A DNA stretch of 43,169 nt from Spirochaetales bacterium (lineage in GTDB: Bacteria > Spirochaetota > Spirochaetia > SZUA-6 > JAFGRV01). Under the pieces are notes generated by a model. It made no database searches, was not told where the DNA came from, and was given only the letters and a program-made list of their open reading frames with translations. The translations under genes and the position numbers were made by a program. Each line of letters begins with the position of its first letter. Position 1 is the stretch's first letter. Shown piece by piece: positions 1-43,169 of the stretch. The stretch lies in the NCBI GenBank assembly GCA_016930085.1, contig JAFGHO010000066.1:1-43169 (forward strand), read 5' to 3'.

Positions 1-72
1 AGCGGCATTCCCCGCAGAAGCGGCATTCCCCGCAGAAGCGGCATTCCCCGCAGAAGCGGCATTCCCCGTCGA
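1..72. repeat. 18-bp tandem repeat, four units
   Basis: Three exact copies of an 18-bp unit (agcggcattccccgcaga) at 1-18, 19-36 and 37-54 are followed by a fourth copy at 55-72 with two changes near its end. The array starts at the window edge, so its true length is unknown. The unit length is a multiple of three. One plus frame reads AAFPAE repeats and stays open to a stop at 112-114; another reads SGIPRR and is in frame with the downstream cellulase. It could be the tail of an upstream repetitive gene or a noncoding minisatellite; the sequence does not decide this. Confidence 0.9.
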
Positions 73-111
73 AATGCCGTTTCCTATGAGAAAAAAGAAA
101 GGTGGTATTTC

Positions 112-2199
112 ATGAAAGGTAATCCAATACAAAAAAGCGTGAATTACAAGGTGTTTTTGTTTTGTCTTGTTCTTTTAACTGGAGGTATTTTCTCGCTTTC
201 GGCGCAACAACTTGGAGATGTCAACCGGGACGGTACTGTCAATATCGTCGATGCCCTCCTGGTTGCACAGTATTATGTGGGCCTTGGCCCTTCGAATTTT
301 TCACTTCAGGCGGCTGATACAAATTGTGACGGCGCCGTCACTATCGTCGATGCACTTCTGATCGCCCGGTATTATGTCGGGCTTATCTCCGAGTTCCCGT
401 GCGGAGAAACACCTGAACCGACAAACCCGCAGGCGACCGCTCCGCCCCAGGTAACGCCGGTTCAAACCCCCGCCGGCAGCGTTCCGACGCCGGGAAGCCT
501 GAATTCCCTCGGCGCGGCAAAAATCAGGCTGAACCAGGCAGGGTATGAGTCGGATGATGATTACAAGGTCGCCGTTGTCGCCGGTTCCGGCGGCACCTTT
601 ACCATATACGATGTGATGACGGGAAGCAGTGTCTTTTCAGGTTCCTGTTCGAGTCTCGGTTCGGACAGCGCAACCGGTGAAACACTCTACGCCGCAGACT
701 TTTCAGACCTGACAACACCTGGTACTTATTATATGACGGCGGGAAACGAACCCTCACCCCAATTCGAGATACGGGACGATATGTACGGCAAAGTCCTTTA
801 CTATACACTCAGGGTTTACGGAGCCAACCGCTGCGGACCGTATGATTCCTGGATCCATGATCACTGTCATACCCTCGACGGGAGTATCCTCGGAAGCGGC
901 AGGGCGGGGGAACTCGCCGGAGGATGGCATGACTGCGGCGACCATGTCAAGTTCGGCGGGACTTTGGGCTATGCCGCGGCAATGCTTCTCTATTCATATA
1001 TCGCGTTCCCCGACAGCTTTGGCGATGTGTATGGCATGAGCTATAACGGAACGTACGACAGTCCACAACCGGACGGAATTCCCGATGTCCTCAATGAAGC
1101 GAAAGTGGCAACGGATTATCTACTCAACCTCTACGATGCCTCTGTGCAGGACGGTCTCATATCATCCAACAGGATGTACTATCAGGTCGGGGACGGAGAC
1201 GACGACCACTCGTGGTGGCATAAACCGGAATACCAGGACGACTTCGGACAGTCAAAGGGCGGGGCGCCCCGTGAAGTATGGAGCGACATTACTTCCGGCG
1301 TTGCGGGCCGGTTCGCCGCTTCCCTTGCCATGATGGCGATTGTCTATGACCGCCACGACGCGTCATATGCCTCACGATGCCTTGATGCGGCGGAGGACAT
1401 TTATAAAATCGGCGCTGCCAGGTACGGTCAAAGCGGTTATTCCGGCGGTAAGGGGTACTACCAGGCAGACGGCCGGATGGACGATGACATGGCCTTCGCG
1501 GGTATCATGCTCTACCGGGCGACCGGGGATGATTATTATATCAACGATTCGACCGGTGCGGCGTACTGGATGCATGTCGAGAACAAGTGGCAGTTTGCCG
1601 CATATTACGTGCTTTCATTCCCCAATATCTTTGCCCTCGCACTTCACTCATACCATCAACACGCGCCGACCGTCGATAATAGCGAACCGGAAGTCGATAC
1701 ACTCATCGTCACGAAAGACGAATGTATCGAATGGCTGAAACTCGATGTGAACGAGTCCGCAGCCGCAGCCGACGTTTACGGCAGAAAATGGGATTACGGC
1801 TGGGGAACGTGCCGGTACATGATGGGTGTCGCCGCGACGGCGGCTCTGGCGCACGATCTCGATCCTTCGGACGACAGTATGCTTAAGATCGCGAAAGATC
1901 AGATGAACTGGGTGTTCGGACGAAACCAGTTCGGTATGAGTTTTGTCGTGGGAAATGCCGATGACCGATGGTTGACGAAATATCCGCAGCATCCCCACCA
2001 CAGGGCGGCCAATCCGGACGGCAAAAATGTGCCTGAACTCTCCTCGTATGCCGCTACTGAACTCACCGGTGCGACGATCGGCGGACCATCGGGAGCGACG
2101 GCGTTCAGTGACAAATGGGATGACTATACATCCACCGAAACCGGTATCGATTACTGGGCGGGAACCTTTTTTACGGCCGCATATTTTATAAAGGAATAA
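112..2199 (+). CDS. Secreted GH9 endoglucanase with N-terminal dockerin
   Basis: This is a glycoside hydrolase family 9 cellulase, expected to cut beta-1,4-glucan outside the cell. Residues 1-31 form a signal peptide. Residues 34-96 are a type I dockerin with two Ca-binding repeats of the DxNxDG...DALL type. A Thr/Pro-rich linker (98-130) leads to a CelD_N Ig-like domain (about 136-225), then the GH9 catalytic domain. The GH9 motif GGWHDCGDHVKF lies at 270-281, so D274 and D277 are the likely base/nucleophile pair. The PHHR motif and the terminal TETGIDYWAG motif (E676, likely proton donor) are present. The start has a good ribosome site (aaaggtgg). Dockerins usually sit at the C-terminus, so the N-terminal position is less common. 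No cohesin or scaffoldin lies in the window. A strong terminator follows. Confidence 0.95.
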   Translation: MKGNPIQKSVNYKVFLFCLVLLTGGIFSLSAQQLGDVNRDGTVNIVDALLVAQYYVGLGPSNFSLQAADTNCDGAVTIVDALLIARYYVGLISEFPCGETPEPTNPQATAPPQVTPVQTPAGSVPTPGSLNSLGAAKIRLNQAGYESDDDYKVAVVAGSGGTFTIYDVMTGSSVFSGSCSSLGSDSATGETLYAADFSDLTTPGTYYMTAGNEPSPQFEIRDDMYGKVLYYTLRVYGANRCGPYDSWIHDHCHTLDGSILGSGRAGELAGGWHDCGDHVKFGGTLGYAAAMLLYSYIAFPDSFGDVYGMSYNGTYDSPQPDGIPDVLNEAKVATDYLLNLYDASVQDGLISSNRMYYQVGDGDDDHSWWHKPEYQDDFGQSKGGAPREVWSDITSGVAGRFAASLAMMAIVYDRHDASYASRCLDAAEDIYKIGAARYGQSGYSGGKGYYQADGRMDDDMAFAGIMLYRATGDDYYINDSTGAAYWMHVENKWQFAAYYVLSFPNIFALALHSYHQHAPTVDNSEPEVDTLIVTKDECIEWLKLDVNESAAAADVYGRKWDYGWGTCRYMMGVAATAALAHDLDPSDDSMLKIAKDQMNWVFGRNQFGMSFVVGNADDRWLTKYPQHPHHRAANPDGKNVPELSSYAATELTGATIGGPSGATAFSDKWDDYTSTETGIDYWAGTFFTAAYFIKE

Positions 2200-2223
2200 G
2201 GGGATTCATAATAACCGTATATA

Positions 2224-2263
2224 AAGCGTATGGCCTTATGAATGCCGGCCGTACGCTTTTTTT
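2224..2263 (+). terminator. Rho-independent terminator after GH9 gene
   Basis: A 12-bp stem (aagcgtatggcc pairing with ggccgtacgctt, one G-T wobble) and an 11-nt loop run straight into a T tract. It lies 25 bp after the cellulase stop codon. Confidence 0.9.
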
Positions 2264-2711
2264 ATCGACGCTATCGGAAAAGTCATCCCTTTTTTCCCCT
2301 AAATTGAGTATAATCGAATCATCTTATACTGAACATATGTAACGTAATAAAAAATAATATTCATCAAAAAGTTTTCATATACCAGGAACGATTGAATAAT
2401 ATCTGAATATTGAGAAAAATAGTTGATGATTATAGTGATTTTCAATAAAATTGTGTTTAAAAGCTATTGACAGATTATATAAAGACGTGTAGAAATAATG
2501 CCAACGGTAATTTTTACACATAAAAGATATGAAACACGTAAGAAAAAAGTTAAGAAACAGTTTCTTCCTCCGCTTTTTTTCCTTTATAAACAGCAACAAT
2601 AAAATAACAAGGGGTATAAAACGGGAAATACCTGTACACGCACGGGAAAACGGTACCGGAAAAACACATGATCGCCCCTTTTCAGGCCGCTGAAAGGGAA
2701 AAGGGAGGCAT
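2264..2711. other. AT-rich intergenic spacer, no gene seen
   Basis: This stretch between the cellulase terminator and the ABC importer leader is clearly richer in A and T than its neighbours. The only open frames use weak starts and give low-complexity Phe/Lys/Asn-rich translations, so I call none. Promoters for the transport operon may lie here, but no convincing -35/-10 pair with good spacing was found. Confidence 0.6.
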
Positions 2712-2766
2712 ACAGGTTAAACGTCTGTCGGGTTTACCTGTTTTATGCGTAATTATACATAACAGG
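2712..2766 (+). promoter_or_regulatory. Overlapping alternative hairpins upstream of ABC importer
   Basis: Three arms can pair in two exclusive ways. Arm 1 (2712-2722, acaggttaaac) pairs with arm 2 (2732-2741, gtttacctgt) with a single bulge. Arm 2 (cctgttttatg, 2737-2747) can instead pair with arm 3 (cataacagg, 2758-2766) with a 2-nt bulge. The element lies about 250 bp before the binding-protein start. It could be an RNA switch or a pair of protein-binding inverted repeats; the sequence alone does not say which. Confidence 0.45.
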
Positions 2767-2834
2767 CGTTATTATTTGCATATTTATTTACGCCAATCGG
2801 ATTACAGTAAATAGTTATGCAAAAAAGATGATAA

Positions 2835-2984
2835 ACCCGAAAGGCTTTTATGGAGGAACGGGTGTGACCGGATACTGCTTGTTTCATAATAAGATGAACA
2901 AGCCATACTGTAAATGGGTAATAACGGCGTATCCGGACGGATACGTTTATAGCGGTATCAAAGGGCAGTTCGTGTCAACTGTCC
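2835..2984 (+). promoter_or_regulatory. Structured 5' leader of the sugar ABC operon
   Basis: Several hairpins lie just before the binding-protein gene. ACCCG (2835-2839) pairs with CGGGT (2859-2863). A 10-bp stem with one bulge forms between 2877-2887 and 2894-2903, with a 6-nt loop. CCGGATAC (2868-2875) can enclose it by pairing with GTATCCGG (2929-2936), but the same GTATCC can instead pair locally with GGATAC (2939-2944). A last stem of 8 bp with one wobble (2963-2970 with 2977-2984) lies 11 nt before the aaggagg ribosome site. The exclusive pairings suggest a regulatory RNA. I do not recognise a known riboswitch consensus. Confidence 0.45.
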
Positions 2985-3009
2985 ACAAAAAATCTAAGGA
3001 GGTTTTCCT

Positions 3010-4284
3010 ATGAAAAAAGCATTAATAATGTTATTAGTGTTGGTCGTGCTGGGAGCCACTGCGTTTGCCGGAACCCAGCCAAAAGGCGACCAGAAAGTCG
3101 TTGTGAAGGCGATGGCGTATGGTGACAATTCCAATCAGGAAGGGCAAAACTGGGTTCGTATCGTTGAGGCATTTGAAAAAGAAAATCCGAATATCGATAT
3201 CCAGTATGAAATGCTTTATGATGAAGCATATCACCAGAAAGTAACCGCCCGTTTGGCTTCAGGCGATGTCCCCCATCTGGCTTACATGGGCGCTGATGCA
3301 CGCTGGGGTCTTCCGTGGAAAGAAGCCGGCCAGCAGGTCGATCACAGACCGTTCATGGACACAAATTACTATGACATGAGTCTGATTCCCGATATGGGTC
3401 CGAACGGCGAGATTTATGAAATTCCTCTCGGAACGTCAAACATCTGTACAGTTCTTTACATGAACAAAAAACTCGTGGAATCACTCGGTTTCACCACACC
3501 GACGACCTACGAAGATCTCGTTGCAATGGTTCCCAAAGCCAAGGCAGCCGGTCTCGATGTTGTCTCGATCGACGGCGCGGACGGATGGGCATGGGGTTCA
3601 TGTCTTATGTCTTGTATTATCGCACGTCTTTCAGGCGACGCGCACTGGGTTTCCAAAGCCGTTGACGGCCAGAACAAGTTCACGGACAAGGTATTCGTCG
3701 ACTCACTCGCGATGATCACACGGATGAGAAAAGACGGCGTCATTTCCGAAAAAGCGGTACTCGTTGACTATGGCGCCAATATTTCCAATTTCAGCACGGA
3801 AAAGGCCCTTTTCATGGTTCAGGGACAGTGGGCTGCCGGCGGTATCGATCCGACCGTTGCCGACAATACCCTCATGCTCGCATGGCCGAAGTTCCCGGGT
3901 GAAAAAGCAAATATGGCCGGTTCTGTTGCAGCGGCTATCCAGGTCGGTTACGGCATTACCAAGGCCGGCGCTGCCGATCCCGCCGTTCGCGACGCGGCCC
4001 TCAAGTTCGTCAAATACTTCTACAGCGAACCGGAGACGACACAGCGGCTGAGAGACGGCGCCATCGTTGCTCCTATTCTTAAAAACTACAAAGTGCCCGA
4101 CGATCTTCCGAGTATAGTAAAGCAGAAAGTCAGCCTCGCACAGAACGCACAGAACACCGACGTTATCGACGCTTTCTTAAGCGGTGCTCCGAACGACGCA
4201 CTCAATGCCGGTATGCAGAAAATCGCTTCCGGTACGGCAACGGCACAGGATGTTGCTAATGAGGTTCAGTCACTCCTTAAATAG
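3010..4284 (+). CDS. Carbohydrate ABC transporter substrate-binding protein
   Basis: This is a family 1 extracellular solute-binding protein (MalE/UgpB-like) of 424 residues, a usual length for the family. Residues 1-20 are a signal peptide ending in an Ala-x-Ala-like site (TAFAG). There is no lipobox cysteine, so it should be free in the periplasm, as in other diderms. The mature protein starts with a beta strand (KVVVKAMAYG), followed by the VRIVEAFEKENPNI helix and strand typical of the family. Later segments such as GEIYEIPLGTSNICTVLYMNKKLVESLGF also fit. The ribosome site aaggagg is 7 nt upstream. The two permease genes follow after a hairpin. The substrate is not readable; the nearby cellulase makes a beta-glucan oligosaccharide a reasonable guess. 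No ATPase gene is present, so a shared MsmK-type ATPase is likely encoded elsewhere. Confidence 0.93.
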   Translation: MKKALIMLLVLVVLGATAFAGTQPKGDQKVVVKAMAYGDNSNQEGQNWVRIVEAFEKENPNIDIQYEMLYDEAYHQKVTARLASGDVPHLAYMGADARWGLPWKEAGQQVDHRPFMDTNYYDMSLIPDMGPNGEIYEIPLGTSNICTVLYMNKKLVESLGFTTPTTYEDLVAMVPKAKAAGLDVVSIDGADGWAWGSCLMSCIIARLSGDAHWVSKAVDGQNKFTDKVFVDSLAMITRMRKDGVISEKAVLVDYGANISNFSTEKALFMVQGQWAAGGIDPTVADNTLMLAWPKFPGEKANMAGSVAAAIQVGYGITKAGAADPAVRDAALKFVKYFYSEPETTQRLRDGAIVAPILKNYKVPDDLPSIVKQKVSLAQNAQNTDVIDAFLSGAPNDALNAGMQKIASGTATAQDVANEVQSLLK

Positions 4285-4318
4285 AGTTGACTAATAAATC
4301 TGTTTCTTTTGAAATGAA

Positions 4319-4350
4319 AAAGGGGGAGCGGAAAATGCTCCCCCTTTATT
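4319..4350 (+). terminator. Intercistronic hairpin between binding protein and permeases
   Basis: A perfect 11-bp stem (aaagggggagc with gctccccctttt-side arm at 4337-4347) and a 7-nt loop is followed by a short T-rich tail. It lies 35 bp after the binding-protein stop and 19 bp before the first permease start. Such hairpins usually act as partial terminators or mRNA stabilisers that give more binding protein than permease. That role is inferred. Confidence 0.75.
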
Positions 4351-4365
4351 TGGGGGACTTAATCG

Positions 4366-5292
4366 ATGAAAACGCGTAATTACAAAATGATTCTGACATA
4401 TATCGGATTTGTCGGACCTGCGCTTCTGATTTATCTATTCATCATCGCCTATCCGATCGTCTATTCGGTGTGGCTCAGTTTTACGGATTTCAATCCGACG
4501 GTCCGTGGGGGGGCCTGGAATTTTATCGGATTTCTTCAATATAATACGATGTTTACCGATCCGCTTTTCTGGCATGCTTTCAAAAACAACATGATCGTTG
4601 TTGCGGTATCCGTTTTCGGACAAATACCGATCGGATTTATCCTTGCGTATATCCTTTTCCGAAAACAGATACGGTCACGAAGCTTTTTCCAGTCCATGGT
4701 GTTTCTTCCCCAGTTTCTCTCGACGATCGTCATCGGGATACTTTTTAAACGTCTCTTTCAGGCGGACGGCCCTATCGCCGTATTGATCCAGACACTTTCG
4801 CATAATCCGGCCGCCCAATTCGATCTGATGATCAAACCGGAGACGGTCATGATTCCCATCGGGTTCGCCCTCATCTGGATGTACACGGGATTTTATATGC
4901 TGATTTTTCTGGCCAATCTTCAAAAGATCGACGATTCGATGATCGAGGCGGCGCAGATCGACGGGGCTTCGGAACCCCAGATATTCGTAAAAATCATGGT
5001 ACCGGTGTTGTCGACCGCAATTTTGATCGCGGTCATTCTCGCGATTGCCGGTTCGTTACGCGGTTTCGAACTTATCTTCGGGATGACCACCCGCGGTATT
5101 ACACGACGCAACGCGATGGTGCTCCCTATTTTTATGTATCAAACCGCTTTTGAAGATTACAGAAATCCGATGCGGTTTGCCTATGGAAGCGCGATTTCAA
5201 ACGCGATTGTCTTGATAAGCGTGACGCTCATTCTCTTGAGTAATTTTATTGCAAATCGATTGGGTGTCGGGGAGGAGCATAAATATGGGTGA
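4366..5292 (+). CDS. Sugar ABC transporter permease, MalF type
   Basis: This is a 308-residue inner-membrane subunit with six predicted membrane segments, starting with YIGFVGPALLIYLFIIAYPIV. The cytoplasmic EAA loop that docks to the ATPase starts at E194 (EAAQIDGASEPQIF), followed by the usual KIMVPVL stretch. It has the normal length for the short MalF-like permeases of CUT1 importers. The start has only a weak G-rich ribosome site (ggggga). Its end overlaps the next permease by 8 nt, so the two are probably translationally coupled. Confidence 0.93.
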   Translation: MKTRNYKMILTYIGFVGPALLIYLFIIAYPIVYSVWLSFTDFNPTVRGGAWNFIGFLQYNTMFTDPLFWHAFKNNMIVVAVSVFGQIPIGFILAYILFRKQIRSRSFFQSMVFLPQFLSTIVIGILFKRLFQADGPIAVLIQTLSHNPAAQFDLMIKPETVMIPIGFALIWMYTGFYMLIFLANLQKIDDSMIEAAQIDGASEPQIFVKIMVPVLSTAILIAVILAIAGSLRGFELIFGMTTRGITRRNAMVLPIFMYQTAFEDYRNPMRFAYGSAISNAIVLISVTLILLSNFIANRLGVGEEHKYG

Positions 5293-6631
5293 TCAAAAGG
5301 TTAACGGTCATTCAGCGGGAAACAAAATCATGAACGCCGTCAAGACATTTTTTACGTGGTTCATGGGCATATACAAACGCAGCAGACTCTGTACGATCCT
5401 TCTTTTTGCAGCCGGGATCATCGCGGGGATCATCACCGTCGTCGGTATAAAAGACAAATCAATCTTCGAGATGATGTTTGTGTGGATTGCCACCGTTGTC
5501 GTTTATACGATAGCCGGGGCCGTCATCGATATCATTTTCAATATTTTCAAAATAAACAGGTTTACCACAAAGGTGATTTCCTATATCGTATTTGTTTCAT
5601 GGACTATCATCACCGTTATTCCCCTCATATGGATGCTCTATACATCGTTCAAATCAAATGAAGAGATAACGCTGAATCCGTTCTCTCTTCCCCACGACCT
5701 GTTCGACAATTATAATGACGAATATGTCGTTATTCCTCCCCAGTTGAATGTCATTCCGGATTATGACATCGATATCGACAAGCGGGAGCGGCTTATTGTC
5801 GAATCGACGACGATCGCCCCGCAGCGCCGTTTGATGGTATTTTTTCTGGTAAAAGAGGAGCTGCCGCCCGAAATCGCGAATCTCAAAGTCGGAGAACGGC
5901 TTTCAGTATCACAGCTTCCGTTTCACATGCAGCTGAAGATCAGCTGGGACACGATATGGTTTAATTTTATTTCATCCTTCAACCGCGGGGGACTTGGATT
6001 CAAGTTTATCAATAGTGTTCTATATTCCGGCGTTTCGACTTTTTTCATCATCATCCTGGGATTGATGGTCGGTTTTGCGTTGAGCAAGATGAAGTTCCCC
6101 CGGATGTCGTTCTTTATCGGGGGTCTTATCGGCCTCGGTTATCTTTTGAGTATCAATTCGGTCATTATACCGTTGTTTCTCATGTTATCATCGGTCAACC
6201 TGACCGATACCCATTTCGGTATTATCCTTGTCTATATCGCGTTCGGATTGCCGATGTCCGTCATGCTTTCCACCCAGTTTCTCGGCGGACTCCCCGACAG
6301 TCTCATCGAATCGGCCCATATCGACGGGGCGTCGACCATGCATACCTTTATCAGTATCATTCTGCCCATGTCGATTCCTGTCGCCGTTACGATCGGGATT
6401 ATCCAGGCCCTCGGGATATGGAACGAGTTCCTCCTCGTTCTGGTCCTCGCGAGTTCCGAGTCGACAAAATCGCTCCCCGTCGGGGTCTTCTCGTTTTCCA
6501 GTCAGACGAGTACCCAGTACGGCTGGCAGATCGCCGCGCTTGTGATCGCGGTTCTCCCGGCGATGATAATATATTTTATCTTCAACAAACAGATATCAAA
6601 GGGTGTTGTGGCAGGAGCAATCAAGGGGTAG
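5285..6631 (+). CDS. Sugar ABC transporter permease, MalG type, enlarged
   Basis: This is the second membrane subunit of the importer. I start it at 5285 because ggaggag lies 7 nt upstream; a longer frame from 5249 lacks such a site. The EAA loop starts at E342 (ESAHIDGASTMHTF). It is 448 residues, against about 280 for normal MalG-type permeases. The extra length has two sources. Two additional hydrophobic segments precede the usual first one (about residues 35-55 and 65-90). The first periplasmic loop after TSFKSNEEITLNPFSLP is greatly enlarged (about residues 130-240, charged and soluble). The extension could contact the binding protein or the cell wall; this is a guess. Confidence 0.9.
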   Translation: MGDQKVNGHSAGNKIMNAVKTFFTWFMGIYKRSRLCTILLFAAGIIAGIITVVGIKDKSIFEMMFVWIATVVVYTIAGAVIDIIFNIFKINRFTTKVISYIVFVSWTIITVIPLIWMLYTSFKSNEEITLNPFSLPHDLFDNYNDEYVVIPPQLNVIPDYDIDIDKRERLIVESTTIAPQRRLMVFFLVKEELPPEIANLKVGERLSVSQLPFHMQLKISWDTIWFNFISSFNRGGLGFKFINSVLYSGVSTFFIIILGLMVGFALSKMKFPRMSFFIGGLIGLGYLLSINSVIIPLFLMLSSVNLTDTHFGIILVYIAFGLPMSVMLSTQFLGGLPDSLIESAHIDGASTMHTFISIILPMSIPVAVTIGIIQALGIWNEFLLVLVLASSESTKSLPVGVFSFSSQTSTQYGWQIAALVIAVLPAMIIYFIFNKQISKGVVAGAIKG

Positions 6632-6657
6632 CATGAACGAAATTCTGCCGTAAAAAC

Positions 6658-9135
6658 ATGTGTTTATTCATGAAACACGCTATATCACCGTTAATTATTA
6701 CAGGCATACTCTTTCTTCTTTGCTCATTCATACTTCTGATCCTCTGCTTTTACGGGCCGATCGTGCTTGATGTGAAATCCACTGTTTTTATATATCCACT
6801 GTATTGCGTCAAAGAAGGCCCGGAAATCGACCTAATACGAACACAATTTTCGCGCCGGCTTGACGGATCGAGAAGGTATATCGTGATCGAACGGGAATAC
6901 GCCGAAAGAGAACTCGAGCGGAACGGAACGACACTCGCTGAAGTCATGAAAACCCCTTCGAGCGCGCGGTATGCTGAAGCTGCAAAAATAATCGGCGCAG
7001 ACAAGTTTATTATGGGTTATATATATATCTTTGAAGACTCATATGAGTTGTTCGTCAATGTCCACATTACAAAGCTGGCCGAAGGCGTGCTGAAAGAAAA
7101 AGTTACGGCCGGAAGCGCGGAGGAGTTGATCGCGAAAATACCGGTATTGATCGGAAAGCTTGACGGTAGTGAAAAAAACTATTCCCTGCCGGAAATACTC
7201 TACTTTTTCGCACTGTTTTTTCATGCACTTTTCGGCATGTTTCTTCTCGTACAAGGATTTCATATCCCGTTCATCCGTGAAAGGGATCGTCTTGCCCGAA
7301 CAATTGACAGGTTATCGATGCGGATACCGGAATTGCTGCTGATGTACTCACTCCTGCTTTTTATTTTCTCCTATATTTATGCCTCAAACGCAAATATGGA
7401 CTATGTGCAGAAATTCATGGCAACGGGCGGGAAAGTACACCTGGCGACAAGTACCGAACAGGAACGATTGAACGCCGTCTTCAGGTATATGCCGCTTCTC
7501 GGTTTGAGTTGTTACTGTTTCATCTGGATGAGAGTAAAGCGGAAACGATTGGGAATGGAGAACATCATTAACGGGGACTTCAGAGTATTATGGGCTTTTC
7601 CGCTAACCGTCTTCTCCGCGCTGCTCGCCTCCCTCTCCCTTCCGAATTTTCTCGATATCTCAGGATGGGCGATACTTGGGTATATCAGTCTGATCCCGCT
7701 GTTCATGGTGATGGAAAAGAACTCTTATGCATCATGTGTCTTCTACGGGACACTCTTCGGCACCTGTCATACGGTATTCAACAGCTACTGGCTGGGAACC
7801 TTCAACCTTGTCTCTCTCCAGATCGTGATGATTATTTTTCTCATCTCATATCTCATCTTTATGATTCCGGCAGTGTGGTTGTACCGCCGTGCGGGGCCGC
7901 TTCGTTTTCTGGTCTTCCCGGCCGCCTGGGTGGTATTCGATTATCTCCAGTCAATCGGATTCGCCGGCTACCCGTGGGGAATGTTCGGCACCTCGCAATA
8001 CGGATTTGTCCCGCTGATACAGACAGCGGCGATAACCGGGGTGTGGGGGATTACCTTTATTGTTGTTTTAGCCAATTCGGCGGCGGCACATCTTGTCAAC
8101 TCACTGCTGGATAATAAACGAAAAGGCATGCTTTTCCCCCTGGGCCTGTTCGGTGGACTCTTTATTCTCGTGCTTTCGGCCGGTTTCATCTATCTCGGTG
8201 TCACGAACCGGAATGCGACGGTGGGGAATGGAAGAACGGTCCGCATCGCCCAGATCCAGGACAGTATGGACCCGCGAAAGCACTCGACGTACCAGGTCAT
8301 GGAAACGCTTATAAAAATCACTCAGAAAGCGCTGGAACAAAAGCCCGATCTCATCGTATGGCCCGAAGGCTCGTTCGATCTCGATTATCTGGCATTCCCT
8401 GAAGCGATTGCCGCAAGAAACCTCCGTGAATTTCAGGAGTCAACCGGTACCTGGCTTCTCACCGGGACGGTGGAATACAAGGATAGAGAGTTTGCCCGAA
8501 ACGCGGGGCCCGAGGAGTTTCTCGATGCGTACAACGCCGCCATGTTGCTTTCGCCTGACGGTGAGGTGGTCCGGCGTTATTATAAAATTCACCTTGTTCC
8601 ATTTACCGAATATTTTCCGTACGAAAAGGAACTGCCATGGCTGTACAGGATGCTTAAAGAGTTCGATATCAACTGGTGGGAGAAGGGAGAAACACGGGTA
8701 ATATTCCGTCACCCGAAATTTTCTTTTTTTACACCGATCTGCTATGAGGATGTTTTTCCCGCTGAAATAGCGTTGTTCGTGAGAGACGGGGCGGATGTGA
8801 TCATGAATCTTTCCAATGATTTCTGGTCGCTTTCACCGGTCGAAGGAAAACAGCATGCGGTCAATGCCTTGTTCAGGGCGGTGGAAAACGCCCGGCCGCT
8901 GCTACGGACAACCACATCGGGGCTGACCTGTTACATCGATATTAACGGAAGGATAAAAAAGAGACTGCCGTATTACGAGGAAGGCTATTATGTCGTCGAT
9001 GTTCCGCTTCCCGATGGAAACCTCACCTTTTATACCATGACGGGAGACTGGTTCCCGTGGTTTTTACTCGCGGGACTCTGTGTCTTGCTGTTTCCGACAT
9101 TGATGTTATGGATAAGGAAAAAAAGGAAAAGATGA
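6658..9135 (+). CDS. lnt: Apolipoprotein N-acyltransferase with CsgG-like N-terminal domain
   Basis: The C-terminal two thirds is Lnt, the inner-membrane enzyme that adds the third acyl chain to lipoproteins. The nitrilase-type triad is visible: E570 in WPEG, K643 in YYKIHLVPF, C695 in PICYEDVF. The Lnt membrane region spans about 305-530 and a final membrane segment about 800-818. The protein is 825 residues, against about 510 for E. coli Lnt. The extra N-terminus has one membrane segment (about 9-31), then a soluble domain (about 40-175). That domain has a VIEREYAERELERNGTT helix followed by an IIGADKFIMGYIY strand, like CsgG/LpoB/TolB-N-like domains. Further membrane segments link it to Lnt. 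The start is uncertain: no ribosome site is clear, and ATG 6670 is an alternative. It lies 26 bp after the permease and 1 bp before the reductase. Confidence 0.92.
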   Translation: MCLFMKHAISPLIITGILFLLCSFILLILCFYGPIVLDVKSTVFIYPLYCVKEGPEIDLIRTQFSRRLDGSRRYIVIEREYAERELERNGTTLAEVMKTPSSARYAEAAKIIGADKFIMGYIYIFEDSYELFVNVHITKLAEGVLKEKVTAGSAEELIAKIPVLIGKLDGSEKNYSLPEILYFFALFFHALFGMFLLVQGFHIPFIRERDRLARTIDRLSMRIPELLLMYSLLLFIFSYIYASNANMDYVQKFMATGGKVHLATSTEQERLNAVFRYMPLLGLSCYCFIWMRVKRKRLGMENIINGDFRVLWAFPLTVFSALLASLSLPNFLDISGWAILGYISLIPLFMVMEKNSYASCVFYGTLFGTCHTVFNSYWLGTFNLVSLQIVMIIFLISYLIFMIPAVWLYRRAGPLRFLVFPAAWVVFDYLQSIGFAGYPWGMFGTSQYGFVPLIQTAAITGVWGITFIVVLANSAAAHLVNSLLDNKRKGMLFPLGLFGGLFILVLSAGFIYLGVTNRNATVGNGRTVRIAQIQDSMDPRKHSTYQVMETLIKITQKALEQKPDLIVWPEGSFDLDYLAFPEAIAARNLREFQESTGTWLLTGTVEYKDREFARNAGPEEFLDAYNAAMLLSPDGEVVRRYYKIHLVPFTEYFPYEKELPWLYRMLKEFDINWWEKGETRVIFRHPKFSFFTPICYEDVFPAEIALFVRDGADVIMNLSNDFWSLSPVEGKQHAVNALFRAVENARPLLRTTTSGLTCYIDINGRIKKRLPYYEEGYYVVDVPLPDGNLTFYTMTGDWFPWFLLAGLCVLLFPTLMLWIRKKRKR

Positions 9136-9136
9136 C

Positions 9137-10096
9137 ATGAAAAGAAGACAATTGGGAAATACCGGATTGATGGTTTCGGAAATTGGATTCGGAGCGTTTC
9201 AGATCGGGGATGAATATGCCCGCGGCCGGATGTCATTACAGGAAGCCGTATCGCTTGTTCATGCCGCCCGTGATGCGGGGTGTAATTTTTTTGACACGGC
9301 ACCCCTCTATGGCGGGGGAAAAAGTGAGGAAATTCTCGGTGTGGCTTTTTCCGGCAGGAGGGAGGAGGTCATCATCAACACGAAGTGCGGCCATTATCCG
9401 GGAGAAACGGGCAGGAACTTCGATCCTGCATTGATCCGGGAAAGCGTCGAGAAGAGTCTCGGCAGATTGAAAACAGATTATATCGATTCCCTTATCCTGC
9501 ATAATCCGCCCGGGGAACTCCTTTCGGCATCCGCCCCCCACTATGAGGTGTTCGAACGGCTTAAAGAGGAAGGGAAAATTCGCGCCTATGGGGCCTCCCT
9601 CGACTGGAGTCATGAACTTTTTGCCCTTATCGATAATACCAAAAGCAGGGTGATAGAGGTCCTTTTCAATATCTTCCATCAGGAACCGAAAACGGCATTC
9701 GGCAGGGCGGAGGCAAAGGGGGTGGGACTTATTGTGAAGGTGCCGTTCGATTCGGGGTGGCTTTCCGGCAGGTATGACGGAAACACCATATTTACCGATT
9801 TGAGAAGAAGATGGACGCCTGAAATAAAGGCCCGCCGCGAAATCCTTGTCCGGAAAGTGGGAAATCTCATGGCAATGTTCGGCATATCGGACAGTCCCGG
9901 GGAATCGTATATCAAAACGGCGCTGGGATTTGTACTCTCTTTCGCCGGAATCTCGACCGTTATCCCCGGTTTCAAGAACCTCAAACAGGTGACCTCATGT
10001 TTTTCCGCGGCCGAACAGCCTCTGACAAAAAAACTCATCGTAAGCTTCGAGGAATTATGGAATACCGAATTGAAAGACGATCCGGTGCCGTGGTAG
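9137..10096 (+). CDS. Aldo/keto reductase
   Basis: This is an NAD(P)H-dependent oxidoreductase of the aldo/keto reductase superfamily, cytoplasmic, 319 residues. The expected catalytic tetrad is in place: D53 and Y58 (FFDTAPLYGGG), K83 (INTKCG) and H122 (LILHNPP). The N-terminal RQLGNTGLMVSEIGFGAFQIG motif is typical. The cofactor end contains VIPGFKNLKQV. It begins one base after the Lnt stop, so it is probably part of the same transcript. Its substrate cannot be deduced; a sugar or sugar-acid role would fit the upstream importer but is only a guess. Confidence 0.93.
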   Translation: MKRRQLGNTGLMVSEIGFGAFQIGDEYARGRMSLQEAVSLVHAARDAGCNFFDTAPLYGGGKSEEILGVAFSGRREEVIINTKCGHYPGETGRNFDPALIRESVEKSLGRLKTDYIDSLILHNPPGELLSASAPHYEVFERLKEEGKIRAYGASLDWSHELFALIDNTKSRVIEVLFNIFHQEPKTAFGRAEAKGVGLIVKVPFDSGWLSGRYDGNTIFTDLRRRWTPEIKARREILVRKVGNLMAMFGISDSPGESYIKTALGFVLSFAGISTVIPGFKNLKQVTSCFSAAEQPLTKKLIVSFEELWNTELKDDPVPW

Positions 10097-10132
10097 TCTC
10101 TAGCCGTTTGACTGAAAGACGGGGATGCCTGG

Positions 10133-10756
10133 TTACGGCAGATCGACGGTGAACGTGATCGTTCTGACAACGCTGTGGCCGACCGTATCCCGTGCCCTGA
10201 ACATGTATGAATATGTTCCTTCAGTGAGACCGGTAAGGGGAAGATTCCAGTCGTTGCCGGTAACATCGAGTGATTGGTAGGATGTCCCGTCCAGATACGA
10301 AAAGGAGGCCACCCCGTATGCATCCGTCACGGTTCCCTGGATATCGAGGTCGGCCGTCGCGACAATACTCCAGTTCGAAACGGGCTGGGTTATCGTGATG
10401 ACCGGCGGATACGCGTCATAGTATACGGTGATCGAATCCTCTCCCGCGTAATCGTCGATCCCGGTATAGCAGACGGCGGTAATCGTGTTACTTCCCGGTG
10501 AAAGGGTCACCGTGCAGTCGAATTCGCTTTCGCTCGTCGTGTGGACGACGCTGCCGTTGACTTCGAGATCGATATAATCGATATCGTCATAATAGGCCTT
10601 CACACTCACCGTGATTCTCGACGAAGCGGTGAGCGTCCCGTCTTCCGGGCCGGTGATATCGATACCGCCGAAAAGCGCTTTGAACAATTCTTCGCAGCCC
10701 GTCGACAACAGCACGAGGATGATCGCTATCCCCAAAAATATTATTCGTTTTCTCAT
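10133..10756 (-). CDS. Lipoprotein with Ig-like repeats, unknown function
   Basis: This is a 207-residue predicted lipoprotein. A hydrophobic signal ends in the lipobox LSTGC with the acylated cysteine at residue 21. The rest is beta-rich. Two Ig-like or bacterial-Ig modules can be seen: one around 33-110 (DITGPEDGTLTASSRITVSV) and one around 115-205 (PPVITITQPVSNWSIVATADLDIQGTVTD, ending RDTVGHSVVRTITFTV). This resembles surface-adhesion or carbohydrate-associated modules. It follows another small lipoprotein gene on the same strand with a 36-bp gap, so the two are probably co-transcribed. The function is not recognisable. Confidence 0.8.
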   Translation of the reverse strand: MRKRIIFLGIAIILVLLSTGCEELFKALFGGIDITGPEDGTLTASSRITVSVKAYYDDIDYIDLEVNGSVVHTTSESEFDCTVTLSPGSNTITAVCYTGIDDYAGEDSITVYYDAYPPVITITQPVSNWSIVATADLDIQGTVTDAYGVASFSYLDGTSYQSLDVTGNDWNLPLTGLTEGTYSYMFRARDTVGHSVVRTITFTVDLP

Positions 10757-10792
10757 TATATTTTTACTCCGGAAAAAGTTCTCGAAAGACCA

Positions 10793-11272
10793 TTATTCCA
10801 CCTTGTTCAGGTCGAGGGTGATTGTGACGGACAAGCCGGGCACACCTTCCATGTCCCCGTCTGAAATATCCCCTTCCAATGTTCCGCTGTGGCTTTCGAT
10901 ATCGAAGCCGTCCGATATCGACATCGTGTAAGCCATAGCCGGCGAAACCGACATTTCGTCGATGGCGGACAGGGTCAGTGACGCATCGAGGATACGGCTG
11001 TCTTCGTCATAGGCATACCATCCGCTGTAGCTTTTGGTTGTGGAACTCTCCGTCCCTGTCAGAAAGGAGTCGGTGATCTCGAGCAGGCAGCTTTCGTCCG
11101 AATATAGCGCGAACTCAAGCACTGTTCCCGTATAATATGACACCGCACCGCCGTTATCCAGCGTTATCGTCGAAGATCCGTTCCACTTCCGCAGCAGAGA
11201 AAGCGGGGTAAAATCGCAGGAGGTGACGGCAATGACAAGCAGGCATATGGCGGTTATAACATATTTTTTCAT
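10793..11272 (-). CDS. Small lipoprotein, unknown function
   Basis: A 159-residue protein with a clear lipoprotein signal; the lipobox is VTSC with the cysteine at residue 19. The mature part contains alternating strands (KWNGSSTITLDNGGAVSYYTGTV) and ends SVTITLDLNKVE. That pattern suggests a lipocalin-like or other single beta-barrel fold, but I cannot name a family. The sequence aaaggt lies 7 nt before the start. It is the first gene of a two-lipoprotein pair and is divergent from the histidine kinase gene. Confidence 0.75.
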   Translation of the reverse strand: MKKYVITAICLLVIAVTSCDFTPLSLLRKWNGSSTITLDNGGAVSYYTGTVLEFALYSDESCLLEITDSFLTGTESSTTKSYSGWYAYDEDSRILDASLTLSAIDEMSVSPAMAYTMSISDGFDIESHSGTLEGDISDGDMEGVPGLSVTITLDLNKVE

Positions 11273-11389
11273 GATCGTTTACCTTTATTTCATACTATAA
11301 AGCATCGCAGAGGAAAAAACAAATGACGGGGGAAATATTTTGAGGAAAAAACCGTGAAACATCCGATATTCCCGTTCGTTAAAATAGTA

Positions 11390-11419
11390 TTGAGATAGAC
11401 GCTAAAAATATGATATGAT
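11390..11419 (+). promoter_or_regulatory. Candidate sigma70-type promoter for histidine kinase
   Basis: TTGAGA (11390-11395) and TATGAT (11414-11419) are separated by 18 bp, about 30 bp before the kinase start codon. Both hexamers differ by one base from consensus. Confidence 0.5.
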
Positions 11420-11451
11420 GCCGATAAGATAATTAAGGAGGATGTAAAGAG

Positions 11452-14343
11452 TTGCCTTTTCTTTTTTGGCTCGATATTGCGGCACTCAGTGTATCGACGG
11501 TCGTTGCGTGTGCGATTTTTCTTTTAATCATCATCAGTAATCCTCGATTATCCCATAACCGGTATTTTGCCGGATTTGTTTTTTCCGTCGCGGGGTGGAC
11601 GATTTGCGGGCTTCTTCTCCGTCTTTCCCTCTGGATCGGGAAAGGGAATCCGCACCTCCTTCTCAATATTGGGATTTTCTTTATCTGTCTGACCGGCTCC
11701 CTGCTGCTTCTTTTTACGACACGGTATCTTTCCGTCAAGTCAGTAATTATCGATATATGCGCGTATGCCGGTTTTATCATTCTGGCTGTCTACGCGATTC
11801 CTCTTTTTCAGAACAAGGTGATTGAAAATATCGTACTTGCCCCGAACGGAACGGTCCTTCTGGATGTCAATCCATGGGGACTTATCGGCGGGATGCTCGT
11901 CATCGGATATATTCTCTGGGCATATATCCTTTTCTGGAAAAGGGGAAAGCGGAAAAGGGAGATATTTTTTCCGATAAGCCTGATCATTTTTGTCTGCGGC
12001 TATTTTCTGGGAGGAATTCTTGAAATACCCTTACCGATCCTTTCCATCACCAATACGGTAAGTATGGGGATTCTGGGATATGGAATATTCAAGCGTCAGA
12101 TTTTCAATCCCCTTAAAAATATCATGGAGGAACTCGAGCAGGAGGTCGAGGAGCGGACAAGGGAATTGAAGTCCGCCTATGCTGAAATCGAGAAACGGGT
12201 GGATGATCGGACAAGGGAGTTAAGGAAAGAGGTGGCGGAACGGCGAAAAACGGAAGAGGTTCTTCGGGAGTCGGAAGCAAAATTCAGAAACCTCGCGGAA
12301 CAGTCGCCGAATATGATTTTCATCAACCGCAAGGGCAAGATCGTCTATGCAAACAAAAAGTGTGAAGAGATTATGGGTTACAGCCGCGAAGAGCTTTATA
12401 ATCCATACTTTTTCTTCTACCGCCTTATCGCCGAAGACAATATCGAAATGATAAAGGAAAAGTATGCCCGGCATATCAAAGGGGAGAATATTCCCGCCTA
12501 CGAATATACACTGGTAACAAAAGACGGCAGGCAAATCGAAGCGATCAATACGACCACCCTAATACGTTACGATGGCGAGGATGCGATTCTGGGTATCGTT
12601 ACCGATATCACAAAGCGAAAACGGACCGAGCGAATCCTCAATGCCCTGCACGAGGCTGCGCTTGCAATGGAACAGACATATTCCCTCGATGAAGTTTTTA
12701 CGATCGCGGGGATGAAATTAAAAAATCTCGATTGTTCATGCGCCCTCTTTATCTATGACCGGGCGACACAGATGCTGCTGGTGGAATATTGTTTCGACCG
12801 TAAATCGGGCAAAGAGTTTTTAATCAACCGCGATGAAACGCTGATACCGGTCAGGTTTTCATTGAAAGAATCGAAGACGATCAAGGAAGCCCTCCTTAAA
12901 CGTAAAAATATTTTCATCAATTCCGATATCCTCACGCCGAGTGAGCCTATAAAAGAGGGCGTCTATGAATATATGGAATTTCTTTTTGTTCTGGAAAACG
13001 CCATCGCGGTACCGTTGATCGCAGAGGATGTCGTCATCGGTCTTCTTATTATCCGCTCCGACGATTTGTCGGAAGAAGATATTCCCGCGATATCCGCCTT
13101 TACCTGTCAGGTTGCCGCCGCCTGGCGTAAATCGAGTCTACTCTGCGATCTCAAGGCAAAGGTTTTGGAATTGAAGCAAACACAGCAACAACTCATTCAT
13201 ACGAGAAAAATGGAAGCGATCGGTAAACTCGCAGGAAGCATCGCCCATGATTTCAACAACCTGCTGACCGTCATTGTCGGCTACACACACCTGATTATTT
13301 CACAATTGCCCCCGGATGATCCGAATTTGGATGAATTGTCGGGGATTAAAAAAGCCGCCGATCAGGCAGTCGAATTGACCAGCCAGCTTCTCGCGTTCAG
13401 CAGAAAACAGGTGATGAATCCCCAGAAAATCAACCTCAATACAATCATCGAGAGTATCCGGGTCATGATCGGCAGCCTTATCGGAGAACAAATACGGCTT
13501 GTCGTTTATCATGAAAAAGACCTCAACTGCATCAAGGCGGATGAAGGACAATTGAAACAGGTACTTCTCAATCTGGCGATCAACGCACGGGATGCAATGA
13601 TGCAGGGCGGCCGACTGACAATAAAAACCGAGAATGTTCATTTTTCTTCTCCATGGAGTGACGGTATAAACGACGTGCCCGCGGGGGAGTATGTCGTGCT
13701 TTCGGTCAGTGATAACGGGATCGGGATGGATCCCGAAGTTCAGAGTCATATATTCGAGCCCTTTTATACGACAAAAGAAAAAAGCAAGGGAACAGGACTC
13801 GGACTTTCAACCGTTTACGGCATTGTCAAACAGAGTAAAGGCCATATTACCGTCAGCAGTCAGCCGAATAAAGGCACGACGTTCAAACTTTATTTTCCCG
13901 CACGGGTTCCGGATGTGAAAAATGTATCGGTTCAGCATCATCACAGGGACGGCAAGATTTCAGGGTCCGAGACAATTCTCCTTGTCGAAGACGAACAGCT
14001 TGTGAGTTCCCTGCTTCATAATGTCCTCGAAAAAAACGGATACCGGGTGCTGCCGGCGGCTAATGCCGAGGAGGCGATGAAGATTGTCCGTAAACATAAT
14101 AAGTCGATCGATCTTTTGATAACCGATGTCATTATGCCGGGCAAATTGAACGGTTATGAACTGGCGGCAAAAATAATAAAACGAATTCCACAGGTACGCG
14201 TTATCTATATGTCGGGTTATATCGACAATCCGCTTGTTCTCGAAGGAATGCAGAATCCGGGTATAAACTTTCTGCAAAAACCATTCGAACCAACGGTGAT
14301 CGTCAAGAAAGTGAGGTCCGTAATGGACGGTGACGACTTCTGA
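11452..14343 (+). CDS. Hybrid sensor histidine kinase (7TM-PAS-GAF-HisKA-HATPase-REC)
   Basis: This is a 963-residue membrane-bound signalling kinase. Seven hydrophobic segments fill residues 1-215, like the 7TM N-terminal region of other histidine kinases. A charged coiled coil (about 220-270) leads to a PAS domain (about 275-390), then a GAF domain (about 395-565). The HisKA dimerisation helix carries the phospho-acceptor H599 (GSIAHDFNNLL). The ATPase domain shows the N box (NLAINARDA), G1 (DNGIGM) and G2 (GTGLGL). A C-terminal receiver domain (about 840-960) has the acceptor D892 and the K of QKPFEP. The start is TTG at 11452, supported by aaggagg upstream; the ATG a few bases earlier runs into an immediate stop. 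No partner response regulator or output gene is adjacent, so phosphotransfer must go elsewhere. Confidence 0.93.
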   Translation: MPFLFWLDIAALSVSTVVACAIFLLIIISNPRLSHNRYFAGFVFSVAGWTICGLLLRLSLWIGKGNPHLLLNIGIFFICLTGSLLLLFTTRYLSVKSVIIDICAYAGFIILAVYAIPLFQNKVIENIVLAPNGTVLLDVNPWGLIGGMLVIGYILWAYILFWKRGKRKREIFFPISLIIFVCGYFLGGILEIPLPILSITNTVSMGILGYGIFKRQIFNPLKNIMEELEQEVEERTRELKSAYAEIEKRVDDRTRELRKEVAERRKTEEVLRESEAKFRNLAEQSPNMIFINRKGKIVYANKKCEEIMGYSREELYNPYFFFYRLIAEDNIEMIKEKYARHIKGENIPAYEYTLVTKDGRQIEAINTTTLIRYDGEDAILGIVTDITKRKRTERILNALHEAALAMEQTYSLDEVFTIAGMKLKNLDCSCALFIYDRATQMLLVEYCFDRKSGKEFLINRDETLIPVRFSLKESKTIKEALLKRKNIFINSDILTPSEPIKEGVYEYMEFLFVLENAIAVPLIAEDVVIGLLIIRSDDLSEEDIPAISAFTCQVAAAWRKSSLLCDLKAKVLELKQTQQQLIHTRKMEAIGKLAGSIAHDFNNLLTVIVGYTHLIISQLPPDDPNLDELSGIKKAADQAVELTSQLLAFSRKQVMNPQKINLNTIIESIRVMIGSLIGEQIRLVVYHEKDLNCIKADEGQLKQVLLNLAINARDAMMQGGRLTIKTENVHFSSPWSDGINDVPAGEYVVLSVSDNGIGMDPEVQSHIFEPFYTTKEKSKGTGLGLSTVYGIVKQSKGHITVSSQPNKGTTFKLYFPARVPDVKNVSVQHHHRDGKISGSETILLVEDEQLVSSLLHNVLEKNGYRVLPAANAEEAMKIVRKHNKSIDLLITDVIMPGKLNGYELAAKIIKRIPQVRVIYMSGYIDNPLVLEGMQNPGINFLQKPFEPTVIVKKVRSVMDGDDF

Positions 14344-14387
14344 TATACCGGCTTTCACGGTTCGTTTTGATGAACATTGGTTGCTTG

Positions 14388-14416
14388 TTGACATAAACCG
14401 ATAAAGGTATTATAAA
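14388..14416 (+). promoter_or_regulatory. Candidate sigma70-type promoter for methyltransferase
   Basis: A perfect TTGACA (14388-14393) is followed after 17 bp by TATAAA (14411-14416), about 80 bp before the methyltransferase start. This is the best promoter match in the window. Confidence 0.6.
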
Positions 14417-14498
14417 AAAAACGGGTGGATTAATAATGTCGCCGGATGAATTATAGTTCTTCAATGATACCGATTTTGCATGAAGGGAGTATAATACG

Positions 14499-15350
14499 AT
14501 GCATGAAAAAAGAGTGGAACAATTTTATTCAAGCGGGTTGAGAAAAGACTGGGGGGAATACGATTATCCGGAACCGGATGATGAACGATATAATTCTTTC
14601 GGCTACTGGTACAGGAATACGCGTAATTACGTCAGGGCTGCGGAAAATCTGATCGATTTTTTTATCGCAAGCAGCGACATTGAACATGTGGATCGTCTTT
14701 TGAATGTCGCGTGCGGATATGGAACGGAATCATTCGAATATTTCAGGAAATGGACCCCGGAGGAAGTTATCGGAATCGATGTCACCAAAGTCCACACCGA
14801 TTACGCGAACAACAAGGCAAAAGCCCTGAGTCTCGATGACAGACTCAAATTTTGCCATGGTGATGCGTGTGTGCTGAATTTCCCGGAAGCATATTTTTCG
14901 CATATTATGGGCATTGAGGGACCGGCAAACTTTAAAACCCGGGAATGTTTTTTTTCCGCGGCGCACCGTGTATTGAAAAAAAACGGGGAGATGATTCTTG
15001 CCGATATAATCCTTGGTAAAAATTTCAGAAAAAGGAATCTGTTTCAGAAACAGATCATGAAACTTATTGTTGAGAACTGGCATATTCCCGATGAAAACTG
15101 GGTAAACGAAGAGGAATACCGCAGACAACTTCATGCCGCCGGATTCAAGATCGTTTTTATCAAGCGAATCGGTAATAGTGTTTTCCCGGGCTATTCGAGA
15201 AATGTGTTCAGGACGGAGGCCCTGAAGTATTGTTTCAAGATGCGCGGATTAATGACGACGATTGGATTCACCGTGATTTCCGGATTACTGGGGTATTTGT
15301 ACAATAAGGGATTTATCGAGTACATTTATGTAAAAGTGAGAAAGGAATAA
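14499..15350 (+). CDS. Class I SAM-dependent methyltransferase
   Basis: A 283-residue methyltransferase of the Rossmann type. Motif I is LLNVACGYGTES (about 68-79), the acidic end of strand 2 is VIGIDVTK, and the motif II region is FCHGDACVLNF. The segment HIMGIEGPANFKTRECFFSAAHRVLKKNGEMILADI resembles the small-molecule and lipid methyltransferases of the UbiE, sterol and EryG type. The C-terminus has a hydrophobic stretch (TTIGFTVISGLLGYLYNKGF) that may bind a membrane or hydrophobic substrate. gaaggga lies upstream of the start. It is convergent with the glycosyltransferase gene. The substrate is unknown. Confidence 0.88.
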   Translation: MHEKRVEQFYSSGLRKDWGEYDYPEPDDERYNSFGYWYRNTRNYVRAAENLIDFFIASSDIEHVDRLLNVACGYGTESFEYFRKWTPEEVIGIDVTKVHTDYANNKAKALSLDDRLKFCHGDACVLNFPEAYFSHIMGIEGPANFKTRECFFSAAHRVLKKNGEMILADIILGKNFRKRNLFQKQIMKLIVENWHIPDENWVNEEEYRRQLHAAGFKIVFIKRIGNSVFPGYSRNVFRTEALKYCFKMRGLMTTIGFTVISGLLGYLYNKGFIEYIYVKVRKE

Positions 15351-15431
15351 CCCCTGCATCGCGCAAACGGTATATCTTTTATCGATATAATCGATACCGA
15401 TATAAGGTGCGTTTAATACGCTTTGTTTCTT

Positions 15432-16829
15432 TTATACGCTGAAGTTGAACTTGCTCTTTTTTAGCCGTATGCGCGAAGCGAGAATCTCGTTCTTGTATTC
15501 ATCGATCATATCGGCAATCTTATCCTTGAGAGTTTCAAAACCGAATTCCTTTTTGCATATTTTGAAATTTTTTTCGACGATCCGCTTTTTTTCTTCCGGA
15601 TGCATGAGGAGATAATTCATTCTGTCGACCGCGCTGTCGGGGATGATAAGTCTTCCTTTATCATCATACTGATCGCGAATCTCGACATTTCTCACGCCGG
15701 TCACTTTTATATCGGTTTTATAGACAAGGTATGTGTTGACGGCAACGGGAATTTTGGCGGCAATGGCTTCAAGCAATGCATTGCCGAATCCTTCCCATAA
15801 CGGAAGGTAGGTGATGAAATCGGCATTGATAAGAACATCACGGTTCGTGTATATCCGTTCCCTTTTGTCGTTCAAACTGCGCCGTGAAGCGACACGATCA
15901 GCGATCAGATGAAGGCGTACGTTTTTTCTTTCCGCAAGCTGCTTTATTTCCTCTTCATAGCTGTCATCCTGTTCGTCCCCCTGGTAGAGGGAGATAATGA
16001 AATGAACCTTCTTTTCAAGAGAAGGGAATTGGTGCTGCAATCGCGAGACGAGTTCGACTGCATCCTCGATACGTTTGCGTCTCACGATCCGCGTGGGCTG
16101 GACGATGAGGATATCGCCGTCCTTGAAACCGAGGTCGCTTCTGAAATTACCGTTGTAGTCATCCATCACGGGCGGGTTGGTAAAATCCTCGCAATTGGGT
16201 ATGATTTTCGGTTGAACTCGCTTGATCGATTGAAGTATCCGGGCGGCGTATGAAGAAATAACGATGTGTTCGACGCCAAGGTCCGCGGGGGGCATGATTT
16301 TATTCAGGAGTGTTTCGATATGATTGTGGCTGAATCTGCTTCGTTCCCACCAGAAGTCGTGGTGGTGAAAAATAGTGGCCACACGCTGCGTCACCGATAG
16401 ATGATACACCGCAAGGGCGCCGAGAAGTGTCATCGGCATGGCATTTGTATTTTCAGCAATAATGACATCGATCGAGTTTTCCTTTATGAATCGGTAAATT
16501 TCATGTGCCACCTCTTCTCCCTTGATGGTGAGTTCCTCGATGATCTTTTTCCGTTTATTGGAGTTGATGGGAATATGTGAAGGGCTGATATAGGGAAAGA
16601 CCAGTTTTTCATACGCCTGCTGCTCCTGGGAGTCGAAGCGGATCCTCATATGACAGAATTGATTCTCCTTCGGGATAAGGGGAAGGGGGGCGACATATTT
16701 GCCTGCAATCGTGAATATCTCGTGTCCAAGCCCCGTCAGGATCTGTATCCATTTCTCCACTTCGAGGGAAACTCCGTCAACGCCGCCCAGTTTGCCGCAG
16801 ATGATGCCGACCCGAAATTTATCTTTCAT
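15432..16829 (-). CDS. GT4-family glycosyltransferase
   Basis: This is a 465-residue glycosyltransferase of the GT-B fold (group 1). The N-terminal domain begins FRVGIICGKLGGVDGVSLEVEKW, the usual acceptor-side loop. The C-terminal donor domain has IVQPTRIVRRKRIEDAVELV and the E-x7-E sugar-nucleotide motif within LWEGFGNALLEAIA. It probably transfers a sugar from a nucleotide donor onto a glycan, lipid or small molecule at the cytoplasmic side. I start it at 16829 because aaagggg lies 6 nt upstream; an upstream ATG at 16853 lacks a good site. It converges on the methyltransferase gene with 81 bp between stops. The substrate cannot be read from the sequence. Confidence 0.9.
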   Translation of the reverse strand: MKDKFRVGIICGKLGGVDGVSLEVEKWIQILTGLGHEIFTIAGKYVAPLPLIPKENQFCHMRIRFDSQEQQAYEKLVFPYISPSHIPINSNKRKKIIEELTIKGEEVAHEIYRFIKENSIDVIIAENTNAMPMTLLGALAVYHLSVTQRVATIFHHHDFWWERSRFSHNHIETLLNKIMPPADLGVEHIVISSYAARILQSIKRVQPKIIPNCEDFTNPPVMDDYNGNFRSDLGFKDGDILIVQPTRIVRRKRIEDAVELVSRLQHQFPSLEKKVHFIISLYQGDEQDDSYEEEIKQLAERKNVRLHLIADRVASRRSLNDKRERIYTNRDVLINADFITYLPLWEGFGNALLEAIAAKIPVAVNTYLVYKTDIKVTGVRNVEIRDQYDDKGRLIIPDSAVDRMNYLLMHPEEKKRIVEKNFKICKKEFGFETLKDKIADMIDEYKNEILASRIRLKKSKFNFSV

Positions 16830-17185
16830 ACTGACCCCTTTGTCATTGTTCAAGTGAATTATCGAATACGATAAACCGATGCACGGTATGGAAAACGCTT
16901 TTTATATTTACGTTTCCATGAATAGTATGAAACAAAAATTCATCTGTCAAGTGTCAACGTTACATAAAGCCCGACTCAAGGCGATAATCGTTTCCGACGG
17001 AACCGCGTTGTCGTGTCACTATGACGGTATACTTGACTCAAATCGGAATATGCAATACCATACCCTATTACATTGTCGTATGCTTTTTGATAAAAAAACA
17101 TGACGGTATCCTGGCTCACCCGGATACACCGGACGCCCTGAAAGGTGTGTTCCCGCGTGCGCAGGTAAAACCGAAAGGTAGACTG
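16830..17185 (+). other. Intergenic region between GT4 gene and spike operon
   Basis: This 356-bp gap lies between divergent genes. It holds a promoter-like pair at 17033-17061 and a small hairpin (gtatcc/ggatac near 17106-17130). An open frame extends the spike gene upstream to 17021, but its translation (a hydrophobic, Cys- and Tyr-rich stretch with no family resemblance) and lack of a ribosome site argue against its use. Confidence 0.6.
17033..17061 (+). promoter_or_regulatory. Candidate promoter of the spike/effector operon
   Basis: TTGACT (17033-17038) and TACCAT (17056-17061) are 17 bp apart, 125 bp before the chosen start of the spike gene. The -10 is a weak match, so this is tentative. 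Confidence 0.35.
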
Positions 17186-19525
17186 ATGACGCTATTCAAT
17201 GCAGCGAAATTAAACCGGATCAGGACCGGATATTACAATCCCGTCGGTTCCGATACCGGAATTTTTTTAAAAAAACCCGAGTATTGTCTTCGGTTTTCTT
17301 TTGCCATCGTCGAAGACAACGAGGATCCGGACGGGTACGGAAGACTGAAACTGCATTTTCCTCATATGGGAAGCAGTGTCGTCAGCTGCTGGGTACCTTT
17401 TGCCCGACCCTATGCCGGACCCGAACGAGGGGTCTGGACGATGCCGGAGATCGGGGATCAGGTCGTCTGTACCTTTCTCAACAACAATCCGGCGAAGCCG
17501 GTCGTGTTGGGCTGTATGTATACACCCAGGGCCAAAGCCCCTGTCTCGGATAACAAGGACAATAATCTCAAGACGATGACGACAAAAAGCGGATCCGTTA
17601 TCACGCTGGACGATACCGAAGGCGGCGAATGTATATCGATTCATACAAAGGACGGAAAAATGCGGCTTGTCCTCGACAAAGAGAAAGGGCTTGAAATCGT
17701 CAATGAAAGCGGTGATATTACCGTTTCCTGTCGCAAAATCATCATGGAAGTGGAAGAGGAAGTCAATTTCAAGATCGATAAACAACTCGAAGTCACCTGC
17801 AAACAGGAAAACCTCGCTATTGAATCCAGGAAGGGTATGGAATACGCTTCAGGCAACAACGCGGTATTGTCCGGCAAGAAAGTCAAGCTGAACGGATCTT
17901 CCGGCGTGACGGCTGGCGTCAAACAGATGGCGAAACAGGACGATCAGGTAATCGGTGTGGATATGCACGATATCAAGGTTCCCACCAATTCGGGACTTAT
18001 AACCGTCCCGATGATCCCTCACCCTTATGTCGGTAAACTGGCGGACAAACTATCGGATGATGTGACAATCAATGACAAGGCCGCCGCGATGAAGGGCAGC
18101 AAATCCAAATATTCGACACCTGGCCATATCCCCATGCCGCCGGGGGTTAAGTTCGCTAAAAATCCGAACAATGAGGGGGAAGTCTCTTCCGGCACCGAGT
18201 CTTCCGTCAAGATCAACGGCAGGGAGGCGGCGGTGTTGGGAAGCATGGTAAAAACCTGCGGTGACCCGCAGCCGCAGGAAACCTGTACGATTGTCGCGGT
18301 TGGTGCGGCCGTACCGCTTCCGATCATGATTCCGGGCATGGATTCGGAACAATTCGAGAAAGACGGAGGATTTATCATAAATACCCGCGATCCTATCGCC
18401 CCCGCCGGGGGACCGCTGCCGCAGGATATCAAAAGGAGTCTGGTCGATCCGGAGTGGAGTTCATCCAGGGTAAAGGCGGGCGAAGAGGTAACGTTGACCG
18501 TACATCTCCAAAACCAGTACGAGAATGCCGCGGTCCATTTTTTTGTGTGGGAAGAAGGAGCGGATCGTGAAAAAGACCCGCCGGTAACGAAAATCATTGC
18601 CTCGAACAAAGGCGGAAAGGCGGAAGCGGCGTGGCGATATGTTCACGTCCACGATCCCGAAAATCCTATTACCGAAAAACCGAAATTTATCTTTACCGCC
18701 GCTTCGTACCGGTGTGAAGAAGTCGAAAGCGGCGGCATCGAGGTGTACGACAGCATAAAAATCAGGATCACGACAGATGGCAATGAAGCGTTTGATAAAA
18801 CCCTGAAGGTTGTCACTGCCGATAAACAGGAATTGTCTAAAAAACCCGATGATAACGGCATCATAGAGCTGGACGATATTGTGCCGGGTATGGTGACGAT
18901 CCTCTATGAGACCGAAGAAAAATCCGGGGAGAAAAAAGCGAATAGCAGTCCGGCTGAAGAAGAACCTCAGAAACCGGCGGCAGAAGAAAGTAAGACCAAA
19001 ACAGAACCCCCTGAATTCAGCGGTCTGAAGTGGCTTAAAAATGACAGTGAAGTAAAGAAGGCCAAAATAAACGATATTATTACACTGGCCGCGGATGTCA
19101 AAAATATCGAGCCAGACCATCCGGTACGGATTACGATATATGAAAAGAATTACAAAACGGAAAACGACTTTATCCGCAGCGATATCGTAGCGGTAAATGA
19201 TGAAAACAGGATTGAGTTCGGGTGGCAGGTGATATATTACGAAGACAGAGAAGACGATGAAGAAACCGAAACTCATACTAATACACCTGAATATATCTTT
19301 ACGCTGGAAACACTCGACAAAAAAGTGACGAGTGAGGAAAGTCCTGTTTTAAAGACGGGTGCCGATTTTGAACTGTATGTCTACGATTCCAGCGGGGAAT
19401 TGGTCGACAGCGGAAAACTCACCCTGATTCTTGGCGACGGAAGCAAAAGAGAAGTTTCCATCAATAACGGCAGGGTATTTGTCGAAGACATACCTCTTGG
19501 CGATGTAAAAATAATATATGAATAG
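17186..19525 (+). CDS. VgrG/gpV-like spike protein with PAAR-like tip and Ig-like repeats
   Basis: This 779-residue protein looks like the puncturing spike of a contractile injection machine. Residues 36-112 form a gp5/gpV OB-fold (FAIVEDNEDPDGYGRLKLHFP, then MPEIGDQVVCTFL and PVVLGCMY). Residues 125-240 are short repeating strands that fit the triple beta-helix needle. Residues 255-385 match PAAR-like (DUF4150-like) tips, with SSVKINGREAAVLGSMVKTCGD. Two Ig-like modules follow (about 405-545 and 590-700), separated by a Glu/Lys/Pro-rich linker, and a final beta module ends at 779. A usual VgrG has a gp27-like N-terminal domain (Phage_GPD); it is absent here. The start at 17186 is supported by gaaagg. 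It heads a seven-gene operon of peptidoglycan hydrolases. No sheath, tube or baseplate genes are in the window. Confidence 0.85.
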   Translation: MTLFNAAKLNRIRTGYYNPVGSDTGIFLKKPEYCLRFSFAIVEDNEDPDGYGRLKLHFPHMGSSVVSCWVPFARPYAGPERGVWTMPEIGDQVVCTFLNNNPAKPVVLGCMYTPRAKAPVSDNKDNNLKTMTTKSGSVITLDDTEGGECISIHTKDGKMRLVLDKEKGLEIVNESGDITVSCRKIIMEVEEEVNFKIDKQLEVTCKQENLAIESRKGMEYASGNNAVLSGKKVKLNGSSGVTAGVKQMAKQDDQVIGVDMHDIKVPTNSGLITVPMIPHPYVGKLADKLSDDVTINDKAAAMKGSKSKYSTPGHIPMPPGVKFAKNPNNEGEVSSGTESSVKINGREAAVLGSMVKTCGDPQPQETCTIVAVGAAVPLPIMIPGMDSEQFEKDGGFIINTRDPIAPAGGPLPQDIKRSLVDPEWSSSRVKAGEEVTLTVHLQNQYENAAVHFFVWEEGADREKDPPVTKIIASNKGGKAEAAWRYVHVHDPENPITEKPKFIFTAASYRCEEVESGGIEVYDSIKIRITTDGNEAFDKTLKVVTADKQELSKKPDDNGIIELDDIVPGMVTILYETEEKSGEKKANSSPAEEEPQKPAAEESKTKTEPPEFSGLKWLKNDSEVKKAKINDIITLAADVKNIEPDHPVRITIYEKNYKTENDFIRSDIVAVNDENRIEFGWQVIYYEDREDDEETETHTNTPEYIFTLETLDKKVTSEESPVLKTGADFELYVYDSSGELVDSGKLTLILGDGSKREVSINNGRVFVEDIPLGDVKIIYE

Positions 19526-19546
19526 AGACTGATAAGGCTGGCAAAC

Positions 19547-21226
19547 ATGTTATTTTACAGAAGTTATTTCATTTTCACACTCGGAAACGGCAATAAACGG
19601 TGGGCGGATTTTTCAAAAAACAAAACGGATATAGGTGTCTATTCCGTCGCATCATATTTTTTCGACGATTTTATCACCAAACAATCACAAGACGTCAAAA
19701 AGAAGCTTTTCTCCGGTTTTTCTCATTTATCCGACAAAGGCGCGTTCAGCGACAAGTGCCTCAAGGCTTCCGAGGAGCATGACGAATGGAATTGGGGCGA
19801 CGTTTATAAAGGCCTGCTGCAATCGGGTGAATCATGTTGCGTCTGCATCCCGGGTTATTATCACATTGTTAGAAAAAAGAATCGGGAAAACACCTCCTAT
19901 CCATCGGCATGGAGAGTGACGAGGGACCTCTCGAAGGAAGAATCAAAAATATCGCAAGGTATTCCATTAGCCGACTATGCGACGGTCGTCAAGGATTTGT
20001 TTATGGTGAGGTACGGGGTAGCCCCCGAAGATTACAAAGGCGGGGTGGTCGAATATTTTCTTCCTGGCGCGGAAATCAAGAAAATCGTGACCAAAGAAAA
20101 AAAGACGGAGGAAAAAAAAGAAGAAAGCGGAACGGCGGAAGTAAAAACGGAAGAAAATAAGACGGAAGGAACCCCGACTGATGGAACCGATTATTATATC
20201 GTGACGATTGACGGGCTCAATGTGAGGATGAGCGATTCTTCGGGCGGAAAGAGTTTCCTCAAGCTGAATAAGGGGGTAATTGTCGAATATATCAAAACGG
20301 GAAAGGCGGAAGTCATTCAGGGGCATAACGGAACGTGGATAAATATACGGGTGTCGAAAGGTGTTGAGGGGTGGTGTTATGACCGGTTTTTGAAAAAAGT
20401 CGACAGTAAAAAAAATTTCATCGTTCTCGACGGCGGGAAGAAAAAAATAAAAAACGTCATTGTGTTTCTTAACCCCGGACATAGAAACACGAAATTCGAT
20501 TACGGATGCGTCGGATTCACGGATGACTGGAAGACGTTTGCGGTAAAAAACATGAAAGAACGCGACGGCTTTTATGATACGAAAATAAAACGGGAAGCGT
20601 CCGTCGTGCTTCAGATCGCGTTAAAACTCAAAAGTCAACTGGAAGCCGACAATTATTCGGTTGAGATAACCCGCACGACTTCCTCCGAAGTCAAATCACT
20701 GGACAACGTCTGTCAATTCGTCAACAAGAAATTGACTGATAACAGCGTGAAATCGAAGGTGGCCGTTTTCATTTCCCTGCATACGAACTCGGCCGCTAAA
20801 AAAACACTGACGAAAGATGAGTTGAAAAAAGTTCGTGCCAAAAAGATAGACGGATACTATTATTATACATTTGAAGACGGAACCAGCTCCACGATTCCCG
20901 TTCCCGATACGACAAAATCGGGCGGATTGATTTATATGCAGAAAACCGTAAAGAATACGAAAGGAGATACGATCCTTTACAAGGCACATCCGAAAAGTAT
21001 AATACTGCAGGAAAATATCGCTTCCGAACTCGGCGGCTTGAAGCCGGGTTGTGTCAAAAAGGAAGCGAATTTCAAAGTATTGCGCGATACCAGAGAGATA
21101 CCCGGTGTTTTGCTGGAACTCGGGTTTATGACCAATCCGGATGAATTGAATTTTTTGATAAAGGAAGAAAATCAGAAGAGTATATGTTCAAAAATTGTCG
21201 CGGGCTTGAACCGCTGTTTCAAATAA
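19547..21226 (+). CDS. N-acetylmuramoyl-L-alanine amidase (SH3 + Amidase_3) with unknown N-terminal domain
   Basis: This 559-residue protein should cut the amide bond between muramic acid and the stem peptide. Residues 1-174 form a domain I do not recognise. Residues 180-212 are a Lys/Glu-rich linker. Residues 214-285 form a bacterial SH3 domain (VTIDGLNVRMSDSSGG...GVEGWCYDRFL). Residues 300-557 are Amidase_3, with zinc ligands H312 (NPGH), E350 (KREAS) and H412 (SLHTN), and catalytic E524 (LLELGFMTNPDE). No signal peptide or membrane segment is present, unlike housekeeping AmiC-type amidases. This fits delivery by the spike encoded 21 bp upstream, and the unknown N-terminal domain could be the docking part. 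That role is inferred. Confidence 0.88.
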   Translation: MLFYRSYFIFTLGNGNKRWADFSKNKTDIGVYSVASYFFDDFITKQSQDVKKKLFSGFSHLSDKGAFSDKCLKASEEHDEWNWGDVYKGLLQSGESCCVCIPGYYHIVRKKNRENTSYPSAWRVTRDLSKEESKISQGIPLADYATVVKDLFMVRYGVAPEDYKGGVVEYFLPGAEIKKIVTKEKKTEEKKEESGTAEVKTEENKTEGTPTDGTDYYIVTIDGLNVRMSDSSGGKSFLKLNKGVIVEYIKTGKAEVIQGHNGTWINIRVSKGVEGWCYDRFLKKVDSKKNFIVLDGGKKKIKNVIVFLNPGHRNTKFDYGCVGFTDDWKTFAVKNMKERDGFYDTKIKREASVVLQIALKLKSQLEADNYSVEITRTTSSEVKSLDNVCQFVNKKLTDNSVKSKVAVFISLHTNSAAKKTLTKDELKKVRAKKIDGYYYYTFEDGTSSTIPVPDTTKSGGLIYMQKTVKNTKGDTILYKAHPKSIILQENIASELGGLKPGCVKKEANFKVLRDTREIPGVLLELGFMTNPDELNFLIKEENQKSICSKIVAGLNRCFK

Positions 21227-22476
21227 AAATACTCACCGCCGTGTTCGTTATCGTGTTTTGCGCAGTATCGTATGGAGAAGCAAACACGCTGCTTCAGACG
21301 GTACAGTACAAAAATCCCAAGGCGGTCGACGAAAACGGGTATTTCTGCCAGCGTTATGTGGATGATCCTCATCACGGTGAATATCCTCCGCAGCTGCTTA
21401 GTGTCAAGGACGGTGTTGAAACGTTTTTGACATGCGCGATCGATGCGGAGGCGGGGATTCGATACGACATGAAGAACGAAACGCTCCGTTTTTCAAATGA
21501 ATGCGGCGGCTTTTCATTCCATTTGAGGACATATGCGATCGGGCGCGGCGGGTCGGACGATGCCGGAACCGCGGTAATTCTTCCCTTTTCGGACGGGCTC
21601 GGGAGAACGATCGACTCGGATGATTTCGGTCTTTTTTATATAAAAGGCTCGGACGTGCGCTATATATTGTTGATGAACGCGGCCGGTTACCGTGTCGCGG
21701 ACGACGGCAGATACATCGCCATTCTGGTGAATACGTACTCCCCGGAGGATAACGGGTTGTTCCTCTTTGACCGCGTGAAGCGGGAAAGCATTGTCATCGA
21801 TACGGGAATGGTCGTGTCACCCGAGTTTGTTTCGAATACGTCGGTCGCGTATAAAAAAAACAATGGGATCGTGATTTTCGATATGAAAACACGGCGCAGG
21901 TCCGAAGTCGTGATAAGCGCGAACAGGTTCCAGTTTCTGGATGAAAAAAATCTCTTCTATACGCACAGGAATGTGCTGTATCGACTGGATATCGAATCCG
22001 GAAAGCGGAAAAAAATACTCGACCGTGTCACCGGAAAATTCCACTATTCACCCGGCAATCAATTGCTTGTTTATGAGAACAACGACGCTTTATGTTTCTA
22101 TTACCCGGAAAAAAACGGAATGCTGGCTGACAATATCACGATACTCGATCATTACGACGATTTCGAATGCATCGGAAGCAAGGTGTATGTGCTGAGAGCG
22201 GAATACAGAAATTACACGGACGCAGGCAGACTCATGTTTTATGAAACAGAGATATTGTATCTCGAGCAATTCGACAGGAACGGACGTCTTTCCGGTCTCG
22301 CCGTATTGCATGTCGAAAACTATGCGGATGTCATAACGAGTGACCGAATAAAAAATACATTCGATATATACCGGGGTATAAAGATCGTTTATACAAGTAA
22401 CAGCTGCCGGGATATCACGATGGCGGATTGGAACGGAGAACCACACACAATGGGGATCCTCAAGGAGGCAGAATGA
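21184..22476 (+). CDS. Exported beta-propeller-like protein, candidate immunity protein
   Basis: A 430-residue protein with a predicted signal peptide (hydrophobic ILTAVFVIVFCAVSYGEA, about residues 15-33). The mature part is beta-rich with repeating blades such as YRVADDGRYIAILVNTY, NGIVIFDMKTRRR and NVLYRLDIESGKRKKIL, which resembles WD40-like or TolB-type propellers. I recognise no catalytic motif. The chosen start overlaps the amidase gene by 43 nt; a later start such as GTG near 21241 would remove most of the signal peptide, so I keep ATG 21184. The next gene overlaps it by 4 nt. Its export and position after a cytoplasmic-looking amidase fit an immunity protein in the periplasm, but it could equally be a structural or accessory protein. 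Confidence 0.75.
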   Translation: MFKNCRGLEPLFQIKILTAVFVIVFCAVSYGEANTLLQTVQYKNPKAVDENGYFCQRYVDDPHHGEYPPQLLSVKDGVETFLTCAIDAEAGIRYDMKNETLRFSNECGGFSFHLRTYAIGRGGSDDAGTAVILPFSDGLGRTIDSDDFGLFYIKGSDVRYILLMNAAGYRVADDGRYIAILVNTYSPEDNGLFLFDRVKRESIVIDTGMVVSPEFVSNTSVAYKKNNGIVIFDMKTRRRSEVVISANRFQFLDEKNLFYTHRNVLYRLDIESGKRKKILDRVTGKFHYSPGNQLLVYENNDALCFYYPEKNGMLADNITILDHYDDFECIGSKVYVLRAEYRNYTDAGRLMFYETEILYLEQFDRNGRLSGLAVLHVENYADVITSDRIKNTFDIYRGIKIVYTSNSCRDITMADWNGEPHTMGILKEAE

Positions 22477-23480
22477 AAAAAAATGGGCGCGTTAATAAGG
22501 GGCTTCGCCTGTTGTTGACAGCCGCCGTCCTGTTTTACGTGACGCTTTCCGTGTATTCCGATACGCCCGATCGGCAGTCGTGTTTCATTATCCGCTTCGG
22601 AAAAGCCGCCGAAAAATCAGAAGTCGTAAAAAATAAAGCGATATGGGAAGCGAAAGGTTGTCCTGTTTCAATACGTGAAGTTTCCGGAAACGGTGAAAAA
22701 ACATACGAACTCGAGATTGGCGGATTCAAGACAGAAGTCAACGCGTCCCTCTTTGCCGGTTATTTCGGAATCGATACGGCGCATGTTGTGGAGGCGGAAC
22801 AAACGGGAGGGGATACCCGTACCGTCTATCGGAATAAGATCGTGAGAAAACTTTCCGAAACAGACGCAGGCACCGTTTATTATTATTTCGGAAGGAACCA
22901 TCCCTTTCTGCTTTTATACCGGGTTAAAAGCGGTTTCGAAGGGGCTCTGATACCCTCCGATCTCATCCTTTTCGCAGGCGGTTCTGAAACGGAATTCTAC
23001 CTCGAGGATGTTACCGGGTTTGAAGAAAAGGAAGATGTTCTTCTGGTCGGAAAATCGGTTGAGGTTTTTTTTGAATATGGTTACGTCGATATCGGGGATA
23101 AAACGGATGAGATAAAAAAAACGGCATCGACGTACGGCATTCAGGAAGACGTTATTAAAAAACATCTTCTCTATTTCGATGACGGCGCCAGCGCGCGGGT
23201 AACGCTTTTGGCCGTCTGTGATGTCGAACGGCTTTCCGTATCGCTTCAGGGTAACATCGGATTTGATTTTTATTCCGAGCAAGAAGGACAGCTCATGTAT
23301 ACCGGCGACATCGCCCGATACAAACGAAAACCCGTGAGTATCGGAAACGGGGGGCTTGCGCCCGTCGAACTCGGGGCTCCGGGCGAGATCGGACATTATG
23401 CCTCCGGCGGCATTACCCTGTACGCAAAAAAAGACCCGGTAACCCGGCTGGGGTCCTATATGATACTATTCAAGGAGTAA
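22473..23480 (+). CDS. Exported protein with SPOR-like domain, unknown function
   Basis: A 335-residue protein with a signal peptide (about 1-29; KGLRLLLTAAVLFYVTLSVYS). I start it at 22473 because aaggagg lies 5 nt upstream and the ATGA overlaps the previous stop; a longer frame from 22428 lacks this. Residues 37-105 (FIIRFGKAAEKSEVV...YELEIGGFKTEVNASLFAGYFG) follow the strand-helix-strand pattern of SPOR-like peptidoglycan-binding domains, which is tentative. The remainder is beta-rich and not recognisable. It lies between two cell-wall hydrolase genes in the spike operon, so a role in cell-wall binding or protection is plausible but unproven. Confidence 0.72.
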   Translation: MKKNGRVNKGLRLLLTAAVLFYVTLSVYSDTPDRQSCFIIRFGKAAEKSEVVKNKAIWEAKGCPVSIREVSGNGEKTYELEIGGFKTEVNASLFAGYFGIDTAHVVEAEQTGGDTRTVYRNKIVRKLSETDAGTVYYYFGRNHPFLLLYRVKSGFEGALIPSDLILFAGGSETEFYLEDVTGFEEKEDVLLVGKSVEVFFEYGYVDIGDKTDEIKKTASTYGIQEDVIKKHLLYFDDGASARVTLLAVCDVERLSVSLQGNIGFDFYSEQEGQLMYTGDIARYKRKPVSIGNGGLAPVELGAPGEIGHYASGGITLYAKKDPVTRLGSYMILFKE

Positions 23481-23489
23481 GGATTACCG

Positions 23490-26400
23490 ATGTTAATCGA
23501 TGACTGGGCGACACTGGAAACGAATTTTTTCAATGCCCGCAAGACGGGCAGCAACCTCGAAGAAAAATACCTCGGCGGACTTAAGGTGTATAAAATGGTC
23601 AACTGGCGGACCGGTTATTACCACAGTGAAGAAACGACAAAGCACCAGATCGTGCTTCATTACACGGTCGGACCGGTCTCCTCGGCGCTGCCGTGGTTGA
23701 CAAGGCAGGATTACGACGTGAGTGTCGCCTACATGATCGCCCGCGACGGCACCGTCTATGAATTGTTCGATCCAAAGTACTGGTCGAATCACCTGGGAAT
23801 TCCGGCAAATTATGATGATTTCTGCTGCAAACAGACGATCGCGATAGAAATATGCAACAAAGGCTGGCTGGACAGGGACGGTGACATATTAAAAAACGAT
23901 CTCGCTCCGTATAATTACTGCCGTATATCGGACTCTGACTATTATTACCGGCATTATGAGGAGTTCCGGGGCCATTATTATTACGCGACATATTCACAGG
24001 AGCAATATAAAGCGTTGCGGCGCCTGATTCCTTACCTCTGTATGAAGTTCAATATCCGGCATAAATTCCTTCCCAAAAAAAGAATAAACGATTTTCTTTC
24101 GGAAAATGAAATGAAAAACTTCAGGGGCATTCTCACCCATACGAACTTCAGGACGGGCAAACAGGACGTCGGGCCGGCATTCCGCTGGGAAGAAATCATG
24201 GGATATTCACTGCCAATCGACATCAACACCTCGGACACGGCAATCGAGAACGGTTCGGGGATAAAGCCCACCCATGCAGCCCTTGAACGCTACTATCATC
24301 ATACGGAAATCGCGCACAGGGGCGGGTATTTCCCGGTCGGCGCGAACACGATCTGGCACGGCGGCCTGCACATTCACACGCAGGCCACGGGCGAACCCGT
24401 CCTCGCGATGGCCGGCGGTAAACTCGTCGCCGCGCGCCTGGCCGAAGAAGACAAGGCCTGCCGGCATTACGGAAGCAACAATTTCATACTGCTCGAGCAC
24501 ACGTTCGGCGAGGAGAAATACTATTCACTATATATGCATCTCCATTGGGAACCGCTTATGGATTCGAATGCCAACCTGATAACGATTCCCTGGCTGCAGA
24601 CCGAGCGGACGATCAATTACCAGAAAATACTCGTCACCGATTCGAATATACTGTCACGCCTCAAAAAGGGTGAGGTGTGCACGTTCGACGACAAATCGAT
24701 ATCGACCGGTGAAAAGATCTGGACATCGGGGCTTTACGGCTCGCCGGATTACCGCACCCCGATGATCCATTGGGAAATATTTTCCGAACACCGTCTGATG
24801 GGGGAAATGTGGACGAGAAGCCCGGTGGACGGGGATAACGATTCGATCATCGATCTCGATTCGATGATCGAGATGATCGATGTAAAGGACCTGACCACAA
24901 GACACGGCGACGGTCTCCTCACCGCGGAAGAAATCATCCGGTTCTACCGGTACAACAATGGAGCCGCGAAACAACTGCGTTACTACGCCTGTTATTTTAT
25001 CCTCGAAAACGCGATCGACTGGGACACTGCCGTGAATGAACTACAGAACCGCGGATTTCTCAACTGGAAGAATATCGGGCTTCCGGACAGATTGCGGGCG
25101 TACAATTTCTGGGATGAAGCGAAAAGCGCGGGAGTCGAACTCCCGGACAGCCCGAAAGTCTGGCATTATAATCCCGTCACGTTCATCGAATTGGCAACCT
25201 TGAAGTGCAAACGCCTTCGATTCGCGTCCGGAATGTTCGACGCGAACAGAAGTTTTCCCAAACAGGGCGTCTGCAGTCTGTTGAGTTCTCTGGCCGCAAT
25301 TAAAAGGGAAAATCCCCATGTCAAATGTCTCTGCCTGGGGTATGCCGGCGGCGCGGATAATTCCTGCGGAAACAAGACGACGTTGTCGGAAAAACGGGCG
25401 GAAGCCATCGGTTTTCTCGCTTTAAACAATGGCGACGGCAAACTCCGCTGGATTGCCAGGTTCGACTATGATTCGAACTGGGGGAATTTCGAAATACAAA
25501 CGATACTGAGTTTTCTCACAAAACCCGACGGTTCCGGTCCCTATTACTACGATTACCCAAACGATACCGGGCGGGCGATCGATGATACCAACGGCCCCGG
25601 CCAGAAAGAGGCGGTCAAGGCGTTCGAAGAGGACAATGGGTACGAGGTCGAGGGGGAAGGAACGGGGGTGCCCCGCGCGAGTGCACTCTCGATCATGTAC
25701 GACCGTTATTATGCCGCCTTCGATACTTCCCTTTCCGTCACTCTCGAAACGGCCGACATATTGGGAACGGGAGACACGCACAGCGCAGAAATTCCGGATG
25801 ACGCCTTTGTCGATATTCTCGCGTTTCCCGATATCATTCTTCCCCTCGTGGAACGGTACCCGGCGGACAAATCGAATATTTTTAAAAAATGGCAGTCCTT
25901 TGTCGAGGCCGATGTCGATCCCAACGCTTTCACGCTCAGGGTGACGCGCATCGGCTTTACTGATCGTCTCGCCGACAGTCCGCCCTGTATCCGGGTCGAA
26001 ATAGCGGTAAGCCACGCGGTCGAAATACCGAGGTTTACCGAAATTGAAAAAACGGACGGCAAACCGCGCAGGCTTTTCTTCGATCTCGAGAACGCCCTGC
26101 TTGCGGTTCCGGCGGGTTCGGCCAATCCCCTCAATGTCAATAAAGGCGAATTGATACGGGTGCGTTATTCCCAAAACACGGAAAACCGTGTACGGGTGGT
26201 ATTCGACGTGACGGAGCAAGCGGATTATACGGCCCGCATCGCAGAAGGAGAGGGAAACTCCGGATTTATCGTCGATATCGGCAGAAGCACCAACGTGAAA
26301 CTTCAATCCGCAACGAGTTCACAGGAAACGAATGAAAGCGGGGCGGCGATCGATAAAATACAATTCGAATTCGACGATGAAATTCCCGAAAGCAATACCG

Positions 26401-27902
26401 TGTTTCGGATGGAGGGGGATGAAGAGACCGGATATCGCTATGTAGTCGGCCTCGAGGGTGTGGCATTGGCTGAAGATTCCGATATCAAAAACTGGGATAA
26501 AAACGGCGATCGCTATACGAGGGAACTCACCGGCATGCGGTATACGGAGAAAATCGTCTGTAATACCGGAAACGGCGATGTCCTTTCCAGCGTCGAAATC
26601 CTTCTCAAAGGACAATTTGAAGCGACCCATTATGAAACGGGAAACGATGAAGCGTTCCGGCTCAATGTCAAAATCGGCGAGCCGCCCCCGATACAGTTGA
26701 GTAATATCATAGACGGCGATCATTCCAATGAGGCTCCCCCGTACTGGAGGGTCGTCTGTATTTTCAATGAACCGATCGATGTCAATCGTTTCGATATCGC
26801 CGAAGAGGGGAAGGGGACGGACGATCACGTTTTCTCGTTCGAACTCGATCGTATCGAGCTTTCATCCGATTCGCCGCTCCTCCAGTGGGCGGGACGGCGG
26901 GACGAACTGAACAATGATTTTATAAAAAGTATACAATACTCACATGACGATGAAGCGAAAACACTTGCGGTTCGCATGAATGTTTCAAAAGAGGCGACCA
27001 TAAAAAAAGGAAGTACCCGCTCAGACGGCGTATCCGAGAGGGTCTATTTCGATATTTATACACAGCGGGCCACGGCCGTGATGTCGGTCGACACAGATAC
27101 TTATGCCGATGGTATTCCGATCATTCCGACGGAGTCACGGGTGGAAGGCGGCAAAGTCAAGAGGCGTATCGATGTACAGATTGAAGTCAAACAGGGTGAG
27201 ACGCCGTTGAGTGACGTCAGTCTTACCGTGACGGTCGACCGAGGTTCCGCATTTCAATTCCAACAGCCGCAGCCCACGGATGAAAACGGGAAGACCTCTA
27301 TCCGGGTGGAAACGAGGGAATCCGGGGAGGCCGTCTTTTCCATCGATTGCGACGATTACGATATCCAGGCTGAAGACTTCACGGTCGATTTCACGGAAGC
27401 CTGGTACGAAAGCGGATTTCTCGTTACCGCCTATCACTTTTGTCATGAAAGCGATTTCAGCGGTCCGCTTGTCGATGCCGAAGGACTGAACGAACAACAC
27501 AGGAGTGATTTTCTGTACGACGGCACGGGAGTCTGTATGCAGGGGACGGGGCTGACGGAATCGAACGGATACATACATATTACCAATCCGCAGAACTTAA
27601 GCTGGACGGGACATTACGATGAAATCGACAATCAGGATGACGCCGTATTCGCTTACGGCGCGGGCGGCGCCTACAATGAGATCGAGGAAGGCACCTCCAT
27701 CGCCGTCGATCCCGCGGTGATTCCGCCGAATCACCGGGTCGATATTCAACGTGTCGGTGAAAGAAGGGCAGACGATACGGGCGGGGCGATCGATGACTAT
27801 CATATCGATGTATTTATGGGGGGCGGCCGGCGGGCAATCAATAACTGGAACCAGCAAGGAGGAAATATCACCAATGCACGGGTCAGATACCTCGGTCAAT
27901 AG
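23490..27902 (+). CDS. Giant multi-domain peptidoglycan hydrolase (Amidase_2, degenerate M23, OmpA-like, AMIN, 3D)
   Basis: This 1470-residue protein joins several cell-wall modules. Residues 35-240 are an Amidase_2/PGRP amidase with zinc ligands H57, H217 and D226. Residues 270-435 are an M23/LytM-like domain with H290, H350 and H427, but the metal Asp is His (H294) and the His before IHWEIF is Met (M425), so it may be inactive or altered. Residues 580-650 resemble the OmpA peptidoglycan-binding domain (NKTTLSEKRAEAIGFL). Residues 695-740 resemble a PG_binding_1 domain. Residues 815-932 and about 945-1160 look AMIN-like, followed by an Ig-like module (about 1190-1300). Residues 1310-1468 are a 3D lytic-transglycosylase domain with Asp triad D1407, D1429 and D1440. 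There is no signal peptide. It lies in the spike operon, which suggests an injected effector. Confidence 0.85.
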   Translation: MLIDDWATLETNFFNARKTGSNLEEKYLGGLKVYKMVNWRTGYYHSEETTKHQIVLHYTVGPVSSALPWLTRQDYDVSVAYMIARDGTVYELFDPKYWSNHLGIPANYDDFCCKQTIAIEICNKGWLDRDGDILKNDLAPYNYCRISDSDYYYRHYEEFRGHYYYATYSQEQYKALRRLIPYLCMKFNIRHKFLPKKRINDFLSENEMKNFRGILTHTNFRTGKQDVGPAFRWEEIMGYSLPIDINTSDTAIENGSGIKPTHAALERYYHHTEIAHRGGYFPVGANTIWHGGLHIHTQATGEPVLAMAGGKLVAARLAEEDKACRHYGSNNFILLEHTFGEEKYYSLYMHLHWEPLMDSNANLITIPWLQTERTINYQKILVTDSNILSRLKKGEVCTFDDKSISTGEKIWTSGLYGSPDYRTPMIHWEIFSEHRLMGEMWTRSPVDGDNDSIIDLDSMIEMIDVKDLTTRHGDGLLTAEEIIRFYRYNNGAAKQLRYYACYFILENAIDWDTAVNELQNRGFLNWKNIGLPDRLRAYNFWDEAKSAGVELPDSPKVWHYNPVTFIELATLKCKRLRFASGMFDANRSFPKQGVCSLLSSLAAIKRENPHVKCLCLGYAGGADNSCGNKTTLSEKRAEAIGFLALNNGDGKLRWIARFDYDSNWGNFEIQTILSFLTKPDGSGPYYYDYPNDTGRAIDDTNGPGQKEAVKAFEEDNGYEVEGEGTGVPRASALSIMYDRYYAAFDTSLSVTLETADILGTGDTHSAEIPDDAFVDILAFPDIILPLVERYPADKSNIFKKWQSFVEADVDPNAFTLRVTRIGFTDRLADSPPCIRVEIAVSHAVEIPRFTEIEKTDGKPRRLFFDLENALLAVPAGSANPLNVNKGELIRVRYSQNTENRVRVVFDVTEQADYTARIAEGEGNSGFIVDIGRSTNVKLQSATSSQETNESGAAIDKIQFEFDDEIPESNTVFRMEGDEETGYRYVVGLEGVALAEDSDIKNWDKNGDRYTRELTGMRYTEKIVCNTGNGDVLSSVEILLKGQFEATHYETGNDEAFRLNVKIGEPPPIQLSNIIDGDHSNEAPPYWRVVCIFNEPIDVNRFDIAEEGKGTDDHVFSFELDRIELSSDSPLLQWAGRRDELNNDFIKSIQYSHDDEAKTLAVRMNVSKEATIKKGSTRSDGVSERVYFDIYTQRATAVMSVDTDTYADGIPIIPTESRVEGGKVKRRIDVQIEVKQGETPLSDVSLTVTVDRGSAFQFQQPQPTDENGKTSIRVETRESGEAVFSIDCDDYDIQAEDFTVDFTEAWYESGFLVTAYHFCHESDFSGPLVDAEGLNEQHRSDFLYDGTGVCMQGTGLTESNGYIHITNPQNLSWTGHYDEIDNQDDAVFAYGAGGAYNEIEEGTSIAVDPAVIPPNHRVDIQRVGERRADDTGGAIDDYHIDVFMGGGRRAINNWNQQGGNITNARVRYLGQ

Positions 27903-28335
27903 AAGAACGGGTTTTTACATCTCGCGGACGTTGATGTTTATCGTCATCTTTTTTATACAGGGCGTATTTTGTTTTTCCGAGGGAAGTGTAGCGTTTGAAC
28001 ATGTTGCAGCGATCGTCAGGCAGGATGAATCGGTCTATCGACTCATCGTTTTATTGTTTGAGTTTGAAACCGATTTTACCGGGATCAGACTCGGGAACAA
28101 TTTCCCTTTTCTGGGCGGAAGCAGGATCGGGCCGTACGAATGCACGGTGTCCTTGAAAAACGGTGTGACCGGGGATCAGACATATACACTCATCGTCAAT
28201 ACAAAGGTCGTTTTTTTGGATGAAGAGAAACGGGAATTGGATGACCGGATATTCAATGCCCGCTTCATCAAAGAATATTTTCTGAATATTGAAATTCGCG
28301 GGGTTCATCGGGATTCTCGCGAGGAAAAGAAATAG
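27874..28335 (+). CDS. Small exported protein after giant hydrolase, candidate immunity protein
   Basis: A 153-residue protein with an N-terminal hydrophobic signal (TLMFIVIFFIQGVFCFS, about 20-36). The mature part is beta-rich (FEHVAAIVRQDESVYRLIVLLFEFET). I start it at 27874, where aaggagg lies 11 nt upstream; this overlaps the giant hydrolase gene by 29 nt. The position after an effector-like hydrolase and the export signal fit a periplasmic immunity protein. I do not recognise a family, and a lipid- or wall-binding role is also possible. Confidence 0.7.
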   Translation: MHGSDTSVNRRTGFYISRTLMFIVIFFIQGVFCFSEGSVAFEHVAAIVRQDESVYRLIVLLFEFETDFTGIRLGNNFPFLGGSRIGPYECTVSLKNGVTGDQTYTLIVNTKVVFLDEEKRELDDRIFNARFIKEYFLNIEIRGVHRDSREEKK

Positions 28336-28350
28336 ACATTCGGAGGTGTC

Positions 28351-28506
28351 ATGGCCGAAGACTCAAACACATCAAACGATTCTGCGAACAATAATATCGT
28401 CATCGAAATAGCTTATAACGATTTTATAAACAAAAAGCGGGAATTAGCCACCGGAAATGAATATGAAATTATCCTGAAAATCGAAGAGTTTCACTACTCG
28501 ATGTAA
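28351..28506 (+). CDS. 51-residue hypothetical protein
   Basis: A short acidic, Asn-rich protein (begins MAEDSNTSNDSANNN, ends IEEFHYSM). It has a ggagg ribosome site 5 nt upstream and lies 15 bp after the previous gene, so it looks like the last gene of the spike operon. No signal peptide or known motif is visible. It is followed by a terminator. Confidence 0.6.
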   Translation: MAEDSNTSNDSANNNIVIEIAYNDFINKKRELATGNEYEIILKIEEFHYSM

Positions 28507-28514
28507 TGGCATTT

Positions 28515-28537
28515 CGCTTTCCGTCAAAGCGTTTTTT
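28515..28537 (+). terminator. Terminator of the spike/effector operon
   Basis: A 6-bp stem (cgcttt with aaagcg, loop ccgtc) is followed by six T residues. It lies 8 bp after the last stop of the operon and separates it from the convergent TonB gene. Confidence 0.65.
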
Positions 28538-28573
28538 CCGTCCCGATACATCGATCGGACGAAAGACGCCCCC

Positions 28574-29215
28574 TTATTCCTCGAGGCTGTAGGTGATGGT
28601 AACCTCAAGCGTCACCGTTTTACCCAGGTTGTGCCGGTAGGGCAATACCGATTTGATGACGGAAACAGCCGCCCGCTCGAGGATCGACGATCCCTCTTTT
28701 GACGTTATCCTGCATCCGAGATAGTCACCGTCAGAGTCGATGGTAAACGAAATCCCCACCGTTCCCTCGAGATTTCTTCGCCGCGCGGCGCGCGGATAGA
28801 CGGTATTCTTTCGTATTCTTTCGTAAAGCCCCCTGAATACCTCGGCCGGGTCGGGTTCGATATCTTTTCCCGTTCCCGTTGTATTGATTGTCGTCTCCTG
28901 TCCTTCTCTTCCGGCCGTCTCTGGAAGACCGTTATCGGGTGATGTATCGTGGTTAACAGGTTCGGATGACAGGGTGTTTCCCGATTCTTTCTCGACCGTC
29001 AATGGAGAATGTTTTTTAACCAACGCCGTTTGTTCATTCCGTTCATGATTCCGGGCGGGAATATAGGTCAACGTCGCCTTCATGCCCCCTTCATGCGACG
29101 CCGATCCTTCGGCTGTATCCGCGGGGGGGGAATATGAGAGGACACAGAAGGCGGCGGCATGAAGCATGCCGGAAAAGAGGAATGAAAGCCATACCCGGTA
29201 CCGTTTGTCGTTCAT
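28574..29215 (-). CDS. tonB: TonB-family energy-transducing protein
   Basis: A 213-residue protein with one N-terminal membrane anchor (about 8-28), a variable periplasmic linker (about 30-125), and a TonB C-terminal domain (about 128-213). The C-terminal domain shows YPRAARRRNLEGTVGISFTIDSDG, a classical TonB_C signature. It contacts the TonB box of outer-membrane receptors and passes on energy from ExbB-ExbD. The linker lacks the long Pro-Lys stretch of E. coli TonB. It overlaps exbD by 4 nt and ends the B12 uptake operon. Confidence 0.92.
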   Translation of the reverse strand: MNDKRYRVWLSFLFSGMLHAAAFCVLSYSPPADTAEGSASHEGGMKATLTYIPARNHERNEQTALVKKHSPLTVEKESGNTLSSEPVNHDTSPDNGLPETAGREGQETTINTTGTGKDIEPDPAEVFRGLYERIRKNTVYPRAARRRNLEGTVGISFTIDSDGDYLGCRITSKEGSSILERAAVSVIKSVLPYRHNLGKTVTLEVTITYSLEE

Positions 29216-29634
29216 AAATCTTTTTCAGGTTTCTTTTCCACAATGAAACGGAAGTGTTCCGCCCCCGATTCTTTAGCGATGTCCATGACCTCGATGACAT
29301 CCTGAAAGGGCACATCGAGTCCCACCTGCAGTCCCACTTCCTTCTCTTCACGGTCCGAAAGAAGATCCCCGAGCGCGGCGAGAAGTGCGGAAAGCGGGAC
29401 GGGTGCGCCGTCGAGCAGGATCGTTCCGTTTTTCTGTATCGTAACGAGAAGCGGCGATTCGGGGAGGATCAGGCCCTGATCGGATTCGGGGAGTTCGACG
29501 GGAATCTGCGGCCTGCTGTAATATGAGGTAAGCAGGAAGAAAATCAAAAGGAGGAAAACCATATCGATCAGCGGGGTAATCTCGGGCCCGTGGTCGTCAT
29601 ACTCGTCATGTTCGAAATTTTTGAACTCGATCAT
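29212..29634 (-). CDS. exbD: Biopolymer transport protein ExbD
   Basis: A 140-residue ExbD/TolR-type protein. One membrane segment (about 19-41) contains the proton-binding Asp in the motif PLIDMVFLLLIFFLL. The periplasmic domain ends in RFIVEKK. It partners ExbB to use the proton gradient to energise TonB. It overlaps both neighbours by 4 nt (ATGA), so the set is translationally coupled. Confidence 0.93.
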   Translation of the reverse strand: MIEFKNFEHDEYDDHGPEITPLIDMVFLLLIFFLLTSYYSRPQIPVELPESDQGLILPESPLLVTIQKNGTILLDGAPVPLSALLAALGDLLSDREEKEVGLQVGLDVPFQDVIEVMDIAKESGAEHFRFIVEKKPEKDL

Positions 29635-30266
29635 CGTTTTATGAGTGAAATCAACTCCTCTCCCGTGTGTTTCATCTGAAAGGCGATGTGGCGGAGACGG
29701 CCGAGGTAAAGGTGATAGGCGATCAGGGCCGGTATGCCGACAATAAGGCCGAACACGGTAGTGATGAGCGCCTCCCAGATGCCGCCCGCAAGCAGGGAGG
29801 CATCTGGTACCGCATCGACGGAGGCGATCGTCTGAAACGCCCTGACCATACCGGTGACCGTTCCGAGCAGGCCGATCATGGGCGCGATTTTCCCGATCAG
29901 TGCGAGGAGATGAAGGCGGTTTTTCAGAGAATTGAGCAGCCGGTCGCCCAGAAGCGAGATGTCGCGTTCGATTGCCTCTTCCGGTTCGTTTCGCCTGAGG
30001 AATATTTCCCTGACGAGGATCCGTACCGGTGCGCTATTACGTGCCAAAGATGAACGCACCACATCGGCCTTCCCCGACCCGAAAACCTCCGGGATCGACG
30101 GAAGGTCTTTCCGCTTTATTCCCGAACGGAAAAAGACAAACGCGCGTTCGATAACGATCGCGAGTGTCATGAGGGAACATATCAGAAGGGGGTACATAAG
30201 AATTCCCCCTTTGTGAAACAAATCGATTATCACGGCCATTTTTTTCTTTTTTTTCCCGGCATACAA
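29631..30266 (-). CDS. exbB: Biopolymer transport protein ExbB
   Basis: A MotA/TolQ/ExbB-family proton channel subunit of up to 211 residues with three membrane segments. MYPLLICSLMTLAIVIERAFVFF marks the first, and the signature LIGKIAPMIGLLGTVTGMVRAFQ is near the middle. The start is either ATG 30266, with aaaagggg 4 nt upstream, or ATG 30239 (MAVIID), which resembles other ExbB N-termini; the Lys-rich stretch between them is unusual. It lies 6 bp after the lipoprotein gene. Confidence 0.93.
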   Translation of the reverse strand: MYAGKKKKKMAVIIDLFHKGGILMYPLLICSLMTLAIVIERAFVFFRSGIKRKDLPSIPEVFGSGKADVVRSSLARNSAPVRILVREIFLRRNEPEEAIERDISLLGDRLLNSLKNRLHLLALIGKIAPMIGLLGTVTGMVRAFQTIASVDAVPDASLLAGGIWEALITTVFGLIVGIPALIAYHLYLGRLRHIAFQMKHTGEELISLIKR

Positions 30267-30272
30267 CCCCTT

Positions 30273-31346
30273 TTATCGTGATTGATCAGCGAGCATGAGG
30301 TAGCTGTTCTTCATGTAATTATTGATCGTCACATAAAGTATTCCGTTTTCCAGAATGATATCCTGAAGGCCTGTCGCTGTCAAGGGAACGGTCCCTTTGA
30401 GGATGGTGAATCCCGAATCCGGTGTCGAGGGATCGAATGAATAGACACCGCCGTTGTAATGAGTGACATACGCCATGTGCTCGTCCGCGAACGCCATATA
30501 CTGCGCGCTTATCGACGCGCTCTGAGAAAAATGGGAAGTCACCGCGGCAGGGCTTTCCGGGTCGAACCGGTGGACGCCCATCGATCCGCTCGATGTCAGC
30601 CCGACGAGGACATACGCATACCCGCCGTCGAAGTAGATGTCGCCGGTGGAACCGGCGGCCGTGGTCGTGAGAAAAACGATGTTCGATCCGTCCGGGCCGC
30701 ATGTGAAGATGTCGCCGTCTGAGGTATCGGTAATGTAGAGGAAGCCGGATGCAGGATCGACACCTATTTTTGAAAGTCCGTCCCGGTCGGTTGGCGCGCC
30801 GTCATTGAGATCGACCGTCGATGTTATTATGCCCGTTACTGCGTCGATGATAAAGAGGGTGTTCTCGATAGGTTCCATCCATGTTGTATTGACGACATAG
30901 ACCTTGTCGCCGTGTAATGCCAGATCGGCGCCGGGAGCGCCGCCCCCGGTCACCGGGACCGCGCTCCATCCGTTTTCGGGAAGCGACGTATCGATATACG
31001 CGGTACCCGTCGTGCTGCCGGTGACATAGATCCGTTTCGAACCGGCATGATACGCCATCGCGGCGATATCGGTGCCGACGACTCCCGTAGAGGAAACTAA
31101 ACCGGTTTCAGGATCGTATGAGGCGAGCGAACCGGTCCCCGCGTAGCTGTTGAAACCGATCAGGATGTTTCCGTCGAGAGCCAGAAGGGGAGTGGCACCG
31201 CCCGAACCGAGGTCGATCAATACAGGCGGCTCATCGTCATAGGGCTTTTCTTCTTTTTCAAACAGACCGCATCCGCTGAAGGTGATGATGATCATACAGA
31301 CGGAAAGCCATAGAAAACCTGAGTACGACAATTGTCTTTTTTTCAT
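30273..31346 (-). CDS. Lipoprotein of the B12 uptake operon, propeller-like
   Basis: A 357-residue predicted lipoprotein; the signal ends in the lipobox FSGC. The rest consists of repeated beta blades (for example KIGVDPASGFLYITDTSDGDIFTCGPDGSNIVFLT), as in NHL, PQQ or YncE-like propellers. The gene lies between a BtuB-like receptor and exbB under the same cobalamin riboswitch. Surface lipoproteins of this kind accompany B12 receptors in other bacteria and help capture corrinoids; I infer a similar role here. No direct corrinoid-binding residues can be identified from sequence. Confidence 0.8.
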   Translation of the reverse strand: MKKRQLSYSGFLWLSVCMIIITFSGCGLFEKEEKPYDDEPPVLIDLGSGGATPLLALDGNILIGFNSYAGTGSLASYDPETGLVSSTGVVGTDIAAMAYHAGSKRIYVTGSTTGTAYIDTSLPENGWSAVPVTGGGAPGADLALHGDKVYVVNTTWMEPIENTLFIIDAVTGIITSTVDLNDGAPTDRDGLSKIGVDPASGFLYITDTSDGDIFTCGPDGSNIVFLTTTAAGSTGDIYFDGGYAYVLVGLTSSGSMGVHRFDPESPAAVTSHFSQSASISAQYMAFADEHMAYVTHYNGGVYSFDPSTPDSGFTILKGTVPLTATGLQDIILENGILYVTINNYMKNSYLMLADQSR

Positions 31347-31370
31347 GATTACTCCTTACATAAAACCTTG

Positions 31371-33350
31371 TTATCGAACATTCAATTCAAACCCCGTGCG
31401 AAAGGTAAATCCCGGCAGGGGGTAGTTGCCAATACTTTCCCGTGATTCGTCAAAGAGATTATCCACGGAAAAAGAGAGTGTCGCTGATTTTGAGAGAAAA
31501 AGTTTGAGGTGGAGATCGAGGATGAGATACGGATCGAGTGTCGAGGAAGTGGCTACGGAGAGAAATCGTTTTCCTTCGTAGCGGGCGGAGATGGAATACA
31601 TCAACCGCTTTTCATGATACGTCAATTGTGCGGCGAGATTATGAAGGGGGACCAGGGGAACGCGTTTGTCGTCGGATATGTCGATGTCGCCGGTGAGGGC
31701 GAAAGAGTAGATGAATGTATAGTCTAAAGCTACCTCGAAGGAATCCGGCAACCCGATTTTCCATGATGTTTCGAATCCCGGGTAAATCCCCTTTCCGTGG
31801 TTTGTCGGCCGCCAGATGGTGTCGGGGCCTGGCAGCCAGAGGATCACCTCATCGATATAACGGAAAAAAAAGAAACAGGTGTATGCGATATTTTCGGCCG
31901 AGCCGCATATGCCAAGGTCGCCTTCATACCCTTGTTCCGGTGCGAGATCGGGATTTCCTTCCGCAAAAGCGTCCGCAGGCCAGTAAAGGTCATTGAAGGT
32001 CGGTGCACGGAAAGAACGGCTGAAACTCCCTTTTATCGATTGCGAATCGGAGAAAAGCAGGCTGAACCCGGCGCGGAAGGTGAGACTGTTTCCGAAATCG
32101 GAAAAATAATCGTATCTGAAAGCCGGCCGGATCGTGAGATCCGGTGAGGGAAAGAGGGGAACCTCAATGAATCCCGACACATTATTCCGTTCACGCTTTC
32201 CCATGTCCGTGCTGTCAAGGCGGTCGGCGGAGAAGGTTCCTCCGTAGAGGAGGGAAATATAGTCGGATAGCATCAACTCCTGCGTGAGGTCGCAACCGAA
32301 AGAGAATGTCGTATGGGTCGAATCGACCCCGGCATGGGGGTCGGTATAATCGAGTGAATGATACTGCATAAAGCCCTTGAGATCGAGGGTGATGAGGTCG
32401 GTGAAAAACTTTTGACTCGTCATTCCGAGTGTGCATCCCGCCATGGCTTCCCGTTGCGAAGCATCGGGTGTGGTCGATCCCAGCTCTCCGGGTGAGCCAT
32501 GTTCGTGATACAGCCCCATACCGGAGAAATCGATACACCAGGACTCTCCGGTGTACCTCATATCGATCGACCCGTCGCACCCCAGAAGGCCCGAGTTTTC
32601 ACGGATTCTGGATTCACCCGTCAGATCGATGAACGGGTATTCGTTTGCCGCCCTGATGCCATTAATCGCGCAGATACATGAAAGCGGACCGATCGGGATG
32701 CCGAAACCGATGGTGAGTTTTTGCGTATCGACGAGACTCATGAGATCGGGCGGCGCCAAGTATTCGTCGCTTCCCGAACCTTTGAACGCCCCTTGCGGGA
32801 GATAGCTTGCGTTTTCGAGCCCCACCCGTAAAAAGGCTTTGCCCGTTTTTCGGGTGATGATATTGATCACACCGCCGATCGCGTCCGCCCCGTAGAGGGC
32901 GCTCGTTCCCCCGCGTACTATTTCGATGCGTTCGATATTTTCGAGGGGGATGAGTGAGATATCGGCGCCGCCGTGCGAACCGATCACCCGCACGCCGTTG
33001 ACCAGAACGAGGACCTGGGTGGATGTGGAACCGCGTATGGTAACGGCTTCAACCGACCCTTCCGGTCCGTAATCCGATATAGAGACGCCCGTCCGCTTTT
33101 CGAGTACCTGTGAAAGGGTGGTTGCGCCTATGTTTTCGATGTCGGTTTCGGTCAAAACGGTCACATGTTGAGAAACACCGGTTAATGATGTTTCGCTGCG
33201 GGTCGCGGTGACCACGACCTCTTCGAGGGCGATCCGGATCGATTCCTCTTCTTCCTCCTGTTTTTCCGTACCGGTATCCGGATTATCGGCCGCAGAAAAA
33301 AAAGCGGGCGCCGTCATTATACAGAGGATCATGATGAACAATCTGGCCAT
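31371..33350 (-). CDS. btuB: TonB-dependent outer-membrane receptor, BtuB-like
   Basis: A 659-residue outer-membrane receptor. Residues 1-20 are a signal peptide. The TonB box EEVVVTATR is at about 43-51. The plug domain follows with GVSISDYGPEGSVEAVTIRGSTSTQVLVLVNGVR and ends in IERIEIVRGGTSALYGADAIGGVINIIT. The rest is an amphipathic 22-strand barrel ending in a terminal aromatic/Arg strand (FRTGFELNVR). The length is near that of E. coli BtuB (about 614 with signal). The cobalamin riboswitch in its leader assigns it to corrinoid uptake. It is first in an operon with the lipoprotein, exbB, exbD and tonB genes. Confidence 0.93.
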   Translation of the reverse strand: MARLFIMILCIMTAPAFFSAADNPDTGTEKQEEEEESIRIALEEVVVTATRSETSLTGVSQHVTVLTETDIENIGATTLSQVLEKRTGVSISDYGPEGSVEAVTIRGSTSTQVLVLVNGVRVIGSHGGADISLIPLENIERIEIVRGGTSALYGADAIGGVINIITRKTGKAFLRVGLENASYLPQGAFKGSGSDEYLAPPDLMSLVDTQKLTIGFGIPIGPLSCICAINGIRAANEYPFIDLTGESRIRENSGLLGCDGSIDMRYTGESWCIDFSGMGLYHEHGSPGELGSTTPDASQREAMAGCTLGMTSQKFFTDLITLDLKGFMQYHSLDYTDPHAGVDSTHTTFSFGCDLTQELMLSDYISLLYGGTFSADRLDSTDMGKRERNNVSGFIEVPLFPSPDLTIRPAFRYDYFSDFGNSLTFRAGFSLLFSDSQSIKGSFSRSFRAPTFNDLYWPADAFAEGNPDLAPEQGYEGDLGICGSAENIAYTCFFFFRYIDEVILWLPGPDTIWRPTNHGKGIYPGFETSWKIGLPDSFEVALDYTFIYSFALTGDIDISDDKRVPLVPLHNLAAQLTYHEKRLMYSISARYEGKRFLSVATSSTLDPYLILDLHLKLFLSKSATLSFSVDNLFDESRESIGNYPLPGFTFRTGFELNVR

Positions 33351-33530
33351 ATGAAGGTCTCCTGTTTTTTACGTTACGGGTCGCTTTACTCCGGAAGAAA
33401 AACTCAAGAAATACGGTGTCGATGAGAAATGACGGTGCGTTTTGATACGGCTTTTATCTCTGTGAGAGAAATACCTGATACGGCAGAATACTGCTTTATT
33501 CATCTTCCCTTACCTCGAGGTTTTTTTTCC

Positions 33531-33690
33531 GGAGGGTATCCTGGCTTCCGGTTCATCCTATTCACGGCCGCCTTCTCACCCCCTCATATGATGTTCGTCA
33601 CATCTTGAGGCAGGCAATGGCTTTCATGCCGCTTTCGTCCCCGGTTACAGTGGCGGGACCGCTGCGGATTCACACCGCATTCCGCTCTCC
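33531..33690 (-). promoter_or_regulatory. Cobalamin (B12) riboswitch
   Basis: On the minus strand the leader carries the conserved cobalamin core (GCGGTGTGAATCCGC followed by AGCGGTCCCGCCACTGTAA, at about 33645-33678) and the B12 box GCCAGGATACC (33535-33545). A GGAG/CTCC pair closes the element at its two ends. It lies about 180 nt before the btuB-like start. Binding of adenosylcobalamin-type ligands in this class usually lowers expression of uptake genes. The expression platform is not obvious from the sequence. Confidence 0.95.
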
Positions 33691-33697
33691 TGAAAAC

Positions 33698-33738
33698 ATT
33701 ATATGGATAACACTATCATGGCAGGAAGGTATTGTCAA
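33698..33738 (-). promoter_or_regulatory. Candidate promoter elements before cobalamin riboswitch
   Basis: On the minus strand a perfect TATAAT lies at 33698-33703, 7 nt before the riboswitch, and a perfect TTGACA lies at 33733-33738. They are 29 bp apart, too far to act as one pair, so only the -10 is a good candidate. Confidence 0.35.
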
Positions 33739-33756
33739 GAAGACGGGTACCCTACG

Positions 33757-35271
33757 TTACCCCAGAAAAAGGTCCTTGGTCGCGAAATTCGGTTCACCGG
33801 TCAGATTGACACCGAGTTTTCTCAGGCCCGCCTCGTCGCCGGGAGAAGGGATATGGGTCATATGGACCTCGCACCCCTTGAAGCTTTTCAGTTTTTCAAG
33901 GGCGATCGAGGCGACCGGGTTACTCGTCGCGCTGATACTGAGGGCGATCAGTGTTTCCTCGAGATCGAGACTCAATTGTTTTGAAGCGTAGACGTCGCTT
34001 TTCAGTTTCCACACGGAGGCGATAATCGATTCGGGAAGGAGATGGATCGTGTCGGGAATCTGCGCGAGATATTTGATCGCGTTCAATACCATGGCGGACG
34101 CCGAATGCATCACCGTCGAGTTTTTCCCAGTGACGATCGTTCCGTCGGGAAGCTCGATTGCCGCGCCGCAGAAGATACCATTGTGTCCCTTTCCCGTTTG
34201 TCGGGCCTCTTCCGCCGCCTTACGCGCGGGAATGACTGTATTTCTCGATTCCGGAGTCAGACCGAGTTCTTCCATGAGAAGGATGTTCTTTTCGACCGTA
34301 TGATAATCGGAAAGTCCCGCTCTGTATTCGCATGAGTAACGGAAATACCGTCTGATGACTTCCTGTCCTGCTGCCTCCCGGACAGCCTCGTCGTCGGTGA
34401 TACCATAGCCGGCGCGATTGACCCCCATGTCCGTCGGGGACTTGTAAACGGACTCGCCGCCCGTAATTTTTTCGAGGATACGCTTTAGAACCGGAAATAT
34501 CTCGAGATCCCGGTTGTAATTGACGACCTTCTCCCCGTACGCCTCGAGATGAAAATGATCGATAAGGTTGACATCGGCGAGATCCGCGGTTGCCGCTTCA
34601 TAAGCGATATTGACCGGATGCTTGATGGGGAGGTTCCAGATGGGGAATGTTTCGAACTTCGCGTATCCGGAATGAATGCCGTGTTTGTAATCGTGATAAA
34701 GCTGTGAAAGGCATGTGGCGAGTTTGCCGCTTCCCGGACCCGGACCGGTGACGACGACGAGCGGCCGGTTCGTTTCGATATATTCGTTCGCACCGTAGCC
34801 TGAATCACTGACGATGAGATCGACATCGGTGGGATACCCCTTGGTGTAGCGGTGCGTGTAGACCTTGATGCCGTTTCGCATCAGCTTGTTCTTGAAAACC
34901 ATGGCCGCGGGCTGTTCTTCGAATCTGGTAATGACGACCCCGACGATATCGAGACCCCATTCCCGTAGATCGTCGATAAGTTTGAGGGCGTCGGTATCAT
35001 AGGTGATCCCGAAATCGGCCCTTACTTTTTTCCGTTCGATGTCGCCCGAATAGATACAGAGGATAATCGCCACATTGTCCTTCATTTTTCTGAGAAGCCG
35101 CATTTTGACATTCGGATCGAATCCCGGAAGAACCCGGGATGCGTGGTAGTCGAACAAAAGCTTTCCGCCGAACTCGAGGTAGAGTTTGTTGTTGAATCTG
35201 CGTACCCGATCGAGAATGGCTGCTTCCTGTTCTTTGAGATATTTTTCATTGTCGAAACAGCATGGAATCAT
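33757..35271 (-). CDS. DUF1846 family protein
   Basis: This is a full-length 504-residue member of the DUF1846 family. It starts with the family-like FDNEKYLKEQEAAILDRV and contains the family's conserved PGPGSGKLATCLSQLYHD segment. A nucleotide-binding-like loop is suggested by GPGPGSGK. Members have known structures but no agreed function that I can state. It shows no signal peptide and is probably cytoplasmic. It lies downstream of the ParB-fold gene with a 136-bp gap, and just upstream of the B12 operon on the same strand, but with its own region between. Confidence 0.88.
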   Translation of the reverse strand: MIPCCFDNEKYLKEQEAAILDRVRRFNNKLYLEFGGKLLFDYHASRVLPGFDPNVKMRLLRKMKDNVAIILCIYSGDIERKKVRADFGITYDTDALKLIDDLREWGLDIVGVVITRFEEQPAAMVFKNKLMRNGIKVYTHRYTKGYPTDVDLIVSDSGYGANEYIETNRPLVVVTGPGPGSGKLATCLSQLYHDYKHGIHSGYAKFETFPIWNLPIKHPVNIAYEAATADLADVNLIDHFHLEAYGEKVVNYNRDLEIFPVLKRILEKITGGESVYKSPTDMGVNRAGYGITDDEAVREAAGQEVIRRYFRYSCEYRAGLSDYHTVEKNILLMEELGLTPESRNTVIPARKAAEEARQTGKGHNGIFCGAAIELPDGTIVTGKNSTVMHSASAMVLNAIKYLAQIPDTIHLLPESIIASVWKLKSDVYASKQLSLDLEETLIALSISATSNPVASIALEKLKSFKGCEVHMTHIPSPGDEAGLRKLGVNLTGEPNFATKDLFLG

Positions 35272-35407
35272 ACAATCGCCTTTCTTTCTTGTCGATGCGC
35301 CGTCGCGTCCGGTGCGTATTGTAATATATTCCGGAGTTTATTGCTACCTCCCGGGGCGGGGAATACGGGTCTTTTTCGCAGTTGAAACAGTGATGAAAAA
35401 AATGCCG

Positions 35408-36331
35408 TTATCGTTTCCGCTTCATTATCTTAAAACCGATGCGGCGCAGAATCTCTTTTATCTGGTCAAAAAAACTCTTTCCGTATTTTTGCGAGAAATC
35501 CAGTACCGCCTGTTTCAGGGAAAAATCGTGCCCGTATCGTTCCTTCAGTTCATGCCAGTGCCGGACGATCCAGACATAGAGGTCCGCCGGTGTCCGTTCG
35601 GGGAAACGGTTCAATATATTTTCTTTGGTGATAATGGTGATTATCGGAATAAACACATTGTCGTACCAGGAAAGCATCGCTTTTCCGAACGGGATTTCTT
35701 CCTCCTGATCGATATTGATAAAATACTTGTGGCCGTTGATATGTTTTATGATGTCGTCGTACCGTCCGATCGAGGTAAACTCGATGGAGCATTCGGGCCG
35801 CAATACATCAAGGTGGGTGGCCTCGAAAAACCGCTCCTTTTCAAAAGCGATGACGGCATTGCTGAGGTCTTTGCGTCCCATCTCCGGTGTTATCGTAATT
35901 TCGGTATCGAGGGAGATCACTTCGGCGTCGATGAACGCGGCGCCCTGCATCTTCGCCACCGAAACCCGGTGATTTCCGTCGCGCACGAAATAGACCCCGC
36001 CGATCTCATAGAGTTTGACGGCGGGAAGTATTTTATTCTGATGATGGGCCATGTCCACTCGCTGCCATCTTCTCCGGAGGTGCTGGTACCGCGGAAGGAA
36101 ACGCTTGTTGAAATCCTTGTACCGTCCTTCGCTTCCCACGATCAGTGAAATCTCGACGGGAAAAGTGCCCTTGTAGGTCGTCGATTTCGGTTTGAGAATG
36201 GACTTTATGTCATCGAAGGCGAGGAGTTCATCCTTTTCATTTTTAAGCAGGGCGAAAATCTTCGCGAAAACCTCACGCGTTCGAGCGCGGTCAAAATCGA
36301 CCTGTACTTGTTCGTTGTATGAATATATCAT
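35408..36331 (-). CDS. ParB-like domain protein
   Basis: A 307-residue protein with a ParB/sulfiredoxin-like motif YFVRDGNHRVSVAKMQG (about 114-130, with the core D118-G-N-H-R). In other proteins this fold binds nucleotides or DNA. It has a basic C-terminus (RRIGFKIMKRKR) and no signal peptide. No partition gene (parA) or DNA-binding helix-turn-helix is seen, so it is not a chromosome-partition protein in the usual sense. It is separated from the metallophosphoesterase gene by 12 bp, which points to co-transcription and perhaps a shared role. Confidence 0.75.
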   Translation of the reverse strand: MIYSYNEQVQVDFDRARTREVFAKIFALLKNEKDELLAFDDIKSILKPKSTTYKGTFPVEISLIVGSEGRYKDFNKRFLPRYQHLRRRWQRVDMAHHQNKILPAVKLYEIGGVYFVRDGNHRVSVAKMQGAAFIDAEVISLDTEITITPEMGRKDLSNAVIAFEKERFFEATHLDVLRPECSIEFTSIGRYDDIIKHINGHKYFINIDQEEEIPFGKAMLSWYDNVFIPIITIITKENILNRFPERTPADLYVWIVRHWHELKERYGHDFSLKQAVLDFSQKYGKSFFDQIKEILRRIGFKIMKRKR

Positions 36332-36343
36332 TTGTTCTTTTCC

Positions 36344-37003
36344 TCATAATTCAATAATACAGTAGTTGTATGCGTTCACTACCATCGTGTCACAGAAGGC
36401 GTCTTTTCTTTTGTCTTCGAGGCTGTAAAGATGCACATGGCCGTGAACAAGATACGCCGGTTTGAACAGTTTCATAAAAAGCCGGAATACCTTGAAACCC
36501 CGGTGACATCTGTCTTTTTTGTCATGGAGACCGTAGGGGGGTGAATGGGTGAGGAGAATATCCAGAAACCGGTTATGAAATATCCTGTTCCACAGCAGCC
36601 GGGGCAGAAGGTGAAGCATTTTAAGAAACATGGTAAACTCGGTAAACTGGTTTTTACCGCCGTTATACCAGATGCTTCCCCCGAGTCCCGCGATCAATAC
36701 GCCCTTTTCCTTGACGATTTTTGAATCAACGTAGGTGGCGCCTACTGCGAGTTCCTGTCTTTTTTTATGCATCCGCATGTATGATTCCACACCGTAATCC
36801 TTTTTATAATATTCTATCCCTTTTAACCGGTGATTTCCAAATACAAAAAAAAGCGGCTTGTTCAAATTTGTGGTGATAAAATCATAGTAGCTGAGTCTGA
36901 GATCGCCCGCACTCAGAACAAAATCGATATCGGGAAAGCGGGTTTTGATATTACAGCTGTACACCCTCGGATCGATGTGATCGGCAATACAGAGGATTTT
37001 CAT
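36344..37003 (-). CDS. Calcineurin-like metallophosphoesterase
   Basis: A 219-residue metal-dependent phosphoesterase. The motifs are IADHIDPRVYS (D8 and D11), SAGDLR (D34), FGNHR (N57, H58), LLTHSPP and HGHVH. The first motif has D-x2-D in place of the more usual D-x-H; this variant occurs with the phrase VDPxxYS in a recognised subgroup. The substrate is unknown. Its gene is 12 bp before the ParB-fold gene on the same strand. Confidence 0.88.
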   Translation of the reverse strand: MKILCIADHIDPRVYSCNIKTRFPDIDFVLSAGDLRLSYYDFITTNLNKPLFFVFGNHRLKGIEYYKKDYGVESYMRMHKKRQELAVGATYVDSKIVKEKGVLIAGLGGSIWYNGGKNQFTEFTMFLKMLHLLPRLLWNRIFHNRFLDILLTHSPPYGLHDKKDRCHRGFKVFRLFMKLFKPAYLVHGHVHLYSLEDKRKDAFCDTMVVNAYNYCIIEL

Positions 37004-37173
37004 TTCATCACCGCTTTCCGCCCGGCGATTCGTCGTGCGGTGTTATGGTGCGAGATTTCTTTGTTCATATATCCGTATTTCCGTGTCTTTCCAAAAAACC
37101 GTTACCGGTTACATATTTTTATTATAAATCCCGGTCGATGTAAAGACGTCCCGTGCCTCTATTCGGATCGTTT

Positions 37174-38538
37174 TTATTTCGTCGTCTGGTTGAGATATTC
37201 CTGTAATTTGTCTTTGTCGAAAAGATCGATCGGCCGCGTTTCCGCGAAATCCATGGCGGGTTTCGAATATCCCGATGTCGTAAATACAATCCCCCGGTTG
37301 ACGTTCAGTTTCTTCATTTCTTCATGAATCGAGCGCACCGTCGCATCCTTGATCACATCCGAAATACGGTAAAAGCGGATGAGCCGAGGAAGCTTTCGTG
37401 CATTCCTCCATTTCGATTCCGCTTCGACGGCAATGATCTGGCAGCCGTTCGCGAGTTCGGTTGTTTCCCTTATTTCGAGGTTCATGGCGGCAACGACTTC
37501 CCTGCACATCGACATGAAGACATCGTTTTTCGATGTCAGATAATCCTTCACCCTGTCGTCGATTCTGAGTTCCTGGTACTGGCTCAACTTGCCCGAGACG
37601 TCCAGAAAGTTCGGTTTTTTCGCATATATTTTTTCCCAGTTTTCGACCGCCCGTTCGATATCCCGGATTTTTTCATACGCTTCGGCAAGGTAGTAGCGGC
37701 CGTAGAGGGTGTCGTTATCCCCTTCGTCGGCCGAGTAAGTGAGCGCGCGCTGGAGTTCGGGAATCGCCTTTTCGTATTTGCCCATCATGATCGCGGTATG
37801 ACCCCGCTCCACCGTCGCCTTCATTTTCAGTTCGGGGCTTTTCTGCGCCTGCTCGAAATGCGCGATCGCGTTCGAAAGATCGTGCGCGTCCTGGAGCAGT
37901 TTGGCAAGGAAAAAGTGGGCGTATCTGTTTTCCGGATTGTGCCGCAATGCCAGTTCGAGCTCGATTTTGGCCTCGATCGTCTTTTTCTGGCGGTAGTTAA
38001 GATACCCCAATTTGTAGTGCGCGTTCGAATGGCTTTTATCGACGTCGATCGCTTTCTGAAAGTACTGGGCCGCGGCTTCGTTGTTGTTGCGCTCTTCAAA
38101 AAGCAGGCCGCATTCATAATAATGCTCCGGATTGAACGGTTCGAGTTGGGCGAGAAGGAGGTATTCCTTCAGGGCTTCTTCCGTCTGCTCGAACTGCTTG
38201 TAAAGTTCGGCCACTTCTTTCCTGAAAGGAATTTCCTGGCAATATTGATGATCGAATATGCCGATGTTGTTGACCGTCCGGAACTCGACGAGTGCCATAT
38301 CGTAATTTTCCTCGGCACAATACGCCTTGCCGAGAATATAATGGGCTGCCGTATTTCTGGGTTCGCGGCCGATCAGCCTTTTTGCGTACCTGATGACATA
38401 CCCGGTCTTGTTCTGGTTCAGCAGTTCGACCAGTTGTTCGATCCTTCTTGGGCCAAGGATTCTCCTTATCATAATAACGATAAAGACAATCAATCCCAGG
38501 CCGATGATGATAATGAGGGCTATCAGTGCAGGAATCAT
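37174..38538 (-). CDS. Membrane-anchored TPR protein with Mrr-like C-terminal domain
   Basis: A 454-residue protein. Residues 4-26 form one N-terminal membrane segment. Residues about 30-310 are a series of tetratricopeptide repeats (for example NPEHYYECGLLFEERNNNEAAAQYF and SNAHYKLGYLNYRQKKTIEAKIE). The C-terminus (about 330-450) resembles restriction-endonuclease-fold Mrr/HJR domains, with IIAVEAESKWRNARKLPR and VNRGIVFTTSGYSKPAMDFAETRPIDLFDKDKLQEYL. The usual Mrr catalytic D-x(n)-QxK is not clear; E-x-K-like residues (EAESK) may stand in. The membrane anchor makes DNA restriction unlikely as the main role. It is divergent from the next TPR gene over 243 bp. Confidence 0.82.
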   Translation of the reverse strand: MIPALIALIIIIGLGLIVFIVIMIRRILGPRRIEQLVELLNQNKTGYVIRYAKRLIGREPRNTAAHYILGKAYCAEENYDMALVEFRTVNNIGIFDHQYCQEIPFRKEVAELYKQFEQTEEALKEYLLLAQLEPFNPEHYYECGLLFEERNNNEAAAQYFQKAIDVDKSHSNAHYKLGYLNYRQKKTIEAKIELELALRHNPENRYAHFFLAKLLQDAHDLSNAIAHFEQAQKSPELKMKATVERGHTAIMMGKYEKAIPELQRALTYSADEGDNDTLYGRYYLAEAYEKIRDIERAVENWEKIYAKKPNFLDVSGKLSQYQELRIDDRVKDYLTSKNDVFMSMCREVVAAMNLEIRETTELANGCQIIAVEAESKWRNARKLPRLIRFYRISDVIKDATVRSIHEEMKKLNVNRGIVFTTSGYSKPAMDFAETRPIDLFDKDKLQEYLNQTTK

Positions 38539-38781
38539 ACCTTCATATTCCTTTCACATTGTGTCGTCCATGACCGCGCTTCGCTTTCGCCGTTACATAT
38601 TGATAATGTGCGCTTGTAACTCTCGTTTTACCTCAATACGGCCGACAATTAACAATATTTCCCGATAAAGGAAGTATTGGTATTACAGATACAATGGTAA
38701 TTTTTTTCGTTACTTCTGTCAAATATTCTCGTTTAAAAAAATAAGGAATTGTGCTATATTTTTATGAAGGAGGACGGCGAG

Positions 38782-39468
38782 ATGAAAAGCTTTGTTTCAG
38801 GCATCGTTTTTATGCTGCTATTTCAGACGCTTTGTTTTCCATCCTATCTGGAGGAAGCGGACAAGCTGCTGCAGGAGAATAAACCGGAAAAAGCGCTTCC
38901 CCTCTACGAAATGGCCCTGAGTGAGGATCCGGAAAACGAGAGGATATTTTTAGACCTTGCGTTAGTGTATGAGATGATGAAAAATATCGATAAATCGATA
39001 GAAATTCTCAAACGGGGGCTGAATATTGCCCATGAATCGAAATATCTTTTCTATTTCCATCTGGGAAACAACCATTATACATTAAAAAAATACAGTATTG
39101 CTCTCGAAATGTATAAGAAGGCGCTTGATTTGAATCCGGGATTACCCGATACCTATGTCAATATGGCAAATACGAAACTCAAGCTTGCACTTGGACTCGA
39201 AAGCAGGGATGAGAAAATCGCGGCTTTCGGCGATATTATCAGGGATTACGAAAAATATCTCGAGTTATACCCGAAGACCCCCCAGCGGACGGAAGTCGAA
39301 AAAATGATAGCGCTCCTCTCCCACTATATACGGGACAAGGAGGATAGGGAACGGGATCTGGAGAACCTCCTGAAACTGCTCAACTCGGCGGAAGATTCGA
39401 GCAAGGTGATCCATGCGGGAACCGACACCCTTGAATCGGACTATGAAGAAGAAGATATCGAGGACTGA
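38782..39468 (+). CDS. Exported TPR protein
   Basis: A 228-residue protein with a signal peptide (about 1-19, SFVSGIVFMLLFQTLCFPS) and three or more tetratricopeptide repeats (YLEEADKLLQENKPEKALPLYEMAL and following). The C-terminus is strongly acidic (SDYEEEDIED). I start at 38782, where aaggagg lies 8 nt upstream; a frame from 38749 lacks such a site. It is probably a periplasmic scaffold or assembly factor. It lies 106 bp before a second, larger TPR gene. Confidence 0.82.
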   Translation: MKSFVSGIVFMLLFQTLCFPSYLEEADKLLQENKPEKALPLYEMALSEDPENERIFLDLALVYEMMKNIDKSIEILKRGLNIAHESKYLFYFHLGNNHYTLKKYSIALEMYKKALDLNPGLPDTYVNMANTKLKLALGLESRDEKIAAFGDIIRDYEKYLELYPKTPQRTEVEKMIALLSHYIRDKEDRERDLENLLKLLNSAEDSSKVIHAGTDTLESDYEEEDIED

Positions 39469-39574
39469 TTCGTTCGAGCCGGGGCTTCTTGTCGGTATAT
39501 TTTTATCGTGAAATACCATACATTTTGCCCGGGACGTTATCCGGCACGGGGATGTCAATAATCAACGGAAAGGA

Positions 39575-41395
39575 ATGGATACGGTGGACAGAAAAAAAAT
39601 TTTACTTGCTATATTTGCCCTTATCCTTATCATCATTATCGTACTCCTCTTCCTCTTTTTTCCTCGCGGGGGAGAAGGAGGAGAAGGCAAGAGAGAGAAC
39701 GCGATCAAACTTATCGAGCGATATGCCGGGAAAGGGGAGTATGACCGCGCGTTGAATCTTCTGGAAGACCTTTTACTCGACAATCCCGATGACGAGGAGG
39801 TGCTCGAACTTCAGGACAGGATACTGGATGAAAAACAGCGTGCCGAACGGGAAAGGGATGTTGCGGACGACAAGGAACGCGACAGGGAACGGCGGCAGAT
39901 GGATAAACTCATCGAATCGATAAAGGACACTGAACAAAAAGGGCCGCAAGCGACATATTATGAAGAAAAGATAGGCGGCACACCGACACCGAAAAAAAGC
40001 AAAGAGGAGACGGTAAAGGATCTCCTTGAAAAGGGAGAAAAGCAGATAGAACTCGGGGATTACGACGGTGCCCGCGATACCCTTGATGACGTACTCGAAC
40101 TCGACGACGATAATGCCATGGCGCACGCCCTCATCGGCCTGAGTTATATCAGGGAAAATCCGGAGGACGAAAACAGCCAGGATCTTGCCGAGGAAAACGC
40201 CAAAAAGTCGGTACAGGAAGATCCGACGCTGGCCCTCCCTCACGAGGTCCTCGCCGAAGTCTATGAACAACGGGGAAAACTCGATGAGGCTGAAAACGAG
40301 TGGAAACAGGCCATTATTCTGGACAAGGAAAATTGGGAAGCGTATTACAATCTCGGCGTCGTTCAGTACCGGATGAGGAAATATTCGGATGCGCGAAAAT
40401 CCTTTGAATCGTGTCTCAAAATAAAACCGAATCATGAAAAGGCCCACTTTAACAAGGGTTTGTGTTATATAAAACTCGGCGACCGTGACGAGGCGATCAA
40501 GGCCTTTCAACGGGCCATCTCCTATAAAAAGGATTACGATAAGGCATACTCACAGCTCGGCCAGCTGCTCGACGAGAAAGGGGAGTACGCGGCCGCGGCC
40601 GAGGCTTTCAGGAACGCGGTGCGTTATTCACCATCGGACGCCCGCTACCAGCGGTATCTTGCCGATGCGCTGATAAAAACGGGCGATTATACGGGTGCGG
40701 AAAAGGCTCTGAAAGAGGCGCTCCGCCTCGAACCCGATTACGTCGACGCGCACTATAAAATGGCGGTCGTCAAATACGACATCGGCAAACCGCAGGAAGC
40801 CCTCACGTACGCAAAGGAGGCGGTAAAGGCATTACCGGACAATCCGAAATACAACTACCAGCTGGGTTTAGTCTATGAAGCCTTGAAAGACACGGACAAC
40901 GCCCAGAAATACTATAAACTGGCGATCGAACTCGACCCGCGATATATCCTTCCCCTTGTCAATCTCGGCAATATATACAAAGCCTCGGGGCTTTACGACA
41001 TGGCGCTCCCGCTGTTTAGCGCCGCCTACAAACTCGATGCGGACAGCTACATGGTGAACAACAATCTGGGAAGTATCTATATCGCGAAGGAAAGCTTCAG
41101 GGAGAGTATTCCGTATCTGGAAAAAGCAGTTTCGCTTGAACCGAACGAAATCGAGCCGCATTACAATCTCGGCGTGGCATACAAGCGTGTGGGGAAAATT
41201 TCCGAAGCGAAGAAGGCCTTCAGCGAATGCCTCAGCATCGATCCCTCATACTGGGACGCGTATTACGAATACGCCCTCATCCTCATCGAGGAAGGGGACA
41301 AACCGCGGGCGAAGACCCTTCTTCAGACCCTTCTGGCCAAAAAACCGGATTATTCGAAAAAGAGCGAGGTGGAACGCCTGCTTTCGACGCTGTAG
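39575..41395 (+). CDS. Large membrane-anchored TPR protein
   Basis: A 606-residue protein with one N-terminal membrane segment (about 9-30, LLAIFALILIIIIVLLFLFF), a charged low-complexity region (about 32-150, rich in Glu, Arg and Lys), then a long array of about a dozen tetratricopeptide repeats (from about 150 to the end). Typical units are AYYNLGVVQYRMRKYSDARKSF and PHYNLGVAYKRVGKISEAKKAF. It probably faces the periplasm and scaffolds other proteins. The start is slightly uncertain: ATG 39575 sits directly against the ggaaagga site, and GTG 39584 has better spacing. A hairpin lies just after the stop. Confidence 0.87.
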   Translation: MDTVDRKKILLAIFALILIIIIVLLFLFFPRGGEGGEGKRENAIKLIERYAGKGEYDRALNLLEDLLLDNPDDEEVLELQDRILDEKQRAERERDVADDKERDRERRQMDKLIESIKDTEQKGPQATYYEEKIGGTPTPKKSKEETVKDLLEKGEKQIELGDYDGARDTLDDVLELDDDNAMAHALIGLSYIRENPEDENSQDLAEENAKKSVQEDPTLALPHEVLAEVYEQRGKLDEAENEWKQAIILDKENWEAYYNLGVVQYRMRKYSDARKSFESCLKIKPNHEKAHFNKGLCYIKLGDRDEAIKAFQRAISYKKDYDKAYSQLGQLLDEKGEYAAAAEAFRNAVRYSPSDARYQRYLADALIKTGDYTGAEKALKEALRLEPDYVDAHYKMAVVKYDIGKPQEALTYAKEAVKALPDNPKYNYQLGLVYEALKDTDNAQKYYKLAIELDPRYILPLVNLGNIYKASGLYDMALPLFSAAYKLDADSYMVNNNLGSIYIAKESFRESIPYLEKAVSLEPNEIEPHYNLGVAYKRVGKISEAKKAFSECLSIDPSYWDAYYEYALILIEEGDKPRAKTLLQTLLAKKPDYSKKSEVERLLSTL

Positions 41396-41408
41396 GGAGA
41401 TCGAAAGA

Positions 41409-41441
41409 AAAAGGAGACAGCGTGCGTGGCTGCCTCCTTTT
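41409..41441 (+). terminator. Terminator-like hairpin after large TPR gene
   Basis: A 12-bp stem (aaaaggag and cagc arms with gctg and ctcctttt, one mismatch) begins 14 bp after the TPR stop. The T-run lies inside the stem end and not after it, so it may work in both directions or only weakly. Confidence 0.65.
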
Positions 41442-41617
41442 AAAGTGAAACCTTTTCGCGTATAAGAATTTTATAACACGAAGATCGCGATGCTCACGAA
41501 GCGATTGTAAGAGAAAGAGTATGAGTGTTTTTGTTTTAATAAAATTATGAAAAAGAACGTAAAGAAACTGCTTTATTATTACCTAGTAACGTAATATAAT
41601 AGTGGTATAGCGTAATA

Positions 41618-42687
41618 ATGGAAAAATTAGACAATAAAATACTAATACAGGCACTGACTCTCCTCGAACGACGTTTAAGTCGGCAAAAAGTTCTACTATT
41701 AACCTGGTTGTATGCGGTGGTTCGGCATTGATCGCGACGAATCTCGTTTCAAGAACAACAAAGGACATTGATATAATCGCACTGATGGGTTCCGATTCAC
41801 ACCTCATCGACCCGTCACGATCAACGTCTTTTCGATGAAATCCTCGACTGGCTTGATAAAAACGAACGATTCATCAACGTCCAGCGTCTTCGAAATATAT
41901 TAAAACTGGAAGGTTTCGTTTTTTCCGGAGTTTTCGCCGCTATTGCCGCCCTTATTATGAAAAACAAACCGGAGATAAAATGGAAAGGGCTTGCCCGTAG
42001 TGTGAAAACAGGCGGTGATAAAACCGGCCATCTATTTTATCTGAAATCGGGGAATCCTGTTCCTGTTGTCGGAGAAAATGATGCGGTTTTCAGAAAATAC
42101 GGATTCATACGAAACCCGGTTAAGAACAGGGAGATGTCCGGGGTTTTCCCGGTAAAACAAAAGACAAGCCTCCTGCTTCAGCTTCGTTCTTTTATGGGAA
42201 TATCTTCACGAAGTGAAACACTTTGTTATCTGATGGTAAACGGGAAGGGTGCCATTCAGGAAATCGCCGATCAGACATATTACGCATGGCGTTCCATTCA
42301 GGATGTGCTTTTCGAAATGGGGCATTCCGGCATATTGAGTTTTTTCCCAGCCAAAAAAGGAAGGATCTATTATATAGACAAAGAACCATGGCTGGAAATT
42401 TTTCTCAAGAATAAAAAAGAACGTATTCAATGGATCTGCTGGCCGCCTCTTTTCAGGGCCCTGGAGATGATCTGACTCAACCTCTGTGAACCGGGATTTC
42501 TCGAATCTTCACACCTTGAAAAGGCTGTTGAAATGAGGGAACTTATGAGTAAAGAGCTTGTACATCGTTTCGAAAAGGCGGGGATGAGAATCATATTGGG
42601 AGATGTTACGGGATACTACGGAGAAGCATATCCGGAAGCGTTGTTTTCGAGTTTAATATGCCTGCTGGAACAGCTGAACAAATAATC
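41618..42687 (+). pseudogene. Decayed nucleotidyltransferase / winged-helix locus
   Basis: The reading frame starts at ATG 41618 (MEKLDNKILIQALTLLERRL), shifts by about 41690 to a frame carrying the pol-beta nucleotidyltransferase motif LVVCGGSALIATNLVSRTTKDIDI, then shifts back by about 41830 to the original frame. That frame continues through LRNILKLEGFVFSGVFAAIAALIM and a winged-helix-like region (SSRSETLCYLMVNGKGAIQEIADQT). A TGA at 42473-42475 interrupts it, after which homologous-looking sequence continues in frame (EPGFLESSHLEKAVEMRELM) to about 42679-42687, perhaps with a further shift. It may originally have been two adjacent genes. Sequencing errors could explain the frameshifts but are less likely to explain all the lesions. 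A 172-residue fragment (41957-42475) remains open. Confidence 0.7.
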
Positions 42688-42704
42688 GACCGGTCAATAT
42701 ATAA

Positions 42705-42739
42705 AAAACCCCGCCCGCCGGAAACCGGCTTGCGGGGTC
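42705..42739 (-). terminator. Rho-independent terminator of the H1-like gene
   Basis: On the minus strand a stem of GCGG-rich arms (ccccgc with gcggggt side, then gccgg with ccggc, internal cc/tt loop, aaa apical loop) is followed by a T-run (A-run 42705-42710 on plus). It lies 72 bp after the stop of the H1-like gene. Confidence 0.88.
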
Positions 42740-42810
42740 TCTGTCATTATCCTGATAGGGGGATATATATAACCGTCAGTTGGACGGTCCTGATTATGTC
42801 GATTATACAA

Positions 42811-43169
42811 TCATTCTTCGGCCTCTACGACCTCTTCCTTTTTCAACCGTTTTACGGCGTCCGCTTTTTTTACCTTTGTCACCGGTTTCTTTATTTTGAC
42901 AACCGGTTCGGCAGCTTTTACCTTTTTGACCGTGGCATTCCGCTTGACTGCCTTTTTGACGCGGGAAGGTGTCGCGGTTTTTGCAGACTCTTTTATAGCG
43001 GCATTCCGCTTGACGGCCTTTTTTTCGCCGGTAGAAACAGCGGCTTTCAGCGACTCTTTTTTGGTGACGGCCTTGCCGGCGGCCTTTTTCTTAGCTGTCG
43101 ACGTTGCCGCTTTCAGCGACTCTTTTTTGGTGACGGCCTTGCCGGCGGCCTTTTTCTTAGCTGTCGACG
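42811..43169 (-). CDS. Histone H1-like Lys/Ala-rich protein, C-terminal part
   Basis: The frame ends with TGA at 42811-42813 and runs off the right edge, so the start is not in the window; 119 codons are visible. The protein is very basic, built of Lys, Ala, Val and Thr (for example KKAVKRNAAIKESAKTA and PVTKVKKADAVKRLKKEE), with an acidic end (EEVVEAEE). It resembles bacterial H1-like (Hc1/Hc2, AlgP-type) DNA-binding tails. Two 22-residue repeats lie at the edge, and shorter KKAVKRNA units recur. It probably coats DNA or RNA; the missing N-terminus could add another domain. Confidence 0.8.
   Translation of the reverse strand, partial: STAKKKAAGKAVTKKESLKAATSTAKKKAAGKAVTKKESLKAAVSTGEKKAVKRNAAIKESAKTATPSRVKKAVKRNATVKKVKAAEPVVKIKKPVTKVKKADAVKRLKKEEVVEAEE
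43038..43169 (-). repeat. 66-bp in-frame tandem repeat in the H1-like gene
   Basis: Two copies of a 66-bp unit (about 43038-43103 and 43104-43169) differ only in the first few bases. Each encodes 22 residues (STAKKKAAGKAVTKKESLKAAT-type; key Lys/Ala). The array reaches the window edge and may continue. The near identity points to recent duplication or ongoing length change. Confidence 0.9.

What the first reader, a model, noticed from the sequence alone, without database searches (positions are those of the whole stretch)
17186..19525. Spike lacking the gp27-like domain, fused to PAAR-like tip and Ig modules
A normal VgrG begins with a Phage_GPD (gp27-like) region before the OB-fold. Here the OB-fold begins at residue 36 and the PAAR-like tip is in the same chain, followed by two Ig-like modules. 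This is a one-chain spike and tip with a possible cargo-docking tail.
Basis: partly seen in the sequence, partly recalled or inferred. Interest (0 to 1): 0.7.

Follow-up and report, generated by a model that had tools for sequence, protein, structure and literature searches.

The report
Spirochaete injection spike carrying cargo-docking tails
This gene encodes the spike and tip of a phage-tail-like injection machine in an uncultured spirochaete, and related genomes indicate that its interchangeable tail holds cell-wall-cutting enzymes made by the neighbouring genes, a loading scheme known from type VI secretion but not found in the eCIS papers I could search.

Summary
ORF 17186-19525 (779 aa) is an OB-fold/beta-helix spike with no gp27-like domain, a complete PAAR cone in the same chain, and two C-terminal modules, each an Ig-like domain followed by a short prealbumin/transthyretin-like (TTR) domain. 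The missing gp27 half is ordinary: it is a separate gene beside an eCIS core cluster elsewhere in this genome, and in every genome checked that has such a spike. What is unusual is the system. In Spirochaetota (Treponema succinifaciens plasmid pTRESU01 is a named example) such spikes, and gp27 hubs with similar tails, form multi-copy cargo islands. Within a genome the bodies are often near-identical while the last ~55-80 residues diverge, and each copy precedes a different toxin-like gene. The window spike's tail 1 resembles tails that precede M23/Amidase_2-type peptidoglycan hydrolases; tail 2 resembles a gp27 hub's tail whose downstream gene shares an N-terminal domain with window gene 19547. 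The window encodes one hydrolase of each kind. Best reading: an eCIS spike with T6SS-like 'a la carte' docking tails. All credible PAAR hits in nine genomes lie in long spikes, and each genome also has a short PAAR-less spike, so a mixed trimer is a testable possibility. No protein was tested experimentally.

The parts
17186..19525 (+). spike-carrier gene (779 aa): OB + beta-helix + PAAR + Ig1/TTR1 + Ig2/TTR2
17300..17521 (+). OB-fold (residues 39-112), gp5-like
   Evidence: Phage_base_V E 1.9e-21; profile hits to Alg8/Pvc8/Afp8/VgrG OB region
17522..17905 (+). beta-helix stalk (residues about 113-240)
   Evidence: the short spike (216 aa) aligns to residues 39-236 and ends there; profile match to the solved spikes spans residues about 36-234
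17921..18310 (+). PAAR cone (residues about 246-375)
   Evidence: PAAR_motif in 13/13 homologous segments; model Z 11.2 to 4jiw_D
18422..18751 (+). Ig-like domain 1
   Evidence: model, residues 417-521, Z about 10 to intimin D0-D1 and complement/macroglobulin domains
18752..18925 (+). TTR-like segment 1; five nearest tails are of spikes that precede M23/Amidase_2-type peptidoglycan hydrolases
19004..19345 (+). Ig-like domain 2 (hub type)
   Evidence: 36% identical to the gp27-Ig hub on contig C2 over 182 aa; Z 10.7, rmsd 2.2 A over 105 residues to B. fragilis T6SS cargo protein BtaeB, 9jg8_C
19346..19522 (+). TTR-like segment 2; nearest is the C2 hub tail
19547..21226 (+). cargo candidate 1: N-terminal domain (19547-20098) + SH3_3 + Amidase_3; conserved His312/Glu350/His412/Glu524 motifs
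21184..22476 (+). protein with signal-peptide-like N-terminus, possible immunity protein (inference)
   Evidence: no Pfam hit
22428..23480 (+). protein with signal-peptide-like N-terminus, possible immunity protein (inference)
   Evidence: no Pfam hit
23490..27902 (+). cargo candidate 2 (1470 aa): Amidase_2, weak M23, AMIN, Big_1, 3D domains; homologous at residues 54-352 to a large gene in a spike island of G042
27751..28335 (+). protein with signal-peptide-like N-terminus closing the run of genes (frame overlaps the end of the previous gene)

Best explanation
The gene encodes an alternative, cargo-carrying spike for an extracellular-type contractile injection system (eCIS) of a spirochaete. 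The gp27-like hub that adapts the sixfold tube to the threefold spike is a separate protein encoded beside the eCIS core on contig C99. The OB/beta-helix part trimerises, the fused PAAR sharpens the tip, and the tail hangs off the tip as a docking arm. Each docking module is an Ig-like stem plus a variable TTR-like end that recognises a matching cargo protein encoded downstream. In this spike the two modules most likely take two peptidoglycan hydrolases, 19547-21226 (tail 2) and 23490-27902 (tail 1), which are carried into a target cell on firing; neighbouring exported proteins may give immunity. Shown by computation: domain content, separate hub, eCIS core, islands with many different cargo genes, sharp identity breaks at or near the Ig/TTR boundary between copies in one genome, and association of tail type with downstream gene class. 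Inferred: physical docking, which cargo binds which tail, target, immunity.
For: Separate gp27 gene in G000, G002, G003, G004 and G042, all of which have the spike, and none in G001, which lacks it. C99 carries gp19 tubes, sheaths, CIS_tube+LysM, gp25, Baseplate_J, Pvc16_N, Tail_P2_I and an AAA ATPase. IcmF/TssM absent in four genomes, E. coli control positive. T. succinifaciens plasmid NC_015386: eCIS core, three long spikes and several gp27 hubs, each followed by a different gene, e.g. M23 peptidase or Ntox44. Copies in one genome: L083 pair 100% identical to about residue 275 then about 30%; L084/L085 100% to about 360 then down to 46%; L038/L039 95-100% to about 320 then 30%; T. succinifaciens S1/S2 62-100% to 600 then 32-36%. 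All four genes with the 19547-type N-terminal domain in the 13 genomes searched lie directly after a hub-type tail: window spike, C2 hub, T. succinifaciens, G368. Nearest-tail class matches the downstream gene class in 20 of 23 cases against 7.3 by shuffling. Window TTR1 is nearest to five spikes that precede M23/Amidase_2-type hydrolases although its same-genome paralog C133 precedes an amidohydrolase-like gene; TTR2 is nearest to the C2 hub. Prealbumin-like SpaA hits in 10 of 14 tail ends. T6SS precedent: TTR-like VgrG C-termini set effector choice and can be swapped (PMC6684961).
Against: No binding or secretion data. The tail/cargo association is not specific to TTR: the Ig part alone gives 19 of 23, the classes were assigned by me, and relatedness is only partly controlled. 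With same-genome carriers excluded, the window's own TTR end is not nearest to its class. The full-length model is poor over the OB part. L035 and L040 have a tail but no obvious cargo gene directly downstream. The window island is on a different contig from the eCIS core, so pairing is inferred. In T. succinifaciens two hubs (41563, 59168) carry another domain instead of the tail.
Confidence: 0.78

Rival explanations
1. The Ig/TTR tail is a target-binding or purely structural extension rather than a cargo dock; the downstream hydrolases are neighbours that act independently.
For: Ig1 resembles intimin and macroglobulin domains; Ig-like domains often serve adhesion (general knowledge).
Against: Divergence between same-genome copies is concentrated at the TTR end and goes with different downstream genes; the same tail type sits on hubs as well as spikes and goes with the same cargo N-terminal domain; in two T. 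succinifaciens hubs the tail is replaced by another domain, as in cargo fusion (inference).
Confidence: 0.13
2. It is a spike of a type VI secretion system, or of a prophage or tailocin, not of an eCIS.
For: OB region matches VgrG models and T6SS-like cargo logic is present; BtaeB of the B. fragilis T6SS is a top fold match for Ig2.
Against: Genome has gp19 tubes, Baseplate_J, Pvc16_N and CIS_tube+LysM; no IcmF/TssM in four genomes; no match in 50,697 phage records or in viral contigs.
Confidence: 0.05
3. It is a decayed VgrG that lost its gp27 half and has no function.
For: The window island is separate from the eCIS core; T. succinifaciens has some broken carrier fragments (16163, 16720, 21713).
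Against: Intact 779-aa frame with conserved OB and PAAR and a 60% identical paralog; family kept in several genera; short and long spikes both lack gp27 and the hub is separate.
Confidence: 0.03

Closest known systems
eCIS spike Cis8 plus tip Cis10 (Alg8/Alg10, Pvc8/Pvc10, Afp8, Anabaena All3320)
   Same: OB fold and beta-helix align; PAAR tip; eCIS core genes in the genome.
   Different: Known Cis8 includes the gp27 domain and PAAR is a separate single-copy protein (PMC8894135, PMC8894136). Here gp27 is separate and PAAR is fused, with a docking tail. Cargo reported in AlgoCIS is in the tube lumen.
T6SS VgrG with C-terminal TTR-like domain (EAEC VgrG1/Tle1; P. aeruginosa VgrG4b/PldA, VgrG5/PldB)
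   Same: Variable TTR-like end after a conserved spike body, cargo encoded next door, several copies per genome (PMC6684961, PMC7043769).
   Different: VgrG has gp27, no fused PAAR in these examples, and belongs to a membrane-anchored T6SS; here an Ig stem precedes each TTR and the tails also occur on gp27 hubs.
T4 gp27/gp5/gp5.4 and BIS (gp27 and spike as separate genes)
   Same: Split hub and spike.
   Different: PAAR separate in T4; no Ig/TTR docking tail.
B. fragilis T6SS cargo complex BtpeA-BtaeB-BtapC on VgrG (9jg8, 9jg9)
   Same: PAAR and Ig-like domains at a spike tip; fold matches to both.
   Different: There PAAR and Ig parts are on effector proteins, not on the spike chain; sequence identity 12-17%. 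No paper on it was found in the library.
Francisella VgrG/PdpA
   Same: Spike lacking a gp27 head.
   Different: Very short VgrG, said to lack even the OB fold.

Membership tests
Phage_base_V / gp5-like spike | OB fold above family cut-off followed by beta-helix | tested here: met
   76.6 bits against 23.8 cut-off; profile match to solved spikes
PAAR tip | PAAR cone fold | tested here: met
   13/13 segments hit PAAR_motif; Z 11.2 to PAAR structures; the window segment alone scores 25.0 bits, just under the 27-bit cut-off, and 27.5 with its neighbours in the frame
T6SS VgrG (TssI) | gp27 + gp5 fused in one chain | tested here: not met
   no Phage_GPD at E<=1; VgrG models matched only in the OB part, below cut-offs
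T6SS | TssM/IcmF membrane complex in the genome | tested here: not met
   no IcmF-related match in four genomes, control positive; other Tss genes not searched
eCIS | gp19 tube, sheath, Baseplate_J and Pvc16/DUF4255 together (criterion in PMC8651086: two of four) | tested here: met
   all four on C99; in T. succinifaciens gp25/J/sheath/tube directly precede a long spike. Linkage to the window gene itself is by genome, not by contig
eCIS | released extracellular particle | not testable with these tools
   needs microscopy
TTR-type effector docking (as in VgrG) | variable TTR-like C-terminus matched to downstream cargo | tested here: met
   association also holds for the Ig part; TTR segment matched SpaA/prealbumin in 10 of 14, solved VgrG TTRs only at E 0.5-0.7
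TTR-type effector docking (as in VgrG) | physical binding of cargo | not testable with these tools
   needs binding experiments or multimer prediction

The most novel reading that the evidence does not exclude
A mixed-trimer, multi-warhead spike: two short PAAR-less chains (about 216 aa) plus one long chain form one spike, so that a single fused PAAR caps a threefold stalk and one Ig/TTR tail presents two different peptidoglycan hydrolases, while gp27 hubs with the same kind of tail carry further cargo. The eCIS would change payload by swapping one chain. Support: credible PAAR hits in nine genomes lie only in long spikes or their remnants; each of these genomes has a short spike; the short gene lies 13-22 bp, or about 160 bp, upstream of a long one in four genomes; the short chain ends just before the PAAR starts.
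Probability: 0.3. Interest if true: 0.83.

Novelty: new variant of a known kind. Interest (0 to 1): 0.66.

Why it matters
eCIS cargo is generally described as sitting in the tube lumen, and T6SS cargo on the spike. These spirochaete islands suggest that an eCIS can also load its spike and its hub through exchangeable docking tails, giving a natural library of carrier/cargo pairs. That makes two questions testable: how a threefold spike carries a single fused PAAR, and which residues pair a tail with its cargo. T. succinifaciens DSM 2489 carries a complete named version on a plasmid.

Tried and rejected
(2) Phage and viral collections: no relatives. (3) The whole-chain model did not resolve the OB region, so the OB call rests on profiles; its Foldseek list was filled by complement and other Ig-type proteins, treated as generic beta-sandwich matches. 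(4) The C2 cargo candidate looked Amidase_2-like by eye, but gave no Pfam or PDB hit; not claimed. (5) The extra domain of T. succinifaciens hubs 41563 and 59168 looked C39/papain-like by eye; Pfam gave only hub domains for the one tested; left unnamed. (6) I hoped TTR similarity alone would track cargo class better than the Ig part; it did not (20/23 against 19/23). (7) No paper on spirochaete eCIS in the searches made; the library is open-access only.

Full report
What is there. The window is a complete contig (C66) of a 5.36-Mb, 135-contig genome in the same phylum as a genome whose second contig matches the Treponema succinifaciens plasmid pTRESU01 at the same coordinates, hence Spirochaetota. 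The gene at 17186-19525 encodes 779 residues. Phage_base_V matches the OB region at E 1.9e-21 and no Phage_GPD is seen. A profile of the family matches solved eCIS and T6SS spikes only downstream of their gp27 region. Residues about 246-375 form a PAAR cone by profile (13 of 13 homologous segments) and by predicted fold (Z 11.2). Two Ig-like modules follow, each ending in a prealbumin/TTR-like segment (SpaA in 10 of 14 tail ends).

Where the gp27 half is. Genome searches gave three OB spikes (C133 twice, C66) and two gp27-like genes (C2, C99). C99 holds the core: two gp19 tubes, two sheaths, CIS_tube with LysM, gp25, Baseplate_J, Pvc16_N, Tail_P2_I and an AAA ATPase, with a 350-aa stand-alone gp27-like gene. 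Every one of five genomes checked with the spike (G000, G002, G003, G004, G042) has such a hub, and G001 has neither spike nor hub. A split hub and spike is therefore the normal state of this lineage and resembles T4 and BIS. No IcmF/TssM was found in four genomes.

What the tail does. The decisive clue came from C2: a gp27 hub carrying the same tail as the window spike (36% over 182 aa; genome search E 7.5e-27), followed by a gene whose N-terminal domain matches that of the window gene 19547 (E 2.0e-16). The same N-terminal domain was found in only two of the other genomes searched, T. succinifaciens and G368, both times directly after a hub-type tail. On pTRESU01, three long spikes and several hubs are each followed by different genes, including an M23 peptidase and an Ntox44 toxin. 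In four genomes, carriers that are near-identical over the body diverge near the Ig/TTR boundary or within the tail end, the pattern described for VgrG4b/VgrG5 (69% body, 25% TTR identity; PMC6684961), where swapping the TTR-like end re-routes an effector. Other spike islands carry large genes: amidohydrolase-like, M23 or Amidase_2 hydrolases, and two families with LysM-like N-termini in some members. Tail similarity across genomes predicts the downstream gene class in 20 of 23 cases against 7.3 by shuffling, but the Ig part predicts nearly as well (19 of 23), so the docking surface cannot be narrowed to TTR from this test.

A two-tail, two-cargo reading of the window. TTR1 of the window spike is nearest to five spikes that precede M23/Amidase_2-type peptidoglycan hydrolases, not to its own paralog C133; TTR2 is nearest to the C2 hub. 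The window has one gene of each kind: 23490-27902 (Amidase_2, weak M23, AMIN, Big_1, 3D) and 19547-21226 (SH3_3, Amidase_3). The Amidase_3 domain keeps the expected His312, Glu350, His412 and Glu524 motifs (roles from general knowledge of the family). Three adjacent genes encode proteins with signal-peptide-like N-termini and could be immunity proteins (inference). This reading was formed after seeing the data and needs a binding test.

The symmetry problem. In known eCIS a separate single-copy PAAR tips the trimeric spike. Here a whole PAAR cone is fused to the spike chain, so a homotrimer would carry three. In nine genomes all credible PAAR hits (E below about 0.1) lie in long spikes or their remnants (sensitivity is limited because the fused PAARs themselves score near or below the cut-off, so divergent stand-alone PAARs could be missed), and all nine have a 210-216-aa spike that stops where the PAAR would begin. 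The short gene lies 13 bp (G042), 22 bp (G354, and C133 judging by the 27 residues at its contig start) or about 160 bp (G419) upstream of a long one. A mixed trimer is plausible and unproven. V. cholerae has been reported to need a heterotrimeric VgrG in which the unextended VgrG2 seems most important (as cited in PMC8668125).

Verdict. The absence of gp27 is ordinary; the exchangeable spike-and-hub carrier system in a spirochaete eCIS is the notable part. It was not described in the papers found, a limited open-access library. I rate it a new variant of a known kind.

Noticed in passing
window 112-2199 (+): Family 9 glycoside hydrolase with a type I dockerin and a CelD_N domain, i.e. a cellulosome-like enzyme in a spirochaete; related sequences occur in loci L047, L048 and L053 of neighbouring genomes.
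   Followed up: no
L006 (C133) 1986-4874, L036, L037, L041, L043: Large (962-1463 aa) genes after spikes with amidohydrolase-like motifs (such as VIDAHMHIQSNN); only one weak Pfam hit (Amidohydro_2, E 0.0026). Activity unknown.
   Followed up: partly
NC_015386.1 41563-43416 and 59168-61033 (L080): gp27 hubs whose tail is replaced by another domain, each followed by a homologous protein with a signal-peptide-like N-terminus (43435, 61035; 37% identical): possible fused toxin and immunity pairs.
   Followed up: partly
G042 C2, C8, C13, C26 and G419 C45, C50 contig ends: Contigs break inside spike genes, as expected from near-identical multi-copy spikes; draft genomes of this group will fragment exactly at these islands.
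   Followed up: partly
G000 C133:1-81 and C2:1-81: Both contigs begin with the identical last 27 residues of the short spike, so the short spike 3' end is repeated and C133, C2 and another copy are probably linked in the real genome.
   Followed up: no
window 28574-33350 (-): TonB-like, ExbD- and ExbB-like genes (by eye) near a TonB-dependent receptor (Pfam), apparently unrelated to the spike island.
   Followed up: no
L008 (C99) 9255-9812 and 8676-9230 (-): GNAT-like acetyltransferase and radical-SAM-like genes (by eye) inside the eCIS core; a 4Fe-4S protein lies beside the AAA ATPase in T. succinifaciens too (61913). Role unknown.
   Followed up: no
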